A DNA stretch of 64,000 bases from Stappia taiwanensis (GTDB lineage: Bacteria; Pseudomonadota; Alphaproteobacteria; Rhizobiales; Stappiaceae): assembly GCF_014635285.1 (NCBI RefSeq), contig NZ_BMCR01000007.1:1-64000 (forward strand). The letters run 5' to 3'. Below are positions 1-64,000 of this stretch, piece after piece (positions within the stretch are counted from its first letter, which is position 1; each line of letters begins with the position of its first letter). Below the pieces are notes generated by a model. It worked only from the letters and a program-made list of their open reading frames with translations, was not told the DNA's origin and made no database searches. Made by a program: the position numbers and the translations under genes.

Positions 1-877
1 CATGGGGGCGTTCCTCGTTGAATTCCCTCACGAAAGCATCGAATTTGGCCTGCTGCTGCAGGTTGTTCATGCCCGCAGGCCGGGTGGCTTCCTTCTTCAA
101 GGTCAGGTGCATGCGCTCGTGGCGGCCGTTCTGCTGAGGGTGGCCGGGCTTGATGCGCTCAATGCCGATGCCCAGGCGCAGCCACCACACCGACAGCTTG
201 GACAGATTGTAGAGCCCGTTCGGCGAGGCGAACGGCAAGCCGTTGTCCGTCCGGATCGCAGAGGGCAATCCGCGCTCTTTGAACAGGGCGAGGAAGGCCT
301 CCATGACCGGCTTTTCCTTCGTTGAGTCAAAGGCCTCGCAGCTCAATAGAAAGCGGGACGCGTGGTCGGTGACCGTCAAAGGGTAACAATATTGCCGGTT
401 GCCCAGCTTGAATTCGCCCTTGAAGTCGGCGGCCCACAGATCGTTGGGGGCAAGGCCTGCCGAAAGAGGCGTTCCTTCGGCCTTGTGGGCGCGTCGCCTC
501 TTGCGGGCTCTGCTGACAAGGCCGTGCCGGTCCAGAACCGCATGCACCGTGCTTTGCGCAGGAATGCGAACGTCACCGGCCAACTTCCGAACCAGCACTT
601 CCCGGATCTTGCGTGCACCCCAGTGGGGCTTGTCCTTCCTCGTGGAGACAATCAGGCGCTCAACCTGCTCGGGAAGCTGGTTGGCATGGCGCACCGGCCG
701 GCGCGACCGGTCGCAAAGCGCCTCCAGCCCATCGCGCTGGTAACGGTTCCAGATCTTGTAGCCGGTCTTGCGCGAAATGCCGAACTCCCGGCAAACCGCA
801 CTCATGCCTTCGCCAGCCAGCAGGCGGGCAATGAAACGAAGACGTTCCTCCACTTTGGACACCTCTTGCCACGGCAT
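1..877 (-). CDS. IS481-family transposase (3' end cut by window edge)
   Basis: 292 codons are visible from an ATG at 877 to the window edge. The N-terminus is a helix-turn-helix (GEGMSAVCREFGISRKTGYK) followed by the integrase-core fold. The DDE residues are visible as WAADFKGEF, IRTDNGLPF and QQNGRHERMH, in the usual order and spacing, so the catalytic core looks intact. The C-terminal end (reading into FNEERPH) is typical of the family just before the stop. It would catalyse cut-and-paste or copy transposition of its own element. The frame is uninterrupted, so the copy may be active if the missing end is intact. IS481 is preferred over IS3 because a single frame encodes both the HTH and the DDE domain. 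Confidence 0.88.
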   Translation of the reverse strand, partial: MPWQEVSKVEERLRFIARLLAGEGMSAVCREFGISRKTGYKIWNRYQRDGLEALCDRSRRPVRHANQLPEQVERLIVSTRKDKPHWGARKIREVLVRKLAGDVRIPAQSTVHAVLDRHGLVSRARKRRRAHKAEGTPLSAGLAPNDLWAADFKGEFKLGNRQYCYPLTVTDHASRFLLSCEAFDSTKEKPVMEAFLALFKERGLPSAIRTDNGLPFASPNGLYNLSKLSVWWLRLGIGIERIKPGHPQQNGRHERMHLTLKKEATRPAGMNNLQQQAKFDAFVREFNEERPH

Positions 878-947
878 CGACACCTCCCGCCAAAGCGAAA
901 AGTGTTACCCATGTGTCCGGAACGTTCTGTCACCTATGTCTCAGCTC
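1..947 (-). mobile_element. IS481-type insertion sequence, right part only (left end outside window)
   Basis: The element is inferred from the transposase gene that runs off the window edge and from the segment just upstream of it (about 901-947). Read on the minus strand, that segment contains GAGACATAGGTGACAG followed by GGACACATGGGTAACAC, the style of terminal sequence seen in many IS481 elements. The exact outer boundary and target duplication cannot be fixed because the other end is not in the window. Confidence 0.6.
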
Positions 948-1463
948 GGGCACAAAAACCTCCGCAGGCCACGCCGCGGAGGTTTTTTGCGTTCAGGCAC
1001 AGTGAGCCGATCAACGGAACCCGCGCCGTAGCCGGGATTTGGGCGGTCGACAGCCTCAGAGATCAACTGTCGCGCTCTCCCTCAACCAAAGATCCCCGCG
1101 ATAGCAGGCTTTCCCAAACCTCGGCCTCCGGAAGGAGGTTGGGGTTGTTCCTGCCGGTGGAAAGACGCAGGAATTCACCGAGATTGCGGCGTGGGAGGAT
1201 CGCGAGTGCCCCACTCTCGAGAACAAGCGGCACCTGATCAGCAAAGCCCCGAACATCTCGGCAGGCACGATGACGAAGATCACGAGAATGATCGTCGACG
1301 CATTGCGGTACTGAGAGGGGCGCGAACGTGACCTTCAGGCTCCTGAGCGAACGCGTCGAGGTCCGCTTCGAGGGGCCAAGAGCAGGATGGCGCCGGTGCA
1401 GATCGTGTCCTTGCCGGCGGCGGTTAGTGCCGGCAAGGACGCTGTTCGCGTGTCAGGGGAGGT
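878..1463. other. Gene-free stretch with a terminator and a possible gene remnant
   Basis: After the IS end there is a strong hairpin at 955-988 (separate entry). Between about 1140 and 1314 on the plus strand a frame ends in TGA and reads EFTEIAAWEDREC...TKITRMIVDALRY. It has plausible amino-acid composition but no convincing start, so it may be the 3' remnant of a lost gene; the family was not recognised. A short stem flanked by TGCCGGCAAGGAC near 1410-1440 lies just downstream of the curA-like stop and could help end that operon. Confidence 0.4.
955..988. terminator. Rho-independent terminator, probably bidirectional
   Basis: AACCTCCGC (957-965) pairs perfectly with GCGGAGGTT (976-984) around a 10-base loop. 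An A-run lies on the left and a T-run on the right, so it can work in either direction. Confidence 0.75.
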
Positions 1464-2501
1464 TTATTCGGCGGGGCGGACGCGAATGACGCGCTTGCCG
1501 AAGTTCTCCCCGCGCAAGAGGCCGATGAAGGCGCGCGGCGCGTTCTCCAGCCCATCGATGATTTCTTCGCGGTAGCGGATCTTGCCGCTCTCGATCCAGC
1601 CGCTCATCTGAGCGGCGAATTCGGGATAGAGATGGCCGAAATCGTCGAAGATGATGAAGCCCTGGAACTTGAGCTTCTTGCGCAGGATCTGCGCCATCAG
1701 CCAGTTGAGCCGGTCGGGGCCCTCGGGCAGGCTTGTGGCATTGTACTGGGAGATGATGCCGCAGACCGGAACCCGGGCGTTCGGGTTGAGCAGGGGCAGA
1801 ACCCCGTCGAGAACCTTGCCGCCGACATTCTCGTAATAGACGTCAATGCCATCGGGGCAGGCCTTTGCCAAGAGCTCGGCGAAGTCCGGCGATTTGTGAT
1901 CGATGCAGGCGTCAAAGCCCAGTTCCTCGACCGCATAGGCGCATTTCTCCGGCCCGCCGGCGATGCCGACCACCCGGCAGCCCAGAATCTTGCCGATCTG
2001 GCCGACGGTGGCGCCGACCGGGCCGGTGGCGGCGGCAACCGCGATGGTCTCGCCGGCTTTCGGCTCGCCGATTCGGGTCAGGCCGGCCCAGGCGGTGAAG
2101 CCGGGCATGCCGAGAATACCGAGGCTCCAGGAGGGGTGCGCGGGCGCCTTGCCGAGCTTGGCGACCTCCGTGCCGTCGGAAACCGCATAATCCTGCCAGC
2201 CGCTGCGCGACAGGACCAGATCGCCAACCTCGAACCCATCGAGCTGGGAGGCGATCACCCGGGCGACGGTGCCACCGGTCATCACCTCGCCGATCTGGAC
2301 GGGCGGGGCATAGGAGGGCGCATCGCTCATACGCCCGCGCATGTAAGGGTCGAGCGAGAGGTACTCGATCCGCAGCAGCATCTCGCCCGGCCCGGCGACG
2401 GGAAGGGGGGATTCCACCAGTTTCAATGTCTGGTCGGTCGGCTCGCCGATCGGGCGTTCGGCCAGAATCCACTGGCGGTTCACGGTGTCGGTCTGGGGCA
2501 T
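1464..2501 (-). CDS. NADP-dependent oxidoreductase, CurA / leukotriene B4 dehydrogenase-like (MDR family)
   Basis: 345 residues from ATG at 2501, preceded by the ribosome site AAAGGAAA; an upstream TTG at 2519 is less likely. The protein is a zinc-free medium-chain reductase: an N-terminal GroES-like domain (PYMRGRMSD) and a Rossmann domain with AATGPVGATVGQIGK around residue 150. Relatives reduce the C=C bond of 2-alkenals, enones or curcumin with NADPH in the cytoplasm. It follows a YqhD-like aldehyde reductase, its ATG lying 15 bases beyond that stop codon, and both are downstream of a TetR gene with matching operators. The joint role is probably removal of reactive carbonyls: one enzyme reduces the double bond, the other the aldehyde. 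The exact substrate is unknown. Confidence 0.85.
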   Translation of the reverse strand: MPQTDTVNRQWILAERPIGEPTDQTLKLVESPLPVAGPGEMLLRIEYLSLDPYMRGRMSDAPSYAPPVQIGEVMTGGTVARVIASQLDGFEVGDLVLSRSGWQDYAVSDGTEVAKLGKAPAHPSWSLGILGMPGFTAWAGLTRIGEPKAGETIAVAAATGPVGATVGQIGKILGCRVVGIAGGPEKCAYAVEELGFDACIDHKSPDFAELLAKACPDGIDVYYENVGGKVLDGVLPLLNPNARVPVCGIISQYNATSLPEGPDRLNWLMAQILRKKLKFQGFIIFDDFGHLYPEFAAQMSGWIESGKIRYREEIIDGLENAPRAFIGLLRGENFGKRVIRVRPAE

Positions 2502-2515
2502 GTGTGTGTTTCCTT

Positions 2516-3673
2516 TCAAAGAGCGGCTTCAAGGATGCGGCGGGCATCGCTGGGGGCAATGCTGCGATGCTCGCCAAGGGCGGTCAGGCCATGATCGGAC
2601 AGGGCACTGACGATGATGTCGATTTCCGGCGTGCCAACGGCATAGTCGCCAAGGCGCGTCTTGATGCCGAGGCTTTCGAAGAAGCCGCGCGTGGCCGCGA
2701 TCGCAGCATCGATGCGCTCCTCCTCGCTGCCCTCGCGAATGTCCCAGACATTGCGGGCATATTGCAGCAGCTTGGCACGTTTTGCTTCGCGCTGATCATT
2801 CATCAGGGCCGGCAGCACCACCGCCAGCGTGCGGGCATGGTCGGTATCGTTCAGCGCGGTGATCTCATGGCCGATCATGTGGCTGGACCAGTCCTGCGGC
2901 ACCCCGGCGCCGATCAGCCCGTTAAGCGCCTGCGTCGCCGTCCACATCAAGGCGGCGCGGGTGTCGTAGTCCTGCGGGGTGGCGAGCGCCTTCGGCCCGA
3001 GATCGATCAGCGTCCGCAGCAGGGTTTCGGCGAAGCCGTCCTGCACCGGCGCGGCCACTGGATAGGTCAGATACTGCTCGATGACATGGACGAAGGCATC
3101 GGCGACCCCGTTGGATATCTGGCGCGGCGGCAGGGAGTAGGTCACCTCCGGATCGAGGATCGAGAAGGCCGGGTAGCAATGCGGGCTGAGGAAGGCGAGT
3201 TTCGCCCCCTTCTCCGCATTGGTGATCACCGAGCCGGGGTTCATTTCCGAGCCAGTGGCCGGCAGGGTCAGCACGGTACCGAAGGGCATGGCATCGGCGA
3301 CAACAGCGCCTTGGGACGTGAGGATCTCCCAAGGATCGCCGTCGTGGCGCACGGCGGCGGCAATGAATTTGGTGGCGTCGATGACCGAGCCACCGCCAAC
3401 CGCCAGAAGGAAGGTGATGCCGTTGTCTCGGATCAGCTCCACCGCCTTCAGCGCGGTGGCGAACCGCGGGTTCGGCTCGATGCCGCCGAATTCGATCAGC
3501 TTGCGCCCAGTGAGTGCGGCGCGCACCTGGGCAAGCACTCCGGTGCGTTCGGCGCTGCCGCCGCCATAAAGGATCAGAACCTTGGCGTCGGCGGGGACGC
3601 GGGCATCAAGGTCGGCGATGCGCCCCTTGCCGAACAGGATGTGCGTCGGGTTGTGAAAGTCGAAATTGTTCAT
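2516..3673 (-). CDS. yqhD: Iron-type alcohol dehydrogenase, YqhD/BdhA-like NADPH aldehyde reductase
   Basis: 385 residues, the usual length of YqhD. The NADP loop GGGSVID is at residues 93-99. Metal ligands align with the family: D192 and H196 in GVADAFVHVIEQ, H265 in SSHMIGHE and H279 in DTDHARTL. A ribosome site (AAGGAT) precedes the ATG. YqhD proteins reduce short aldehydes such as glyoxal, methylglyoxal, acrolein and butanal with NADPH in the cytosol. The gene is the first of a two-gene operon with the CurA-like reductase. A TetR-type operator (3755-3769) lies about 80 bases upstream, so it is probably derepressed by electrophiles. The symbol rests on family resemblance. Confidence 0.85.
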   Translation of the reverse strand: MNNFDFHNPTHILFGKGRIADLDARVPADAKVLILYGGGSAERTGVLAQVRAALTGRKLIEFGGIEPNPRFATALKAVELIRDNGITFLLAVGGGSVIDATKFIAAAVRHDGDPWEILTSQGAVVADAMPFGTVLTLPATGSEMNPGSVITNAEKGAKLAFLSPHCYPAFSILDPEVTYSLPPRQISNGVADAFVHVIEQYLTYPVAAPVQDGFAETLLRTLIDLGPKALATPQDYDTRAALMWTATQALNGLIGAGVPQDWSSHMIGHEITALNDTDHARTLAVVLPALMNDQREAKRAKLLQYARNVWDIREGSEEERIDAAIAATRGFFESLGIKTRLGDYAVGTPEIDIIVSALSDHGLTALGEHRSIAPSDARRILEAAL

Positions 3674-3754
3674 GCAGTCAAATCCTTGGCGTATCCGGGG
3701 CCCGGTCGGGGCCCATGGGGGCGTACCGTGTGGTTTGTCGGTTTGGGGTGGAAA

Positions 3755-3769
3755 TAGACCGGTCGGCTA
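3755..3769. promoter_or_regulatory. Probable TetR operator upstream of yqhD
   Basis: TAGACCGGTCGGCTA carries the arms TAGAC and (one mismatch) GGCTA around CGGTC. It matches 14 of 15 bases of the site before the tetR gene (4450-4464), and the flanks AATAGACC...CTAG are shared. The style resembles NemR boxes (TAGACC...GGTCTA). Confidence 0.75.
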
Positions 3770-3792
3770 GAGGGTGGGCGAAAGAAGAGCGC

Positions 3793-4428
3793 TCAGGCGG
3801 GCGGGATCATCTTGCGGGTCATGTGCATGGCCGAGCGCAAGGGGGCATCGTCATGGGACAGGCCGGCCAGCAGGCTGGCACCGAGCCATTGATGGTAGAT
3901 CGCCTCGGCCAGGCTCTCCGCATCGTCGAGCGGGGCAATCGAGCCGTCTTCGGCCCCGTCGCGCAGGGTCTGCGACAGCCGCCGCAGGATCGCCGCGACG
4001 CCGCGTTGCAGGATACGGCTCATGTCGGGGGAGAGATCGGCCACCTCGGCGGAGAGCTTGACCACCAGACAGCGATCTTCCGGATTGCCGCTGATCTGGC
4101 GGGCGTGCCAGGTTTCGAAATAGGTCAGGAGCCGGTCGCGCGCCGTCAGCTGGTCGTCGTTCAATGAGCGGGACAGGCCCTTTTCGTACTCCTCGACAAA
4201 GGCGGTCAGCAGTGCACAGCCATAGGCCTCCTTGGAGGCGAAGTAGTGATAGAAGGAGCCCTTCGGCACGCTGGCGGCCTGCAACAGCTCGCTGAGGCCG
4301 ACGCCCCGGTAGCCGCGGGTCGCCGTCAGCCGGCGGCCGACCGCGAGGATGTGGCTGCGAGTGTCCTGCGCAAGCGTCTCTTGAGACGCTGAGTCTTGAG
4401 AAGCTGTGTCTGGAGTTTGCCGTTTCAT
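3793..4428 (-). CDS. TetR-family repressor, NemR/AcuR-like
   Basis: 211 residues. The N-terminal helix-turn-helix is typical of TetR: YRGVGLSELLQAASVPKGSFYHYFASKEA at about residues 40-68. The C-terminal ligand domain contains DRCLVVKLSAEV with C120 at the position where NemR-like repressors often carry a reactive cysteine, and C71 is also present. It should repress its own gene and the downstream yqhD-curA operon; both promoters carry the same palindrome. The gene lies 119 bases upstream of yqhD on the same strand. Inference: it senses reactive electrophiles (aldehydes, quinones, chlorine species) and releases DNA on cysteine modification. Family assignment is firm, ligand is not. Confidence 0.85.
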   Translation of the reverse strand: MKRQTPDTASQDSASQETLAQDTRSHILAVGRRLTATRGYRGVGLSELLQAASVPKGSFYHYFASKEAYGCALLTAFVEEYEKGLSRSLNDDQLTARDRLLTYFETWHARQISGNPEDRCLVVKLSAEVADLSPDMSRILQRGVAAILRRLSQTLRDGAEDGSIAPLDDAESLAEAIYHQWLGASLLAGLSHDDAPLRSAMHMTRKMIPPA

Positions 4429-4449
4429 GATCCGGCATATAGGAGCGAA

Positions 4450-4464
4450 TAGACCGGTCGTCTA
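4450..4464. promoter_or_regulatory. Probable TetR operator upstream of tetR (autoregulation)
   Basis: TAGACCGGTCGTCTA has perfect 5-base arms (TAGAC / GTCTA) around CGGTC, 22 bases upstream of the tetR start codon, and is nearly identical to the site before yqhD. Confidence 0.8.
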
Positions 4465-4551
4465 GTGGTGGGGTGAGATTTTTGTTTGCCGCCATCAATC
4501 GCCCTTTGCGGACGAGGTGGCTGGCGATGGGGCTTGCCCGCTGATGTGCCG

Positions 4552-5229
4552 TCAGGGTCCGGGATCGTACACCCGGGTGGCGGTCTCCACGTCGAGCCCG
4601 GCCGCTTTCCAGTCGACGAAACCATTGGCCAGCCGCTGGGCCGCAAGGCCGTGGGCACGCAGGGCGGCGACCGCATCGACCGACAGAACGCAATAGGGGC
4701 TGCGGCAATAGGCGACGATGTTCTGCTTGGCCGGCAGTTCGGCCAGCCGGCGCTCCAGCTCCTCGACCGGGATGTTGATCGCGCCGGGCAGATGGCCGAG
4801 GGCGAATTCATCTTCCGACCGGACATCGAGCAGGGTGACGCTCTCCTCGCTCATGCGCCGCAGCAACTCCTCGCGCGAGATCGGCTCGAGCCGGGCCGGA
4901 TGGCTGCGACTGTCCGCCACCAGGTCATGGATCCGCGCCTGCTGGTGGTCGGCATAGTCGCGCAAGGCAACGAGCAGAGGGGCGATCGGGCCAGTGCCCA
5001 GCCGATAGAGCACATTCTTTCCCTCCCGCCGGGTCTGGACGAAGCCGGCACGCTTCAGGTGCTGCAGGTGCTGGGAGGCATTGGCGAGGGAGAGATCTGT
5101 CAGTTCCGCCAGACGCTCCACGCTCCGCTCGCCTTGCGCGATGTGCTCCAGAAGCGCGAGGCGGTGGGCGTTTCCGAGCGTGCGGGCCAGAAGGGCAAGG
5201 GTCTCGATGTGCGTTTGATGGGTGTTCAT
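4552..5229 (-). CDS. ArsR-family HTH fused to a rhodanese domain
   Basis: 225 residues. Residues 1-100 form an ArsR winged helix (LGNAHRLALLEHIAQGERSV, then the recognition helix LSLANASQHLQHLKRAGFV). Residues 115-220 form a rhodanese fold: LLDVRSEDEFALGHLPGAINIP and the active loop AYCRSPYC with C175 as the persulfide-accepting cysteine. Such fusions occur in many proteobacteria and are thought to read sulfane sulfur or handle a persulfide signal. No sulfur-oxidation or metal gene is next to it; it stands alone, divergent from cas4. A weak repeat TCAA-N8-TTGA lies upstream at 5257-5272. The second cysteine (C180) could form a disulfide or trisulfide with C175, but this is inference. Confidence 0.88.
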   Translation of the reverse strand: MNTHQTHIETLALLARTLGNAHRLALLEHIAQGERSVERLAELTDLSLANASQHLQHLKRAGFVQTRREGKNVLYRLGTGPIAPLLVALRDYADHQQARIHDLVADSRSHPARLEPISREELLRRMSEESVTLLDVRSEDEFALGHLPGAINIPVEELERRLAELPAKQNIVAYCRSPYCVLSVDAVAALRAHGLAAQRLANGFVDWKAAGLDVETATRVYDPGP

Positions 5230-5256
5230 CCCGGGAATCTAGGGCGTGGCCACCAT

Positions 5257-5272
5257 TCAATCAATGTGTTGA
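5257..5272. promoter_or_regulatory. Possible ArsR-type operator
   Basis: TCAA (5257-5260) and TTGA (5269-5272) form a short inverted repeat with an 8-base spacer, 28 bases upstream of the ArsR-rhodanese start, in an AT-richer patch. The arms are short, so this is only a candidate. Confidence 0.3.
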
Positions 5273-5413
5273 GCATTGCCAGTACGCGAGGGGTGGCGCA
5301 TTCTCACAAGTTAAAGGTGTGCCCATTGGCGACACTCGAGGCGAGGGCGCCGTCCCGCCGTGGGGTGCCGGTGAGGCCGCCGGTTCTTTGATGGCTAAAC
5401 GAGGCCAGGTGTC

Positions 5414-6082
5414 ATGCTTCCCGCCGATCCGATCCCGATCTCCGCGCTTCAGCATGCGGTCTATTGCCTGCGGCAGGCGGCCTTGATCCATCTGGAGCGG
5501 CTGTGGGCGGAAAATCGTTTCACCGCCGAAGGCGACAGGCTGCATGCGACGGTCGATCTGCCCGGTGGGCGCAAGGCCCGAGGTGTGCGGCGGGAAAACG
5601 CGCTGCCGCTGGCTTCCGCACGTCTTGGGATCGCCGGGGTGGCCGATCTGGTGGAGTTTCTGCCGGGCGCATCTGGCACAACGGCGTCTGGCAAGACGAC
5701 AGATCGCGAGATCCCATGTCCGGTGGAATTCAAGCGCGGCAAGCCGAAATTGCACCGGGCCGACGAGGTGCAGCTCTGTGCCCAGGGGCTGTGTCTGGAG
5801 GAAATGACCGGCGCCGCCGTGCCGGAAGGTGTGCTCTTTTATGCCGCCACCCGGCGCCGGGTGGCGGTGCCGTTCGACGCGGGCCTGCGCCGCCTCACCG
5901 AGGACACGATCGAAGAGCTTCGCGGGGTTCTCGCGAGCGAGACGACACCGCCGGCGGTGTATCGCGCCGAGCGCTGCCGCGCGTGTTCGCTGGCCGAGCT
6001 GTGCCGGCCGAAGCTGGCCGGGCGCGCGGTGGCGGCCTGGCGTGACCGGATGGTGCGCGATCTGCTGGCGGAGGGGGACTGA
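5414..6082 (+). CDS. cas4: CRISPR-associated Cas4 nuclease
   Basis: 222 residues, typical of the type I-C Cas4. The iron-sulfur cluster cysteines are C18 (AVYCLRQ) and the cluster C188, C191, C197 (CRACSLAELC). RecB-like nuclease residues are visible: D78 (GVADLVEF), E105 and K107 (PVEFKRGK) and Q120 (DEVQLCAQ). Cas4 trims prespacers and selects those next to a PAM before Cas1-Cas2 inserts them. It is followed by cas1 (4 bases after the stop), cas2 and the array. What is odd is what is missing upstream: the usual cas3-cas5-cas8c-cas7 genes are replaced by an unrelated ArsR-rhodanese gene on the other strand. Confidence 0.95.
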   Translation: MLPADPIPISALQHAVYCLRQAALIHLERLWAENRFTAEGDRLHATVDLPGGRKARGVRRENALPLASARLGIAGVADLVEFLPGASGTTASGKTTDREIPCPVEFKRGKPKLHRADEVQLCAQGLCLEEMTGAAVPEGVLFYAATRRRVAVPFDAGLRRLTEDTIEELRGVLASETTPPAVYRAERCRACSLAELCRPKLAGRAVAAWRDRMVRDLLAEGD

Positions 6083-6086
6083 CCGC

Positions 6087-7121
6087 ATGAAGAAGCTGCT
6101 CAACACCTTGTATGTGACCGTCGAGGGGGCGGGCCTGCGCAAGGACGGCGAAAATCTGGTGGCCGAGGTCGAGGGGGAGGAGCGGGCGCGGGTGCCCTTG
6201 CACATGCTGGCCTCCGTTGTTGTCTTTGGTGGGATTTATCTCTCTCCGGCGTTGATGCAGGCCTGCGCGGCGGGCGGAATTGCCATTGTTTTGCTGGATC
6301 GGATCGGCCGGTTTCAGGCGCGGGTCGAGGGGCCTCAATCCGGCAATGTCCTCTTGCGGCGCGCCCAGTATCGTCTCTCCGAGATGCCGGACGAGATCGT
6401 GCGCGGGCTCGTGCTGGGCAAGGTGGCGAACCAGCGCGGTGTATTGATGCGGGCGCTGCGTGATCACGGGGCCGAGCTTGACGAGACGCGGCGCCGGGCC
6501 ATCGACGCGGCGATCCGGCGTCAGGCGGAGATCCTGCGCCGCATCACTGGGGCGGGCGAGGGAGCGGAAACCCTGCGCGGCGCGGAAGGAGAGGCGGCGA
6601 AGCTCTACTTCGGCGTCTTTGATCATTTGCTGCGGTCGCCGGATGAGGAGATCCGGTTTCGCGGTCGCTCGCGGCGCCCGCCGCTCGATCCGGTCAATGC
6701 GGTGCTGTCCTTCCTCTATACCCTGCTTACCCACGATTGCCGGGCCGCAGCCGAAAGCGTTGGCCTTGATCCGGCTGTCGGTTTTCTGCACCGCGACCGG
6801 CCGGGTCGGCCCAGTCTGGCGCTCGATCTGATGGAGGAGTTGCGGCCCGTCTTCGCCGACCGGCTGGCCCTGTCCATGTTCAACCGCCGGCAATTGCGGG
6901 CCGGCGACTTCGAGACGCGGGACGGCGGCGCCGTGTCCCTGTCCGAGGATGGCCGCAAGACCGTGCTCGCCGCCTGGCAGGAACGCAAGAAGGAGGAGCG
7001 GATGCATCCGTTCCTGCAGGAGAAGGCACCGCTCGGACTGGTGCCCTACCTGCAGGCGCAGCTTCTGTCGCGGCATCTGCGCGGCGATCTCGATGCCTAC
7101 CCACCCTGGTTCTGGAAATAG
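6087..7121 (+). CDS. cas1: CRISPR-associated integrase Cas1 (type I-C)
   Basis: 344 residues, normal I-C length. The start chosen is ATG 6087 ([10 protein letters not shown]), which matches the family N-terminus; earlier in-frame starts lie inside cas4. Metal-binding active-site residues are present: E167 ([10 protein letters not shown]), H235 (GFLHRDRPG), D247 and E250 ([11 protein letters not shown]). Cas1 forms the integrase complex with Cas2 and inserts new spacers at the leader end of the array. The gene is intact, so spacer acquisition may still be possible even though no interference genes lie in this window. Confidence 0.96.
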
Positions 7122-7129
7122 GAGAGACG

Positions 7130-7420
7130 ATGCTGGTGCTTGTGACCTATGACGTGCGCACGTCCGATGCCGGCGGGCCCGGGCGATTGCGGCGGGTCGC
7201 CAAGGCTTGCCGTGACTATGGGCAGCGCGTGCAGTTTTCGGTCTTCGAGATCGAGGTGGATCCGGCGCAGTGGACCCGGCTCAAGGCACGGCTGGAAGCG
7301 GCGATCGACCCGGAGGCGGACAGCTTGCGCTACTATTATCTTGGCGCCAATTGGCAGCGGCGGGTGGAGCATGTCGGCGCCAAGCCGGCCACCGATCTCG
7401 GCGGAACGCTGATCATCTGA
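7130..7420 (+). CDS. cas2: CRISPR-associated Cas2
   Basis: 96 residues, full length. The ferredoxin-like fold begins [10 protein letters not shown] with the conserved D8 and includes [11 protein letters not shown]. Cas2 dimerises and bridges two Cas1 dimers in the spacer-integration complex. It starts 8 bases after cas1 and is the last cas gene before the leader and array. Confidence 0.95.
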
Positions 7421-7627
7421 GACCGGGAAACCGGCGGAGGTCCGGGCCAGCGCGAACCGCAAGCGTGTCCGGATTCCCCGGGAGGTTCGCGCTGGCCTTA
7501 CAGGGATGAAAAAATTTGTCTTTTTCCAGACAGGTGCGGCATGGGCGATGATTTGTGGACACGTTTTGCAGAGGTTCGCGCTGGCGAACGATTTTTCTTT
7601 GATCCGGCAACGTGATAGGAGGGGGAC
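7421..7627 (+). promoter_or_regulatory. CRISPR leader with a repeated GGTTCGCGCTGGC element
   Basis: This 207-base segment lies between cas2 and the first repeat. GGCCAGCGCGAACC (7445-7458) is the exact inverse complement of GGTTCGCGCTGGCC (7484-7497), giving a 14-bp hairpin. The 15-mer GAGGTTCGCGCTGGC occurs at 7482-7496 and again at 7571-7585, and the second copy itself reads TTCGCGCTGGCGAA, a small hairpin. AT-rich patches (ATGAAAAAATTTGTC, GATTTTTCTTTG) lie nearby, as in other leaders. The first repeats downstream are perfect and the far end is decayed, confirming the leader side. Confidence 0.75.
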
Positions 7628-9602
7628 GTCGCCCCCTCACGGGGGCGTGGATTGAAACAACAGGGTGACCGCAGGTGACAACACCCGGGGCGTCGCCCCC
7701 TCACGGGGGCGTGGATTGAAACAAAGAACATCGAGCCGGCAGAGACAGCGCCCCCTGTCGCCCCCTCACGGGGGCGTGGATTGAAACGGAGGACAAGAGC
7801 CGGATTGAAAAGGCGTACAAGGAGTCGCCCCCTCACGGGGGCGTGGATTGAAACGCCCGGCGATCACGTCCGGATCATCCGGCGCGCCAGTCGCCCCCTC
7901 ACGGGGGCGTGGATTGAAACAGAACAAAATTCTCCGGACGATGAATACAATATGGTCGCCCCCTCACGGGGGCGTGGATTGAAACGTCGCGGGGCATGCT
8001 TGCATTGGCGCGTATCCTGGTCGCCCCCTCACGGGGGCGTGGATTGAAACAGCCAGTCGGCAAACGCCCCGGCAGCCGCCCTTGTCGCCCCCTCACGGGG
8101 GCGTGGATTGAAACTCATACAGCGCAGATTACGATCACGACCCTTTTGGTCGCCCCCTCACGGGGGCGTGGATTGAAACGCGGAGGTCTCGAGCCTCCTT
8201 GATGAGATCCGTAGTCGCCCCCTCACGGGGGCGTGGATTGAAACGGAGGTGATCGCCATGACGCCGCGCGAGCTGCCTGTCGCCCCCTCACGGGGGCGTG
8301 GATTGAAACGAGGGCGACCAGTGGCAATTGACCCATGACGCGCGTCGCCCCCTCACGGGGGCGTGGATTGAAACATCAACTACAAGGGCGCCGATCAGTT
8401 CGACAAGTCGTCGCCCCCTCACGGGGGCGTGGATTGAAACCGGGTGCGGGAAGCCCGGCCGGACTCGAGCGGCAAGTCGCCCCCTCACGGGGGCGTGGAT
8501 TGAAACGAGGACATCCCGACGGCCACGACCGGCGTCTCGAGTCGCCCCCTCACGGGGGCGTGGATTGAAACCCGCTGCTGCCGGCATTTGATGGCGCCGG
8601 CGGGATGTCGCCCCCTCACGGGGGCGTGGATTGAAACTCGCGGTGGCGCTGATCAGCGGGCTGCTGCTGGGTCGCCCCCTCACGGGGGCGTGGATTGAAA
8701 CGATCGTGAAATCGATTGTTTGGCGGATCAGCGGGAGTCGCCCCCTCACGGGGGCGTGGATTGAAACATCCGTCGCCATCATGCGCCCCACAAAAAAGGC
8801 CCGTCGCCCCCTCACGGGGGCGTGGATTGAAACCAATATTGCGCCGTCACATCGGTCGCGCTGTCGAGTCGCCCCCTCACGGGGGCGTGGATTGAAACGC
8901 GAGGCGCTGGCCTCGCTGGTTGCCGAGCTGGCGTCGCCCCCTCACGGGGGCGTGGATTGAAACGGGAGGACCCTCGATCCGATCCCGCGCGCGCAATGTC
9001 GCCCCCTCACGGGGGCGTGGATTGAAACCGCCAGGACCATCGCGACGCCTCGATGATTGGCCGTCGCCCCCTCACGGGGGCGTGGATTGAAACGCCGAGT
9101 CCACGCCGATCGTGTAGAGGTTGATCGTCGCCCCCTCACGGGGGCGTGGATTGAAACCGAACGGTGTCCAGTTGCTGTTCGTCGGCATCCGGTCGCCCCC
9201 TCACGGGGGCGTGGATTGAAACGTGCGCTCATTATGGGGCCGTACATTGGGTGTTGTCGCCCCCTCACGGGGGCGTGGATTGAAACTGGCGTCATGATGA
9301 TCTCGGACGGATCGACAAAAAGTCGCCCCCTCACGGGGGCGTGGATTGAAACGTTGCGACAGCATACCAGCCATTCGGCTCAAGGATCGCCCCCTCACGG
9401 GGGCGTGGATTGAAACCGCCGATGAATTTATTTTTGGTGGCGGTGCGGTGGTCGCCCCCTCACGGGGGCGTGGATTGAAACCCTGAAACGGATGATATTT
9501 CGGGCGGCCGGTCGGTCGCCCCCTCACGGGGGCGTGGATTGAAACGGGTGCAGCAGCTCAAAACGGCGGGTGGTCAGGGGTCGCCCCTCGCGGGGGCGTG
9601 GC
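7628..9602 (+). CRISPR. Type I-C CRISPR array: 30 repeats plus one degenerate end repeat
   Basis: Repeats are 31 bases, starting GTCGCCCCC and ending GGATTGAAAC, with a CGCCCCC/GGGGGCG stem and the ATTGAAAC handle typical of type I-C. Thirty copies start at 7628, 7692, 7757 and so on to 9515-9545. Spacers measured are 33-36 bases, all different by eye. Copy 28 (9386) begins with A instead of G. A 31st, decayed copy starts at 9580 (GTCGCCCCTCGCGGGGGCG) and loses similarity after about 9602, right at the 3' end of the gntR gene. Transcription should run from the leader (left) to right. Confidence 0.98.
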
Positions 9603-9606
9603 TGCC

Positions 9607-10266
9607 TCAGCCGCCGGAGGGCTGGCCCTGCTGTTGGCGCAGCAGCGACAGCAGCAGGGTGTCGGCCCGGTCCCGGTGCTGCTGGTGCAGCCGGGTTGCC
9701 TCCGCCTCATCGCCGGCGCGGATCGCCGCCAGGATCGCCCGGTGCTCCTTGTCGGAGATTACCGGCAGCGGGCGAAGCCCGGCGATGGCGATGCGGGCGC
9801 GGTATTGCTGGTCCCAGAGCTGGCGCAGCATGCCCTGCAGGCGCGGGTTGCCGCAAAGGGCGACCAGTTCGGCGTGGAACAGATCGTCCAGCTCGGACCA
9901 TTGCGCGATGTCGCCGCGTTTGGTGGCCCGTTCCATCTGGCTGAGAATGCCGTCAAGCCGCTCGTAGTCGGCCGCGCTGATGCCGCGCCGGGCTGTCAGT
10001 TGCGCGGCCTTGACCTCCAGGGTCGAGAACACCTGGTAGATCTGCTCGATCTCCTCGATCGACAGCGCCCGGACGGTGATGCCATGGCGCGGCCGCACGT
10101 CGACAAGCCCTTCCTCCTCCAGCCGGATCAGCGCCTCGCGCACGGGTGTCCGGCTCAGCGACAGGAGGCTGGCCACCTCGGTTTCCAGCAAGGTGGTGCC
10201 CGGGGGCAAGCGGCCTTCCAGAATGCGGTATTTCAGGTCGTGATAGGCGCGCTCGCGCGCCGGCAG
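9607..10266 (-). CDS. GntR-family regulator, FadR/FCD subfamily (start codon uncertain)
   Basis: The protein has a GntR winged helix (AYHDLKYRILEGRLPPGTTL..EVASLLSLSRTPVREALIRLEEEGLV) and an FCD ligand domain with metal-ligand-like histidines (DDLFHAEL, SDKEHRAIL, RLHQQH). The frame holding the first HTH helix has no ATG, GTG or TTG upstream; the only canonical start in frame is TTG 10209, which would delete that helix. The coordinates use CTG 10266 (219 residues) as a best guess; a frameshift or assembly error is the alternative. FCD regulators usually repress sugar-acid operons, fitting its place downstream of ilvD/edd and denD. The 3' end abuts the degenerate last CRISPR repeat. Confidence 0.75.
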   Translation of the reverse strand: MPARERAYHDLKYRILEGRLPPGTTLLETEVASLLSLSRTPVREALIRLEEEGLVDVRPRHGITVRALSIEEIEQIYQVFSTLEVKAAQLTARRGISAADYERLDGILSQMERATKRGDIAQWSELDDLFHAELVALCGNPRLQGMLRQLWDQQYRARIAIAGLRPLPVISDKEHRAILAAIRAGDEAEATRLHQQHRDRADTLLLSLLRQQQGQPSGG

Positions 10267-10536
10267 TCTGGCGATGCCCTGAAGGCTGGGCCTTGGTCTG
10301 GAAAAGGCCTGGCCGTCGGCATGCGCCCTGCCGGTCGCCGATCCGCTTTTTCGTCCCCGTCCGCCCAGAGCCCTGCTCCCCGCTTGTCGGTGTCTTGTGT
10401 TTGCGTGTCGCTCTTCGCGCCGGGCGGGTCGCCGGTTGGCCCTGCGTCCCAGCCCGGTGCGCCCGCGGTGGCATAGCCGTTTTTCGCGCGGGAGGGAACA
10501 TGAGAGCCGATAGCCGCTCCCCGCGTCGGTCGCGGC
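10267..10536. other. Gap between denD and gntR
   Basis: 270 bases with no recognisable gene. The gntR reading frame stays open through it on the minus strand but is arginine-rich and looks non-coding. No clear promoter or terminator was found. Confidence 0.4.
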
Positions 10537-11520
10537 TCAGCTCGCCGCCTTTCGCGCCTCCTCATCGGCGATGTGGTCGCAGATGATGGTGTCGAAATCC
10601 GCATCCGCCCGGAAGCCGGCGGCCTCCGCCCGCGTGGCCAAAAAGTCCCGTGGCCAGCCGGCAACGATGGCGGCGATTTCCGGATCCGGCTGGTGCGTGA
10701 TCCGGCCGGCGACCTGCGGGCCGGCCACCCGGCGCAGGGCTTCGATCATCTCCGCCACGGTGATCGACAGGCCGGGCATGGTCAGCGACCGTCGGTCGCC
10801 CAGAAGGCCCGTGTCCATGTTGGCCGCGTGCAGCAGGAAGCCGACCGCCGCCGTCGGGCTGGCGACCCATGCACGCACCGTGTCCGCGACCGGCAGGATC
10901 GCTTCCTGTCCGACGAGCGGTTCGCGGATGATACTGGAGAAAAAGCCCGAGGCAGCCTTGTTGGGCTTGCCCGGCCGCACGACGATGGTCGGCAGGCGAA
11001 TGCCGACCCCGTCAACGAACCCCTTGCGGGTGTAGTCGGCCAGAAGCAGTTCGCCGATCGCCTTCTGCGTGCCGTAGCTGGTCAGCGGCGCGCATTGGAA
11101 CGTATCGTCGATCTTCTCGGGAAAGGGGGCGCCGAAGACGGCGATGGAGGAGGTGAACACAAGGCGCGGCCGGTAGCCTTCGCCGACCTGGCGCACCGCC
11201 TCCAGAAGGTGCCGGGTGCCGTCCAGATTGACGGCGTAGCCCTTGTCGAAGGCGGTTTCGGCCTCGCCGGAGACCACTGCCGCCAGATGGAAGATCACGT
11301 CCGGCTTGCGCGCCACCAGCGTTCGCAGTGCGTTCGCATCGGTGATGTCGGCGGTCGCCGTCTCAAGGGTTGGTCCGGCGTCGGAGGAGAACGCCGGCCG
11401 GACCACGTCGACCGCAAGGATCGAGGCGATCTGGCTGCCGCACAGTCTGCCGTTGGCGAGCAGCTGTTCGGTCAGTCTGCGGCCGAGCATGCCGGCGGCG
11501 CCGATGATCAGGATGCGCAT
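10537..11520 (-). CDS. denD: NAD-dependent epimerase/dehydratase family, D-erythronate dehydrogenase-like
   Basis: 327 residues, extended SDR. The NAD-binding glycine motif is GAAGMLGRRL at residues 7-16; the catalytic set is S-Y-K (FTSSIAVFG and TSYGTQKAIGELL). The sequence resembles DenD, which oxidises D-erythronate to 2-oxo-tetronate, the step before OtnI isomerase, OtnK kinase and OtnC decarboxylase. An OtnI-like gene is nearby (13866), and an otnC fossil lies just before it, which supports the assignment. It is 32 bases downstream of the IlvD/Edd-type dehydratase, in the same minus-strand operon. Confidence 0.82.
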   Translation of the reverse strand: MRILIIGAAGMLGRRLTEQLLANGRLCGSQIASILAVDVVRPAFSSDAGPTLETATADITDANALRTLVARKPDVIFHLAAVVSGEAETAFDKGYAVNLDGTRHLLEAVRQVGEGYRPRLVFTSSIAVFGAPFPEKIDDTFQCAPLTSYGTQKAIGELLLADYTRKGFVDGVGIRLPTIVVRPGKPNKAASGFFSSIIREPLVGQEAILPVADTVRAWVASPTAAVGFLLHAANMDTGLLGDRRSLTMPGLSITVAEMIEALRRVAGPQVAGRITHQPDPEIAAIVAGWPRDFLATRAEAAGFRADADFDTIICDHIADEEARKAAS

Positions 11521-11552
11521 GGCGGTTCCCTCCTCCTCCGGGCGTTGCGGGG

Positions 11553-13370
11553 TCAGTGATTGTCGCGCGGCACCGGCGGCTGGGTGCCATCGGTCCCGCC
11601 CTGGGCGAGCCGCTGGTAGTTGACCGCCGGTTCGAGCACCATGCCGGCGTCCAGTTGAGCGACGAGACCGCGCTGGATCTCCTGCCAGGGCGTCTGGTGC
11701 GCCGGGTAGGCATAGCCTCCGGCGGCCTCCAGCGCCTTGCGCCGCTCCGCCAGTTCGCTATCGGAAATCAGGATATCGGCCGAGCAGGCGTTGAGGTCGA
11801 TACGCACCCGGTCGCCGGTTTTCAGCAAGGCCAGCCCGCCGCCGGCCGCCGCCTCCGGCGAGGCGTTGAGGATCGACGGGGATCCGGACGTGCCGGACTG
11901 GCGCCCGTCGCCGATGCAGGGCAGCGAGGTCACGCCGCGTTTGAGCAGGTAGTCGGGCGCGCGCATGTTGACCACCTCGGCAGCGCCCGGATAGCCGATC
12001 GGCCCGGCGCCGCGCATGAACAGGATCGAGGTCTCGTCGATGGCGAGAGCCGGATCGTCGATCCGTGCATGGTAATCCTCCGGCCCGTCGAACACCACCG
12101 CCCGTCCCTCAAACGCCATCGGGTCGTCCGGGTTCGACAGGTAGCGCTGGCGGAATTCGTCGGACACCACCGACAGCTTCATGATGGCGGAGTCAAACAG
12201 GTTACCCCGCAGAACCCGGAAGCCGGCATTGGCCAGAAGCGGCCGGTCGAAGGGACGGATCACCCGTTCGTCCTCGATGGTCGCATCCCGGCAGTTCTCG
12301 CCGAGACTGCGGCCGTTGACGGTCAGCGCGTCCTCCTCGATGAGTCCGGCCGACATGAGCTGGCGAACCACCGCCGGCACGCCGCCGGCGCGGAAGAAAT
12401 CCTCGCCGAGATACTCGCCCGCCGGCTGCAGGTTGACCAGCAGCGGCACCGTTTCGCCATGGGTCTGCCAGTCGTCGATGGACAGCTCCACCCCGAGGTG
12501 GCGGGCGATGCCGTTGAGGTGGATCGGCGCGTTGGTGGAGCCGCCGATGGCGGAGTTGACGCGAATGGCGTTGAGGAAGGCCGCGCGGGTCATCACATCC
12601 GTCGGCTTGAGGTCCTCATGCACCATGTCGACGATGCGCAGGCCCGTGCGATAGGCCATCTCCTGCCGGTCGCGATGGGGCGCGGGGATTGCCGCCGAGC
12701 CGGGAAGCTGCATCCCCAGGGCCTCGGCGAGGCTGTTCATGGTCGTCGCCGTGCCCATGGTGTTGCAATAGCCGGTCGAGGGGGCGGAGGAGGCGACCAG
12801 CTTGACGAACCCCTCATAGTCGATCTCGCCGGCGGCCATCATCTCGCGGGCCTTCCACACAATGGTGCCCGAGCCGGTGCGCTCGCCCCGGAACCAGCCG
12901 TTCAGCATCGGCCCGACCGACAGGGCGATGGCCGGAATGTTGACGGTGGCGGCCGCCATCAGACAGGCGGGGGTGGTCTTGTCACAGCCGATGGTCAGCA
13001 CCACCCCGTCGAGCGGATAGCCGTAGAGCACCTCCACCAGGCTCAGATAGGCCAGATTGCGGTCGAGCGAGGCGGTCGGCCGCTTGCCGGTCTCCTGGAT
13101 CGGATGAACCGGAAACTCGATGGGGATACCGCCGGCCTCGCGAATGCCATCGCGCACCCGCTTGGCAAGTTCCAGATGGTGCCGGTTGCAAGGGGAGAGG
13201 TCCGAGCCGGTCTGGGCGATGCCGATGATCGGCTTGCCCGACTGCAACTCCTGCTGCGACAGGCCGAAATTCAGGTAGCGCTCCAGATAGAGCGCTGTCA
13301 TGTCCGGATTGTCCGGATTGTCGAACCAGGCGCGGGACCGCAAGGCGGGTTTGCTCGGGGGGGTGCTCAT
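11553..13370 (-). CDS. IlvD/Edd-family dehydratase, probably sugar-acid dehydratase
   Basis: 605 residues, the length of pentonate-type dehydratases (L-arabinonate, D-xylonate) and longer than most IlvD. ATG 13370 ([13 protein letters not shown]) was chosen because the conserved [20 protein letters not shown] begins right after it. Iron-sulfur cysteines are visible in [30 protein letters not shown] and [19 protein letters not shown]. The enzyme removes water from aldonic acids to give 2-keto-3-deoxy acids. It heads an operon with denD and gntR. A TGTATACA palindrome at 13422-13429 in the promoter fits a GntR-type operator. The exact aldonate cannot be read from sequence. Confidence 0.87.
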
Positions 13371-13668
13371 GGGATCTGCGGGCCTTCGATATCCGTTTGT
13401 GTCAAGGATGGTTGCCATTAATGTATACAATAAAATCGGATCTGGGAATGCACTCCTCACGCCCAGCCGCCAACCCAGTCGCCTTCGCCCCCGTAAATCG
13501 CCAGATAATCAGCAATTATAGAAGCATATATCATTTTTGACGTTCCCTTGACCCCGGCGCGGCACTGCCTGAAGTCTGTCGCTGAATTGACCTTTATGGA
13601 TACGTTGATGCGGATCCGTGGTGCAAGGCTGTGAGCGGGGAGGAGAGGCCTGAGGGGGCGTCGCGGGC
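13371..13668. promoter_or_regulatory. Promoter region of the dehydratase operon with a GntR-type palindrome
   Basis: AT-rich region upstream of the dehydratase. TTGTATACATT (minus strand) centres on the perfect palindrome TGTATACA (13422-13429), 52 bases before the start codon, a form common for FCD-type GntR operators. A second AT-rich patch with GCATATATCATTTTTG lies near 13525. No gene is seen before the otnC fossil. Confidence 0.5.
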
Positions 13669-13818
13669 AGTCGCCCCGGGCGTGCCGGCGCGATCGTTCA
13701 TCTGGATGCGACCCACTCGGTCGTCCTGTCGATGCTGCCGGATGTGGGGCCGGACAATCGGTTGCCGCCGCTGACGCCCTATTCCATCATGGGGGCTGTC
13801 CGACTGTTCCCGGATTCT
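13669..13818 (+). pseudogene. Fragment of 3-oxo-tetronate 4-phosphate decarboxylase (otnC), class II aldolase family
   Basis: An open frame of about 50 codons reads RPGRAGAIVHLDATHSVVLS and then DVGPDNRLPPLTPYSIM. This matches the central part of OtnC-type class II aldolases (AGAIVHLHSTHS...LPPLTPY). No start, no active-site glutamate region and no C-terminal half remain, and the downstream sequence is unrelated. In intact tetronate clusters otnC sits beside otnI, exactly as here, so this is a decayed relic rather than chance similarity. The family match is from memory. Confidence 0.7.
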
Positions 13819-13865
13819 GGAGCGGAACGGCGGGGAGGAACGTGGCGTGAGATGGAGTGGTCGCG

Positions 13866-14636
13866 ATGCCGGGGTTTTCCGCCAATCTGGGCTTTCTGTG
13901 GACCGAGCTTTCGTTGCCGGAGGCGGTGCGCCGGGCCCATGCGGCCGGCTTTGACGCGGTCGAGTGCCATTGGCCCTATGAGGTTCCGCCTGCGGAGCTG
14001 CGGGCGGTGCTGGAGGAAACCGGCCTGCCGCTGCTGGGCCTGAACACGCGCAAGGGCGGTCAGGCGGGCGATTTCGGCCTGGCGGCGGTGACCGGCCGTG
14101 AGGCCGAGGCGCGGGCGGGGATCGACGAGGCGGTGGCCTATGCGGCGGCGGTAGGGGCACGGGCGGTGCATGTCATGGCCGGCCGGGCGGCGGAGGATGA
14201 TACGGCGCGCGCGTTTTTCGACGCCAATCTCGCCTATGCCTGCAAGATGGCCGCGCCGCATGGGCTGACGATCCTGATCGAGCCGATCAATCACCGGGAT
14301 GTCGCCGGCTATTTCCTGTCGCGGGTGGAGCAGGCCGCGGCGGTGATCGAGCGGGTCGGCGCCGACAATCTGAAGATCATGTTCGACTGCTATCACACCC
14401 AGATCATGCAGGGCGACCTGTTGCGCCGCTTTGAGGCGCATCGCGAGATGATCGGCCATGTGCAGATCGCGGCGGTGCCCTCGCGGGCGGAGCCGGACGA
14501 AGGGGAGATCTGCTACGAGCGCCTGATCGCCGACATGCGCAAATGCGGCTACGACGGCTATGTCGGTGCGGAATACCGGCCGCGGGCCGGGACCGACGCG
14601 GGGCTCGGCTGGCGTGCGATCTGCCGGAAGGGCTGA
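13866..14636 (+). CDS. otnI: Hydroxypyruvate isomerase family / 2-oxo-tetronate isomerase
   Basis: 256 residues from ATG 13866, with GGAG 8 bases upstream; a GTG at 13857 is less likely. It is a xylose-isomerase-like TIM barrel: FSANLGFLWTE at the start, the conserved ILIEPINHRD metal-ligand strand, MFDCYHTQIMQGD, GHVQIAAVPSRAEPDEGEI and the C-terminal GAEYRP. Family members isomerise hydroxypyruvate or, as OtnI, 2-oxo-tetronate to 3-oxo-tetronate in the cytosol. The DenD-like dehydrogenase 2.3 kb away and the otnC relic just upstream favour OtnI. The pathway looks incomplete here: no OtnK kinase and no intact OtnC are in the window. Confidence 0.8.
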   Translation: MPGFSANLGFLWTELSLPEAVRRAHAAGFDAVECHWPYEVPPAELRAVLEETGLPLLGLNTRKGGQAGDFGLAAVTGREAEARAGIDEAVAYAAAVGARAVHVMAGRAAEDDTARAFFDANLAYACKMAAPHGLTILIEPINHRDVAGYFLSRVEQAAAVIERVGADNLKIMFDCYHTQIMQGDLLRRFEAHREMIGHVQIAAVPSRAEPDEGEICYERLIADMRKCGYDGYVGAEYRPRAGTDAGLGWRAICRKG

Positions 14637-14668
14637 GACCTGCCAGCCGGCAACACGCGGGACCCGGG

Positions 14669-16000
14669 TTAGCGCGGCGGCATCCGGAACACGGCTTCGA
14701 AACCATCACTCCGGCTTGGTGCCGGCGAGTGCAGTTCCAGCTGGCCGTGCACCCCCTCGGCGATGGCGCGGGCAATGGCAAGACCCAAGCCGCTGCCGTC
14801 GGCGGTGGCCTCGCCGCGCTCGAAGCGGGCGGTTAGCCGGGCGAGGCTCTCCGGGGCAAGAGCGGGGCCGTCATTGATGACGCCGAGGCTGCCCGCCGCT
14901 GAGAGCGTGACCTGAACCGGACTGTCGGCGGGGCTGTGCTTCAGGGCGTTCTCGATCAGATTGCGGGTCAGGATGGCGAAGGCATCCGGGTCCATGTCCG
15001 ACATCACCGGGGTGTCGGGAAGTCGAAGGTCGATGCGGTCGGCGGCCGAGGGGCCGGCAACGTCGGTGGCGATCATCTTCAGCAGTGGGCGCATGTCCGA
15101 AGCGGTCTCCGCATGCAACCGGCCGCTTTCCGCGCGCGAAAGCTGCATCAGTTTTTCGCTCATGCGGCTGAGGCGCTTCAGGGCACTCTCGATATCACCC
15201 GCCCGCCGTGCCGCATCCGCATCGCGCGTTTCGGCAATCAGCCGCTGGGTCTGCGCCAGAGCGGCGGCCAGCGGTGTGCGCAGTTCGTGGGCCGCATTGG
15301 CGGTGAAGCTGCGTTCCGCGTCGAGGGTGGCCCGTAGGCGGCTAAGTAGTTGGTTGATGGCGCGGGCCACGGGGGTGATTTCCGCCGGCAGCGTGCCGCT
15401 GTCCACCGGCGACAGGTCGCCGCCGCCGCGTGTCGCCAGTGCGGCGCTGAGGGCGCGAACCGGGCGCAAGGTTCGGCGCACCATCCACAAGATGCCGATC
15501 AGGCTGAGGGGGACCAGCAGCAGCAGCGGCAGCGCCATCGCCATTTGCGTTTCCCGCTCGATCCGGTCCCGGTGGTCGAGCGGTTCGGCAACGGCAATGG
15601 TGATGGTGCCCTGAAGGGCGGCGTCGTAGTAGAGCCGGTGGGTCGCGGTCTGGCGGAAGCCGGTGCCCTCGAACGGGGGGAAATCCGCCTCCACCGCCCG
15701 GTGTGAGCGCAGCAGGATCCGCCCCTGGTCGTCCCGCACCAGATAGGTGAAGAATTCGTCGTGGGTGCGCAGGGTGCTGATCCGGCGGCTGACCCCTTGC
15801 TCCTCACGGTCGATGATGTCGAGCACCGCCAATGGCAGGAGGCGCTGGGCGGTTTCCTCCAGCGTGCTGTCGAACATCTCGCCCATTTCCCGGCGCAGGA
15901 TCGACGTGGTGGTTACCGCGGTCGCGGCCCAGAGCAAGGCGATGCCAAGGCCGATGGCGAGCGCCAGCCGTCCTTGCAGCGAGCCGGGAAGCCGGCTCAT
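14669..16000 (-). CDS. Sensor histidine kinase, PmrB/QseC-like
   Basis: 443 residues. Membrane helix 1 at about 12-32, a periplasmic sensor domain (about 35-155), helix 2 at about 157-175 (LPLLLLVPLSLIGILWMV), then HAMP. The phosphorylated H238 is in FTANAAHELRTPLA; ATP-binding boxes are NLIENALKHSP and GSGLGLAIARAI. It overlaps the response-regulator gene by 4 bases, so they are co-translated. It diverges from the PepSY/DUF2271/flavoprotein operon, which it probably controls. The ligand may be a metal or redox signal, judged only from the neighbouring P-type ATPase and reductase genes. Confidence 0.93.
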   Translation of the reverse strand: MSRLPGSLQGRLALAIGLGIALLWAATAVTTTSILRREMGEMFDSTLEETAQRLLPLAVLDIIDREEQGVSRRISTLRTHDEFFTYLVRDDQGRILLRSHRAVEADFPPFEGTGFRQTATHRLYYDAALQGTITIAVAEPLDHRDRIERETQMAMALPLLLLVPLSLIGILWMVRRTLRPVRALSAALATRGGGDLSPVDSGTLPAEITPVARAINQLLSRLRATLDAERSFTANAAHELRTPLAAALAQTQRLIAETRDADAARRAGDIESALKRLSRMSEKLMQLSRAESGRLHAETASDMRPLLKMIATDVAGPSAADRIDLRLPDTPVMSDMDPDAFAILTRNLIENALKHSPADSPVQVTLSAAGSLGVINDGPALAPESLARLTARFERGEATADGSGLGLAIARAIAEGVHGQLELHSPAPSRSDGFEAVFRMPPR

Positions 16001-16659
16001 TGCGCCGCGCCCAGCCGGTAGCCAAGGCCCCGCACGGTCTCGATGGCCTCCCGCCCCAGTTTCTTGCGCAGCCGGCTGACATGCACCTCGATGGTGTTGC
16101 TCTCGATCTCCGTGTCGAAGGAATAAAGCCGCTCTTCAAGCTGCGCTTTGGACAGAAGCTGTCCCGGGTGCTGGAAGAAGGCCTCGAACAACACCCACTC
16201 ACGGGCGGTGAGGGCGATCGGCTTGCCGGCGCGCCGGACCGAACGGGCGGCGCTGTCGATCTCAAGATCGCCGAGCTTGAAAAGCGGGTTCGGGTTGCCG
16301 GCGTAGCGCCGGGCCACCGCATTCAGCCGGGCGGACAGCTCGGCCAGATCGAAGGGCTTGACCATGTAGTCGTCGGCGCCGGCGTTGAGCCCGTCGATCC
16401 GGTCGCTGAGCTGGTCGAGGGCGGTCAGGATGATCACCGGCGTGATGTCGCCGCGCCCGCGCAAGGCACGCAGGAACGGCTGGCCGCGCCCGTCGGGCAG
16501 CATCAGATCCAGCAGGATCAGGTCATAGGCGGCGGCCTCCTGCAGGGCGGAGGCCTCGTCGAGCCGGGTTGCCCAGTCGACGGAGTGGCCGTCGGCGGCG
16601 ATCTGGTCGCGCACCGCCGCGCCCAGCACCGCGTCATCCTCGATCAGAAGCACCCGCAT
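15997..16659 (-). CDS. OmpR-family response regulator
   Basis: 220 residues from ATG 16659 (MRVLLIEDDAVLG). The receiver domain has acidic D8 and D9, phospho-acceptor D51 (LILLDLMLPDG) and the KPFD loop. The C-terminal winged helix includes LTAREWVLFEAFFQHPGQ and IEVHVSRLRKKLG. Partner of the overlapping kinase. The intergenic region upstream contains a near-perfect 18-base inverted repeat (16708-16757) that probably serves as its binding site for both divergent promoters. Confidence 0.94.
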   Translation of the reverse strand: MRVLLIEDDAVLGAAVRDQIAADGHSVDWATRLDEASALQEAAAYDLILLDLMLPDGRGQPFLRALRGRGDITPVIILTALDQLSDRIDGLNAGADDYMVKPFDLAELSARLNAVARRYAGNPNPLFKLGDLEIDSAARSVRRAGKPIALTAREWVLFEAFFQHPGQLLSKAQLEERLYSFDTEIESNTIEVHVSRLRKKLGREAIETVRGLGYRLGAAQ

Positions 16660-16707
16660 TGCGTTTCGGTTTCCATCCGTTGTGTCGGTTTCTTGTGGGC
16701 CATCAAC

Positions 16708-16757
16708 CTGACAGCAACCTGAAGGCAATTGTGCACCGACCTTCAGGTGGTTGTCAG
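16708..16757. promoter_or_regulatory. Long inverted repeat between response regulator and PepSY operon
   Basis: CTGACAGCAACCTGAAGG (16708-16725) and CCTTCAGGTGGTTGTCAG (16740-16757) are inverse complements at 16 of 18 positions, separated by 14 bases. They sit midway between the two divergent start codons (16659 and 16806). The size suggests two response-regulator sites in opposite orientation, one facing each promoter. Confidence 0.7.
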
Positions 16758-16805
16758 CTTGGCCGGTCATAAGTCCCCATCAAATCCTTATCGAGGAGAG
16801 GGACG

Positions 16806-17213
16806 ATGAAGAAATCCGCGATGATCGCGGCGCTGCTGGCGGCACTCGTCATGGCCGGCGGCGTCCGTGCCGATGACGATGATTGCCAGGTGCCGATGGC
16901 CGACTGGAAGCCGCGCGCGGCGGTGGAGGCGATGGCCAAGGCAAAGGGCTGGACCGTGCGCCGCATCAAGACCGATGACGGCTGCTACAAGCTGAAGGGA
17001 CGGGACGCGGACGGCCGCAAGATGAAGGCCAAGATCGATCCGGCGACGCTGGCGATTGTCGAGATCGAGTACCGCGACGACGACGACCACCGCCGCCGCG
17101 ATCATGACCGCGACCGCAAGCACAAGCACAAGCCGGCACCGACGGGTGCGGTCTCGCCGCCGAACAACGGATTGTTCAACACCACGTCCCCCGCGCAGCC
17201 GGTGGTGAAGTGA
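16806..17213 (+). CDS. Small exported PepSY-domain protein
   Basis: 135 residues. A Sec signal peptide (MKKSAMIAALLAALVMAGGVRA) leads to a single PepSY-like domain (VEAMAKAKGWTVRRIKTDDG..YKLKGRDADGRKMKAKIDP). The tail is rich in Asp, His, Arg and Lys (YRDDDDHRRRDHDRDRKHK), which could bind metal ions. First gene of the operon, 48 bases beyond the inverted repeat. Small PepSY proteins of this type are often controlled by an adjacent two-component system; the role is unknown. Possible functions are a periplasmic metal or redox accessory for the reductase encoded downstream. Confidence 0.8.
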   Translation: MKKSAMIAALLAALVMAGGVRADDDDCQVPMADWKPRAAVEAMAKAKGWTVRRIKTDDGCYKLKGRDADGRKMKAKIDPATLAIVEIEYRDDDDHRRRDHDRDRKHKHKPAPTGAVSPPNNGLFNTTSPAQPVVK

Positions 17214-17326
17214 AACCTCTTGCAGACGGTCTGATGCGATAAGGCAACCGCGTGCGGTACGAACCTCGCACCCGGTCCGCGCCTTGTCTTTCGCGCCGCC
17301 ACGCGTTCCTGAAACCGGAGAAGAAA

Positions 17327-17797
17327 ATGAAACCGTTCCTTGCCGTCATGGCCCTGACCACGGCCCTTGTCGCGCCGGACCTGGCCATGGCCAAGCAGGT
17401 CACCCTGACCACCACCCTCAACAACTACGGCGGCGATGGCGCCTATCTGGCGTTCTACGTCACCGATGCCAATGGCGCCTACAAGGGCAGCCTGTGGATG
17501 GCCGGCGGCAAGTCCAAGTACTACGAGCATCTGAGCGACTGGTTCCGGGCAACCGCCGGCAATGCGGCGGAAATCAACGGCATCACCGGGGCCAGCGTCG
17601 GGGCGGGACAGTCCCTCACGGTGACGCTGGATCTGGCCGATGCGCTGTTCGATGCCGGCTACGAGCTGCATATCGATGCCGCGGTGGAAGACATGCGCGA
17701 CAGCCCCTCGGAGGTGGTCATTCCGCTGACCCGCGAAGGGGCGGGCCAGGCCGTGCGTGGCCGCCGCTACATCGAAACCTTCAGCTACGACATGTGA
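17327..17797 (+). CDS. Exported DUF2271 protein with a flavinylation-like motif
   Basis: 156 residues from ATG 17327, preceded by CGGAGAAG. A signal peptide ends near ALAMA. The mature protein reads VTLTTTLNNYGGDGAYLAFYVTD, typical of DUF2271. Residues 84-90 are NGITGAS, close to the ApbE target motif D-x-x-(S/T)-G-A-(S/T); S90 would be the FMN-carrying residue. An apbE gene lies in the same operon, and DUF2271 proteins are known neighbours of PepSY reductases. Inference: it is a periplasmic flavoprotein that receives electrons from the PepSY-flavodoxin reductase. The Asn in place of Asp is unusual. Confidence 0.75.
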   Translation: MKPFLAVMALTTALVAPDLAMAKQVTLTTTLNNYGGDGAYLAFYVTDANGAYKGSLWMAGGKSKYYEHLSDWFRATAGNAAEINGITGASVGAGQSLTVTLDLADALFDAGYELHIDAAVEDMRDSPSEVVIPLTREGAGQAVRGRRYIETFSYDM

Positions 17798-17819
17798 CGC
17801 GGGAAGACGAGATAAAGTC

Positions 17820-20030
17820 ATGTTGCGTTCCCTGCACAAGATCCCCGGCCTTGTCGCCGCGGCTCTGATCCTTCTGCTCGCCACCACCGGTGTGGTGCTG
17901 TCGGTGCTGCCGGCGCTGGAAACGGCGCAGGCCCCGGCGGTGACCACGCCGGCGCCGAACACTGCCGAACTTGCGGCCCGGGTCGCCGCCGCCTATCCGG
18001 GCGTGGAGCAGATCCGGCGTGCGCCTTCCGGCCTGATCACGGCGTTCTATTTCGAGAATGACCGTCCGGGCCGGGTGGTGATCGACCCGGTGACCGGTGA
18101 AGGTGTCAGGGACTATACCCCCTCGGCCTTTTCCCGCTGGATGACCAATCTGCACCGTTCCCTGTTTCTGGACGATGGCGGACGGTTGACGGCCGCCGCC
18201 GGCGCGCTTGCCATGCTGGTTCTGTGCGTCTCCGGCTGTCTGCTCACCGTGCGGCGTGTGGGCGGCTGGCGCCGGCTTTTCTCGCGCCTGCGCGGACCGC
18301 TGGCGGGCCGTCTGCATGTGGAAATTGCCCGTATCGCCCTGCCGGGGCTGCTCTTGTCGTCGCTGACCGCGCTGGTGATGACCGCCGGAACCTTCGGCGT
18401 GCTGCCCTCGGACCGGGCCGCGCCGCTCTTTCCCACCGAGGTGAGCGAGACGATGGGCGCGGCGCCCGGCGAGATCGCCGCGCTGGCGGCGGTGCCGCTG
18501 GAGGATCTGCGCGAGCTGACCTTTCCCTATCCGGGCGATGCCACCGACGTCTTCACGCTGAAGACCGTGTCTGGCACCGGCTATCTGGATCAGGGAACCG
18601 GTGCCATGCTGGTTTGGGCCGATCACGGCCCCTGGCAGCAGCTTTCCGCCACCGTCAAGATGCTGCACACGGGCAGGGGCGCCTGGGTGCTGGGGCTTGT
18701 CCTCGGCCTGACCACGCTCGGTGCGCCGGTGCTGGCGGTGACCGGGATCATTGTCTGGCTAAGCGGGCGCCGCGCGCGGCCGCGCCTTCCGGCCGGCGCA
18801 CGTGCCGATCGGGCCGACACGATCGTGCTTGTCGGCAGCGAGGGCGGCAGCACCTGGGGCTTTGCCGCGACCCTGCACAAGGGGCTGATGGCCGCCGGGC
18901 ACACGGTGCACACCGCCGCGCTCTCCCGCTTCGCGCCGGAGCGCTACACCAACGCGCGGCAGGTCATCATCCTCGCCTCCACCTATGGCGATGGCGCCGC
19001 GCCGTCCTCCGCGCAAGGCTTTGCCGATCGGCTGGCGGCGCTGCCGGCGGCACCGGCGATGCCCTTGGCGGTCCTTGGTTTCGGTGACCGGCAGTTCCCC
19101 GATTTTTGCGGCTATGCCTGCGAGATCGCACGCCTTGCCGAGGAAAAGGGCTGGCCGCAACTCCTGCCGCTCGACCGGGTGGATCGGCAGTCGCCACAGG
19201 ATTTCGCCCGCTGGGGACGGGCGCTCGGCCAGGCGCTGGGCCACCCGCTGGAACTGGCGCACCAGCCGGCCCTGGCGCCGACCCATCCGCTGACGCTGAT
19301 CTCGCGTCGGGACTATGGCGCGGAGATGCAGGCGCCGACCTCGATCCTGCGCTTTGCCCTGCCGTCCATCGGGCTCTGGCAGCGGATCACCGGCAGAGGC
19401 TTCCCGAGCTTTGCCGCCGGCGATCTGTTGGGCATCCTGCCGGAAGGCTCGGCGGTGCCGCGTTTCTACTCGCTTGCCTCGGCCAGCCGCGACGGTTTTG
19501 TCGAGATCTGCGTGAAGAAGCACACCGGCGGCCTGTGTTCCGGCCAGCTCATCGGGCTTCGTCCCGGCGGCACGGTGCGCGGCTTCATCCGTCGCAACCC
19601 GGACTTCCGCCCGGTCGGCAACCGCAAGCCGGTGATCCTGATCGGTGCCGGCACCGGCATCGGACCGCTGGCCGGCTTTGCCCGGGCAAACCGCAAGGGG
19701 CGCGACATGCATCTTTATTTCGGTGCGCGGCACCCGAAGTCGGATCTTCTCTATGATGAGGAGCTGCGCCAGTGGCAGGCGAATGGTCGGCTCACCAGCG
19801 TCAACACCGCGTTTTCGCGGACGGCGGACCGGTCCTATGTTCAGGATATCCTGCGCAAGGACGCGGCGCGGATCACTGACCTGATCGAAGGCGGCGCCCA
19901 GGTGCTGGTGTGCGGCGGACGGGAGATGGCAAGCGGCGTGACGGCGGCGATGGCAGATATCCTGCAGCCGAAGGGGCTGACGCCGGCCACGTTGAAGGCG
20001 GAAGGCCGATATGTCGAAGATGTCTACTGA
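17820..20030 (+). CDS. PepSY transmembrane / flavodoxin / ferredoxin-NADP reductase fusion
   Basis: 736 residues. Residues 1-330 are a PepSY_TM-type unit with helices near 8-30, 125-145, 170-195 and 300-325; histidines in NLHRSL, GRLHVEI and KMLHTG are candidate heme ligands. A flavodoxin domain follows (VLVGSEGGSTWGFAATLHKG, ILASTYGDGAAPSS), then a sulfite-reductase-like FAD/NADP module (RFYSLASA for FAD, LIGAGTGIGPLAGF for NADP). It should carry electrons from cytosolic NADPH across the membrane to a periplasmic acceptor. Starts 22 bases after the DUF2271 gene and overlaps apbE by 20 bases. Related proteins are described as putative iron or sulfite reductases; the acceptor here is unproven. 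Confidence 0.88.
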   Translation: MLRSLHKIPGLVAAALILLLATTGVVLSVLPALETAQAPAVTTPAPNTAELAARVAAAYPGVEQIRRAPSGLITAFYFENDRPGRVVIDPVTGEGVRDYTPSAFSRWMTNLHRSLFLDDGGRLTAAAGALAMLVLCVSGCLLTVRRVGGWRRLFSRLRGPLAGRLHVEIARIALPGLLLSSLTALVMTAGTFGVLPSDRAAPLFPTEVSETMGAAPGEIAALAAVPLEDLRELTFPYPGDATDVFTLKTVSGTGYLDQGTGAMLVWADHGPWQQLSATVKMLHTGRGAWVLGLVLGLTTLGAPVLAVTGIIVWLSGRRARPRLPAGARADRADTIVLVGSEGGSTWGFAATLHKGLMAAGHTVHTAALSRFAPERYTNARQVIILASTYGDGAAPSSAQGFADRLAALPAAPAMPLAVLGFGDRQFPDFCGYACEIARLAEEKGWPQLLPLDRVDRQSPQDFARWGRALGQALGHPLELAHQPALAPTHPLTLISRRDYGAEMQAPTSILRFALPSIGLWQRITGRGFPSFAAGDLLGILPEGSAVPRFYSLASASRDGFVEICVKKHTGGLCSGQLIGLRPGGTVRGFIRRNPDFRPVGNRKPVILIGAGTGIGPLAGFARANRKGRDMHLYFGARHPKSDLLYDEELRQWQANGRLTSVNTAFSRTADRSYVQDILRKDAARITDLIEGGAQVLVCGGREMASGVTAAMADILQPKGLTPATLKAEGRYVEDVY

Positions 20031-20991
20031 TCCGGCATTGGTCGCTCTTGACGGTCCGGTGATGGGCACCCGCTGGTCGGCGCTGTTCCGGGCGCCGGCC
20101 GGACTGGACAGCGAAGCGGTCCGCGCCGCGCTGGCCGCCAGCGTCGGCGAGGTGGACCGGCAGATGTCCACCTACCAGCCCCAGTCGGATCTGATGCGGC
20201 TGAACCGGGCGCCGGCAGGGGTGTGGATGCCGGTTCCCGAGCGGCTGTTCGAAGTGCTGGCGCGTGGGCTGGCCATCGGCCGCGCCTCGCGTGGCGCCTT
20301 CGATATCGGCATGGGCGATGTGGTCGCCGCCTGGGGGTTTGGTCCGGATGCGGCGGATGTCCAGGCGGTGAAGGCGGCGCTCGGCAAGACCCGGCCGCCG
20401 GCGCATGAGCTCTTGGAACTCGATGCGGCCGCGCTGACCGTGCACAAAGGCGGGCCGGTCGCCATTGATCTGTCCGGCATTGCCAAGGGGTATGGCGCCG
20501 ACCGAATGATCAAGGCGCTGGACGGGTTCGGCATCCGTGACGCGCTTGTCGGGCTTGATGGCGAGATGCGCGCGCGCGGGCTGCGCGGCGACGGCAGACC
20601 CTGGACCGTTGCGGTGGAACGGCCCGACTATGAAACACGCACCGCATTGTCGGTTCTGGAGTTGGAGGATGCGGCGGTGGCCACCTCCGGCGACTATCGT
20701 CATTGGGTTGAGGTTGGCGGGCGGCGCCTGTCGCACACCATGGACCGGCGGCGCGGCGGGCCGGTGGATGGCGGGCTTGCCTCGGTCTCCGTGGTGGCCG
20801 AAACCTGTATGGATGCCGATGCCTGGGCGACTGCGCTGATGGTGCTGGGCCTGCCCGCTGGGCTGGAGATGGCGCGCGAACAGAAGCTGGACGCCCTGTT
20901 CATCGAACGTGACGGTGCCGGGTTTCGCCTACACCGGACCGGAGCAATTTTCAATGCCCCCGATCGGGTCGCGGTTTCGACGGTCGGGTGA
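20011..20991 (+). CDS. apbE: FAD:protein FMN transferase ApbE, no signal peptide
   Basis: 326 residues from ATG 20011 (or 20020). ApbE motifs: GPVMGTRWSALF near the N-terminus, RGAFDIGMGDVVAAWGFG, VAIDLSGIAKGYGADRM, VATSGDYRHWVEVGGRRLSHTMD and CMDADAWATALMVLG. The enzyme moves FMN from FAD onto a Thr or Ser of a target protein. Most ApbE proteins are exported; here the conserved core starts within about 15 residues of the start and an in-frame stop lies just upstream, so no signal peptide is possible. The likely target is the DUF2271 protein in the same operon. How a cytosolic enzyme meets an exported target is an open question. Confidence 0.93.
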   Translation: MSKMSTDPALVALDGPVMGTRWSALFRAPAGLDSEAVRAALAASVGEVDRQMSTYQPQSDLMRLNRAPAGVWMPVPERLFEVLARGLAIGRASRGAFDIGMGDVVAAWGFGPDAADVQAVKAALGKTRPPAHELLELDAAALTVHKGGPVAIDLSGIAKGYGADRMIKALDGFGIRDALVGLDGEMRARGLRGDGRPWTVAVERPDYETRTALSVLELEDAAVATSGDYRHWVEVGGRRLSHTMDRRRGGPVDGGLASVSVVAETCMDADAWATALMVLGLPAGLEMAREQKLDALFIERDGAGFRLHRTGAIFNAPDRVAVSTVG

Positions 20992-21004
20992 GGAGAACGA
21001 TTGA

Positions 21005-22900
21005 ATGTATGGAGTGGTTCGTAGCCGGCTGAATGTTGTTCTGGTGGCGCTTGCCCTTGCGGGGTTGCTCGGCGGTCTTGCTGCCCTTTGGTTTGGCACG
21101 CGGGGGCTGGCGGATACGGTCTGGATGCTTGGCGTTGCACCGGTGCTGCTGGCGTTGGTCGTCGAGATCGTGCAGAGCCTGCGCCGGGGCGAGGTCGGTC
21201 TCGATATCGTTGCCGCGCTCTCCATGTCGGCGGCGATGCTGTTCGGCGAGACGCTCGCCGCCGCCATCGTCGCGCTGATGTATTCCGGCGGCAGTTTTCT
21301 GGAAAGCTTCGCCGAAGGGCGGGCGCGGCGGGAAATGAGCGATCTGCTCTCCCGGGTGCCGCGCAGTGCCATGCGCCATCGCAACGGAGCGCTGGATGAG
21401 GTGCCGCTGGAGGAAATCGAGCCGGGAGACCTCCTGCTGATCCGCCAGGGCGATGTGGTGCCGGTGGATGGCACGGTTGCCGGCAGCCAAGCGGTGCTCG
21501 ACCAGTCGGCGCTGACCGGCGAATCGCTGCCGGTGCGTCTTGGCCGCGACCACGAAGTCATGAGCGGGTCGAGCAATGTGGGCGAGCCGTTCGACATGGT
21601 GGCGAGCCGCCGCGTCGGCGACAGCACCTACGCCGGCATTGTCCGGCTGGTGGAGGCGGCGCAGCGCTCCCGGGCGCCGATGGCGCGTCTGGCCGACCGC
21701 TATTCGCTGTTGTTTTTGCTGGTGACCGTGGTGCTGGCGGGGCTCGCCTGGTGGCTTACCGGGGATCCCATTCGCGCGGTTGCCGTTCTGGTGGTGGCAA
21801 CGCCCTGTCCGCTGATCCTCGCCGTTCCGGTGGCGCTCGTCGCCGGCCTGTCGCGGGCGGCACATTTCGGCGTGCTGATCAAGGGCGCGAAGGCGCTGGA
21901 GGCGCTGGCGCGGGTGCGCGGTCTGGTGCTGGACAAGACCGGCACCCTCACCGACGGCCGTCCGCGTATTGTCGCCATCCACTCGGCGGGCGATCTGGAC
22001 CCGGCGCGGATGCTTGGCTTCGCCGCAGCGCTCGATCAGGTGTCCAAGCACCCCATCGCCCAGGCGATTGTCGCCGATGCGCGGGCACGCGGAATGACCT
22101 TGCCGATCCCTGACACTCTCAGGGAAATTCCGGGTGAGGGGGTCCTTGGGCATGTCGAGGGTCATGAGGTGGTCGTCGGCGGCACGGCTTTCGTGATGGC
22201 GCGGGTGACGGAGGGCGGACCGGCCGAGCCGATCCGCGAGGATGGCGCGGCGGTGGTGGCGCTGGCGGTGGATGGCCGGTTCGCCGGGCATATCCTTTTG
22301 GCGGACACCTTGCGGGAGGGCACGTCAGAATTTCTCTCCGGTCTGCGCCGGCTGGGCGTGAAACGCATTCTCCTGGCAACCGGGGATCGCCAGGCCGTGG
22401 CCGCCCATGTGGCCGACGGGCTCGATTTCGACAAGATCCGCGCGGAGCTGGCGCCGGAAGAGAAGGTTGGGCTGGTGCTGGAGGAGCGCGGGGCCGGCCC
22501 GGTGATGATGGTCGGCGATGGGGTCAATGACGCCCCGGCGCTGGCCGCCGCCGATGTGGGCGTGGCGATGGGCGCGCGCGGTGCTGCCGCTTCCGCCGAG
22601 GCCGCCGATGTGGTGTTGCTGGTGGACCGCCTCGACCGGCTGTTGCCGGGGCTGGAAATCGCTCAACGAGCCCGGCACATCGCCCTGGAAAGCGTGGTGG
22701 TCGGCATCGGCCTGTCCGTCCTGGGCATGATTGCCGCCGCCTTCGGCTATCTCGCGCCGGTGCAAGGCGCGGTCCTGCAGGAAGTGATCGACGTGGCGGT
22801 GATCCTCAATGCCCTGCGCGCCTTGCGGATCCGTCCGACCGCCCCCGGTGAGACCATGGACGTCCCCCAGCCGGCGGGCGTGCCCGAAGCCGCCGTCTGA
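21005..22900 (+). CDS. Heavy-metal P1B-type ATPase with a TPCPL motif
   Basis: 631 residues. The actuator motif TGES is near residue 170. The membrane metal-site motif is ATPCPLI with C268, not the CPC of copper/zinc pumps. The phosphorylated D310 is in DKTGT; the nucleotide domain has SKHPIAQ and the hinge GDGVNDAPAL includes D505. There is no N-terminal heavy-metal-associated domain. It starts 13 bases after apbE, so it belongs to the redox operon. P1B pumps with a TPC motif are poorly studied and their metal is uncertain. A functional link is inferred: metal reduction in the periplasm coupled to metal transport. Confidence 0.9.
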   Translation: MYGVVRSRLNVVLVALALAGLLGGLAALWFGTRGLADTVWMLGVAPVLLALVVEIVQSLRRGEVGLDIVAALSMSAAMLFGETLAAAIVALMYSGGSFLESFAEGRARREMSDLLSRVPRSAMRHRNGALDEVPLEEIEPGDLLLIRQGDVVPVDGTVAGSQAVLDQSALTGESLPVRLGRDHEVMSGSSNVGEPFDMVASRRVGDSTYAGIVRLVEAAQRSRAPMARLADRYSLLFLLVTVVLAGLAWWLTGDPIRAVAVLVVATPCPLILAVPVALVAGLSRAAHFGVLIKGAKALEALARVRGLVLDKTGTLTDGRPRIVAIHSAGDLDPARMLGFAAALDQVSKHPIAQAIVADARARGMTLPIPDTLREIPGEGVLGHVEGHEVVVGGTAFVMARVTEGGPAEPIREDGAAVVALAVDGRFAGHILLADTLREGTSEFLSGLRRLGVKRILLATGDRQAVAAHVADGLDFDKIRAELAPEEKVGLVLEERGAGPVMMVGDGVNDAPALAAADVGVAMGARGAAASAEAADVVLLVDRLDRLLPGLEIAQRARHIALESVVVGIGLSVLGMIAAAFGYLAPVQGAVLQEVIDVAVILNALRALRIRPTAPGETMDVPQPAGVPEAAV

Positions 22901-22927
22901 CGAGCGGCTTTCCGGCACGTAGCAAGA

Positions 22928-24016
22928 TCAGCCGGGGGTGCCGATATCCACCGGCGCCACCGACACCGTCTTGGTGATGGCAAAGCACAGCGTGCCGGGC
23001 TCAAGGCCGAGCGCGTCGGCGGACCGGCGGGTGATCCGGGCCAGAATCCGGTCCTCGCCGGCCTGAAGCTGCACCACCACCCCAGGTCCTTGGCCGCGCC
23101 GCAGCGCCGAGACGGTGGCCGGCAGGATATTGAGCGCGGAAATGTCCTGCGGACGGCTGCGGGCCAGCATCACGTCCTGCGCTTCGATGCGGATCCGGAT
23201 CACGGTGTCGGGCTCGGCCAGCCAGCCGGGCAGAAACAGGCTGCCGGCGGAAACGGCAACCTCGGTCAGATCGTCCGGATGGTGACGCACCACGCGTCCG
23301 GTCAGCACCGAGCCCGCCTGGCGCACGCCAAAGGCAGGCACCGCTTCCGGATCGGACAGGATTTCCGCCGCCGGCCCGGCGCGCACCACCTGCCCCCCTT
23401 CCAGCACCACCACGGTGGTGGCCAGCCGGGCCACCTCGGCGATGGAATGGCTGACATAGAGGATCGGCACGTCTTCTTCGTCGCGGATGCGCTCCAGATA
23501 GGGCAGGATTTCCGACTTCCGCGCCTCGTCGAGCGCGGCGAGCGGTTCGTCCATCAACAGAAGCCGTGGCCGCGACAGCAGCGCCCGGCCGATGGCGACA
23601 CGCTGCTTTTCCCCGCCGGACAGCGCGCCGGGATGGCGGCCAAGCAACCCACCGATGCCGAGCAGTGATACCACCCGGTCGAATTCCGCCGCGTCGCGGG
23701 CGGCGCCGGAGAACCAGCGGCCATAGGTCAGGTTCTGGCGCACCGTCAGATGCGGGAACAGCCGTCCTTCCTGAAACACGTAGCCGACGCGCCGCTTGTG
23801 CGGCGGAACCCAGATCCGGCGGGCCGTGTCGACAAGATCGCCGCCATTGATCGCCACCCGCCCCTCATGCGGCTTGAGCAACCCGGCCACGGCGTTGACC
23901 ACCGTCGTCTTGCCCGAGCCGGAGCGCCCGAACAGCGCCGTGACCCCGGCCGGGGCGGTGAAGTCCACATCGAGGGAGAAGCCAGACAGCGCGTGGCGAA
24001 GGGACACATGCAGCAT
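22928..24016 (-). CDS. modC: Molybdate ABC transporter ATPase ModC
   Basis: 362 residues. Walker A GRSGSGKTT (about 30-38), signature LSGGEKQRVAIGRAL, Walker B LLLMDEPLAALD, switch SHS. The C-terminal part is a TOBE/molybdate-binding domain (about 290-350; ALNILPATVSAL, LARITRRSADALGL), diagnostic of ModC over other importers. It overlaps modB by one base (ATGA). Powers molybdate uptake with ModA and ModB. Confidence 0.95.
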   Translation of the reverse strand: MLHVSLRHALSGFSLDVDFTAPAGVTALFGRSGSGKTTVVNAVAGLLKPHEGRVAINGGDLVDTARRIWVPPHKRRVGYVFQEGRLFPHLTVRQNLTYGRWFSGAARDAAEFDRVVSLLGIGGLLGRHPGALSGGEKQRVAIGRALLSRPRLLLMDEPLAALDEARKSEILPYLERIRDEEDVPILYVSHSIAEVARLATTVVVLEGGQVVRAGPAAEILSDPEAVPAFGVRQAGSVLTGRVVRHHPDDLTEVAVSAGSLFLPGWLAEPDTVIRIRIEAQDVMLARSRPQDISALNILPATVSALRRGQGPGVVVQLQAGEDRILARITRRSADALGLEPGTLCFAITKTVSVAPVDIGTPG

Positions 24017-24720
24017 CAGCGCCCCCCGATCCGGCGGGCGACGCGGGTCGCCACCAGTTCCGACACCAAAAGGGCGGTCATGGCCACGGCCACGGAAATC
24101 ACCACGAGCCGCAGGGCGGAGCTTTCCCCGCCGGGCACTTGCAGGAAGGCGTAGATGGCGGAGGGCACGGTCTGGGTCTGCCCGGGGATGTTGGAAACGA
24201 AGGTGATGGTCGCGCCGAACTCGCCCATCGCCTTGGCGAAGGCGAGGATACTGCCGGCGATGATGCCGGGCAGGATCAGCGGCAGCGTGACCGTCAGGAA
24301 CACCCAGAGCCTTGAAGCGCCGAGGGTCGCCCCGGCCTGTTCCAGCTTGGGGTCGACCGCCTCGATCGACAGCCGGATGGCCCGCACCATCAGCGGGAAG
24401 GCCATCACCCCGGCGGCCAGCGCCGCGCCGGTCCAGCGAAAGGCGAAGACGATGCCGAAGGTCTCGCTGAGAAAGCCGCCGATGGGCCCTCGCGTGCCGA
24501 AGGTCAGGAGCAGCAGATAGCCGGTCACCACCGGCGGCAGGATCAGCGGCAGATGCACGATGCCGTTGAGAAGCTGCCTGCCCGGGAAATTGCCCCGGGC
24601 AAGCGCATGGGCCACCAGAATGCCTGGCGGCAGACTGACGAGGGTCGCCCAGAAGGAAACGCGCAAGGAAAGCGCCAGGGCGTTCCACTCCGCGGGGCCG
24701 AGCCAGTCCATCGGTGCCAT
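24016..24720 (-). CDS. modB: Molybdate ABC transporter permease ModB
   Basis: 234 residues, normal length. Five or six membrane helices; the EAA loop that contacts ModC is visible in EQAGATLGASRLWVFLTVTLPLILPGI. Forms the membrane channel of the molybdate importer. ModA is encoded upstream but separated by 267 bases, longer than is usual inside this operon. Confidence 0.95.
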   Translation of the reverse strand: MAPMDWLGPAEWNALALSLRVSFWATLVSLPPGILVAHALARGNFPGRQLLNGIVHLPLILPPVVTGYLLLLTFGTRGPIGGFLSETFGIVFAFRWTGAALAAGVMAFPLMVRAIRLSIEAVDPKLEQAGATLGASRLWVFLTVTLPLILPGIIAGSILAFAKAMGEFGATITFVSNIPGQTQTVPSAIYAFLQVPGGESSALRLVVISVAVAMTALLVSELVATRVARRIGGR

Positions 24721-24987
24721 CTAGGATCCAGCCCCATCACTGAGGCTGACATGGCATGGGAAATGGCAAAGCCTCGCGAGGAAGGGCGTGCGGAGCAGGC
24801 TTGTTGCCCACTCAAACGTGCTGACGAGGCAGGGTGAAGCCATTTCCATGTCCTTCAAGATTTGACCGGATTGCGCCTGCTCTGCGTCGCGAAAGGCTTG
24901 AAAATGAACCACATTTCCTGCGCTTCCTCTTCTTGATCAGGAGCAATCCGCCTCAAACCATTTCGATCTCATTTATGGGGCTGGACC
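24721..24987. other. 267-base spacer between modA and modB
   Basis: This insert breaks an operon that is usually tightly packed. On the minus strand one short frame (24721-24912) is open but does not resemble a known protein. The base composition is lower in GC than its surroundings, with stretches such as AAATGTGGTTCATTTTC. It may be a dispersed repeat or an old insertion; no inverted ends were found by eye. Confidence 0.35.
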
Positions 24988-25779
24988 CTAGTCCGCGACG
25001 ACCACGAAGCCCTGCCGCTCGAAGGCGGCGCGGGCGACCGGGCCGCGCAGATAGGCGAGGAAGTCCGCATTCAGCGGGTTGCCGCTGGCCGCAATGGCCG
25101 CCGCCGGATAGACGATCGGCGGATGGCTGTCCTTGGGAAAGGTGCCGACCACGGTCACATTGGCATCGGCGGCCGCGTCCGTGGCATAGACGATGCCATA
25201 GGGGGCTTCGCCGGAGGAGACGAGGCGCAGGGCAGCGCGCACATTGTCCGCCTGAGCGACCTTCGGCGCGACCTGGTCCCAGACGCCGAGGGTTTCCAGC
25301 GCCGCCTTGCCGTAGATGCCTGCCGGAACCGCCTCGACCAGCGCCATTGCCAGCCGGTGCTCGCCGAGCAGCCCGGCCAGATCGAAGTTCGGGGCGATCT
25401 CCACCTTGGCCGCATCCGGCCCGTGGGCGATCAGCACGATGGCGTTGTTGAGCAGATCGAAGCGGCTGCCCTTGGCGATCAGCCCTTCATCCTGCAGCGT
25501 GGTCATCCAGCCCGGATTGGCGGAAATGAACACATCCGCCGGGGCGCCCTGCTGGATCTGCCGGGCCAGCGCGGAGGAGCCGGCCAGCGACACGGTCGCC
25601 GTGTGACCGGTGTCCTCGGTCCATTTCGCCGAGATCTCGTCCATCGCGTTCTTCATGCTGGCGGCGGCGAAGACGGTGACGTTGCCTGCGCGGGCCGATG
25701 GCGGGGCAAGCAGGAGGAAAACGCCGAGGACTGCCGCAAGGGCGAGGCGAAGAGGGTGGGCCGGTGGGCTGAGTGTCAT
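24988..25779 (-). CDS. modA: Molybdate-binding periplasmic protein ModA
   Basis: 263 residues from ATG 25779 (MTLSPPAHPLRL); the longer frame starts inside the operator. A Sec signal peptide (LALAAVLGVFLLLAPPSARA) is followed by VTVFAAASMKNAMDEI and SLAGSSALARQIQQGAPADVFISAN, which hold the conserved serines that bind the oxyanion. PAGIYGKAALE and GIVYATDA are also typical. Delivers molybdate to ModBC. A palindrome (25798-25821) sits 19 bases upstream of the start, in the modE-modA gap. Confidence 0.95.
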   Translation of the reverse strand: MTLSPPAHPLRLALAAVLGVFLLLAPPSARAGNVTVFAAASMKNAMDEISAKWTEDTGHTATVSLAGSSALARQIQQGAPADVFISANPGWMTTLQDEGLIAKGSRFDLLNNAIVLIAHGPDAAKVEIAPNFDLAGLLGEHRLAMALVEAVPAGIYGKAALETLGVWDQVAPKVAQADNVRAALRLVSSGEAPYGIVYATDAAADANVTVVGTFPKDSHPPIVYPAAAIAASGNPLNADFLAYLRGPVARAAFERQGFVVVAD

Positions 25780-25797
25780 GAAAGGCTCCCGAGGATT

Positions 25798-25821
25798 CGA
25801 TATGTTCGGCCGGGAATATCG
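25798..25821. promoter_or_regulatory. Probable ModE operator
   Basis: CGATAT (25798-25803) and ATATCG (25816-25821) are perfect inverse complements with a 12-base spacer, immediately upstream of modA. Known ModE boxes have the same CG..TAT..ATA..CG outline (for example ATCGxTATATA-N6-TATATxxCGAT). Confidence 0.65.
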
Positions 25822-25846
25822 CAACCCTGCCTGTGTCGGGCAAGCG

Positions 25847-26218
25847 TTATTTCCCGTCGGACATATCCCTTGTCAGCGCGCGGATGGCGCCGATCTCTCC
25901 CTGGCCGGCCTCGGCCACCCGGTCCTGCAGCCGGCGATAGTTTTCCAGAACGGTCTGGCCGGTTGGCGTGAGCTGGGCCGATCCGCCCTTGGAGCCGCCG
26001 CGCGCACTGAGGACCAGCGGTTCCCGGAACACCCGGTTCATCTCTTCCACCAGCATCCAGGCGCGTTTGTAGCTCATTTTCATGCGCCGGCCGGCGGCAG
26101 CGATCGAGCCGCTTTCGGCGATGCCCTCCAGGAGGTCCGCCTTGCCCGGTCCGAGGGCGACATCCGGCGTCAGCACGATCCGCACGCGCACGCCCGTGGT
26201 CTTGTTTCCCGTTTCCAT
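25847..26218 (-). CDS. ModE-like winged-helix regulator (DNA-binding domain only)
   Basis: 123 residues, covering only the LysR-like N-terminal domain of ModE: GPGKADLLEGIAESGSIAAAGRRMKMSYKRAWMLVEEMN, and GGSKGGSAQLTPTG at the wing. The C-terminal di-MOP molybdate-binding domains of E. coli ModE are absent, as in many alphaproteobacterial short ModE proteins. It is upstream of modA on the same strand, with the palindrome in between. It likely regulates modABC; without a MOP domain, how it would sense molybdate is unclear. Confidence 0.85.
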   Translation of the reverse strand: METGNKTTGVRVRIVLTPDVALGPGKADLLEGIAESGSIAAAGRRMKMSYKRAWMLVEEMNRVFREPLVLSARGGSKGGSAQLTPTGQTVLENYRRLQDRVAEAGQGEIGAIRALTRDMSDGK

Positions 26219-26296
26219 GGATCGGTTTTAGCGCCCCTGCGTCCGGCTGTCATTTGCCGTCGGCAAAGGAGAGGCGGCGCCCGGGCGCCGGGGAAG

Positions 26297-26326
26297 AAAA
26301 AACCGCGCGGGGGGGCTCCCGCGCGG
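26297..26326 (-). terminator. Rho-independent terminator after mhpE
   Basis: CCGCGCGGG (26303-26311) pairs with CCCGCGCGG (26318-26326) around a 6-base loop; on the minus strand the stem is followed by six T residues (26297-26302). It ends the mhp operon. Confidence 0.85.
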
Positions 26327-26342
26327 GTCTTGGCTCTAGGGG

Positions 26343-27356
26343 CTAGCTGGCGTTCGCCTTCACCAGATCGAGGGCGACGTCGGTGATCATGTCTTCCTGT
26401 CCGCCGACCATGCGGCGCTTGCCCAGTTCCACCAGAATGTCGCGGGTGTCGATGCCGAAGCGGTCCGACGCCTGTTCCGCATGGCGCAGGAAGCTGGAAT
26501 AGACCCCGGCATAGCCGAGCGTCATGGTCTCCCGATCGACCCGCACCGGCCGGTCCTGCAGCGGCCGCACCAGCTCTTCGGCCGCGTCCTGCAGCTTGAA
26601 CAGGTCGCAGCCATGCTCCCAGCCCATCAGGTTGGCCACCGCGATGAAGGCTTCCAGCGGCGTGTTGCCGGCGCCTGCCCCCATGCCGGCGAGCGAGGCA
26701 TCGACCCGGGTCGCGCCATGCTCCACCGCCACCACCGAGTTCGCCACCGCCAGCGACAGGTTCTCATGCATATGCGCGCCGCGTACCGTCTCCGGTTTCA
26801 AAACCTTGTCATAGGCTTCGAACCGCGCCGCCACATCGCGCATCACCATGCCGCCGCCCGAATCGGTCACATAGACACAGGCCGCGCCATAGCTTTCCAT
26901 CTTGGCCGCTTCGCCGGCCAGCACCTCCGGCGGCGTCATATGCGACATCATCAGAAAGCCGCTGACATCCATCCCCATCTCGACGGCGGCGGCGATATGC
27001 TGCGCCGACACATCCGCTTCGGTGGAATGGGTGGCGACGCGCACGGAGGTAACGCCCACATCCCGGGCACGGCGCAGGTCCTCGATGGTGCCGATGCCGG
27101 GGATCAGCAGCGTCGTCAGCCGGGCGCGTTTGCACACCTTCGCCGCTTCCGCGATCCAGGCCGCATCCGTGCATTTGCCGAAGCCATAGGTGAAGGTGGA
27201 GCCGGTCAGCCCGTCGCCATGGGCCACCTCGATGGCATCGACCCCCGCTTCGTCCAGCGCCTCGGCGATGGCGCGGACATGACCAAGGTCATACTGGTGA
27301 CGCAGGGCGTGCATGCCATCGCGCAAGGTGACGTCCTGAAGATAAAGCTTGGTCAT
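26343..27356 (-). CDS. mhpE: 4-hydroxy-2-oxovalerate aldolase
   Basis: 337 residues, standard length for the DmpG/BphI/MhpE group. The N-terminus carries [17 protein letters not shown] with the catalytic Arg-Asp pair; metal ligands are in [13 protein letters not shown] (HxH). The C-terminus has the aldehyde-channel contact region with its dehydrogenase partner ([14 protein letters not shown]). It splits 4-hydroxy-2-oxovalerate into pyruvate and acetaldehyde, the last step of meta-cleavage. Its start follows the mhpF stop by one base, as expected for subunits that channel acetaldehyde. Confidence 0.95.
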
Positions 27357-27357
27357 G

Positions 27358-28299
27358 TCAGGCGGCCTCCACCCAGTTGCGCTTCACCGCCAGGCGCTCG
27401 GCGGTGCGCAGCGCGGCGGAGGTCATGATGTCGAGATTGCCCGCATAGGCCGGCAGGTAGTGGGCCGCGCCCTCCACCTCCAGGAAGATCGAGACCTTGA
27501 GCCCGGTGAAGCTCCGGTCCATCTCCGGGATGGTGAGCGGGGCGTTGTCGCCGATCCGCTCGAACTGCACCTCCTGCTTCAGCCGGTAGCCCGGCACATA
27601 GGACTGCACCTCGGCCACCATTGCCGCAACCGAGGCGCGGATATCCGCCTCGTCGGCGTCGTCGCACAGGCAGAACACCGTGTCGCGCATGATCAGCGGC
27701 GGTTCGGCCGGATTGAGGATGATGATCGCCTTGCCGCGGGTGGCACCGCCCACCGCCTCGATCGCATGGGCGGTGGTCTCGGTGAACTCGTCGATGTTGG
27801 CGCGGGTGCCGGGCCCGGCGGATTTCGACGAGATGGAGGCGACGATCTCGCCGTAATGCACCTTGGCCACCCGGTTGACCGCCGCCACCATCGGGATGGT
27901 CGCCTGGCCGCCGCAGGTCACCATGTTGACGTTCGGCTCGGCGAGGTTCGCATCGAGATTGACCGAGGGCACGGTGAAGGGGCCAAGGGCCGCCGGGGTC
28001 AGGTCGATCACCTGCTTGCCATCGGCGATCAGCGCTTCGGAATGGCGCTTGTGGGCGCCGGCGGAGGTGGCATCGAAGACGATGCGAATGTCGCTGTACT
28101 CCGGCAGCGCGCGCAGGCCGTCGAGCCCCTCATGGGTGGTGGCAACGCCAAGGCGCTGCGCCCGGGCCAGCCCGTCGCTGGCCGGGTCGATGCCGACCAT
28201 GGCGCCCATCTCCAGCACCTTCGACAGGCGCATGATCTTGATCATCAGGTCGGTGCCGATGTTGCCCGAGCCGATGATCGCGGCCTTGATCCTGTTCAT
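27358..28299 (-). CDS. mhpF: Acetaldehyde dehydrogenase (CoA-acylating)
   Basis: 313 residues from ATG 28299. NAD-binding motif [12 protein letters not shown] at residues 6-17; the catalytic Cys is in [12 protein letters not shown] (near residue 130); downstream [14 protein letters not shown] is conserved. It oxidises acetaldehyde from MhpE to acetyl-CoA, using a shared tunnel. It overlaps mhpD by 4 bases (ATGA) and abuts mhpE. Confidence 0.96.
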
Positions 28300-29084
28300 T
28301 CTGCTTCTCCGAATGTGACGGCGGTCTCGCCAAAGCCTTCGATCTCGGCAACGAACCGGGCGCCGGGGGTGGCGGCGACCATCGACCCGAGCGCGCCGGA
28401 CAGCACCACGTCGCCTTCGCCGAGCGGCCGGCCGGCCCGTGCCATCACCCGGGCGAGCCATAGAAGCGCGTTGAGCGGCGAGCCGAGGCAGGCGCGGCCG
28501 CTGCCTTCGCTGACCACCTGATCGCCGCAGCGCATTTGCATCCGGCAGTCGAGCAGGTCAGCGCCATCGAGCCGCCGCGCCGAGGGGCCGAGGGTGAAGA
28601 AGGCGGAAGAAGCGTTGTCGGCGACCGTATCGACAAAGCGGATGTCCCAGTTGGCGATGCGCGAGCCGACGATCTCAAGGCTCGGCACCACGTATTCCAC
28701 CGCGCGGATCACCTCGGCCATGGTGCAGTCGGGCGCGGCGAGCGGCCGGCCGAGGATGAAGGCCAGCTCCGCCTCCGCCTTCATCTGCGCGCCGGCGACG
28801 AAGGGGATCTCGCCGTCATGGGGCACGTCCATGTCGGCAAACAGCATGCCGTAATCGGGCTGGTCGACGCCGAGCTGGCGCTGCACCGCCGGATTGGTCA
28901 GGCCGATCTTGCGGCCGACCAGGCGTCCGCCGGCGGCCAGCCGGTGCTGTGTGTTGATCTCCTGCACGGCATAGGCGTCTTCCGCCGTGGCAATCTCATC
29001 GCGCACCGGCAGGATCGGCGCGCCACGGGCGTCCGCCTCCCGCAGCGCACGGGCGATGTCATCAAGGGTCATTGCCATTTTCAT
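28296..29084 (-). CDS. mhpD: 2-oxopent-4-enoate (2-hydroxypenta-2,4-dienoate) hydratase
   Basis: About 262 residues; ATG at 29084, 29078 or 29072 are all possible. Family motifs include [39 protein letters not shown] (metal-binding glutamates), [24 protein letters not shown] and [12 protein letters not shown]. It adds water to the dienol formed by MhpC to give 4-hydroxy-2-oxovalerate. Upstream of mhpF with overlap and 79 bases downstream of mhpC. Confidence 0.94.
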
Positions 29085-29163
29085 CCCAATGAAGCCAGCG
29101 CCCCCGCGCAGGGGCCTGAACGGGCGCGGCGCGGGGGCTTGGGGAGACAGGAAGCCGAGGCGC

Positions 29164-30039
29164 TCAGGCGCTCTTGCGGTCCAGCAGGAAGTCGAGGTGC
29201 AACTGGTTGAACAGCGCCGCATCCTCGAACTGCGGCCAGTGACCGCAGGCGTTCATCACCACATAGCGGGCGCCCGGGATCAGGTCGGCGATCTTCTGGC
29301 CTTCCTCGGGCGTTGCCGTCGGATCATGCGAGGTCCACAGCACCAGCGTCGGCGCGGCGATGCGGCGGGTGTCCTCGTCGGAGAACATGTTGCGGCGGCG
29401 GATGTCCATCTCCTGCAGGCAGAGCACCCGTTCCATGGTTTCGGCGAACCCGTCCTGGGCGTAGATCGCCCGGCGGGTCTCCACCAGGTCGTCATTCACC
29501 TTGGAGGTGTCATGCATCAGGAATTCCAGTCGGCCGCGGATCCGCTCCGGGTTCGGGTCGTTGACCGCTTCCATCGACAGCCGCTTGATCCGCGCCATCA
29601 CCTCCGGATGGGCGGTCCAGCCGCCGGAGGTGTTGAGAACGATCCGATCGACCGCCCCCGGGTGATGGATCGCCAGATGGGCGGCGACCCAGCCGCCGAG
29701 GGACTCGCCGGAGATATGCGCCCGCTCCCGGCCAAGCGCCTTGATCACCGCCAGAACGTGGTTGGCATAATCGGCGATTTCATAGCTGCCGGCCGGCTTG
29801 TCCGACCAGCCATGGCCGATCAGGTCGATGGCGACGGTCCAGAAATGCTCGCCATGGGCCGCCAGGTTCCGGCTGTAGGCTTCCGCATGGCCGCCGGTGC
29901 CGTGAATGAGGATCAGCAGCGGCTTGTCCGGCGAGCCGGAGGAGAGGTAGCGGGTGCGAATCCCACCGGCATCGAGAAAGCCCTGGGAAAAGGAGACGCC
30001 GGTGAGATCCGACCAGACGGAGAAATGCTGTTTGCTCAT
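29164..30039 (-). CDS. mhpC: Alpha/beta hydrolase of meta-cleavage (MhpC-like)
   Basis: 291 residues from ATG 30039 (MSKQHFSVWSDL). The oxyanion motif is LIHGTGGHAEAY; the nucleophile Ser is in ISGESLGGWVAAH; the acid D is in WTSHDPTATPEEG and the catalytic His in NACGHWPQFEDA. Cleaves the C-C bond in the ring-fission product made by the extradiol dioxygenase. The gene lies between mhpB and mhpD, as in the E. coli order. E. coli MhpC acts on 2-hydroxy-6-oxonona-2,4-diene-1,9-dioate; substrate here is inferred. Confidence 0.9.
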   Translation of the reverse strand: MSKQHFSVWSDLTGVSFSQGFLDAGGIRTRYLSSGSPDKPLLILIHGTGGHAEAYSRNLAAHGEHFWTVAIDLIGHGWSDKPAGSYEIADYANHVLAVIKALGRERAHISGESLGGWVAAHLAIHHPGAVDRIVLNTSGGWTAHPEVMARIKRLSMEAVNDPNPERIRGRLEFLMHDTSKVNDDLVETRRAIYAQDGFAETMERVLCLQEMDIRRRNMFSDEDTRRIAAPTLVLWTSHDPTATPEEGQKIADLIPGARYVVMNACGHWPQFEDAALFNQLHLDFLLDRKSA

Positions 30040-30149
30040 GGGTGTTGCTCTTTGTGAGTGCAGGCCTTCGGCCCGGTGTTCATGGAATGGGGAGCGCGGT
30101 GCGGGCACCTTGCAAGGTGCCCTGTCGCTTGCCTGCGTCGGTATTCCGG

Positions 30150-31085
30150 TCAGGCGGCCCGGCTGGCATGCAGGATGCCCATGCCGGTGATCCACTCGTC
30201 GATCGGCTCGTAGAACAGCTGCTCGGCCCGGTAGTCGGGACCAAGAGCGGCGAGCGCGGCGACCCAGGCCCGGACTTCGTGCCCGCCCCGGCCGCCGGTT
30301 GCCGACAGGGTCTCGTCCGACATGTCGTCGAGCACGGTCAGATCGCCGGCGGTGAAGGCGGTCATCAGCTTTTCGTCCCACTCCGGATTGAGCGGAAGGA
30401 TCTCCGAGGTGCCGGCGGCCAGCGCGTAGCCCTCGTTGATCGCCCGGTTCTGCCGCGCCAGCCGCTGGCTGTGATTGAGCGGCCGGCCGGCGATCAATTG
30501 CTCGCGCACCGGCTGCGGCGCCGTCGTCAGGCTGGGGATCGGCGGATCGTGCGACAACCCGCCGGAGCCGATCATCAGCACCCGCTCCGGCAGGGCCTGC
30601 GCCCAGTCGCCGACGGCCCGACCAAGGGCACGCACCCGCTCGAAGGTGGGGCGCGGCGCGGCGGCGCAGTTGATGAAGACGGGAATGATCCGCGACAGCG
30701 AATGGCGGGCCGAAAGCAGTTCCAACGGCTGCATGGCGCCGTGGTCGACCTCCATGTCGAGGGAGACGGCGGTGTCGATCCCCTGGTCGAGCAGGCTGCG
30801 GGTCAGCGAGAAGGCGGCGGCCTCGGGGATGTCGAGCGCCCCCTGAACCGTGCCGAAATCACCGATCGAGGTGCCCGCCGCGCCGACGCAGAAGGAGGGC
30901 AGCAGCTTGTAGAAGAAGCCGTTGATGTGATCGGGGTAGAAGACGATGGTCAGGTCCGGCTGTGCCTGCTCCACCAGGCGTTCGGCGCGGGAAAGCGCTT
31001 CGCCGAAGCGCTGTTCGGCGCCCGGGTCCGCCCGGTTCCGGTCCATCAATGGACTGTGTGACATGCACATTGTGCCGACGATCAT
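30150..31085 (-). CDS. mhpB: Extradiol dioxygenase, 2,3-dihydroxyphenylpropionate 1,2-dioxygenase-like
   Basis: 311 residues. This is a class III (LigB-type) extradiol enzyme: CMSHSPLMDR, FYPDHINGFFYKLLPSFC, VDHGAMQPLE, LMIGSGGLSHDPPIP, HPLNPEWD-like LPLNPEWDEKLM and the C-terminal IDEWITGMGIL all line up with E. coli MhpB. It uses Fe(II) and O2 to open the ring of 2,3-dihydroxyphenylpropionate or a similar catechol. It is the first gene of the operon and diverges from the IclR gene, with a 19-base palindrome between. Confidence 0.92.
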   Translation of the reverse strand: MIVGTMCMSHSPLMDRNRADPGAEQRFGEALSRAERLVEQAQPDLTIVFYPDHINGFFYKLLPSFCVGAAGTSIGDFGTVQGALDIPEAAAFSLTRSLLDQGIDTAVSLDMEVDHGAMQPLELLSARHSLSRIIPVFINCAAAPRPTFERVRALGRAVGDWAQALPERVLMIGSGGLSHDPPIPSLTTAPQPVREQLIAGRPLNHSQRLARQNRAINEGYALAAGTSEILPLNPEWDEKLMTAFTAGDLTVLDDMSDETLSATGGRGGHEVRAWVAALAALGPDYRAEQLFYEPIDEWITGMGILHASRAA

Positions 31086-31226
31086 GATGCGATGCTCCCT
31101 GTGTTGTTCTGCCGGGCCAGCTCCGCGCGCCGCTGCGGCATCTGCCGTCTGTCAGGCGCCGGCGGGCATGGCCGCTCCTGTCCCGATTGGCGTATCCCTT
31201 GACCGGGAACAACACGGATCCCTAGA

Positions 31227-31245
31227 ATGTTCGCATTGCGAACAT
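31227..31245. promoter_or_regulatory. IclR-type operator in the mhpB/iclR divergence
   Basis: ATGTTCGCATTGCGAACAT is a perfect palindrome with 9-base arms and a central T. It lies just before the iclR ribosome site (AAGGAG), so binding would block iclR and also affect mhpB. A 16/19 match lies upstream of dctP (36843-36861). Confidence 0.8.
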
Positions 31246-31261
31246 GAAGGAGCGGGGCGGG

Positions 31262-32062
31262 ATGCAGGAAGCCCGAGCGACCTACCGGAATGTCAGTTCG
31301 ATCGGCCGGGGCCTGAAAGTGCTGGAAGCGCTGGGGGAGCTGGGCTGGGTGAAGATCGGCGTGCTCAGCGAGTATGCGGGGATCGACCGCTCGTCGCTGT
31401 ACCGGATCGTCAACACGCTGGTCGAGCTTGGCTATGTCGCCCGCCGCAGCGAGGACGGGGCGATCTCATTGACCGAGAAGATCGCCCAACTCGCCGATGG
31501 GCTGAAGGACAATGACATTGTCGGCCAGACCGTGGCGCCGCATCTGCGGGCGTTGACGCGCAAGGTGCTGTGGCCGTGCGACTTCGCCAGCCTGACCTCC
31601 GGGGCGCTGGAGATCCAGTATTCCACCCACCGCATCAGCCCCATGTCGATCCACCGCAGCGTGGTCGGCAAGAAACGCCATCTGGTGCGCTCCGCGCTGG
31701 GGCGGGCGATCCTGTCGGCAATGACACGGGAAGAGCTGGAAACGGCTCTGGCCATCGTCCAGAGCCTTGGCGGGGAGGATGCCGCCGACATTGCCAATCG
31801 GCCGTATCTCGACTGGTTGATCGAGGAAACCCGGGGAGCCGGCTATGCCGGCTCCGCCGGGCAGGCGGACCCCAAGGTCGGGGCCATTGCCGCGCCGGTG
31901 ATGGGGCCCGAAAGCGTGGTCGGCGCAGTCAATATCATCTTCTTTCGCAGCGCCATGACGCCGGCGGAGGCCGCCGAACGCTATCTCGACGACCTGCTCG
32001 GCTGCGTGGCGCGGATCGAGGCGGAGCTGCGCGTCAATCTGGAGCGCCCCTCCGCCACGTGA
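31262..32062 (+). CDS. mhpR: IclR-family transcriptional regulator (MhpR-like)
   Basis: 266 residues. ATG 31262 is preferred because AAGGAG is 9 bases upstream; ATG 31244 lies within the palindrome. The winged helix is SIGRGLKVLEALGELGWVKIGVLSEYAGIDRSSLYRIVNTLVELGYV. The effector domain includes STHRISPMSIHRSVVGKK and the C-terminal GAINAPVM-like GAIAAPVMGPESVVGAVNI. MhpR regulators activate meta-cleavage operons with phenylpropionate-type inducers. Its two operator-like sites suggest it controls both the mhp genes and the TRAP transporter. The symbol is inferred from context. Confidence 0.85.
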   Translation: MQEARATYRNVSSIGRGLKVLEALGELGWVKIGVLSEYAGIDRSSLYRIVNTLVELGYVARRSEDGAISLTEKIAQLADGLKDNDIVGQTVAPHLRALTRKVLWPCDFASLTSGALEIQYSTHRISPMSIHRSVVGKKRHLVRSALGRAILSAMTREELETALAIVQSLGGEDAADIANRPYLDWLIEETRGAGYAGSAGQADPKVGAIAAPVMGPESVVGAVNIIFFRSAMTPAEAAERYLDDLLGCVARIEAELRVNLERPSAT

Positions 32063-32073
32063 CCGGCGGAAGG

Positions 32074-32868
32074 TCAGCCGCGCGCCAATGGCGGGAAGCG
32101 GGCCAGTGCTTCGGCGCCAGGCGAGACGTAGTGCCACTTGCGCCCCGCGTGCAGGCCGGTGCTGCGATGCAGGCTGCCCAGCATCTGCGCATAGGCAAGC
32201 GGAATGCCGATGCCGTCCATGACGCAGACCCCGTCGATTTCCGTCAGCCCCGCCTTGTAGACGACCTCCGCGACGATGCCTTCCGCCGGCACGATCACAT
32301 CCGCGCCCATGGCAATCACCCGGCGCGACACCTCGGTGAAGCGGGCGATGTAGTCGGTCGGGTCGGCGAAGGCGTCCTCAAGTTCCTTTTCGTTGAGTGC
32401 CGGTTCCACCACCTCGATGCCGGCGATCCGGCCTTCGAACTTGTTGGAGGAGACCATGGTCTGCAGGAACCAGCGGTTCTCGTCATTGAGGGTGACAAGG
32501 CCGATCTTCTGCGCCATCGAGCAGCCGACGAGGATGGTGCTTTCCGGCATGGAGATCACGGGGATGTTCACCAGCGAGCGGCACTCGCGCAGGAACGGCG
32601 CGGTGTAGCTGCCGATGACAAAGGCGTCGTAGCCTTCGCGCTCCGCCCTCAGGCAGTTGGTGTAGAGCAGATTGCTGAGGGTCTGCTGGTAGAGATAGGG
32701 CGAGCCGATGAAATCGCTCGGCGAAAGACCGCCCCAGGTGTCGACGGGAACGCCGACGAAGGTCATCTGCGTGTCCGGATGCAGGATTTTTTCGTAATGG
32801 CGCAGCATGGATGCGTGGTAATGCGGGTAGTTTTCCAGATCGACGCTGGACTGATGCCAGATGCGCAA
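32074..32868 (-). CDS. Asp/Glu/hydantoin racemase-fold protein lacking the usual cysteines
   Basis: 264 residues, starting with TTG 32868 (SD AGGAAAG in front). The fold is recognised from MRIWHQSSVDLENYPHY, VIGSYTAPFLRE and IPVISMPESTILVGCSMAQKIGLVTLN. In typical hydantoin or aspartate racemases two cysteines do the catalysis, one in a (I)xC-x-DPG motif and one in GCxG. Here those positions read GSYTAP and VPAEGI, so both cysteines appear to be missing. It may act on a different principle or be a maleate-isomerase-type relative; no function is assigned. It ends 12 bases from the convergent iclR gene and precedes an SDR and transporter in the same direction. Confidence 0.75.
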   Translation of the reverse strand: MRIWHQSSVDLENYPHYHASMLRHYEKILHPDTQMTFVGVPVDTWGGLSPSDFIGSPYLYQQTLSNLLYTNCLRAEREGYDAFVIGSYTAPFLRECRSLVNIPVISMPESTILVGCSMAQKIGLVTLNDENRWFLQTMVSSNKFEGRIAGIEVVEPALNEKELEDAFADPTDYIARFTEVSRRVIAMGADVIVPAEGIVAEVVYKAGLTEIDGVCVMDGIGIPLAYAQMLGSLHRSTGLHAGRKWHYVSPGAEALARFPPLARG

Positions 32869-32912
32869 GATGTCTCGCTTTCCTGAATAGCTGGGCGGTG
32901 TGGGCGGGCGGG

Positions 32913-33731
32913 TCAGCCCATGTGGTAGCCGCCGTTGATGTCGAGGGTGGCGCCGGTGATATAGGCCGCGTCCGCCGACACCAGATAGGCGACGGCGGCG
33001 GCGACCTCCTCCGGCTGGCCGATCCGCGCCAGCGGCACGGCGGCGCTTGCTTCCGCGTCCTGTTCGGCCCGCAGGCCCGCGCGCAGCATGGGCGTGTCGA
33101 TCAGGCCCGGCGCCACGCAGTTGACGGTGATCCCGTGCGGGGCCAGTTCGCGCGCCAGCCCCTTGGTGAAGCCGATCACCGCCGCCTTGCTGGCGATGTA
33201 GATCACCGAGGACTTGTGCCCGCCGAGCTGCGCCGCCGCCGAGGACAGGAACACCACCCGGCCATGGCGGCCAAGGTCGGTGCCGGCCTTCCGCGCCCGC
33301 CGGGCGTATTCGCGTCCGAGCAGGATCGTGCCCAGGGTGTTGATGTCGAGCACGTCGCGCAGGAGTGCGGTGTCCGTGTCGGCGATTGCCAGCCGCGAGC
33401 CATCGGCGGGCATGGGCGAAATCGCGGCGGTGTTGACCAGCACCGACACCGGGCCGAACTGCGTCTCGGCGTGGTCGAACAGCGCTTGCACCGCCTCCGG
33501 ATCGCGGATGTCGAGGGCATGATGGCCGTGGCCACCGCCGAGCTCGGCGCAGACATCGCGCGCCGCCGCCGCGTCCCGGTCGGCGACAAGGACCTTGAGC
33601 CCCTGTGCCCCCAGCTTCCGGGCCGTGGCGGCACCGATGCCGCGCCCGCCGCCAACAACGATGGCGGTACGGTTTTCCGCTGTGGTAGCGCCGCCGTCAG
33701 ACGGCGCGTCTGGTGGTGTGTGGGTGGTCAT
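32913..33731 (-). CDS. Short-chain dehydrogenase/reductase
   Basis: 272 residues, classical SDR. Cofactor motif VGGGRGIGAAT near residue 28; NTAAIS in the NNAG position; catalytic S (FLSSAAAQ), Y and K (YIASKAAVIGF); typical end ITGATLDINGGYHMG. The N-terminal 20 residues are low-complexity. It sits between the racemase-like gene and the TRAP transporter (3-base gap), so it probably oxidises the imported compound or a dihydrodiol. Cytosolic; substrate unknown. Confidence 0.85.
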   Translation of the reverse strand: MTTHTPPDAPSDGGATTAENRTAIVVGGGRGIGAATARKLGAQGLKVLVADRDAAAARDVCAELGGGHGHHALDIRDPEAVQALFDHAETQFGPVSVLVNTAAISPMPADGSRLAIADTDTALLRDVLDINTLGTILLGREYARRARKAGTDLGRHGRVVFLSSAAAQLGGHKSSVIYIASKAAVIGFTKGLARELAPHGITVNCVAPGLIDTPMLRAGLRAEQDAEASAAVPLARIGQPEEVAAAVAYLVSADAAYITGATLDINGGYHMG

Positions 33732-33734
33732 CGG

Positions 33735-35663
33735 TCACAGAACCTTCGGCAGCCAGAGGGTCAGGATCGGGAAGAGCGTCAGCACCGCCAGCCGGACGAG
33801 GTCGGCGGCGAGGAACGGCACGATGCCCTTGAAGATCGTCTTGATCGGCGCGGCGGTGCCGATCACCGATTTCATGACGAAGACATTGACGCCGATTGGC
33901 GGGGTGATCATGCCGATTTCCACCAGCGACAGGGTGATCACCCCCCACCAGATCAGGTCATAGCCCATGCCGCTGATCAGCGGGATGACGAAGGGCGCGG
34001 TGACCAGAACGGCGGCGACCGTGTCGAACACGCTGCCGAGCACCAGATACATCGCCATGATCACCAGCAGGATCAGCCAGTGCGGCGTGGTTTCCAGATC
34101 GACGACGCTGAGCACGCTGGTGGTGATGTCGGTCAGGGTCAGATAGGCGGCGAAGATATTGGCGCCGATGACGATCACGTAGATCACCACCGTGTTGACG
34201 GCGGTCTCCGCAAACCCGTCGAGCAGCGCCCGCAGCGAGAACCCCTTGCTGGTGACGGCGAAGGCGAAGGCGAGAACGGCGCCGACCGCAGCCGCTTCCT
34301 GGGTGGTGAACACCCCGCCGTAGAGCCCGCCGAGCACCATCAGGAACAGCAGGATCGGCCGCCAGGCGACGGCCATGCTGCGCATGGCTTCGCGCGCGTC
34401 AAAGCCCTCGGCCTGCGGGGCCAGATCCGGCCTGAGCCGCACCTGAACCACCACCGCCACCAGATAGAGGCCCATGGCCAGCAGGCCGGGAATAAGGCTG
34501 GCGATGAAGGCTTCCTGGATCGAGACCTCGACCAGCACGCAATAGATGATCAAGACGACCGAGGGCGGGATCAGCGCGCCGAGGGTTCCGCCCGCCGCCA
34601 GCGTGCCGGTGGCTAGGCCGGCATCGTAGCCGCGCTGCTTCATTTCCGAGAAGGCAACCTTGCCGAAGGTTGCGGTGGTGGCGATCGATGATCCGGAAAT
34701 GGCACCGAAGGCACCGCAGCCGATGACACTGGCGATCGACAGTCCTCCCCGGAAGCCGGCGGTGAAGCGGCTGGCGGCCTTGAAGATGTCGCCGGCAAGA
34801 CCGGCCTGCACCGCAAGACTGCCCATCAGCAGAAACAGCGGAATGGCGGCGAGGCTGTCGCTGGACAGAGCGCGTGCGGTTTCGTTTTCGACGATGGCCA
34901 GCGCCTGCGGCTCGCCGATCACCAGAAAGAGGAAGCCGAAGCCGGTGAGGCCAAGGCTGATGCCGATGGGGATGCCGGCGACGATCAGGAGATAGAGGGC
35001 GAGAAAGGCGGCACCGGCCTGCCAGCCGGGCGTGGCATCGGCGGCCACCAGCGAGGCGAGGATGCCGGCGACGGCGGCGCCGATCAGCGTGAGGATGAGG
35101 GCGGGCCGCAGCAGCCGGCGCGGGTCCGTCTTGCGCAGCGCCAGAAGATGGCCGCCGGTCTTCCACAAGGTGGCGGCGCCGGCAAAGAGCAGGCAGTAGC
35201 TGGCCGCAAACCAGAACGGGGCGATGGACAGGCCGAGCAGACTGGTGGTGTCCTGAAACTCCAGCGCATCGGCAGCCTTGGCGTGAAGCCGCCAGGCGAT
35301 CAGCAGAAGAAACGCCGTTTCGGCAATCGAGGCGATGGCGGTCAGCAGGGAGCGCTCGCCGAGCAGTGGCACCAGCAGCTCCATCCCCACATTGCGCCGG
35401 AGCAGGAAGGCGGGCGCTGCGGCGGCGGCAATGATCACCGCCATGACCAGGCCGCTGACCTCGTAGATGCCGCGCACGGTGAAACCGGCCGGCGTGTTGC
35501 GGCCGATCACATCGACCACCGTCGCGAAGGCGAGGCAGCCGAGGGCAATCATGGCAACATGCAGCGCGAGAAAGGCGATCCGCAGAACCTCCCGGTCCGG
35601 CGAAAAGGCCGGACCGGGAACGCTGGCGGCGCCGTCAATCACTTCGCCGCGATTGTTGCTCAT
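33735..35663 (-). CDS. TRAP transporter permease, fused DctQ-DctM
   Basis: 642 residues in one chain. The N-terminal part (about 1-200) has four helices of the small DctQ subunit; the rest (about 215-640) is DctM with twelve or so helices, for example GIPIGISLGLTGFGFL, AIPLFLLMGSLAVQAGL, GAISGSSIATTATFG and LGALIPPSVVLIIYC. The fusion is a known arrangement. It overlaps dctP by 4 bases. Imports an organic acid with sodium; context of mhp genes points to an aromatic or phenylpropionate-type acid. Confidence 0.92.
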   Translation of the reverse strand: MSNNRGEVIDGAASVPGPAFSPDREVLRIAFLALHVAMIALGCLAFATVVDVIGRNTPAGFTVRGIYEVSGLVMAVIIAAAAAPAFLLRRNVGMELLVPLLGERSLLTAIASIAETAFLLLIAWRLHAKAADALEFQDTTSLLGLSIAPFWFAASYCLLFAGAATLWKTGGHLLALRKTDPRRLLRPALILTLIGAAVAGILASLVAADATPGWQAGAAFLALYLLIVAGIPIGISLGLTGFGFLFLVIGEPQALAIVENETARALSSDSLAAIPLFLLMGSLAVQAGLAGDIFKAASRFTAGFRGGLSIASVIGCGAFGAISGSSIATTATFGKVAFSEMKQRGYDAGLATGTLAAGGTLGALIPPSVVLIIYCVLVEVSIQEAFIASLIPGLLAMGLYLVAVVVQVRLRPDLAPQAEGFDAREAMRSMAVAWRPILLFLMVLGGLYGGVFTTQEAAAVGAVLAFAFAVTSKGFSLRALLDGFAETAVNTVVIYVIVIGANIFAAYLTLTDITTSVLSVVDLETTPHWLILLVIMAMYLVLGSVFDTVAAVLVTAPFVIPLISGMGYDLIWWGVITLSLVEIGMITPPIGVNVFVMKSVIGTAAPIKTIFKGIVPFLAADLVRLAVLTLFPILTLWLPKVL

Positions 35664-36676
35664 CCCCGCGCCTCGTTGAGGGTGGCGGTGTAGAGCTCAA
35701 GGGCACGTTCGCCGTTGGGGTTCTCGGAAACCCACTTTTCGGTGACCGGGGCAATCCGCTTTTTCCACTCGCCGAGCTGTTCGGCGGTGGGAACGAGGAT
35801 GTGATGGTCGGCCATCTCGGCGACGACCGCGCGCAGCCGGCGGTTTTCGCCGTCGAGCTGCTCGCCCCAGAAGTCGTTGAAGCGCTGGCCGCCATGCTCG
35901 CGAAGGGCGGTCTGGGCGACCTCCGGCAGGCTGTCGAACACCTTCTTGTTGATGGTCAGGAAGCAGGGGGAGGAGCCCAACGGCACATCGATATGCCACT
36001 TGACGAAATCGAGGATGCCCCAGGTTTCCAGCGCGTTCCAGTCGTTCATCGAGCCGCGCAGGGTGTTCTTCGACAGGCTCTCGGCGATGGTCGACACCGG
36101 CAGGGAGACCGGGATCGCGCCGAAGGCTTCCCACATCATTGCCGCCGTCGATCCGGCGGCGCGCACCCGCTCGCCGGCCAGGCCGTCGAGGCTGTCGATG
36201 TCCTTGGTGCTGTGGCAGTGCTGGATGCCGGAGGACATCACGGAGAACACTTCCACGCCCTTGAACCCGTCGAGAAGGTCTTCCTGGTAGAGCTTCCACA
36301 GCCCCCGCGAGGCGGATTTGGAGGTCAGTGCCTCGAACGGCAGTTCCACGAGCGTCGCGGTCTTGAACCGGCCCGGCGTGTAGCTGGTCACGCCCCAGCC
36401 CATGTCGGCGATGCCGCGCCGCACCGCATCATAGGTGTCGGCGGCGCTGGCCAGCGACCCGCCGGAATAAATGTCGATCTTCAGCGTGCCGTCGGAGGCC
36501 GCTTCAATGGCATCGAAGGCGGGACGGAAAATGCCGTTGGTCAGGAAGGACGTCGGTCCGGCGAAATTGGTGAAACGCAGCTTGGTCGGGCCGGCCGCGC
36601 GCAGGATCGAGGGGGTGCACAGCGCAGCGGCGCCGGCGGCAAGTCCGAGAAATTGCCGTTTGTTCAGTTCAGTCAT
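35660..36676 (-). CDS. dctP: TRAP transporter substrate-binding protein DctP
   Basis: 338 residues from ATG 36676 (MTELNKRQFLGLAAGAAALCTPSILRAAG). The signal has KRQF followed by a hydrophobic segment, so it may use Tat (KR instead of RR) or Sec. The mature protein shows LRFTNFAGPTSFLTNGIFRPAFDAIEAASDGTLKIDIYSGGSL and the organic-acid arginine region ERVRAAG. Periplasmic receptor for the fused permease. A possible IclR operator (36843-36861) is 167 bases upstream. Confidence 0.92.
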   Translation of the reverse strand: MTELNKRQFLGLAAGAAALCTPSILRAAGPTKLRFTNFAGPTSFLTNGIFRPAFDAIEAASDGTLKIDIYSGGSLASAADTYDAVRRGIADMGWGVTSYTPGRFKTATLVELPFEALTSKSASRGLWKLYQEDLLDGFKGVEVFSVMSSGIQHCHSTKDIDSLDGLAGERVRAAGSTAAMMWEAFGAIPVSLPVSTIAESLSKNTLRGSMNDWNALETWGILDFVKWHIDVPLGSSPCFLTINKKVFDSLPEVAQTALREHGGQRFNDFWGEQLDGENRRLRAVVAEMADHHILVPTAEQLGEWKKRIAPVTEKWVSENPNGERALELYTATLNEARG

Positions 36677-37135
36677 GGGTTTCCTCCCCAATTGTCGAGA
36701 TTTATGTGGGTGTATCCCGCAACCGCATGCATCCGCTCTCGTCGCCGCACCGGTGGGTCATGGTCCGGTGCCGGAACGGAATGCCTCCAGTTCCTGTCTG
36801 GATAGGTCGTTGCGTCAGGTTGGAACAAGGCGGAAAGAAGAAATGTTCGCACTGAGAACGTCGCGACGTTGAAACCTTGCCTTCAGGTGGTTGATCTCGT
36901 AGAGATGTGGCCGGCGGTTGAAGTCCGGTCGATGATCGGAGCTTCCAGGTTCCATTAGCCGAAGCACACCACACCGGCGAGCCCTCGGGGCGGCGGACCA
37001 GACCCCTTTCCCCATCTCCCTGTTTTTCAAGTCCTCCCTCGGGGCGCGTGTCTTGCGTCCGTCTTCGCATGGGACGGACGGCTTCCCGTCTGCGCGCTCC
37101 CCGTTTCTTAACCTTCGCACGAGAAAGGTCATGTC
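36677..37135. promoter_or_regulatory. Divergent promoter region dctP / NTPase with IclR-type site
   Basis: 459 bases between two divergent genes. The only strong element is the operator-like site ATGTTCGCACTGAGAACGT at 36843-36861, 16 of 19 identical to the palindrome before iclR. GAAAGG (about 37124-37129) is the ribosome site for the NTPase gene. No other feature was seen. Confidence 0.6.
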
Positions 37136-37702
37136 ATGGCGCAATCCACGACACGGTTTCATGTGGTCACCGGCGGGCCGGGCTCCGGCAAGAGCACCCT
37201 GCTCGGTGCCCTGGCGGGGGCCGGTCTCTCTCGCACGGTCGAGGCCGGCCGGGCGATCATTCGGGATCAGGTGGCGATTGGCGGTCCGGCGCTGCCCTGG
37301 CGCGATCCGGCTGCCTTCGCCGAACAGATGCTCGCATGGGACATGCGCTCGCACCACATGGCACAGGACCTTCCCGGGCCGGTGCTGTTCGACCGGGGCG
37401 TGCCTGATGTTCTGGGGTATCTGGACCTTTGCGGCCTGCCCGTGCCCGCGCATATGGAGGCCGCAGCGTGCCGGTTTCGCTATCACCCGCAGGTCTTCAT
37501 CGCCCCGCCCTGGCGGGAGATCTTTCACCAGGACACGGAGCGGCGTCAGGACTTCGCCGAGGCCTGCCGCACCTATGAGGCGATGGCGCGGGTCTACGCC
37601 CGGCTCGGCTATCGGCTGGTCGAGTTGCCACGGGCCAGCGTCGAGGAGCGCGCCCGTTTCGTGCGGGCGCATCTCGGGCTGGCGTCGCAACTGGTCCTTT
37701 AA
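37136..37702 (+). CDS. AAA-type P-loop NTPase / kinase
   Basis: 188 residues. Walker A GGPGSGKSTLLGAL at residues 13-26 (close to the AAA_28 group); VLFDRGVPDVLGYL contains the likely Walker B/DRG motif, as in nucleotide or small-molecule kinases. The domain covers the whole protein and there is no signal peptide. It lies divergent from dctP and convergent with pdxY. No pathway is apparent from context; related proteins are often called predicted ATPases. Confidence 0.8.
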   Translation: MAQSTTRFHVVTGGPGSGKSTLLGALAGAGLSRTVEAGRAIIRDQVAIGGPALPWRDPAAFAEQMLAWDMRSHHMAQDLPGPVLFDRGVPDVLGYLDLCGLPVPAHMEAAACRFRYHPQVFIAPPWREIFHQDTERRQDFAEACRTYEAMARVYARLGYRLVELPRASVEERARFVRAHLGLASQLVL

Positions 37703-37729
37703 TAGGGCGCCCGGCTGGCCGTTATCTGC

Positions 37730-38584
37730 TCAGCTGGTGGCGGAAAATCCGTTCAGCACCATTTCCTCTGCGCCGGCCTCGGCGGTGCGGGCTAGCACCT
37801 CCTGCATGGCGCCCACCGCATGGGCGACGGCGGCGGGCAGCGGGGTGCCGGTTGCCAGTTGGCCGATCATCAGCGCGGTGAAGAGATCGCCGGTTCCCGC
37901 CGGGCGCACCGGCAGGCGCGGCACTGGACAGCGATGCAGGCCGCTCGCCTGCACCAGCACCGTATCCAGATGGTTTTGCGGCGTATCGGCAAGGACGCAG
38001 CCGGTGGCGATCACGCCGGTCGGTGCGTTGGCACCAGTCGGCCGTGCGTCGCACAGGGCCTGGAAGGCTCCGGACAGCTCCTTCGCCGTGCCGGTCCGAT
38101 GGTCGGTTAGAAGCCCCAGCTCAAATTGGTTCGGGGTGAGCAGGTCGGCCAGCGGCACCAGTTCGCTGCGCATCAGCTCCGGAATGCCCGGCTTTACATA
38201 GACGCCGAGGTCGATGTCGCCCATCACCGGGTCGCAGATATAGACGAGCTCCGGATTGCGCGCCTTTGCCAGCCGCACGAAACGGGCGACTGCCGCGCCG
38301 ATTTCCGCCGAACCGAGATAGCCGGTAACGAGGAAGCGCGCCTTCTCGATCAGCCCGCGTTCGGTGAGGCCGAGCAGAAGATCTTCCACCAGCGCCGCAT
38401 CGAGAACCTGTCCGCGCATGGTCGGGTAATGCGGGTTGTTCGACAAGAGGGTCGTCGGCACCGCTGCCACCGTCAGGCCGGCGGCCTGCATGGGAAACAC
38501 TGCCGCGCTGTTGCCGACATGGCCATGCACCACCTGGCTCTGGATCGACAGGACGAGCGGGGCGGGCGTTCTGGGCGCACTCAT
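37730..38584 (-). CDS. pdxY: Pyridoxal kinase
   Basis: 284 residues from ATG 38584. PfkB/ThiD-like fold with PdxY motifs: LSIQSQVVHGHVGNSAAVFPMQ at the start, VYICDPVMGD, LTPNQFELGLLT and the catalytic GTGD in RPAGTGDLFTALM. Phosphorylates pyridoxal to pyridoxal 5'-phosphate in salvage of vitamin B6. Monocistronic or in a pair with the MOSC gene, which ends 46 bases upstream. Confidence 0.94.
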   Translation of the reverse strand: MSAPRTPAPLVLSIQSQVVHGHVGNSAAVFPMQAAGLTVAAVPTTLLSNNPHYPTMRGQVLDAALVEDLLLGLTERGLIEKARFLVTGYLGSAEIGAAVARFVRLAKARNPELVYICDPVMGDIDLGVYVKPGIPELMRSELVPLADLLTPNQFELGLLTDHRTGTAKELSGAFQALCDARPTGANAPTGVIATGCVLADTPQNHLDTVLVQASGLHRCPVPRLPVRPAGTGDLFTALMIGQLATGTPLPAAVAHAVGAMQEVLARTAEAGAEEMVLNGFSATS

Positions 38585-38629
38585 GATCACTGACTTCTTT
38601 GTTGGGGGAAGGTCGGCGGCGAAGATGCC

Positions 38630-39328
38630 TCAGGCGGTCGTCTCGGACGTCCCTTTCAGGCGGCTGTCCCAGCTTTCCACCCGCCGGTTTTCAAGGCGCC
38701 GGCGCGCATAGCGGCGCCAGCCGTCGGGCAGGTGCTCAAGCGCGGCCATCGCCGCCAGTTCGTCGAAGTTGAGGGTGTCGACGTAGAGCGTGTGCCACAG
38801 CCGGTGCAAGGTCCAGTCCGGCGAACGCCGGTCCACCAGCGTAAACGATGCGCCCGGCTCCACGGTGCCTTCTTCCAGCACCCGGTAGTACCAGCCGGTC
38901 CGTCCGCTCTTCTGAACGCGCAAGGCCATGTCCGGCACGTCATGCCGGAAATTCAGCTTCCAGCAGGGCTGGCGTCCCTGCGACACCTCGATCAGGGCTG
39001 TGCCGAGGCGAAACCTGTCGCCAAGGGCAACGGTTGCTTCGGTCATGCCGGAGGTGGAGAGGTTTTCGCCAAAGGCGCCGGGGGCGGCCAGCAGCGGCGT
39101 TGCGCCCAGCTCCTGCCGCCAGGCGGTGTAATGCTCGAACGGATAGTGGTGCACCGCCTTGTCCGGACCGCCGTGATGTTTGCGGTCGCCTTGCGCGTCG
39201 CCGTCAAAACCTTCACGGCCAAGGTGCAAGGGGCGGTCCACTGGCAGCTTGGCGATGCCGCTCGGGACGGCCTTCGGTCCCAGCTCCGCCAGCTCGCCGA
39301 CCAGCAGGTGATCGAGATGAACGGTCAT
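38630..39328 (-). CDS. MOSC-domain protein, YiiM-like
   Basis: 232 residues. The MOSC core has DGDAQGDRKHHGGPDKAVHHYPFEHY and LIEVSQGRQPCWKLNFR, with the conserved cysteine likely to bind molybdenum cofactor. A C-terminal three-helix extension (LVDRRSPDWTLHRLWHTLY) identifies the YiiM type. YiiM in E. coli reduces N-hydroxylated purines such as 6-N-hydroxylaminopurine. It depends on molybdenum cofactor, so it has a loose link to the mod genes upstream. Confidence 0.88.
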   Translation of the reverse strand: MTVHLDHLLVGELAELGPKAVPSGIAKLPVDRPLHLGREGFDGDAQGDRKHHGGPDKAVHHYPFEHYTAWRQELGATPLLAAPGAFGENLSTSGMTEATVALGDRFRLGTALIEVSQGRQPCWKLNFRHDVPDMALRVQKSGRTGWYYRVLEEGTVEPGASFTLVDRRSPDWTLHRLWHTLYVDTLNFDELAAMAALEHLPDGWRRYARRRLENRRVESWDSRLKGTSETTA

Positions 39329-39487
39329 GACATGCGGTCCCTCTTGCAGTTGAGCCTTTCCGGAAATGCCCGGCTCGTGGCCGGTGTTAGGGAAATTCTG
39401 GTCTCATACAAAGGGCCGGTTCCAATATTTGCAAGGAACCAGTTTTCGCGGCAGTCGTCCACTGCATGATGCGCCGCGCGCAGGCGA

Positions 39488-40447
39488 TCAGCGGAAGGTC
39501 AGCGGGATGGTGAAGCGCCAGCGGGTTTTGCCGGTACTGGCCGGAATGCGCGGGAAGGGCGCCGCACGGCCGACGGTCTCCAGCGCCGCCCGGTCGAGGA
39601 TCGTCGAACCGGAGCTGCGGACGACGCGCACGCCGGTCGCCGCCCCGGAGCTTTGCACGGTAAAGCCGACGGTGACTTCACCGGTGAGCCCCTTGCGCCG
39701 GGCCGACCGCGGATAGCGCAAGGAGCGACCGAGCTTGCGCCGGACAAGGCCGGGATAGTTTGACCTTGCGGCGTTGCCTGCGTCGCGGGTCTTCGCCCCG
39801 CCGCGCGAACCGCCCTTTTGCACGGTCTGTCGCCCCTTGCCGCCGGCCCCGGGCGCGCTTTTCGCGCGTGCTGTCCTGGCCGCCTTGTCGCGCCGTTTCG
39901 GCTTCACCTGTTTCTGGGCCTGTTTCCGCTCCGGCTTTTTCGTCGTGGGCGTTGCCGCGGCGATCCGGGTGATCTCCGGAGGGCGGGCGATGGGACGCGG
40001 CACTGTCGGGCTCTGTTCCGCCGCCCGGCTTTCTGCGGTCCTGGCAGCCGTTGCCGCCACCGGTTTTGCCTCTGTGGGGCGTGCGATTGCGGCTCGGACC
40101 GTCTGCGCCGCAGAGGGTTTGAGAGCCGGCTGGGCCTCCGGCCTGACCGCCTTCGGTTGGCTCTGTTGCGGCGGTTGGGGCCGCAGCGCCCCTGCCGGTT
40201 CGGCGGCAGTTGCCGTCTGTGTCGGGCTTTGCTGCGGCTGAACCGCCCCGCCCCCGGCCTGTGCACCGGCGGCGATGCTGCTGGTAAAGGCTTGGCCGAT
40301 CTGCACCGAGGCGCGCGCACCGGCGCCGGCAAGCTGTTCCTCCGGCGCGCGGCCATTCAGGGCGAAGGCGGCGCCGAGATGGACCGCCAGCGAGGCGGCC
40401 ACCGCCAGAAGCCGGTAGGGCGGGCGAAAGGCGCGGCGCTCGGTCAT
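39488..40447 (-). CDS. tonB: TonB energy-transducing protein (heme system)
   Basis: 319 residues. One N-terminal helix (YRLLAVAASLAVHLGAAFAL), a long Pro/Ala/Lys-rich spacer, and a C-terminal TonB domain (YPGLVRRKLGRSLRYPRSARRKGLTGEVTVGFTV... ending FTIPLTFR). Links the inner-membrane ExbBD motor to HmuR. Last gene of the minus-strand hmuR-exbB-exbD-exbD-tonB unit; it overlaps the second exbD by 4 bases. A second TonB is encoded at 56412. Confidence 0.92.
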   Translation of the reverse strand: MTERRAFRPPYRLLAVAASLAVHLGAAFALNGRAPEEQLAGAGARASVQIGQAFTSSIAAGAQAGGGAVQPQQSPTQTATAAEPAGALRPQPPQQSQPKAVRPEAQPALKPSAAQTVRAAIARPTEAKPVAATAARTAESRAAEQSPTVPRPIARPPEITRIAAATPTTKKPERKQAQKQVKPKRRDKAARTARAKSAPGAGGKGRQTVQKGGSRGGAKTRDAGNAARSNYPGLVRRKLGRSLRYPRSARRKGLTGEVTVGFTVQSSGAATGVRVVRSSGSTILDRAALETVGRAAPFPRIPASTGKTRWRFTIPLTFR

Positions 40448-40875
40448 GACCCGGCCCGCATGGTCACCACCGACACGCTGCCGGCGCCGGCGGCATAAAG
40501 CGCATCCACCAGCGTCAGCAGGCGCACCGCCGGCAAGGCCCGGTCGGCGGCAAGGCGGATGGCGGGCAGTGGGGGAACGTCCCCCGGCTCTCTTTCTCCC
40601 GCCGTTTCCCTTCCTCGCGCATGATCGGTCATGAACGCCTCGGCGCTGGTGGCTTGCCCGCGATAGCGCAACACTCCTTCAGCATCTGCGAAGAGCGCAT
40701 CGGGGGGCGGCAACGGCGGCGCGCCGGTTGTTTCCGCCAGCGATACCTCGGGATCGACCGGTGGCGACAACTGGCCGGCAATGAGGAAAAAGATCAGCAT
40801 CAGGAAGACGATGTTGATCAGCGACAGGGTGTTTTCCTGCGGCCGTTTCGGTCGGGAATGTGCCATGCGGATCAT
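40444..40875 (-). CDS. exbD: ExbD-type proton-channel subunit, second copy (heme system)
   Basis: 143 residues from ATG 40875. One N-terminal helix (LSLINIVFLMLIFFLIAGQL) without the usual aspartate of ExbD (D25 in E. coli; here N-I-V-F). A periplasmic domain follows (IRLAADRALPAVRLLTLVDALYAAG). It lies 4 bases after the first exbD. The missing acidic residue suggests it is not a proton-carrying copy by itself and may pair with the first ExbD. Confidence 0.8.
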   Translation of the reverse strand: MIRMAHSRPKRPQENTLSLINIVFLMLIFFLIAGQLSPPVDPEVSLAETTGAPPLPPPDALFADAEGVLRYRGQATSAEAFMTDHARGRETAGEREPGDVPPLPAIRLAADRALPAVRLLTLVDALYAAGAGSVSVVTMRAGS

Positions 40876-40879
40876 CGCC

Positions 40880-41257
40880 TTACCTCGCCACGGTGATCTG
40901 CAGGGGGGTGATCGCACCCAGCCGGTCGAGCGCGGCCACGAGATCCTGGGTGGAGGCATCGCCGCCGGGCAGGAGCAGCGCGGTCTTCGCGCCCTTGCCG
41001 ACGAGATCGGTGACCGCCTCCGCCGCGCCCTCAAGGTCCATGGTCAGGCCGTTGAGGCGCAGACCCTGCCCGTCGACGGTCAGGAAGATATCCGGGGCAG
41101 GGCCTGCGCCGCCCTGTCCTCCAGCGGCCAGGTCGACCTTCCCGAACCGGGTGAAGGTCGAGGACAGCATGAAGAACAGCAGCAACAGGAAGATGACGTC
41201 GATCAGCGACGTCAGGGACAAGGGCCGCCGCCGGGCCATGGGTCGGTCAATGCGCAT
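40880..41257 (-). CDS. exbD: ExbD-type proton-channel subunit, first copy (heme system)
   Basis: 125 residues from ATG 41257. The helix reads LSLTSLIDVIFLLLLFFMLSSTF, with the conserved aspartate (LIDV) that carries protons. A periplasmic domain follows. It overlaps exbB by 11 bases. Together with ExbB it turns the proton gradient into movement of TonB. Confidence 0.9.
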   Translation of the reverse strand: MRIDRPMARRRPLSLTSLIDVIFLLLLFFMLSSTFTRFGKVDLAAGGQGGAGPAPDIFLTVDGQGLRLNGLTMDLEGAAEAVTDLVGKGAKTALLLPGGDASTQDLVAALDRLGAITPLQITVAR

Positions 41258-41948
41258 GGGCCACCCGGGGGGCAATTGTCGGAACCTCATCGGCAAGCGG
41301 CAGCGCGGGGCTGCCGACCCCGTGCAAGAGGATGGCCATGGGCAGGGTTTCCACCGCCACCCGCTCGCTTTCCAGACGCTCCTCCAGATAGGTGACGGCG
41401 AGCGACACCGGCATGGCGACCGCAAGACCGGCGGCGGTGGTCAACAGCGCCACCCAGATGCCGCCGGCCAGCGCGGATGGGTCGACCGCATTGCCCGCCA
41501 ATTGGAGCTGCTGGAAGGCTTCGATCATGCCCAGCACCGTGCCGAACAGACCGAGCAGCGGCGCGATCTGGGCAATCGAGTCGAGCGCCTTCAGCCCCCG
41601 GCCAAGCTGGTGGAAGCGCTCGCCGGCGACCCGGGCGATGTCTTCCTCGATCCGGGCCTTGTCTCCCTCGGGGCGCTCGGCGAAGCGCATGGCCATGGCG
41701 ACAGCCTCCTCCGCCGCGCTCGTCGCCCCGCTGAGGGCGCGCCAGGCATCGCCGCGCCGGCCGTGGCTCCAGTGCAGCACGGCGGCGCGCGCCCGGGCTG
41801 GCCGGCCGACCCGGGCTTGCAGGAACTGGCCGAGCTTCAGCATCAGGAGGGCGAGGGCGATGACCGACAGGCCGGCAAGCAGCGCCACCACCGGCCCGCC
41901 CAGGTCGATCAGGGCAAGAATGGGTTGCAACAGATCAGGGGCGGACAT
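41247..41948 (-). CDS. exbB: ExbB/TolQ/MotA-family protein (heme system)
   Basis: 233 residues. Three helices: about 17-40, 128-150 (LGLFGTVLGMIEAF, the MotA/TolQ/ExbB signature) and 165-190 (GGIWVALLTTAAGLAVAMPVSLAV). It forms the proton-channel pentamer with ExbD. It follows a small exported protein (12-base gap) downstream of hmuR, so it is dedicated to heme uptake. Confidence 0.93.
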   Translation of the reverse strand: MSAPDLLQPILALIDLGGPVVALLAGLSVIALALLMLKLGQFLQARVGRPARARAAVLHWSHGRRGDAWRALSGATSAAEEAVAMAMRFAERPEGDKARIEEDIARVAGERFHQLGRGLKALDSIAQIAPLLGLFGTVLGMIEAFQQLQLAGNAVDPSALAGGIWVALLTTAAGLAVAMPVSLAVTYLEERLESERVAVETLPMAILLHGVGSPALPLADEVPTIAPRVAHAH

Positions 41949-41960
41949 AGGCGAAAACTC

Positions 41961-42422
41961 CTATTGAATGACGGCAATGTCGGTTCGGCTGGAAAGGTGC
42001 AGCGGCGCGGTGCACAGCGGGGCGGCGGTACGATTGTCGTCGCCACCGGTACAGCCGGCCGGACCATTGACCAGAAGCCGGCTAAGGTTCGGGCAAGACA
42101 CTCCGGGAAGGTCGAACTGGCGGACGACGGTCTTGGCCGGCGCCAGCGCGCCGAAATCGAGGGTGGTGAGCTGCTCCACCAGCCCCGCCTTGTTGAACAG
42201 CACCACTTCGTAGCGGGCCGCGTCGATGGCGCGACCTGTGTCGTTGCGGATGACGAAGGTGAGCAGGCACCCGGCTGAACCGGGCGCGACCCGGTTCAGC
42301 TCAAGGGCCAGCCCCTTGTCCGCGTTGGCGGGCGGGGCTGCCTCCGTCGCCGAGGCGAAAGCGGGGAACAGCGCCGCCGCCGACAGGGCGGCGGCAGCCA
42401 GGATCGAGACGGCGAGTTTCAT
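41961..42422 (-). CDS. Small exported cysteine-containing protein of the heme-TonB operon
   Basis: 153 residues from ATG 42422; a GTG or TTG further upstream is unlikely. A signal peptide (MKLAVSILAAAALSAAALFPAFASA) leads to a domain with an immunoglobulin-like look (LTFVIRNDTGRAIDAARYEVVLFNKAG) and four cysteines (GCLLTF, VSCPNL, GCTGGD, LCTAP) that could form two disulfides. It lies between hmuR and exbB, 8 bases downstream of hmuR and 12 bases before exbB. No family was recognised. It could be a periplasmic partner for heme receptor or TonB, but this is only from position. Confidence 0.75.
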   Translation of the reverse strand: MKLAVSILAAAALSAAALFPAFASATEAAPPANADKGLALELNRVAPGSAGCLLTFVIRNDTGRAIDAARYEVVLFNKAGLVEQLTTLDFGALAPAKTVVRQFDLPGVSCPNLSRLLVNGPAGCTGGDDNRTAAPLCTAPLHLSSRTDIAVIQ

Positions 42423-42430
42423 GCGCGGGC

Positions 42431-44527
42431 CTACCATCCGAAGGTCTTCGCCAGGGTTAGCTTGAAGGTGCGGCCCCGGCCATCGTCGCCGGAGAGGTTC
42501 GCCCGGTACTGCTTGTCGAACAGGTTCTCCACGGCGGCCCGCACCTGCAGCCCGGAAAAGCGCCCCTCATCCGGCGTCCAGTTCATGAACAGGTCATGCA
42601 CCGCGTAGCCGCCGAACGGACCGGTGGTGGCGCCGGTGGAGATCGAGGCGGCGAACAGGCCGCGCCAGCCGAACGAAAGGTCATGCTCGGGCAGGCGGCC
42701 GCCGAGGGTGACCGCCAGCGTGTCGGCCGGGATCGTCGTCAGGGTCTGGCCGGTCGCCTTGTCTTCCCCGCGCGTGAGGCTGTAGGCGAGGCTGGCGAAG
42801 GCGTAGTCCATGTCATAGGCGGCCTCGACCTCCACGCCGTAGATCTCCGCCTCGTCCACATTGACGTAATAGACCACCGGCACCGCCGCGCCGCGATTGG
42901 GGTTGGTGGTGATCAGGTCGTGCAGGTCGTTGTAAAAGCCGGTGGTCTTGAGCTGCAGGCTGTCCCCGTCGGTGACAAGGTCCTGGGTGGAGATGGCAAA
43001 ACCCACCTCGACGGAGTTGGAAGTTTCCTTCTTCAGGTTGAGGCTTGGTAGGCGCCCGCCGGGATAGTCCGCATTCGGGCCGGCACTGGAGAACATCTCA
43101 TCAAGGGTCGGCACCCGCTGGGTATGGGCAACGGAGCCGAACAGCGAGAAGGTCTCGTTGATCTGGTACATCACCGCCAGTTTCGGCGAAAAGGCGATGT
43201 CGTTGCTGGTCTTGGCGCCGGGAACCGATGCGTCCGGGCGCAGGTTGACGAAGTCGAGCCGGGCGCCGGGAATGACGGTGAGCTTCTCGTTCCAGATGAA
43301 CTCATTCTGGAAGAACACGCCGTATTTGGTGTCCGTTCCTTCCGGGTGGAAGCCGATCGGACCGGTGCTCGCCTCGGCAAAGCGCTGCTGGTGGCTGAGC
43401 TGGCCGCCGACGGTGAGGAAGTTCTCAAAGCCGTCGCCGCTGTGCTCGAAGGTGTTTTCCGCCTTGGCCGCCCAGGTGCGGTAGCCGTAGTCGGAATCGG
43501 CGAACAACGGCGAGGGAATGAAGTTGAACGAGGAATTTTCCTGCCGCACCTTGGTGTCGGACAGGGACAGGTTCAGCTTGAAATCGAGCAGCGGGTTGCT
43601 GCTGGCCGGGTTCTCGTAGCTCAGCACCACCGTCTGGTCGGTGATCTTGCGGTCGATGGTGCCGAACGGCAGGGTGCCGGTCTGCGAATACTCGGTATCA
43701 TCCGCATCGCTCTGCCAGCGCTGGTAGGACAGCCGCACCGCCTGTTCGTCGTTCTCGCCGAAGCGGTGGGTCAGCTTGGCCAGCCCGGAGAAGGCGGCGA
43801 AATCGGAGCCGGGCACCGGCACGCCATTGCCGTTCTCGTATTCGCTGGAGCGGCGGAAGTTGCCGTTCAGCAGCACCTCCGTGCCGTTGGAAAAGGCATG
43901 GGCGGCGGAGATCGAGGCCAGCACCCCGTCCTTGTTGGAATCGTACATGGACTTGAGCTGGACGGCGGTGGTCTGCCCGTCCTTGAGGAAATCGGCCGCG
44001 TCTTTGGTGGTGAAGTTGATCACGCCGCCGAGCGCGCCGGAACCGTAAAGGGTCGAGGAGGCCGGGCCGCGCAGCACCTCCACCCGCTTGTAAAGTTCCG
44101 GATCGCTGAAGAACGAGCCGAGCCGGTATTGCTCGTAGAATTTCACCGCGCCGTCGACGGTGACGACGATCTTCGATTCGTCGGAAGCCTCAAGCCCGCC
44201 GATGCCGCGAATGTTGAAGGACTGGCCGGCGGTCCGCTCGCTGCCGATGACGGTGACGCCCGGCACCTGGCGCAGGATGTCGCCGATCACCATCGGCTGT
44301 TCTTCGTCGATCGCCTCCTGATCGAGGACCGTGACCGCCTGGGGCGTGTCGATCGCCACCTTTTCCACGCCCGCGCCGATCACCAGCCGTTGCAACAGGG
44401 TCGAGGCGCCGGGCGCATTGACCGTTGCCGCATCCTGCGCCCGCGCCTGCGGCGCTAGCGCGATAAAAAGCGCGCCGAGGGCGACACCGTTCTTCCAAAC
44501 CGCAAGTTTGCCAGCGGCCATATGCAT
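42431..44527 (-). CDS. hmuR: TonB-dependent heme/hemoglobin receptor
   Basis: 698 residues. Signal peptide, then TonB box/plug (VAIDTPQAVTVLDQEAIDEEQPMVIGDILRQVPGVTVIGSER) and a beta barrel ending in ...GRTFKLTLAKTFGW, with the terminal aromatic. The FRAP/NPNL-type heme motif is approximately GNFRRSSEYENGNG and NPNRGA; this needs an alignment. The first gene of the minus operon with exbB, two exbD and tonB. Its promoter contains two IRO boxes. Divergent from hmuSTUV, as in rhizobial heme loci. Confidence 0.92.
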   Translation of the reverse strand: MHMAAGKLAVWKNGVALGALFIALAPQARAQDAATVNAPGASTLLQRLVIGAGVEKVAIDTPQAVTVLDQEAIDEEQPMVIGDILRQVPGVTVIGSERTAGQSFNIRGIGGLEASDESKIVVTVDGAVKFYEQYRLGSFFSDPELYKRVEVLRGPASSTLYGSGALGGVINFTTKDAADFLKDGQTTAVQLKSMYDSNKDGVLASISAAHAFSNGTEVLLNGNFRRSSEYENGNGVPVPGSDFAAFSGLAKLTHRFGENDEQAVRLSYQRWQSDADDTEYSQTGTLPFGTIDRKITDQTVVLSYENPASSNPLLDFKLNLSLSDTKVRQENSSFNFIPSPLFADSDYGYRTWAAKAENTFEHSGDGFENFLTVGGQLSHQQRFAEASTGPIGFHPEGTDTKYGVFFQNEFIWNEKLTVIPGARLDFVNLRPDASVPGAKTSNDIAFSPKLAVMYQINETFSLFGSVAHTQRVPTLDEMFSSAGPNADYPGGRLPSLNLKKETSNSVEVGFAISTQDLVTDGDSLQLKTTGFYNDLHDLITTNPNRGAAVPVVYYVNVDEAEIYGVEVEAAYDMDYAFASLAYSLTRGEDKATGQTLTTIPADTLAVTLGGRLPEHDLSFGWRGLFAASISTGATTGPFGGYAVHDLFMNWTPDEGRFSGLQVRAAVENLFDKQYRANLSGDDGRGRTFKLTLAKTFGW

Positions 44528-44595
44528 TTCCGGTCTCCAGACATTCCTCGTCTGCTCGCTGGCATCGGCTCGCTCGCTTTTCGGTGGGTGAAATA

Positions 44596-44610
44596 TGAGT
44601 TAACAACTCA
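44596..44610. promoter_or_regulatory. IRO box 1 (RirA-type iron-responsive operator)
   Basis: TGAGTTAACAACTCA matches TGA-N9-TCA and is itself a perfect palindrome in its outer 6 bases (TGAGTT/AACTCA). It is 69 bases upstream of hmuR. Confidence 0.75.
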
Positions 44611-44633
44611 GGTATTGATGTGGATACGAAACA

Positions 44634-44648
44634 TGAGTATTTGAGTCA
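44634..44648. promoter_or_regulatory. IRO box 2
   Basis: TGAGTATTTGAGTCA also fits TGA-N9-TCA, with weaker inner symmetry, 24 bases from box 1. Both lie in the hmuR/hmuS divergent region and suggest repression by RirA when iron is plentiful. Confidence 0.65.
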
Positions 44649-44865
44649 AGATATTGATCGGCGGTTTCGACCGCACTGACCCGGGTGCGATGCAAAGCCA
44701 GCACACTCCGGGCCGCCCGTCGCGGCGGGCCATCGCCCGCCCTTTCCGACCGGTGGCCGAGTGGAGCGCAAGCACAGCCGAGCCCCCGCCGCGCGCGCCT
44801 TTACGAGGCGTGCCTGTGCTTCCTGCGGCGGCACCCCATTTCGCGGGGCGGCCCAATCACGGACA
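44649..44865. other. Leader of hmuS
   Basis: 217 bases upstream of hmuS. Open frames run through it but with no family resemblance, and no HemP/HmuP small gene was found. A GC-rich hairpin (GGGCCGCCCG..CGGCGGGCC) is near 44701-44722; its role is unclear. Confidence 0.35.
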
Positions 44866-45933
44866 ATGGCTATGACAGATATCTCTCTCGACATTGATCA
44901 GATCCGGCGCATGCGCGATGGCAATCCGAAGATGCGCGAGCGCGACCTGGCCCGGATGATGGGCATCAGCGAGGCGGAGCTGGTGGCCGCGTTCTGCGGC
45001 GAGACCGTGCGCCGGATCAATGTGCGATTCGACACGCTGTTTCCCGCGCTGGAGGCAGTGGGCGAGGTGCTGGCGCTGACCCGCAACGAAAGCGCCGTGC
45101 ATGAGAAGGTCGGCGTCTACGACCGGTTCATCGACGGCAAGATGGCGGCAATGATGCTTGGCGCCGACATCGACATGCGCATGTTTCCCGCCCATTGGGT
45201 CCATGGTTTTGCCGTCGAACGGCCGCAGCAGGATGGATCGGTGCGCCGCAGCCTGCAGGTCTTCGACCGGCATGGCGATGCGGTCCACAAGATCCATGCC
45301 CGCGAGGCGACGGATATCGCCGCCTGGGACGCGCTGGTGGCAAGCCATCTCGCCGAGGACCAGACGCCCGGCCTTGGCATTCGCCCGGAACCGGCGGTGC
45401 TGCCTGTCCGTCCGCCGCTGGATACCTCCCAGCGTGCGTCCTTGCGGGCCGGCTGGGCGGCGATGACCGATCCGCACCAGTTCCATGGCCTCTTGCGCAA
45501 GTTCAAGCTGCACCGGCTGGACGCGCTGGAGCTGGCCGGAGAGCCGCACGCATGGCAGTTGCAGCCCGATGCGGTCTCCGCCACCCTGCGCCTTGCCGCC
45601 AACGAGGCGCTGCCGATCATGTGCTTCGTCGGCAGCCGTGGCTGTATCCAGATCCATTCCGGTCCGGTGGAGACCGTGGCGGTGCGCGGACCATGGATCA
45701 ACGTGATGGATCCGGGCTTCCATTTGCATCTGCGCACCGATCAGATTCACGAGGCCTGGGCGGTGCGCAAGCCGACGCCTGAGGGGCATGTCACCTCCAT
45801 CGAGGCCTATGACGCGGACGGCACGCTGGTGATCCAGTTCTTCGGTCTGCGCAAGGAAGGCGCGGACGAGCGCGGCGACTGGCGCGCGCTGGTGGAGAAC
45901 CTCCCCCGCCTGTCGCTGCTTCCCGCGCAGTGA
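44866..45933 (+). CDS. hmuS: Heme-utilisation protein HmuS (ChuS/HemS family)
   Basis: 355 residues, ATG 44866 (or 44872, MTDISLDIDQIRR). Two homologous halves, each of ChuS type: DLARMMGISEAELVAA, RRINVRFDTLFPALEAVGEVLALTRNESAVHEKVGVYD in the first and FHGLLRKFKLHRLDALELAGEPHAWQL ... MCFVGSRGCIQIHSGPV in the second. Accepts or degrades heme in the cytosol after import. First gene of the plus operon with hmuTUV. IRO boxes upstream. Confidence 0.94.
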   Translation: MAMTDISLDIDQIRRMRDGNPKMRERDLARMMGISEAELVAAFCGETVRRINVRFDTLFPALEAVGEVLALTRNESAVHEKVGVYDRFIDGKMAAMMLGADIDMRMFPAHWVHGFAVERPQQDGSVRRSLQVFDRHGDAVHKIHAREATDIAAWDALVASHLAEDQTPGLGIRPEPAVLPVRPPLDTSQRASLRAGWAAMTDPHQFHGLLRKFKLHRLDALELAGEPHAWQLQPDAVSATLRLAANEALPIMCFVGSRGCIQIHSGPVETVAVRGPWINVMDPGFHLHLRTDQIHEAWAVRKPTPEGHVTSIEAYDADGTLVIQFFGLRKEGADERGDWRALVENLPRLSLLPAQ

Positions 45934-45941
45934 GGTCCCCC

Positions 45942-46832
45942 ATGTCCATTCTTTCGCCCGCACTTGTGCGGATCGCCGCGCCCGTTGCTCTCGCTCTTTC
46001 CCTGGCCCTTGCCGCCGGAACGGCTCTGGCCGAGCCGGCGCCGCTCAAGGATGCCCGGCGGATCGTCGCCATCGGCGGCGCCGTGACCGAGATCGTCCAT
46101 GCGCTGGGCGAGGAGGGGCGGCTGGTTGCCCGCGACACCACCAGCAGCTATCCGCCGGCGGCGGACGCCCTGCCCGATGTGGGCTACATGCGCGCCCTGT
46201 CACCGGAAGGGGTGCTGTCGGTGAAGCCCGATGCCATCCTGGCGATCGAAGGCAGCGGCCCGCCGGAGGCACTCACCGTGCTGAAGGGCGCGGGGGTCGA
46301 TTTTGTGACGGTTCCGGAGCGCTTCGACGCCGCCGGTATTTCGGAGAAGGTGCGCTTGGTGAGTGCGGCGCTGGGCGTGCCGGAAAAGGGCGCGGAACTG
46401 GTGCGGCGGATCGAGGCGGAGCTTCAGGCCGCCACCGCCGAGGCCGCGGCGCGTGGGCGAGACGCGCGGGTGCTCTTCATCCTCTCGCTCAGCGGCGGGC
46501 GCATTCTCGCCGCTGGCGACGAGACGGCCGCCGCCGGGGTGATTCGCCTGGCCGGCGCCCGCAACGCCATTGAGGGACTTTCCGGCTACAAGCAGATCAG
46601 CGACGAGGCGGCGATGGCCGCCGCGCCGGACGTGATCCTGATGATCAGCCGGAGCGGCGATCACCAGACCGGGGAGGCGGAGGTGCTGGCCCATCCAGGA
46701 ATTGCCCGCACGCCCGCCGGGGTGCATCGGCGCCTGATCCGCATGGACGGGCTTTATCTGCTCGGCTTCGGCCCGCGCACCGCTGCCGCGGTCGGCGACC
46801 TGTCCGCCGCGCTCACCGACTACGGTCTTTGA
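45942..46832 (+). CDS. hmuT: Heme-binding periplasmic protein HmuT
   Basis: 296 residues. Signal peptide (LALSLALAAGTALAEP). Periplasmic-binding-protein type III fold: RRIVAIGGAVTEIVHALGEEGRLVARDTTSSYP, with the tyrosine of TSSYPP region likely to bind heme iron, as in HmuT/ShuT. Starts 8 bases after hmuS. Passes heme to HmuUV. Confidence 0.93.
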   Translation: MSILSPALVRIAAPVALALSLALAAGTALAEPAPLKDARRIVAIGGAVTEIVHALGEEGRLVARDTTSSYPPAADALPDVGYMRALSPEGVLSVKPDAILAIEGSGPPEALTVLKGAGVDFVTVPERFDAAGISEKVRLVSAALGVPEKGAELVRRIEAELQAATAEAAARGRDARVLFILSLSGGRILAAGDETAAAGVIRLAGARNAIEGLSGYKQISDEAAMAAAPDVILMISRSGDHQTGEAEVLAHPGIARTPAGVHRRLIRMDGLYLLGFGPRTAAAVGDLSAALTDYGL

Positions 46833-46851
46833 CAAAGAGGAGCGGCGGATC

Positions 46852-47955
46852 ATGAGCGAAACCGTTCTGGAACCTCCCGCCGGCGGCTGGCGCACCGCCG
46901 CCCGTGCCGGGGATCGCGGCCCGATGGCCCGGGCGGTGATCGCCGCCCTGGCCGTGGCTCTGGCCGGCACCGCGCTGTTCTCGCTGGCGACCGGAGCGCT
47001 GGAGATCCCGGTGCTGTCGGCGCTCGGGGCTCTGGCGGAGGGGCGGGAGACCCTCACCGCCACCGAGCTGCGCGACCGGATCGTGCTCACCGAGGTGCGC
47101 CTGCCAAGGGTGTTGCTCGGCGCGCTGGTCGGGGCGGCGCTTGCCGTCTCCGGCGCGGTGATGCAAGGGATTTTCCGCAACCCGCTGGCCGATCCGGGCA
47201 TCGTTGGCGTCTCCGCCGGCGCGGGGCTTGCCGCCGCCGGCCTGATCGTGCTCGGCGGCGGGGTGCTGGCGCCGGCCGTCGCCCTTGCCGGCATCTATGC
47301 CCTTCCGGTCGCCGCGTTTTTCGGCGGTCTGGTGACCACCTTCGCCCTTTATCGCATCGGCACGCGCGGCGGCATGACCTCGATCCCGACCATGCTGCTG
47401 GCCGGCATCGCCCTTGGCGCGCTGGCCGGAGCGCTGACCGGACTGCTGGTCTATGTCGCCGACGACCGGCAGTTGCGCGATCTGACCTTCTGGGGCCTCG
47501 GGTCGCTCGCCGGTGCCAACTGGGACAAGATCCTGGCCGCCGGCCCGGTGATCGCGCTGGTTCTGGCGGCGGTGCCGTTTCTTGCCGGCGGGCTCAATGC
47601 GCTGGTGCTGGGCGAGGCGGCGGCCAGCCACATCGGCATCCGGGTGCAGCGGCTGAAGACGATTGCCATCGTCGCCGTTGCCGCCGCCACCGGTGCGGCG
47701 GTCGCGGTCAGCGGCGGCATCGGCTTCGTTGGCATCGTCGTGCCGCATCTCCTGCGCCTGACCATCGGCCCGGATCACCGCTATCTGTTGCCGGCCTGCG
47801 CCCTGCTCGGTGCCAGCCTGCTGATCCTCGCCGATACGGTGAGCCGCACCATCGTCGCCCCGGCTGAATTGCCCATTGGCATCGTTACCGCGCTCGCCGG
47901 TGCGCCGTTCTTCCTGTGGATACTGCTGCGGCGGAAAGGCCTGACCTCCCTATGA
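46852..47955 (+). CDS. hmuU: Heme ABC transporter permease HmuU
   Basis: 367 residues, FecCD family. Eight to ten membrane helices; conserved ALVGAALAVSGAVMQGIFRNPLADPGIVGVSAGAGLA, and the coupling loop SGGIGFVGIVVPHLLRLTIGPDHRYLLP. Forms the channel with HmuV; overlaps hmuV by 4 bases (ATGA). Confidence 0.95.
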   Translation: MSETVLEPPAGGWRTAARAGDRGPMARAVIAALAVALAGTALFSLATGALEIPVLSALGALAEGRETLTATELRDRIVLTEVRLPRVLLGALVGAALAVSGAVMQGIFRNPLADPGIVGVSAGAGLAAAGLIVLGGGVLAPAVALAGIYALPVAAFFGGLVTTFALYRIGTRGGMTSIPTMLLAGIALGALAGALTGLLVYVADDRQLRDLTFWGLGSLAGANWDKILAAGPVIALVLAAVPFLAGGLNALVLGEAAASHIGIRVQRLKTIAIVAVAAATGAAVAVSGGIGFVGIVVPHLLRLTIGPDHRYLLPACALLGASLLILADTVSRTIVAPAELPIGIVTALAGAPFFLWILLRRKGLTSL

Positions 47956-48815
47956 AGCCCGACACGCCTCAGATGATGACCCCGCCCCGGTTGGAGGTGC
48001 GTGACCTCGGCGTTACCCTGTCCGGCAAGCCGATCGTCACCGGTGTCGGCTTTTCGGTTCCCGCCGGCACCCTGACGGCGATTGTCGGGCCGAACGGCTC
48101 CGGCAAGAGCACGGTGATGCGCGCGGTCACCGGTGAGCTGGCCCATTCCGGCGCGGTGCGGATCAACGGCGCTACCCTTTCGTCGCTCTCGCCGGCGGCG
48201 CTTGCGGCCTTGCGCGGGGTGCTGCCGCAGCACACCAGCCTGTCCTTCCCCTTGAGCGTGATGGAGGTGGTACGGCTCGGCCTGTTGCCTCCCTTCGGGC
48301 CGGGAAATGACCGCGACGCTCGGGTGCGCGCCGCCCTGCAACGGGTGGATCTCGCCGGCTTCGAGGGGCGTGCCTATCACAGCCTGTCCGGCGGTGAGCA
48401 GCAGCGGGTCCAGCTTGCCCGGGTGCTCTGTCAGGTGTGGGAGCCCTGCAGCGCGGGAACCGCCCGCTGGCTGTTCCTCGATGAGCCGGTGTCGAGCCTG
48501 GATATCCGCCATCAGATCCTGATTATGCGCATCGCCGCGGATTTCGCCGCACGCGGTGGCGGTGTCGTCGCGGTGATGCACGATCTCAACCTGACGGCGA
48601 TGTTCGCGGGCCGGCTGCTGGTGATGAAATCCGGCCGCCTTCTGGCGGACGGGGCGCCGGAGGCGGTGTTGCGCGACGATCTGATCTCCGAGGCCTTCGA
48701 CCATCCCTTGCGGGTGGGGGCGCTTCCGGCGCGCGGGACCCCCTTCGTCCTGCCTCAGGCAGCTCAGGCAGCTCAGGCAGCTCAGGGGGCGACCCGGGAG
48801 ACGTCTCTCGTTTGA
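47952..48815 (+). CDS. hmuV: Heme ABC transporter ATPase HmuV
   Basis: 287 residues from ATG 47952. Walker A VGPNGSGKSTVM, signature LSGGEQQRVQLARVL, Walker B WLFLDEPVSSLD, His switch AVMHDLNL. Powers heme import. The C-terminus has a 9-base direct repeat that encodes QAAQAAQAAQ (48755-48785), a run that could vary in copy number. Confidence 0.95.
   Translation: MKPDTPQMMTPPRLEVRDLGVTLSGKPIVTGVGFSVPAGTLTAIVGPNGSGKSTVMRAVTGELAHSGAVRINGATLSSLSPAALAALRGVLPQHTSLSFPLSVMEVVRLGLLPPFGPGNDRDARVRAALQRVDLAGFEGRAYHSLSGGEQQRVQLARVLCQVWEPCSAGTARWLFLDEPVSSLDIRHQILIMRIAADFAARGGGVVAVMHDLNLTAMFAGRLLVMKSGRLLADGAPEAVLRDDLISEAFDHPLRVGALPARGTPFVLPQAAQAAQAAQGATRETSLV
48755..48785 (+). repeat. 9-base tandem repeat at the 3' end of hmuV
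   Basis: Three to four units of CAGGCAGCT in tandem encode (Q-A-A)n near the end of HmuV. In-frame slippage would change length without stopping the protein. Confidence 0.7.
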
Positions 48816-48887
48816 CGTGCATATCTTGCAAGCTATCCATTTGGCCGCATTGACGGGCGCTTGGCGGCTGGGACATAGTCGATCCTT

Positions 48888-49078
48888 GAAAGTGGTTTCC
48901 GTGAAACACACGGATGAATAGGGAACACGGTGAGGATACCCCCCTTTGGGGCCAAGACCGTGGCTGCCCCCGCAACTGTGAGCGGCGAGCCGGCATCTGA
49001 AAGACCACTGACCCATGCCTCGGCATGGGTTGGGAAGGTGGATGCCCGGCGCTGACCCGCAAGCCAGGAGACCTGCCG
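48888..49078 (+). promoter_or_regulatory. Cobalamin (adenosylcobalamin-type) riboswitch
   Basis: The conserved parts occur in order: GGTTTCCGTG (48894-48903), AGGGAACACGGTGAG (48920-48934), GGCTGCCCCCGCAACTGTGA (48962-48981), the B12-box-like AAGACCACTGACCC, and the closing GACCCGCAAGCCAGGAGACC (49054-49073). It lies about 230 bases before btuB. It should switch off btuB and the following genes when B12 is present, by hiding the ribosome site or terminating transcription. Confidence 0.95.
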
Positions 49079-49307
49079 CTTTCGGTCACCCGACCTTCGA
49101 TACGGGGTGTGTCGAGGTGCGGCTTTCCGTTGAGGTGACACCCGAAAATCAGGACCCGCTCGCCGGGGCCTCGGTTTCGTTCGCATGGCGCGTCCGCAAG
49201 GCGCCCCGCGTGGACAGGACCCGCGCGCCCCCGTGACCCGGATCCTGCGACTTGTGATGTCCGGAGACGCCGACAGGCGGCCCGGCAAACACCTGGGGTG
49301 TGTCAGA
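49079..49307 (+). other. btuB leader after the riboswitch
   Basis: 229 bases between the riboswitch aptamer and the btuB start chosen. It holds the expression platform and perhaps a longer 5' leader; the btuB frame is open from 49185 but that upstream part is not conserved in the family. No separate gene is evident. Confidence 0.4.
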
Positions 49308-51236
49308 ATGACTGTAGCTGCCTGCCGGATCGGCATGTTTGGACTGGGACTGTTCTGCGCCGTGCCGGCGCTGGCGCAGGACCTGGAGCTGGAGGAGGTG
49401 GTGGTCTCCGCCGGCCGCACGCCGCTTGGCGCGGAAAAGGTCGGCCGGGCCTATACGGTGATCACCGGCGAGGATCTGGAGCGGAGCCAGACCCGCTATC
49501 TCGCCGATGCCTTGCGCAAGGTGCCGGGCGTTTCCGTCTCGCGCACCGGTTCCGTCGGCGGTCTGACCCAGGTCCGCCTGCGCGGGTCGGAAGCCAATCA
49601 TGTACTGGTGCTGATCGACGGGGTCGAGGTTTCCGCCTCGTCCAGCGGCGAGTTCGACTTTGGCGGCTTGCAGGTCGCCGATGTGGAGCGGATCGAGGTG
49701 CTGCGCGGACCGCAAAGCGCGCTTTATGGCTCCAATGCCGCCTCTGGCGTGATTCATATCATCACCAAGGGCGGGGTGCGCGACGGCTATGAGGTCAGCG
49801 GCCGGACCGAGGTCGGCACCGACCGCACCTGGCTCGGCGCCGTGGAACTGCGCGGTGGCGGTGAGAATTTCGACCTTGCCCTGGCCGGCGCCTTCCGCCG
49901 CACAGATGGGTTCAACCTGTCCGACTACGGCTCGGAAAAGGATGGCGACCGGAACCTGACCCTCTACGGCAAGGGCGCCTGGGACCTGTCGGAGACCGTC
50001 CGGCTCGATGCCAACCTGCGCTATGTCGACCGCAAGTCCGACACGGACGATCAGGACTACAGCTTCCCGCCGACCCCGACCGAGGGGCAGGTGATCGACA
50101 CCCCCGGCTACAACGCCACCCGCGAATTCTCCGGCGGGGTGGGCGCGTCCTGGTCGCTGTTCGAGGACCGGTTCGTGCAGAAGACCCGGTTCGAGCTGAC
50201 CGATGTGGAGCGGCGCGGCTATGGCAGCGGCAGCGAAAACGGCAACCATGATCGCCGCTATCATGCCAGCTATCAGGGTACCTTCGCCTTCGAGACGCCG
50301 GAGTTTCTCTCCGCCGCGCACAGCCTGACCGGCGCTGTGGAATGGGAGCAGGAGACCTTCCGCAATACCCATCCCGGCACCCCCTCGCAGGTGCCGACCC
50401 GCAGCCGCGATCTTTTCGGCTATGTGGCCGAATATCGGGGCGAGTTCTACGACAATCTGTTCATCAGCGGCGCGCTGCGCTTCGACCAGAACGACGATTT
50501 CAAGAATGCCCTGACCTACAGCGCCAGCGCCGCCTATCTGGTGCCGGAGACGGGAACCCGGTTCCACGCCTCGATAGGCACCGGCGTGACCAACCCGACC
50601 TTCTTCGAGCAGTTCGGCTTTATCCCGTCCTCCTTCATCGGCAATCCGAATCTGCGGCCGGAGCAGAACTTCGGCTGGGACATCGGCATCGAGCAGACGT
50701 TCTGGGAGGACCGGGTGGTTGCCGACGTCACCTATTTCAACGAGCGGCTGGAGGATGAGATCCAGACCCGCTACCTGCCGGGCTGGGTCAGCACCCCCGT
50801 CAACCTCGATGGCACCAGTCGACGTCAGGGCGTGGAAGTGGCGCTCGGCGTCGACGTCACGGAAAACCTGCATGCCAAGGTGAGCTACACCTATCTCGAC
50901 GCGACCGAGCCGTCCGGACTGCAGGAGGTGCGCCGCCCGCGCCATTCCGGCTCGCTCGGTCTCGTCTATGGCTTCGACGAGGGGCGCGGCAACCTGTTCC
51001 TCGATGCGGTTTACAACGGCCAGATGCAGGATCTGGAGTTCATTTCCTCGACGCCCTGGACCCGGGTCACCCTCGATCAGTACTGGCTGGTCAATGTCGG
51101 TGCCGATTATCAGCTCAATGATCATGTGCAACTGTTCGGCCGGGTGGAGAACCTGTTCGATCAGGATTATCAGGAGGTCTACGGCTACAACACGCAAGGG
51201 CTGACTGCCTTCGTCGGCCTCAAGGGCACCTTCTGA
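49308..51236 (+). CDS. btuB: TonB-dependent cobalamin receptor BtuB
   Basis: 642 residues from ATG 49308 with a signal peptide ending ALAQD. TonB box EEVVVSAGRTP, plug motifs (TRYLADALRKVPGVSVSRTG, LIDGVEVSASSSGEFDFGG, VERIEVLRGPQSALYGSNAASGVI) and a barrel with the C-terminal GLKGTF. The ligand is assigned by the B12 riboswitch and the btuFCD genes behind it. It is the first gene of a nine-gene operon; its stop overlaps the btuF start. Confidence 0.95.
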   Translation: MTVAACRIGMFGLGLFCAVPALAQDLELEEVVVSAGRTPLGAEKVGRAYTVITGEDLERSQTRYLADALRKVPGVSVSRTGSVGGLTQVRLRGSEANHVLVLIDGVEVSASSSGEFDFGGLQVADVERIEVLRGPQSALYGSNAASGVIHIITKGGVRDGYEVSGRTEVGTDRTWLGAVELRGGGENFDLALAGAFRRTDGFNLSDYGSEKDGDRNLTLYGKGAWDLSETVRLDANLRYVDRKSDTDDQDYSFPPTPTEGQVIDTPGYNATREFSGGVGASWSLFEDRFVQKTRFELTDVERRGYGSGSENGNHDRRYHASYQGTFAFETPEFLSAAHSLTGAVEWEQETFRNTHPGTPSQVPTRSRDLFGYVAEYRGEFYDNLFISGALRFDQNDDFKNALTYSASAAYLVPETGTRFHASIGTGVTNPTFFEQFGFIPSSFIGNPNLRPEQNFGWDIGIEQTFWEDRVVADVTYFNERLEDEIQTRYLPGWVSTPVNLDGTSRRQGVEVALGVDVTENLHAKVSYTYLDATEPSGLQEVRRPRHSGSLGLVYGFDEGRGNLFLDAVYNGQMQDLEFISSTPWTRVTLDQYWLVNVGADYQLNDHVQLFGRVENLFDQDYQEVYGYNTQGLTAFVGLKGTF

Positions 51237-52120
51237 TGTGCCGGCCGGCCGTCTCCCTGCTCGCCGCCGTGCTGCTTGCGCTCTCAGGCGCCGGCGCTTC
51301 GGCTGGCGAGCTGGCCGGGGTGGCCGGGACCTCCGGAGAGGTCGGATCGCCGCCGCTGCGGGTGGTGTCGATGAATCTGTGCACCGACCAGCTTGCCCTG
51401 CTGCTGGCCGCGCCCGGGCAGCTTCGGGCGCTGTCCCATCTGGCCTCCGATGAAAGCGTCTCCGTTCTCAGCGCCCGCGCCCGGGCCCTGCCGCGCAATC
51501 ACGGTCTGGCGGAGGAAATCCTCCGTCTCGACCCGGATCTGGTGATCGCCGGCACCTACACCACCCGGGCGACGGTCAATCTGCTCAGGCGGCTGGGCCT
51601 GCGGGTCGCCGAATTCGCCCCGGCCCGCAACTTCGCCGATATTCGCGAAAACCTGACGCGGATGGGCGCGCTGTTGCACCGGGAGGCGCAGGCGCGGGCG
51701 CTCACCGAAGCCTTCGACCGGGAGCTGGCGCGGCTGAGTGCAGACAAGGGGGGCGCGCGTCGTCCGGTTCTCGGCTCCTATGCAGCCAACAGCTACACCA
51801 CCGGTGGCGGCACGCTGGAAGCTGAGATCGTCACCGCTGCCGGCTTTCGCCATCTGGGCACGGAGCTCGGCCTCTCCGGCGCAACGCGCCTGCCGCTGGA
51901 AAGCCTGATTGTCGCCAATCCGGACTATGTGATGTCCTGGCGCCGCTGGACCGCCACCCCGGCGCGCTCCGGCGAGATCCTGACCCATCCGGCCTTGCAA
52001 AAATGGTTCGGGCCGGAACGCCGGCTCTGGTCGGATGATCGCTACTGGATCTGCGGCGCGCCCTTCACCGTGGAGGCGGTCACGGCGCTGGCCGCAGCAG
52101 TCCCCGGAGATGGATCATGA
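51236..52120 (+). CDS. btuF: Cobalamin-binding periplasmic protein BtuF
   Basis: 294 residues. Signal peptide, then a type III binding-protein fold: RVVSMNLCTDQLALLLAAPGQLRALSHLASDE, ALPRNHGLAEEILRLDPDLVIAGTYTTRATV, and the C-terminal WSDDRYWICGAPFT. Carries B12 from BtuB to BtuCD. Starts one base within the btuB stop and overlaps btuC by 4. Confidence 0.9.
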   Translation: MCRPAVSLLAAVLLALSGAGASAGELAGVAGTSGEVGSPPLRVVSMNLCTDQLALLLAAPGQLRALSHLASDESVSVLSARARALPRNHGLAEEILRLDPDLVIAGTYTTRATVNLLRRLGLRVAEFAPARNFADIRENLTRMGALLHREAQARALTEAFDRELARLSADKGGARRPVLGSYAANSYTTGGGTLEAEIVTAAGFRHLGTELGLSGATRLPLESLIVANPDYVMSWRRWTATPARSGEILTHPALQKWFGPERRLWSDDRYWICGAPFTVEAVTALAAAVPGDGS

Positions 52121-53112
52121 GCGGCGGGCGCGGCATCCGTTTTCCTCTGCTCGTCGCCGGGCTGGCCTCTCTGGTCGCCGGGCTGTTTTTCCTGTCGCTG
52201 GCGGTCGGTCAGGTGTGGATCGACCCACTTTCCGCTTTTTCCGGCGGCAGCGCCGCCGACCGGTTGATCTTGGCCGAAATCCGTCTACCCCGTGCCCTGC
52301 TCGGGCTGATGGTCGGGGCGATCCTCGGCCTGTCCGGCGCGGTGCTGCAGGGGCTGTTGCGCAATCCGCTGGCCGAACCGGGGCTGCTGGGCGTTTCCGC
52401 CTCGGCCTCGTTGGGGGCGGTGCTGGCGATCCATGGCGGGCTGGTCGCGGTCCATGCCTATGCCTTGCCGCTCAGCGCCCTCATTGGCGCGCTGCTGTCC
52501 GTTCTGCTGCTGCAGGCGCTGGTCGGCCGCTCCGGTGAAATCCTGACGCTGATCCTGGCCGGCGTCGCCTTGACCTCGCTGGCCGGTGCCCTGACCTCGC
52601 TGGTGCTGAACCTCTCGCCCAACCCGTTCGCGGCGATGGAAATCGTCTTCTGGATGCTCGGCTCGCTGACTGATCGCAGCATGGTTCATGTGGGGCTGGC
52701 CGGGCCGTTCATCGTCGTCGGCGCGGTGCTGCTGCTGTTGACCGGTCGGGCGCTGGAGGCGCTCAGCCTCGGGCAGGAGGTGGCCCGCAGCCTTGGCATC
52801 CGCATGGGACGGACCCGGGCGCTGGCGGTGCTGGGCACGGCGCTCGGGGTTGGCGCGGCCACCGCCGTCAGTGGCGCCATCGGCTTTGTCGGCCTGATCG
52901 TTCCCCATCTGCTCCGCCCGCTGGTGGGGCATCGGCCCGGCCGGCTCTTGCCGGTCAGCGCTCTGGGCGGGGCGGCGTTCCTGCTCGCCGCCGATCTTCT
53001 CGTGCGGGTGATCCTGCCGGGGCGTGATCTGAAGCTCGGTGTGGTGACCGCGATCATCGGCGCGCCGTTCTTCCTGTGGCTGTTGCTCAGTTTGAAAAGG
53101 AGGGCGGCATGA
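52117..53112 (+). CDS. btuC: Cobalamin ABC transporter permease BtuC
   Basis: 331 residues, FecCD family: IRLPRALLGLMVGAILGLSGAVLQGLLRNPLAEPGLLGVSASASLG and AVSGAIGFVGLIVPHLLRPLVGHRPGRLLP. About ten membrane helices. Overlaps both btuF and btuD by 4 bases, so translation is coupled. Confidence 0.94.
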   Translation: MSGGRGIRFPLLVAGLASLVAGLFFLSLAVGQVWIDPLSAFSGGSAADRLILAEIRLPRALLGLMVGAILGLSGAVLQGLLRNPLAEPGLLGVSASASLGAVLAIHGGLVAVHAYALPLSALIGALLSVLLLQALVGRSGEILTLILAGVALTSLAGALTSLVLNLSPNPFAAMEIVFWMLGSLTDRSMVHVGLAGPFIVVGAVLLLLTGRALEALSLGQEVARSLGIRMGRTRALAVLGTALGVGAATAVSGAIGFVGLIVPHLLRPLVGHRPGRLLPVSALGGAAFLLAADLLVRVILPGRDLKLGVVTAIIGAPFFLWLLLSLKRRAA

Positions 53113-53963
53113 GTGGGCTGGTTTGCGACCGGATCACGGTGCCACGCGGCGATCGGTTGACCGTCGACAGCGTCTCCTTTGCCGCGCCCCGGCCGCAGCT
53201 CATCGGGTTGATCGGCCCCAATGGCGCGGGCAAATCGACCCTGATGCGGGCCGTCGCCGGTCTATTGCCGGCAAGCGGAACGGCGGTCTGGAACGGTGAG
53301 GATCTGACGGCAATGAGCCCGGCTCGCCGGGCGCGGGCGCTCGCCTTCATGCCGCAGGAGCGCACGGTGCACTGGCCGCTCGCCTGCCGCGAGGTGGTGA
53401 TGCTCGCCCGTCTCCCGTATCAGGGGGCATTTGCCGGGCCTTCGGCGGCGGACCGGCGCGCAGTCGCCGAAGCGCTCGCGGCCATGTCGGTAGACGGCTT
53501 TGCGGATCGTGCCTTCGACACCTTGTCCGGTGGCGAGCAGGCGCGGGTACTGATCGCCCGCATGCTGGCGCAGGATCCGGATCTGCTGATCGCCGACGAG
53601 CCGGCGAGCGGGCTCGATCCGGCGCATCAGATCGCCCTGATGCAAGTCTTTCGCGACATCGTCGCTGGCGGGCGCAGCGTGCTCGTGTCCTTGCATGATC
53701 TCTCCCTGGCCAGCCGCTGGTGCGACCGGCTGCTGCTGATGGACCAGGGACGGCTCGTCGCCGATGGCACGCCGGAAGAGGTGATGACGGCGGACCGTAT
53801 GGCGCGGGTCTATGGCATTGCCGTGCGCCCACTCACCATCGGCGGCAGCTTTGCCGTGGTGCCGGAGGGGCTTGCCCCATCTGCCTCCGCACAAACCTCC
53901 GAAGTCATGCCAATCGAGGAAGAAGGAGAGGGAAATGAGCGCTGCCTGCCGCGCATTGCATGA
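53109..53963 (+). CDS. btuD: Cobalamin ABC transporter ATPase BtuD
   Basis: 284 residues from ATG 53109. Walker A GPNGAGKSTLM, signature LSGGEQARVLIARML, Walker B LLIADEPASGLD, switch SLHDLSL. The C-terminus (about 30 residues, rich in Glu) overlaps the next gene by 29 bases. Confidence 0.94.
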   Translation: MSGLVCDRITVPRGDRLTVDSVSFAAPRPQLIGLIGPNGAGKSTLMRAVAGLLPASGTAVWNGEDLTAMSPARRARALAFMPQERTVHWPLACREVVMLARLPYQGAFAGPSAADRRAVAEALAAMSVDGFADRAFDTLSGGEQARVLIARMLAQDPDLLIADEPASGLDPAHQIALMQVFRDIVAGGRSVLVSLHDLSLASRWCDRLLLMDQGRLVADGTPEEVMTADRMARVYGIAVRPLTIGGSFAVVPEGLAPSASAQTSEVMPIEEEGEGNERCLPRIA

Positions 53964-54999
53964 TCACCTGCGCGCCGCCTTGCGCGATATCGACGCTGGC
54001 TGGAGCATCGGCTCCTTCGGCGCGATCGGCGAGTTTCACCAGCGGGCGGATGACCTCCGCCTGGTCGATGACCCGGAGGGACTCACCCGGGTGAGCGAGA
54101 AGGGCGGCATCCGCCTCGACGGCGCGGCGCTGGCCGAGGTGCGGGCCTTGGCCTACGAGACCCTGAGCCCGCGCGCCCATCGCTGGGGGCTGGGGCTGGC
54201 GCTGTGCCTGCCCGAGGCGCAGGCGGCCATGTCCGGGCGCAGCGTCCTGACCGAGCTGGGGCCGGATGAGGGCGCCTTGCGCGCAGAGGATCGGGGGGCG
54301 CTGCTGTTCGACATGGGGCTGGACCAGTTGCAGGTCGATTTCTGCATCCGCACCCGGGATCCGGAGCTGATCGCCATCTTGCGCGCGGGCGCGGGCAGCT
54401 CCGTCATGGCGCCGGGCAACGGGGCGATGGCGGCGATCCTGGAGGCTCACCCGCACCGGGTGGTGATCTCCCGGTTGGGTCGGGTCGAGGTCTATCAGAA
54501 GATCGGCGGACCGGCGACCGGCGGTGTGTCGCCGGACGGGCCGCACACCCATGTCCTGCCCAAACTCCTGAAGAGCGGGCGCAGCCATTCGGCCAACATC
54601 CCCGTCCCGGAAGGCTTCGTGCCTTGCGCCTATCTGCATCCGGCAAGTCCGGTGGCGGGGCCTCAGGGGCAGGATATCACCTATGACGCGGGCCGGCAGG
54701 CGGCGTTCGAGGAGTTGCTGGCCGCTTATGGACCGGCCGGATATCTGGCGGTGCGCGGTGCGGTGCTGGCCGCCTGTGCCGCCGGCGACGACCCGTCCTC
54801 CTTCACCGAGCCGGCGACCCGGACCGGTCGCATCGGCCTGCGCAACACCTTGCGCCAGATCGCCCGTGCCGCGGAAAGCGCTAGTGATGCGCCCCGTCTT
54901 GCCTGGGCGCGGCGCTGGCAGGCGGTGTTCGACCAAAGCGGTCAGCATGCGGAGGAGATGGACGCCGACAATCCGGGCCATGAGGGAGAGCCGTCATGA
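53935..54999 (+). CDS. Unrecognised protein of the B12 uptake operon
   Basis: 354 residues from ATG 53935 (GGAGAGGGAA in front). No signal peptide or membrane helix, so it is cytosolic. Recognisable stretches: IDAGWSIGSFGAIGEFHQR, GGIRLDGAALAEVRALAYETLSPRAHRWGLGLALCLPE, LRAGAGSSVMAPGNGAM, a DGPHTHVLPKLLKSGRSH motif with several histidines, and a helical C-terminus. The HTH (His-Thr-His) motif could bind a metal. It overlaps btuD by 29 bases and exbB by 4, so it is a fixed part of the operon. It may help use or release imported cobalamin; this is only from position. Confidence 0.8.
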   Translation: MSAACRALHDHLRAALRDIDAGWSIGSFGAIGEFHQRADDLRLVDDPEGLTRVSEKGGIRLDGAALAEVRALAYETLSPRAHRWGLGLALCLPEAQAAMSGRSVLTELGPDEGALRAEDRGALLFDMGLDQLQVDFCIRTRDPELIAILRAGAGSSVMAPGNGAMAAILEAHPHRVVISRLGRVEVYQKIGGPATGGVSPDGPHTHVLPKLLKSGRSHSANIPVPEGFVPCAYLHPASPVAGPQGQDITYDAGRQAAFEELLAAYGPAGYLAVRGAVLAACAAGDDPSSFTEPATRTGRIGLRNTLRQIARAAESASDAPRLAWARRWQAVFDQSGQHAEEMDADNPGHEGEPS

Positions 55000-55637
55000 C
55001 TGGATCTCCGGTGGATCAAATCGGTGCGGCGGCGGAACTGCTGCTCGACCGGGGCGGATGGACCATGGCCGCGCTGCTCTGCCTGTCGGTCGCCGCGCTG
55101 ATGGCGGCCATCGTTTCGGCCCTGCGCTTTGCCGCGCTCCGCCCCTTTCAGGGCATGGCGACCGGGCGCGGCACGGCGGCAAACCTTGCCGCCCATTTGC
55201 GCCGTCGGCTGCTGCGCGGCGATGATCGCGAGTTGGTTGCCGAGGAAGCGGCGCTTTTGGCGCGCGGGTATCTGCGTCAGGCCCGCACCGGCTTTCGCCT
55301 GCTGGAGCTGATCGTTACCACCGCGCCGCTGCTGGGGCTGCTCGGCACGGTGCTTGGCATGATTGATGCCTTTCAGGCGATGCAGTCCTCCGGCGAGGCG
55401 GTAAAACCGGCGGATCTTGCCGGCGGCATCTGGGAAGCGCTGATCACCACGGCGGCGGGCATGGTGATCGCCCTTCTGGCGCTGGCGCTGCACGCCCTGC
55501 TCGATGCTCTGGTCGACCGGTTTCGTTTCCGGCTGGAGGTCGCGGCGACCGAGGCGCTGGAGACCGTGCCGGAACCGCCGCATGCGGTCACTGAGCCGGC
55601 GACGGCGGAAGCCGCCCGGCAGGCGGCGGCGCAGTGA
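54996..55637 (+). CDS. exbB: ExbB/TolQ/MotA-family protein (B12 system)
   Basis: 213 residues. MotA/TolQ/ExbB signature APLLGLLGTVLGMIDAFQAM and GGIWEALITTAAGMVIALLALAL. Shares layout with the ExbB of the heme system but is clearly a separate copy. Overlaps the upstream and downstream genes by 4 bases each. Confidence 0.92.
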   Translation: MTGSPVDQIGAAAELLLDRGGWTMAALLCLSVAALMAAIVSALRFAALRPFQGMATGRGTAANLAAHLRRRLLRGDDRELVAEEAALLARGYLRQARTGFRLLELIVTTAPLLGLLGTVLGMIDAFQAMQSSGEAVKPADLAGGIWEALITTAAGMVIALLALALHALLDALVDRFRFRLEVAATEALETVPEPPHAVTEPATAEAARQAAAQ

Positions 55638-56008
55638 GGCTGGAGGAGGAGCGGGCGCGTCGTCCCGGCGTCGGTCTGACATCGCTGATCGATGTGATCT
55701 TCCTGCTGATCGTCTTCTTCATGCTGGTCTCCAGCTTCGACCGGCTGCAGCTGTTGCCCCTTGCGACCGGCGGGTCGGCGGAAAGCGCACCCCAGGCCGA
55801 ACCGTTGATCCTGCGCCTTGCCGCCGATGGTGGGTTCGCTGGCGGGGCCGAAGATGAGGCGCGGATCGCGGCGGCGATTGCGGCCGAGCGGCCGATTGTC
55901 CTGCGGATCGGCACTGGCGTAGCCGTGCAGCAGGGGCTGGATGCGCTGGATCGGTTGCGTGAGGCCGGGGCGGCGAGCGCCGCGCTGCAGCCGGAGGCCA
56001 GACAATGA
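55634..56008 (+). CDS. exbD: ExbD-type subunit, first copy (B12 system)
   Basis: 124 residues, GTG start at 55634 overlapping exbB (GTGA). The helix GLTSLIDVIFLLIVFFMLVSSF holds the conserved proton-carrying Asp. Periplasmic domain follows. Paired with exbB and a second exbD as in the heme operon. Confidence 0.9.
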   Translation: MRLEEERARRPGVGLTSLIDVIFLLIVFFMLVSSFDRLQLLPLATGGSAESAPQAEPLILRLAADGGFAGGAEDEARIAAAIAAERPIVLRIGTGVAVQQGLDALDRLREAGAASAALQPEARQ

Positions 56009-56415
56009 AGATCGCGCCGGAGGTGCGGCGGCGCCCGGTGGAGCCCCTGCTGCCACTGATCAATGTGGTCTTCCTGCTCTTGATTTTCCTGCTCTTGATG
56101 GGCCGTGTGGAGGAGCGGGCGAAGATCAGCGTGACGCCGGGCGAGGCCGCGCACACCGAACCGGCCGGGGCGGTGCTGCGCCTGCAGGTGGATGCCGCCG
56201 GTGCGGTCGGCTTTGGCGAGATCCTGGGCGAGGAGGCGGTGTTGGCGGCGCTGGCAGTGGCTCTTGCTGATGATGACCCGGGCGAAGGGGACCCAGCGCG
56301 CCCGGTGGCCATTCGGGCCGATGCCGGGGCGGATCTGGCTCAGGTGTTGCGGCTGGCCCGTGCCGTGCGCCGTGTGGGGGCCAGTGCCGTCATGCTGGAG
56401 GTGCGGGCAAGATGA
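56005..56415 (+). CDS. exbD: ExbD-type subunit, second copy (B12 system)
   Basis: 136 residues. The helix PLLPLINVVFLLLIFLLLMGRV has Asn (LINV) where ExbD has Asp, exactly as in the second ExbD of the heme system. The repetition of this pattern in both operons implies it is functional rather than decay. Overlaps its neighbours by 4 bases. Confidence 0.82.
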   Translation: MKIAPEVRRRPVEPLLPLINVVFLLLIFLLLMGRVEERAKISVTPGEAAHTEPAGAVLRLQVDAAGAVGFGEILGEEAVLAALAVALADDDPGEGDPARPVAIRADAGADLAQVLRLARAVRRVGASAVMLEVRAR

Positions 56416-57395
56416 AGGAGGCGCTGACCTGGGGCGCGGGGCTGGTGTTGGCCTTGCTGCTGCATCTGGGCATCGGGTTGGCGGTATTCTGGCTGACGAC
56501 CGATGACGGCACCGGCCAGACGGACAGTGGCGGCACGCTCTCCGGTGAGATGACGGTGCTGGTTCTGGAGGACGCCGGGGAGGGCGCGGCCGGTGCCGAT
56601 GCGGACCGCACCGCCGGGACGGAGACCGGCAAGGAGAAGCCGGTGGAGCCCCGGGCCGAGCCAGCGCGGCAGCCGCAGCCCAAGCAAACCCCGCCGCCAG
56701 ATCCCGCGCCTTCCGAACCTCCTTCTGAAGCTGAGATATCACCGGAACCGGAAGCGCAACGCGCGCCTGAGCCCGTGCCGGAACCGGAGCTCGCGCCCGC
56801 GTCCGTGCCTGAGGCGCAACAGGTGCCGGAAGTTCCTTCAGAACCTGCAACGGACGCGCTGCCCGACCCTGCCGCAACGCCAGTTGCGCAGATGGCGCAG
56901 GCCTCCACACCTCCTCAGGTGGCGCCCCTGCCGCGTCCCGCGCCCGAGCGTCCGGCACGTAAGCCGGTCCGCGAAACCAAGAAGGCGCCGCCGCGCAAGA
57001 CGACCACCCGTGCCAGCACCTCCCGGCGCGGCGATGCGCAGGTCTCCACCCGCAAGGGCAACGTGGGGACCGGCAGGCGCGCGGCGGCCGGGGGCAAGAA
57101 AGGCGAGCGGGCGTCCTATGCGCTGAAGCTGCGGCGCCGGGTGGAGCGCTACAAGCGCTACCCGCCCGGTGCAACGCCGGGGGCCTTGCGCGGTGTCGGC
57201 AAACTGAAGATCACCATTGACCGCAAGGGGCGGGTGAAGCGGGCGAGCCTGGTGCGCAAGACCGGGGTTGCCGCCCTTGATCGCGAATTGCGCAAGCTTG
57301 CCCGTCGCGCCTCGCCCTTTCCTGCCGTCCCTGAGAGTATTGCTGGCCCGACCCTGACCTTCACCGTGCCCGTGCGGTTCGGGAAGAGAAAGTAG
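56412..57395 (+). CDS. tonB: TonB energy-transducing protein (B12 system)
   Basis: 327 residues: one N-terminal helix (GAGLVLALLLHLGIGLAVFWL), a Pro/Glu/Ala-rich spacer (about 60-190), basic region and C-terminal TonB domain (YALKLRRRVERYKRYPPGATPGALRGVGKLKITI..FTVPVRFGKRK). Last gene of the cobalamin operon. Serves BtuB, but may also act on other receptors. Confidence 0.92.
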   Translation: MKEALTWGAGLVLALLLHLGIGLAVFWLTTDDGTGQTDSGGTLSGEMTVLVLEDAGEGAAGADADRTAGTETGKEKPVEPRAEPARQPQPKQTPPPDPAPSEPPSEAEISPEPEAQRAPEPVPEPELAPASVPEAQQVPEVPSEPATDALPDPAATPVAQMAQASTPPQVAPLPRPAPERPARKPVRETKKAPPRKTTTRASTSRRGDAQVSTRKGNVGTGRRAAAGGKKGERASYALKLRRRVERYKRYPPGATPGALRGVGKLKITIDRKGRVKRASLVRKTGVAALDRELRKLARRASPFPAVPESIAGPTLTFTVPVRFGKRK

Positions 57396-57482
57396 CGCGA
57401 CGTGCGGGCGCATTTGCGTCACAACCGTCCGCTAGAAAGACACTGGAAGCCCCCGCCGGTGGCCGGCAGGAACGAACATCCG

Positions 57483-58121
57483 ATGGAGAGCCCGATGCTT
57501 CACCCCTCTACCCTCGCCGTGGTCTTGTCCTTGCCCATGCTGATCGCCGGGGCGGCTTTGCCGGCTCAGGCCGAGGGGGGGCCGTCTTTCGATTGCGCCA
57601 AAGCCGGAAGCTCGGCGGAAAAGCTGGTGTGCGAGGATACGGCGCTGGCAAGCCTCGACCGCCGGCTGGCGGAGCGCTACGCGGCGGCCGTGACGGCGGT
57701 GAAGGCCTATGACGCCGGGGCGGACGAGGCGCTCAAGCTCTTGAAGGCGACCCAGCGGGGCTGGGTCAAGGGACGCGACGAGTGCTGGAAGGCGGACGAT
57801 CTGCGGTCTTGCGTGGAGGATGCTTATAGCCGCCGCGAAGGGGAATTGGTCGCCGGCTACATGCTGGAGAAACCGACCGCGGTCACCTCCTGGACCTGTG
57901 GCGGCAATCCGGCGAATGAGATCGTCACCAGCTTCTTCGACACGGAGCGGCCGAGCGTGCGCATGGAGCGCGGCGACCGCACCGTCGCTGGCGTGTTGAC
58001 CAGAAGTGCGTCGGGCGCACGCTACGAAGCCCCGTTCGGCATCGTCTTCTGGACCAAGGGCAAGGACGCGTTGCTGACCTGGCAGCCGGATGAGGATCTT
58101 GCCTGCGTGGCCGCGCAATAA
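57483..58121 (+). CDS. Exported LprI-type (DUF1311) protein with C-terminal MliC-like domain
   Basis: 212 residues from ATG 57483 (or 57495). Signal peptide (STLAVVLSLPMLIAGAALPAQA), then the LprI region with cysteine pairs: SFDCAKAGSSAEKLVCEDTALASLDRRLAERYAAAV and WVKGRDECWKADDLRSCVEDAYSRRE. The last 80 residues (SWTCGGNPANEIVTSFF ... LACVAAQ) resemble MliC lysozyme inhibitors. Both domains are linked to protection against host or environmental lysozyme. Possibly its own transcript, 87 bases after tonB. Confidence 0.82.
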   Translation: MESPMLHPSTLAVVLSLPMLIAGAALPAQAEGGPSFDCAKAGSSAEKLVCEDTALASLDRRLAERYAAAVTAVKAYDAGADEALKLLKATQRGWVKGRDECWKADDLRSCVEDAYSRREGELVAGYMLEKPTAVTSWTCGGNPANEIVTSFFDTERPSVRMERGDRTVAGVLTRSASGARYEAPFGIVFWTKGKDALLTWQPDEDLACVAAQ

Positions 58122-58305
58122 CGTCCCATCTGCGGTCTTTCCGCCGTTCGGCCCTCGACGGCAGGGGGGCGCATGTGCATGCTTTGCGGCATCACTTGCA
58201 TCTGAGTCTGTCCCTGGTGCGCCAATGGCCTGCCGGGGCACGGCCTGTTTCGGGATCTTTGCCGACCATGAGCCCTACGCGTTGCGGCGCCCGGCGCCGA
58301 CAGTC

Positions 58306-60018
58306 ATGAGCACGACCAATTCGCTGGCGCCGCAGCGCGCCGAACCGAGCTTCGCCGAGTTTTTCACCCCCAAGCTGATCACCGTCCTGCGCGAAGGCTA
58401 CACGCTGGGAAACCTGCGCGCCGATGCCATTGCCGGATTGACGGTGGCCATTGTCGCTCTTCCCCTGTCCATGGCGATTGCCATCGCTTCGGGGGCGCCC
58501 CCTGCCGCCGGTCTTTATACTGCGATCATCGGCGGCTTTCTGGTCTCGGCGCTGGGCGGCAGCCGGTTCCAGATCGGCGGACCGGCCGGGGCGTTTATCG
58601 TGCTGGTCGCCACCACCGTGCAACTGCACGGTCTGGACGGGCTGATCCTGGCGACCATCCTCTCCGGTCTGATCCTCATCGCGGTCGGGTTCCTGCGGCT
58701 TGGCACCTACATCAAATTCATTCCCTATCCGGTGACCGTCGGGTTTACCGCCGGCATCGCGGTGATCATCGCCGCCAGCCAGATCAAGGAATTTTTCGGC
58801 CTGACGCTGGCCGGTCCCGAACCGGGGCCGTTTTTGGAGAAACTGCCGGTGCTGTGGCAGGCGCTGCCCAGCCTCGACCCGGCCAGCCTCGGGCTGGCAT
58901 TGGCGACCATGGCGGTGATCCTCGGGCTGAAACGGCTGTCCCCCAATGCGCCGGGCATGCTGGTTGCCGTGGTTGGTGCCGGCGCCGCCGTTGCCCTGTT
59001 CGACCTGCCGGTGGCCACCATCGGCAGCCGGTTCGGCGGCATTCCCGACAGCCTGCCGCTGCCCTCGCTTCCCGCTCCGGACTTGGCCAAGGTCATGGCC
59101 GTGTTGCCGAGCGCGGTCGCTTTCGCCCTGCTGGGGTCGATTGAATCGCTGCTCTCGGCGGTGGTCGCCGATGGCATGACCGGGCGCCGGCACCGTTCGA
59201 ATTGCGAACTGGTCGGCCAGGGGGTGGCCAATATCGCATCCGGTCTGTTCGGCGGCTTCTGTGTCACCGGCACCATTGCCCGCACGGCGACCAATGTGCG
59301 CGCCGGCGCCCATGGGCCGGTTGCCGGCATGCTGCATTCCCTGTTCCTCCTGCTGTTCGTGCTGGTCGCCGCGCCGCTCGCCCGTTTCATTCCGCTCGCC
59401 TGTCTCGCCGGCGTGCTCTTGGTGGTGGCCTGGAACATGTTCGAACGGCAGGCTTTCGCCACCTTGCTGCGGGTCTCGCGCGGCGATGCGGCGGTGCTGC
59501 TGGCCACCTTCCTGCTGACGGTGTTCCGCGATCTGACCGAGGCGATCATCGTCGGCTTCGCATTGGGCTCGGTGCTGTTCATCCACCGCATGTCGAAGAC
59601 CACGGCCATCGATACCCACACGCCGTTTGTCGCCGAGGACCGGGCGGACGACGCCAATGGCGAACGTCAGCCCTATGACGAGGCGGATGCGGCAGATCCC
59701 AATGTGGTGGTCTACCGGATTTCCGGGGTGTTCTTCTTCGGTGCGGCGGCCTCGATCGGCGCGGTGCTCGATCGGATTTCCGACACGCATCGGGCGCTGG
59801 TGATCGACTTCGCGGCGGTGCCTTTCGTCGATTCCACCGCTGCCCATACCATTGAGGGGCTGGTGCGCAAGGCGACAAGGCGCGGGGTGCGGGTGTTCCT
59901 GACCGGCACCTCGCATGATCTGCGCAAGGACCTCTTCGCCCACGGCATCAAGCCGCCGCTGGTGCGCTACGAGGAGACCATTGCCCGCGCCCTGGCAATG
60001 GTCAATCAGCCGGCGTGA
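58306..60018 (+). CDS. SulP-family anion transporter with STAS domain
   Basis: 570 residues from ATG 58306 (MSTTNSLAPQ). About 11 membrane helices; SulP signature ALPLSMAIAIASGAPPAAGLYTAIIGGFLVSALGGSRFQIGGPAGAF. The C-terminal STAS domain (about 465-560, NVVVYRISGVFFFGAAASIG, FVDSTAAHTIEGL) is cytosolic. SulP proteins carry sulfate, bicarbonate or dicarboxylates with Na+ or H+; substrate is not clear. Converges on the usp gene. Confidence 0.93.
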   Translation: MSTTNSLAPQRAEPSFAEFFTPKLITVLREGYTLGNLRADAIAGLTVAIVALPLSMAIAIASGAPPAAGLYTAIIGGFLVSALGGSRFQIGGPAGAFIVLVATTVQLHGLDGLILATILSGLILIAVGFLRLGTYIKFIPYPVTVGFTAGIAVIIAASQIKEFFGLTLAGPEPGPFLEKLPVLWQALPSLDPASLGLALATMAVILGLKRLSPNAPGMLVAVVGAGAAVALFDLPVATIGSRFGGIPDSLPLPSLPAPDLAKVMAVLPSAVAFALLGSIESLLSAVVADGMTGRRHRSNCELVGQGVANIASGLFGGFCVTGTIARTATNVRAGAHGPVAGMLHSLFLLLFVLVAAPLARFIPLACLAGVLLVVAWNMFERQAFATLLRVSRGDAAVLLATFLLTVFRDLTEAIIVGFALGSVLFIHRMSKTTAIDTHTPFVAEDRADDANGERQPYDEADAADPNVVVYRISGVFFFGAAASIGAVLDRISDTHRALVIDFAAVPFVDSTAAHTIEGLVRKATRRGVRVFLTGTSHDLRKDLFAHGIKPPLVRYEETIARALAMVNQPA

Positions 60019-60037
60019 TCGGCTGAAGAGGAGATGT

Positions 60038-60060
60038 CCGGCGGCGGAGCGCGCCGCCGG
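60038..60060. terminator. Hairpin between convergent sulP and usp
   Basis: CCGGCGGCG (60038-60046) pairs with CGCCGCCGG (60052-60060) around GAGCG. No T-run follows in either direction, so termination strength is uncertain. Confidence 0.4.
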
Positions 60061-60075
60061 CAGGGGTATCGCGCG

Positions 60076-60930
60076 TCAGCGGAACATCAAGACCGGTGTC
60101 TTGCACGAGCGCACCATCTCTGAGGTGGTTGAGCCGATGATCAGCGTGCGGATCCGGGAGTGCCCATAGGCACCCATGATCAGAAGGTCGATGTCCTCTT
60201 TTTCCACGGTCTGGGTGATCACCGCTTCGGGCTGCCCGGGGGTGAGCGTCGCGGTCACCGACAGGCCGCCGCCTTCCAGCGTCGCCCGGGCGGCATCGAG
60301 CTTGGCCCGCGCCTCGGCAGTCTCGGCGCCGACCATCAAGAGGTGACAGTCGAGCCCGGCGAACAGCGGGCTGCGGGCGACATAGTCCACCGCCTTCAGC
60401 GCGCTCGGGCCGCCGTCGAAGGCGATCAGGAAGCGCTCGATCGGCTGGAACGCGCGGGAGGTGACGAACACCGGCTTGTGGCTGGAGCGAACGATCCGCT
60501 CCAGGTTCGAGCCCAGATGCAGCCGGGCGAAATCCGCCGCCTCGCCCCGCTTGCCGATGACGATCAGCGCCGCGTCGGCCTCGCTTTCGGCTACGGTCTC
60601 GACGATGTCGCCGGCGCGCAGCCGGGTGGTGACCGTCTCGGCGCCCGCCGCCTCGACCACCGCCTTGGCATCCTCCAGGATCGCCCGACCCTGTTTCTGC
60701 GCCAGCTTGGCCATCTGTTCATCGAGGCTGGACAACTCCTGCAGGAGCGCGGAACGCGCGCCAAGGGCGATGTTGCCCGACAGGTTGGCCTCGCCCTCGG
60801 CCGCCTGCCGGGGGCTGAGCACATGCAGGATTTCCACCGCCGCGCCGGTGCGTCCTGCGATCCAGGCGGCATGGTCGCACACGCTGTGCGAATAGACCGA
60901 TCCGTCGACCAGGGCGATGAGTTTGGTCAT
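60076..60930 (-). CDS. Universal stress protein, two UspA domains in tandem
   Basis: 284 residues. The first domain (about 1-140) begins KLIALVDGSVYSHSVCDHAAWIA and contains LIVIGKRGEA; the second (about 155-284) begins RFLIAFDGGPSALKAVDYVAR and ends with the ATP-binding GAYGHSRIRTLIIGSTTSEMV (G2xG9xG(S/T) motif). The first domain carries a variant of that motif. Cytosolic, stress-linked. Downstream of the second SulP gene on the same strand (88-base gap); likely co-transcribed with it. Confidence 0.93.
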   Translation of the reverse strand: MTKLIALVDGSVYSHSVCDHAAWIAGRTGAAVEILHVLSPRQAAEGEANLSGNIALGARSALLQELSSLDEQMAKLAQKQGRAILEDAKAVVEAAGAETVTTRLRAGDIVETVAESEADAALIVIGKRGEAADFARLHLGSNLERIVRSSHKPVFVTSRAFQPIERFLIAFDGGPSALKAVDYVARSPLFAGLDCHLLMVGAETAEARAKLDAARATLEGGGLSVTATLTPGQPEAVITQTVEKEDIDLLIMGAYGHSRIRTLIIGSTTSEMVRSCKTPVLMFR

Positions 60931-61018
60931 TGTCTGTCCTCTTGGGCGGCCTGTCGCCCGGTTGTCGTCAGTCTTGTGAACGGCCCGCTTCAGGGGAAGC
61001 GGGCGCGAAAATTCGGTC

Positions 61019-62503
61019 TCAGTGGCCCATCAGCCGTTCGAGCGCGCCGGGCTTGTCGTGGATGGCGAGCTTGTCGACGATGGTTTCGCTCGCCTCGTTG
61101 ATGCCGACGATCTCCACCTCGGCGCCCTCGCGGCGGAATTTCAGCACGATCATGTCGAGCGCGGCAACGCTGGAAATGTCCCAGATATGCGCGCGGCTGA
61201 CGTCGATGGTCACCTTCTCCAGCACTTCCCGGAAGTCGAAGGCGGCGGTGAACGCATCCGCCGAGGCGAAGAACACCTGGCCTTCCACCACATAGGTGCG
61301 GGCGCGCCCGTCCTCCGACAGGGTCGAGGTGACGCGGAAGATCTGGGCGATCTTCCAGGCGAAGAAGATGCTCGACAGGAGCACGCCGACCAGAACGCCG
61401 ATGGCAAGGTTGTGGGTGACGACGACGCAGATCACCGTCGCCAGCATGACGATGGAGGAGGAGCGCGGGTGGTCCTTCAGATCGCGGATCGAGGACCAGC
61501 TGAACGTGCCGATCGACACCATGATCATGATCGCCACCAGCGCGGCCATCGGGATCTGCCGCACCCAGTCGCCGAGCACGACGATCAGGAACAGGAGGAT
61601 CACGCCGGCGGCAAAGGTGGAGAGCCGGCCCCGGCCGCCCGATTTCACGTTGATCATCGACTGGCCGATCATGGCGCAGCCGGCCATGCCGCCGATGAAG
61701 CCGGTGGCCGTGTTGGCGATGCCCTGGCCGATGCACTCCTGGTTCTTGTCGCTGGGGGTGTCGGTGAGGTCGTCGACGATGCTCGCGGTCATCAGCGATT
61801 CCAAGAGGCCGACGGCGGCGACGCCCGCCGAATAGGGCAGGATGATCAGCAGCGTCTCAAGGGTGAGCGGAATGTCGGGGATCAGGAAGATCGGCAGGGT
61901 GGAGGGCAATTCGCCCATGTCGCCGACCGTGCGCACGTCGAGGCCGAAGCCGATCGCCACCGCCGTGAGGATCAGGATGCAGATCAGCGGCGAGGGCACC
62001 GCCTTGGTCAGGCGCGGGAACAGGTAGATGATGGCAAGGCCGGCGGCGACCATCACGTAGGTCAGCCACGGCACGCCGATCAGCTCCGGCAACTGCGCCA
62101 TGAAGATCAGGATGGCAAGCGCGTTGACGAAACCGGTCATCACCGAGCGGGAGACGAAGCGCATCACGTCGCCGAGGCGCAGCAGCCCGGCGCCGATCTG
62201 CAGGAGCCCGGCCAGCACCGTGGCGGCGAGCAGGTACTGCAGCCCGTGGTCCTTGACCAGCGTCACCATCAGGACGGCGGTGGCCGCCGTCGCCGCCGAG
62301 ATCATGCCCGGGCGCCCGCCGGTGATCGCGGTGATCACGGCGATGGAAAAGGAAGCGTAGAGGCCGACCTTCGGGTCGACACCGGCGATGATCGAAAAGG
62401 CGATGGCTTCGGGAATGAGCGCCAGCGCCACGACCAGGCCGGACAGGAGGTCGCGGCGGACGTTGCCGGTCCACTGGTCGCGATAGGCAAAGGCTGAGGT
62501 CAT
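61019..62503 (-). CDS. SulP-family transporter with STAS domain, BicA-like
   Basis: 494 residues. Ten or eleven helices: [49 protein letters not shown]. The STAS domain is C-terminal (about 380-490; [43 protein letters not shown]). It is of the shorter SulP class to which BicA-type bicarbonate carriers belong; substrate is inferred only. Together with the usp gene it forms a minus-strand unit. A separate and only distantly similar SulP lies at 58306. Confidence 0.92.
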
Positions 62504-62814
62504 GCGGTTCGGGGCTTTCCTGTTCGCATGCGGCGGGCCTGCCGGCCGACGTCCGCATGCGAGGGTCTCAAGGGTCTGGAGAATGTGTTGCCCGTTCGAT
62601 AGGGGAGTTTGTTTTGCGATGCAACAACAGGGGCAGAGAAAGCAGGCGATGCGGTAGCCTTGCGGTGTGTCGGCGCGCCACTTATATAGCGGTCACGTTC
62701 TGCTGCGGCGCTGCATTGGATGCAGGCGTTCGCGGGGACAAGTCACGCGTATCGAAAAGGGGCCGGCCCGATGCCACAACGGGTCTGACCGGTCTGCTGG
62801 AAAGAGAGGACAAT
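62504..62814. other. Promoter region between sulP and dnaK
   Basis: 311 bases between divergent genes. The dnaK promoter is listed separately; no other gene is visible. AT-rich patches at 62580-62640 could hold the sulP promoter. Confidence 0.4.
62659..62690 (+). promoter_or_regulatory. Heat-shock (sigma-32-type) promoter of dnaK
   Basis: CTTG (62659-62662), an 18-base spacer and CTTATATAGC (62681-62690) match the alphaproteobacterial RpoH consensus CTTG-N17-18-CYTATNTNNG in all but the last position. It is 125 bases before the dnaK start. Confidence 0.75.

Positions 62815-64000
<1,186 letters not shown>

Follow-up and report, generated by a model that had tools for sequence, protein, structure and literature searches.

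Clusters of PepSY, DUF2271 and ApbE genes number in the thousands and have been read as iron-uptake reductases, with few members tested (PMC8238504). Their link to flavinylation, to iron reduction and to adjacent VIT1 genes is already in print, in agreement with an initial annotation of the present DNA, which had noted that prior work ties the three proteins to extracytosolic flavin redox systems (PMC8238504). The PepSY-like flavinylation clusters of that study include 1077 PepSY genes with an NAD-binding domain, VIT1 occurs in 167 clusters, and the FMN-site motif was tested in a different DUF2271 protein from ours; the terms 'P-type ATPase' and 'efflux' do not occur in the main text (PMC8238504). 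Since such PepSY-type reductases are viewed in print as enzymes of iron uptake (PMC8238504, PMC12004947), a reductase of this type beside an exporter is odd. Iron efflux systems named in a review include Nia and the VIT1-like MbfA (PMC7762939), and the substrates given for Nia are Fe2+ and Ni2+ (PMC4932525). Among regulatory systems, BqsRS of P. aeruginosa is a ferrous-iron sensor whose kinase carries a periplasmic ExxE (PMC12666569).

Gene content and predicted electron path

Within the window (the whole 64,000-nucleotide stretch of Stappia taiwanensis DNA that was analyzed), positions 16806-22900 of contig NZ_BMCR01000007.1 carry five co-oriented genes assigned by Pfam, in order, to a PepSY_2 protein, a DUF2271 protein, a PepSY_TM-flavodoxin-NAD reductase, ApbE and a P1B ATPase. 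The genes of a two-component system (a Trans_reg_C regulator and a HAMP/HisKA kinase) lie divergently on the opposite strand. Every gene that the initial annotation had named was recovered, in the order given and with the divergent sensor system. The intergenic gaps in the five-gene run are 113, 22, -20 (an overlap) and 13 bp, which fits a single operon. The likely starts of DUF2271 (17327), the reductase (17820) and the regulator (16656) differ from the longest-ORF starts; that of the regulator was set at MRVLLIEDD, where the ORF list has 16770. No DUF4198 was found by Pfam among the seven window proteins of the locus.

The first gene (16806..17213, + strand; Pfam E 1.3e-25) encodes a secreted PepSY_2 protein with an Asp/His/Arg/Lys-rich linker and a C-terminal PAPTGAVSPPNNGLF tail. 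A protein with this NGLF tail stands immediately upstream of DUF2271 in 50/57 loci, as counted by preferring the motif-bearing ORF among those ending close upstream, and it is usually Asp-rich across relatives. The DUF2271 protein (17327..17797, + strand; Pfam 1.5e-34) is periplasmic and a predicted ApbE substrate, with a Sec-like leader that ends in AMA as judged by eye. NGITGAS, which had been reported earlier for this protein, indeed occupies residues 84-90 (17576..17596, + strand) and is the predicted attachment site of a covalent FMN that DUF2271 would carry; [ST]GA[ST] is kept in 54 of 55 aligned DUF2271 proteins. Compared with the PDB, a model of the protein (pLDDT 70.6) matched no structure at an E-value of 0.001 or lower. 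In ApbE, the FAD:protein FMN transferase (20011..20991, + strand; Pfam 2.5e-77), no export signal is visible by eye, the MSKMST start directly abutting the fold, and the start is likewise leaderless by eye in 37/38 relatives. ApbE thus has no visible leader although DUF2271 has one, an observation that was counted against our preferred explanation.

The membrane reductase (17820..20030, + strand) joins PepSY_TM (Pfam 2.1e-35), Flavodoxin_1 and NAD_binding_1 domains. It carries a flavodoxin and an FAD/NADPH half, as in diflavin reductases of the CysJ/CPR type, and diflavin-type reductases fill the top 50 PDB matches of a Foldseek search with the whole protein; its 14 NCBIfam matches all fall below the models' own cut-offs. 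The AF2 model (pLDDT 72.7, pTM 0.44) has four TM helices, and His 6, 112, 166 and 283 are invariant in 54/54 aligned proteins. A single-sequence search with the reductase gave no match to FoxB; a profile of 16 reductase sequences matches FoxB (7ABW) at E 4e-5, with the four histidines inside aligned blocks. These residues would hold two hemes on His pairs. The four invariant histidines in FoxB-aligned blocks, together with the ApbE site in DUF2271, support a transmembrane path, and the sequences seem to describe a flavin/heme wire that carries electrons over the inner membrane.

Metal pump, sensor and operator

The last gene (21005..22900, + strand; Pfam E1-E2_ATPase and Hydrolase) encodes a P1B-5-type metal ATPase with a Nia-like core, TPCPL as its TM metal site (21800..21814, + strand) and QEVID as its last-helix signature (22778..22792, + strand). 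Its first 60 residues contain no Cys or His. Pfam found no hemerythrin tail at the C-terminus, which is no bar to a P1B-5 assignment because this domain is a feature of only some members (PMC9388753). The pump is 57.5% identical over 584 aa to a S. meliloti pSymA ORF, unannotated in its record and probably Nia, which also has TPCPL. The initial annotation had called the TPCPL site rare, and we rejected it as the mark of a rare or new pump type: it is the ordinary site of the P1B-5 class, found in the matched frame in 80/80 pump-anchored loci that were not chosen by motif (the best 80 of 577 relatives). QE.ID is present in 86/87 aligned pumps, 86 of them selected for TPCPL plus that of S. meliloti. 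This alignment and the tree used 86 of 89 picked proteins and omitted three without TPCPL, namely L076 and L084, where a longer other ATPase had been picked and the real pumps have TPCPL, and L019, only a 33% relative.

Fe2+ export by the pump is plausible. Its kinship to P1B-5 pumps, together with the repeated presence of VIT1 as a partner, narrows the metal to iron (or Mn/Ni), with iron the likely one. Deletion of nia in another S. meliloti strain left tolerance to Cu, Zn, Cd, Pb and Ni unchanged, iron not being among the metals (PMC4932525). The pump also scores above the cut-off of TIGR01512, the NCBIfam model for a cadmium subfamily; this score and the nia result were counted against our preferred explanation.

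The sensor histidine kinase (14669..16000, - strand; Pfam 2CSK_N/HAMP/HisKA/HATPase) has a periplasmic E38xxE41 right behind TM1. ExxE stands at the same aligned place in 30/34 cassette kinases versus 2/16 other 2CSK_N kinases of the genus. Since an ExxE in the 10 residues preceding that place occurs in 7 of the 16 others, the motif was rejected as proof of iron sensing and lends it weak-to-moderate support only. The response regulator (15997..16656, - strand) is of the OmpR/PhoB type, its nearest NCBIfam models, PmrA and QseB, being below cut-off. The operator consists of box 1, CTGAC-N6-CTGAAG with direct half-sites at a spacing of 11 bp (16708..16724, + strand), and box 2, head-to-head to it (16741..16757, - strand). 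Both boxes occur with at most one mismatch in 28/30 intergenic regions versus 11/1200 control windows, and their offset is 32 or 33 bp in all 30 regions when up to two mismatches are allowed. A search of the organism's own genome for further copies gave two extra single boxes, about chance level.

Conservation of the core and its transporter partners

The core (sensor, regulator, DUF2271, reductase and ApbE) is complete in 13/13 DUF2271-anchored neighbourhoods of relatives and in 18/20 DUF2271 loci of a wider order sample, hand-chosen from 38 places over the cut-off, one genome (G526) being picked in the knowledge that a pump was nearby; this conservation is beyond chance. The pump is present at 7 of the 13 and 1 of the 20 loci. 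Across an order-wide sample of 249 genomes, DUF2271 passes the cut-off in 33, the pump type (E 1e-140) in 59 and both in 14, as read by eye from two tables, and the two lie within 10 kb of each other in only three. On these counts the pump is an optional add-on, with VIT1 either accompanying it or taking its place. An obligatory unit of all five genes, whose order conservation the initial annotation had suggested checking, was rejected. What stands of the proposed sense-reduce-transport unit for a metal is the divergent sensor with its operator, the electron path and the metal pump in the operon. The core occurs without pump or VIT1 at 14/18 core loci of the order sample, and the lack of either nearby at most DUF2271/reductase loci of that sample was counted against our preferred explanation.

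Among pump-anchored loci (the best 80 of 577 relatives rather than a random sample), ApbE adjoins the pump in 29 and the cassette is missing from 51, three of which have less than 1100 bases upstream; its absence from these 51 was likewise counted against our preferred explanation. In ten of the 29 a contig or locus boundary truncates the neighbourhood; each of the 19 others has the full core. VIT1 is found in 21/29 of these loci with ApbE versus 6/51 without it. It also occurs without the pump, at loci L146, L149 and L150 and on Citrobacter and Marinobacter plasmids, and was not found in the genome from which the window comes. In Cupriavidus pinatubonensis a hemerythrin-bearing P1B-5 and a CDF adjoin the core, a separate linkage. 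P1B-5 and VIT1 transporters, both of classes that include known iron exporters, thus join the core in varying arrangements, among them some on plasmids of Beta- and Gammaproteobacteria. Over 24 loci (two near-identical loci of 26 dropped), the distances of pump and reductase show a correlation of 0.93, to which shared descent contributes. At one locus (L053), the sensor, regulator, PepSY_2 and pump occur with no reductase. A ZIP-like neighbour at one locus and a Ca-type ATPase at another indicate that not all partners are iron exporters, and two distant DUF2271 loci (L141, L142) are without this sensor and reductase type. The plasmid records number 94 to 97, 38 of them from one genus, Pseudosulfitobacter; the presence of relatives on transferable plasmids suggests a portable module for excess iron.

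Interpretation and comparison with known systems

Our leading reading, to which we give slightly less than even credence, is a sensor-controlled, inducible iron module that reduces periplasmic Fe(III) and exports Fe(II). The kinase would sense a signal in the periplasm, most probably a metal ion, and the regulator would bind the head-to-head boxes and switch on both transcription units. On the cytosolic side, NADPH would feed electrons into the FAD/flavodoxin portion of the reductase; they would cross the membrane over the two His-pair-held hemes and be accepted in the periplasm by DUF2271-bound FMN, which would then reduce Fe(III) to Fe(II). The acidic PepSY_2/NGLF protein may hold the Fe(III). 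The P1B-5 pump (and VIT1 in relatives) would move Fe(II) out of the cytosol, and the combined effect would be lower cytosolic iron and periplasmic iron kept soluble. A fuller formulation, which we consider possible but doubtful, is a dedicated reductive iron export, carried on conjugative plasmids across Alpha-, Beta- and Gammaproteobacteria, in which the two-component system senses periplasmic metal, the flavin/heme wire keeps periplasmic iron ferrous, P1B-5 and VIT1 empty the cytosol, the secreted Asp-rich NGLF-tail protein serves as an iron buffer and ApbE appears intracellular.

It is unlikely, in our judgement, that the locus is instead an assimilatory ferric reductase with a safety valve, whose electron line frees iron for uptake elsewhere and whose pump only prevents overload. 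In Caulobacter, PepSY/DUF2271 operons related to this one are under Fur repression and are important during chelation (PMC12004947, PMC8238504). Ferrisiderophores are substrates of FoxB-type reductases (PMC13038864), and heme and TonB uptake genes lie at 39-55 kb of the window. However, the clusters recurring around the pump in cassette loci include no importer or TonB receptor, no importer or TonB receptor except one ZIP-like was seen by eye among the ORFs behind ApbE in 22 loci, the recurrent partners are of exporter type, and L141 and L142, perhaps the Caulobacter kind, are the loci without this sensor and reductase type.

The same machine could also handle Mn, Ni, Co, Cd or Cu, given that P1B-5 also moves Ni (Nia is reported for Ni and Fe; PMC4932525) and VIT1 proteins also Mn. 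Copper reduction may be a function of some PepSY_TM proteins, CrpH being a proposed copper reductase (PMC13038864). The cadmium model passed by the pump, a manganese homeostasis term in the PLSDB row of the Citrobacter VIT1, and the CDF and ZIP-like neighbours point the same way. Yet iron alone joins a reductase, a ferric-reductase-like protein, P1B-5 and VIT1, and copper-type partners are absent from the clusters recurring in cassette loci; we consider another metal unlikely. Recurrence of the same two transporter classes in varied arrangements and bacterial classes, and the pump/reductase distance correlation (partly shared descent), speak against a general periplasmic electron outlet or repair system, for redox balance, oxidised protein or quinone, that acquired its pump and VIT1 neighbours by plasmid traffic; we find this quite improbable, though the core spreads on plasmids and mostly stands without either transporter in the order sample.

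As a sensor-controlled, often plasmid-borne and exporter-tied subfamily, these cassettes argue that some of the published clusters do the opposite of uptake and handle excess metal. The cassette also gives a sharp test of ApbE's site of action and of the role of the Asp-rich secreted partner.

Like the PepSY-like flavinylation clusters (PMC8238504), the locus combines PepSY_TM (PF03929), DUF2271 and ApbE with the ApbE motif; unlike them, it carries a P1B-5 pump, an NGLF-tail protein and a two-component system of its own with an operator, its ApbE shows no leader by eye, and no DUF4198 was found among its seven window proteins. No unit of two-component system and P1B-5 appeared among the literature matches listed. 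The two-component system may be compared with BqsRS, whose kinase has a periplasmic ExxE (PMC12666569); here that motif is only partly specific to cassette kinases. The putative Nia of S. meliloti shares TPCPL, QExxD and 57.5% identity with the pump, which here is without hemerythrin tail and in an operon with reductase and sensor. FoxB, the P. aeruginosa PepSY_TM reductase (PDB 7ABW), has the same PepSY_TM domain and four putative heme-ligand histidines, whereas the reductase here has flavodoxin and NAD(P)/FAD domains in the same polypeptide and no siderophore gene was seen within the cassette. The iron ATPase of the ferrosome is FezB. In a comparable pairing, such an ATPase works there with a membrane cytochrome, FezC (PMC11334425), which is DUF4405-like, where this locus has PepSY_TM.

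Operon structure and the probable electron line

All seven genes claimed in the initial annotation were located in the window and assigned using Pfam. The plus strand carries a PepSY_2 protein (16806-17213), a DUF2271 protein (17327-17797), a reductase with PepSY_TM, flavodoxin and NAD-binding domains (17820-20030), ApbE (20011-20991) and a P1B ATPase (the pump; 21005-22900), with successive spacings of 113, 22, -20 and 13 bp. A response regulator (15997-16656) and a histidine kinase (14669-16000) are encoded on the minus strand. By eye, the genes flanking the operon on both sides look unconnected with it; we take the preceding ORF to be isomerase-like, and those following are presumably molybdate-transport-like. 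Roughly 17 kb away, window positions 39488-55634 hold iron/heme uptake genes by Pfam (TonB, two TonB receptors, HemS, two FecCD permeases, binding proteins and an ExbB-like protein).

In our judgement, the reductase and DUF2271 protein very probably form a transmembrane electron line. Reductase residues His 6, 112, 166 and 283 are invariant in 54/54 aligned proteins, and a model of modest quality (pLDDT 72.7, pTM 0.44) places transmembrane helices at 9-36, 119-147, 162-191 and 286-319; therefore each helix has one invariant His at an end or close to it. FoxB (7ABW; E 4e-5) was found with a profile built on the membrane half, the histidines lying inside aligned blocks, and the cytosolic half resembles diflavin-type reductases in both sequence and fold. 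The [ST]GA[ST] motif is present in 54 of 55 aligned DUF2271 proteins, and its flavinylation was demonstrated in a different DUF2271 protein (PMC8238504, available portion).

The DUF2271 protein has a Sec-like leader, in contrast to the operon's ApbE, in which none was visible by eye and the sequence opens directly before the fold. This leaderless start is common to 37 of 38 ApbE relatives judged by eye (L028 being ambiguous), whereas a second ApbE of the same genome (G000:C1:772659-773453) has a Tat-like leader. At locus L060:5413-7994 the reductase and ApbE matches, which overlap in relatives, lie ~2.6 kb apart, a possible insertion. ApbE is split into two frame pieces at L135:9935-10839 and L057:8016-8920.

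At 50 of 57 loci the gene directly 5' of DUF2271 specifies a protein whose C-terminus consists of NGLF plus a short conserved tail; the remaining seven have a variant (three) or none detected (four). The last 75 residues of these proteins are a median 29% acidic, with Asp runs reaching 24; the window's protein, which has PepSY_2, is milder (16%). Three members tested that lack PepSY_2 matched no Pfam family. The NGLF-tail protein may be a partner for metal binding or for docking. One secreted protein (L055:4877-5281) combines a 24-residue Asp run with the conserved NGLF tail and has no Pfam family.

A conserved core with an optional pump

The core, comprising the sensor kinase, response regulator, DUF2271 protein, reductase and ApbE, is a conserved unit and the pump is optional, as the following counts indicate. 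Thirteen of 61 relatives, counting the window's own genome, were found to have DUF2271. All 13 DUF2271-anchored neighbourhoods examined, drawn from the 12 other genomes, had the complete core, with the pump in seven and the transporter VIT1 in six; one pump-less neighbourhood (L021) stops within ApbE at a contig end. Among 249 genomes of the order sample, DUF2271 exceeded the cut-off in 33 and the pump type (E 1e-140) in 59; the two occurred together in 14 and within 10 kb in three (overlaps read by eye off two tables), which argues against the five operon genes being one obligatory unit. Of the 38 over-cut-off DUF2271 places in this sample, 20 were examined, with the core in 18, VIT1 in four and the pump in one; ApbE is more distant at L141 and L142, the two loci lacking the core. 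The class sample of 289 genomes gave DUF2271 in 15 and the pump type in six, co-located in the window's own genome only. ApbE adjoins the pump in 29 of 80 pump-anchored loci (best 80 of 577 relatives); 19 of these have the complete core, and the other 10 are truncated on that side by a contig or locus end. At L053:5629-10902 the pump stands together with sensor, regulator and PepSY_2, and DUF2271, reductase and ApbE are missing. At L102:4933-8262, a cassette-free pump adjoins a different set of b561, PepSY_2-like, regulator and kinase genes.

VIT1, its identity checked by Pfam on single members, was found in 21 of the 29 pump loci with ApbE vs 6 of the 51 without (same best 80 of 577), and without the pump at L146, L149 and L150. 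It lies directly 3' of the reductase in closely similar regions of Citrobacter freundii pPSV and a Marinobacter plasmid. These two gammaproteobacterial plasmid regions, Citrobacter freundii IncHI1B (L163) and Marinobacter (L165), carry PepSY_2, DUF2271, reductase and VIT1 along with a ferric-reductase-like gene, and neither yielded an ApbE match; Klebsiella plasmids among the listed matches also match the reductase. Cupriavidus pinatubonensis has a hemerythrin-tailed P1B-5 ATPase and a CDF across the kinase's other side, an arrangement unlike the window's. Against a general pattern of exporter partners stand a ZIP-like neighbour under the Pfam cut-off (L157), a Ca-type ATPase on a Paraburkholderia plasmid (L166) and a Rhizobium plasmid core with no adjoining metal transporter.

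A cytochrome b561 or ferric-reductase-like gene lies between PepSY_2 and DUF2271 in 5/13, 13/19 and 1/18 core loci, and no core locus had both at the thresholds used. The window's operon is a trimmed form, in which b561, the ferric-reductase-like gene and VIT1 are all missing. At L158:11476-12099, a b561 gene instead follows ApbE directly.

Among plasmid records, 71 of 97 with a DUF2271 relative and 70 of 94 with the reductase were typed conjugative, Pseudosulfitobacter supplying 38 of each set. Three of four pump-bearing plasmid regions examined (Ponticoccus, Mameliella, Roseovarius) hold the complete cassette; that of Paracoccus seriniphilus has only the pump, adjoining cytochrome b. A quick pump tree needs 12 cassette-label changes vs 28.3 in shuffles, so gain or loss of the cassette has happened repeatedly. 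Across 24 loci with all five genes, the correlation of pump distances with reductase distances is 0.93, to which shared descent contributes.

Pump class and likely metal

The pump scores above cut-off for two heavy-metal ATPase subfamilies in NCBIfam, TIGR01525 and TIGR01512, the latter carrying a cadmium name. TPCPL lies within the matched frame in 80/80 pump-anchored loci, and QE.ID occurs in the last helix of 86 of 87 aligned proteins. The window's pump lacks a hemerythrin tail by Pfam, and its residues 1-60 contain neither Cys nor His. It shares 57.5% identity over 584 residues with an 809-aa ORF of S. meliloti 1021 pSymA that has a C-terminal Hemerythrin domain; we infer this ORF, unannotated in its source record, to be Nia because the tail, replicon and motif agree. 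The available part of PMC4932525 describes Nia as the sole biochemically characterised P1B-5 enzyme, with Fe2+ and Ni2+ as substrates. Bacterial iron efflux classes in the accessible text of PMC7762939, where Nia is filed as P1B4, include P-type ATPases such as Nia and VIT1-like MbfA. On the opposing side, nia deletion left tolerance to Cu, Zn, Cd, Pb and Ni unaltered, iron being outside the metals tried (PMC4932525, same part). By rough judgement, iron has the most support among the metals and is probably the one handled, and export has the most support as the direction of transport and is somewhat favoured.

Regulation and comparison with known systems

Between the regulator and PepSY_2 genes, CTGAC-N6-CTGAAG and its reverse complement stand head to head. 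With at most one mismatch the box pair occurs in 28 of 30 intergenic regions (exact in 17) and in 11 of 1200 control windows, which were taken from the same sequences and may in some cases overlap the true site. The box offset is 32 bp in 23 regions and 33 bp in seven. The half-sites lie 11 bp apart, a spacing that fits an OmpR/PhoB-type regulator.

The sense-reduce-transport unit proposed initially is partly supported: it is a fair account of the fullest cassettes, but its transport part is modular. By rough judgement, the full model of sensor, electron line and iron export would be a tentative one, rated slightly below even. Among the papers listed by literature searches, and going by titles, abstract openings and term counts, none deals with DUF2271 clusters that include a P1B pump or a two-component system. 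The available portion of PMC8238504 counts VIT1 in 167 PepSY-like clusters and suggests that iron is reduced and assimilated; its main text contains neither "P-type ATPase" nor "efflux".

The ExxE of the kinase resembles that of BqsS, in which the second Glu binds Fe2+ (PMC12666569, as far as available). Of 34 cassette kinases, 30 have ExxE at one and the same aligned position, as do 2 of 16 further 2CSK_N kinases from the genus; in seven of those 16 an ExxE lies within 10 residues before it. This distribution may be taken as modest evidence for iron sensing.
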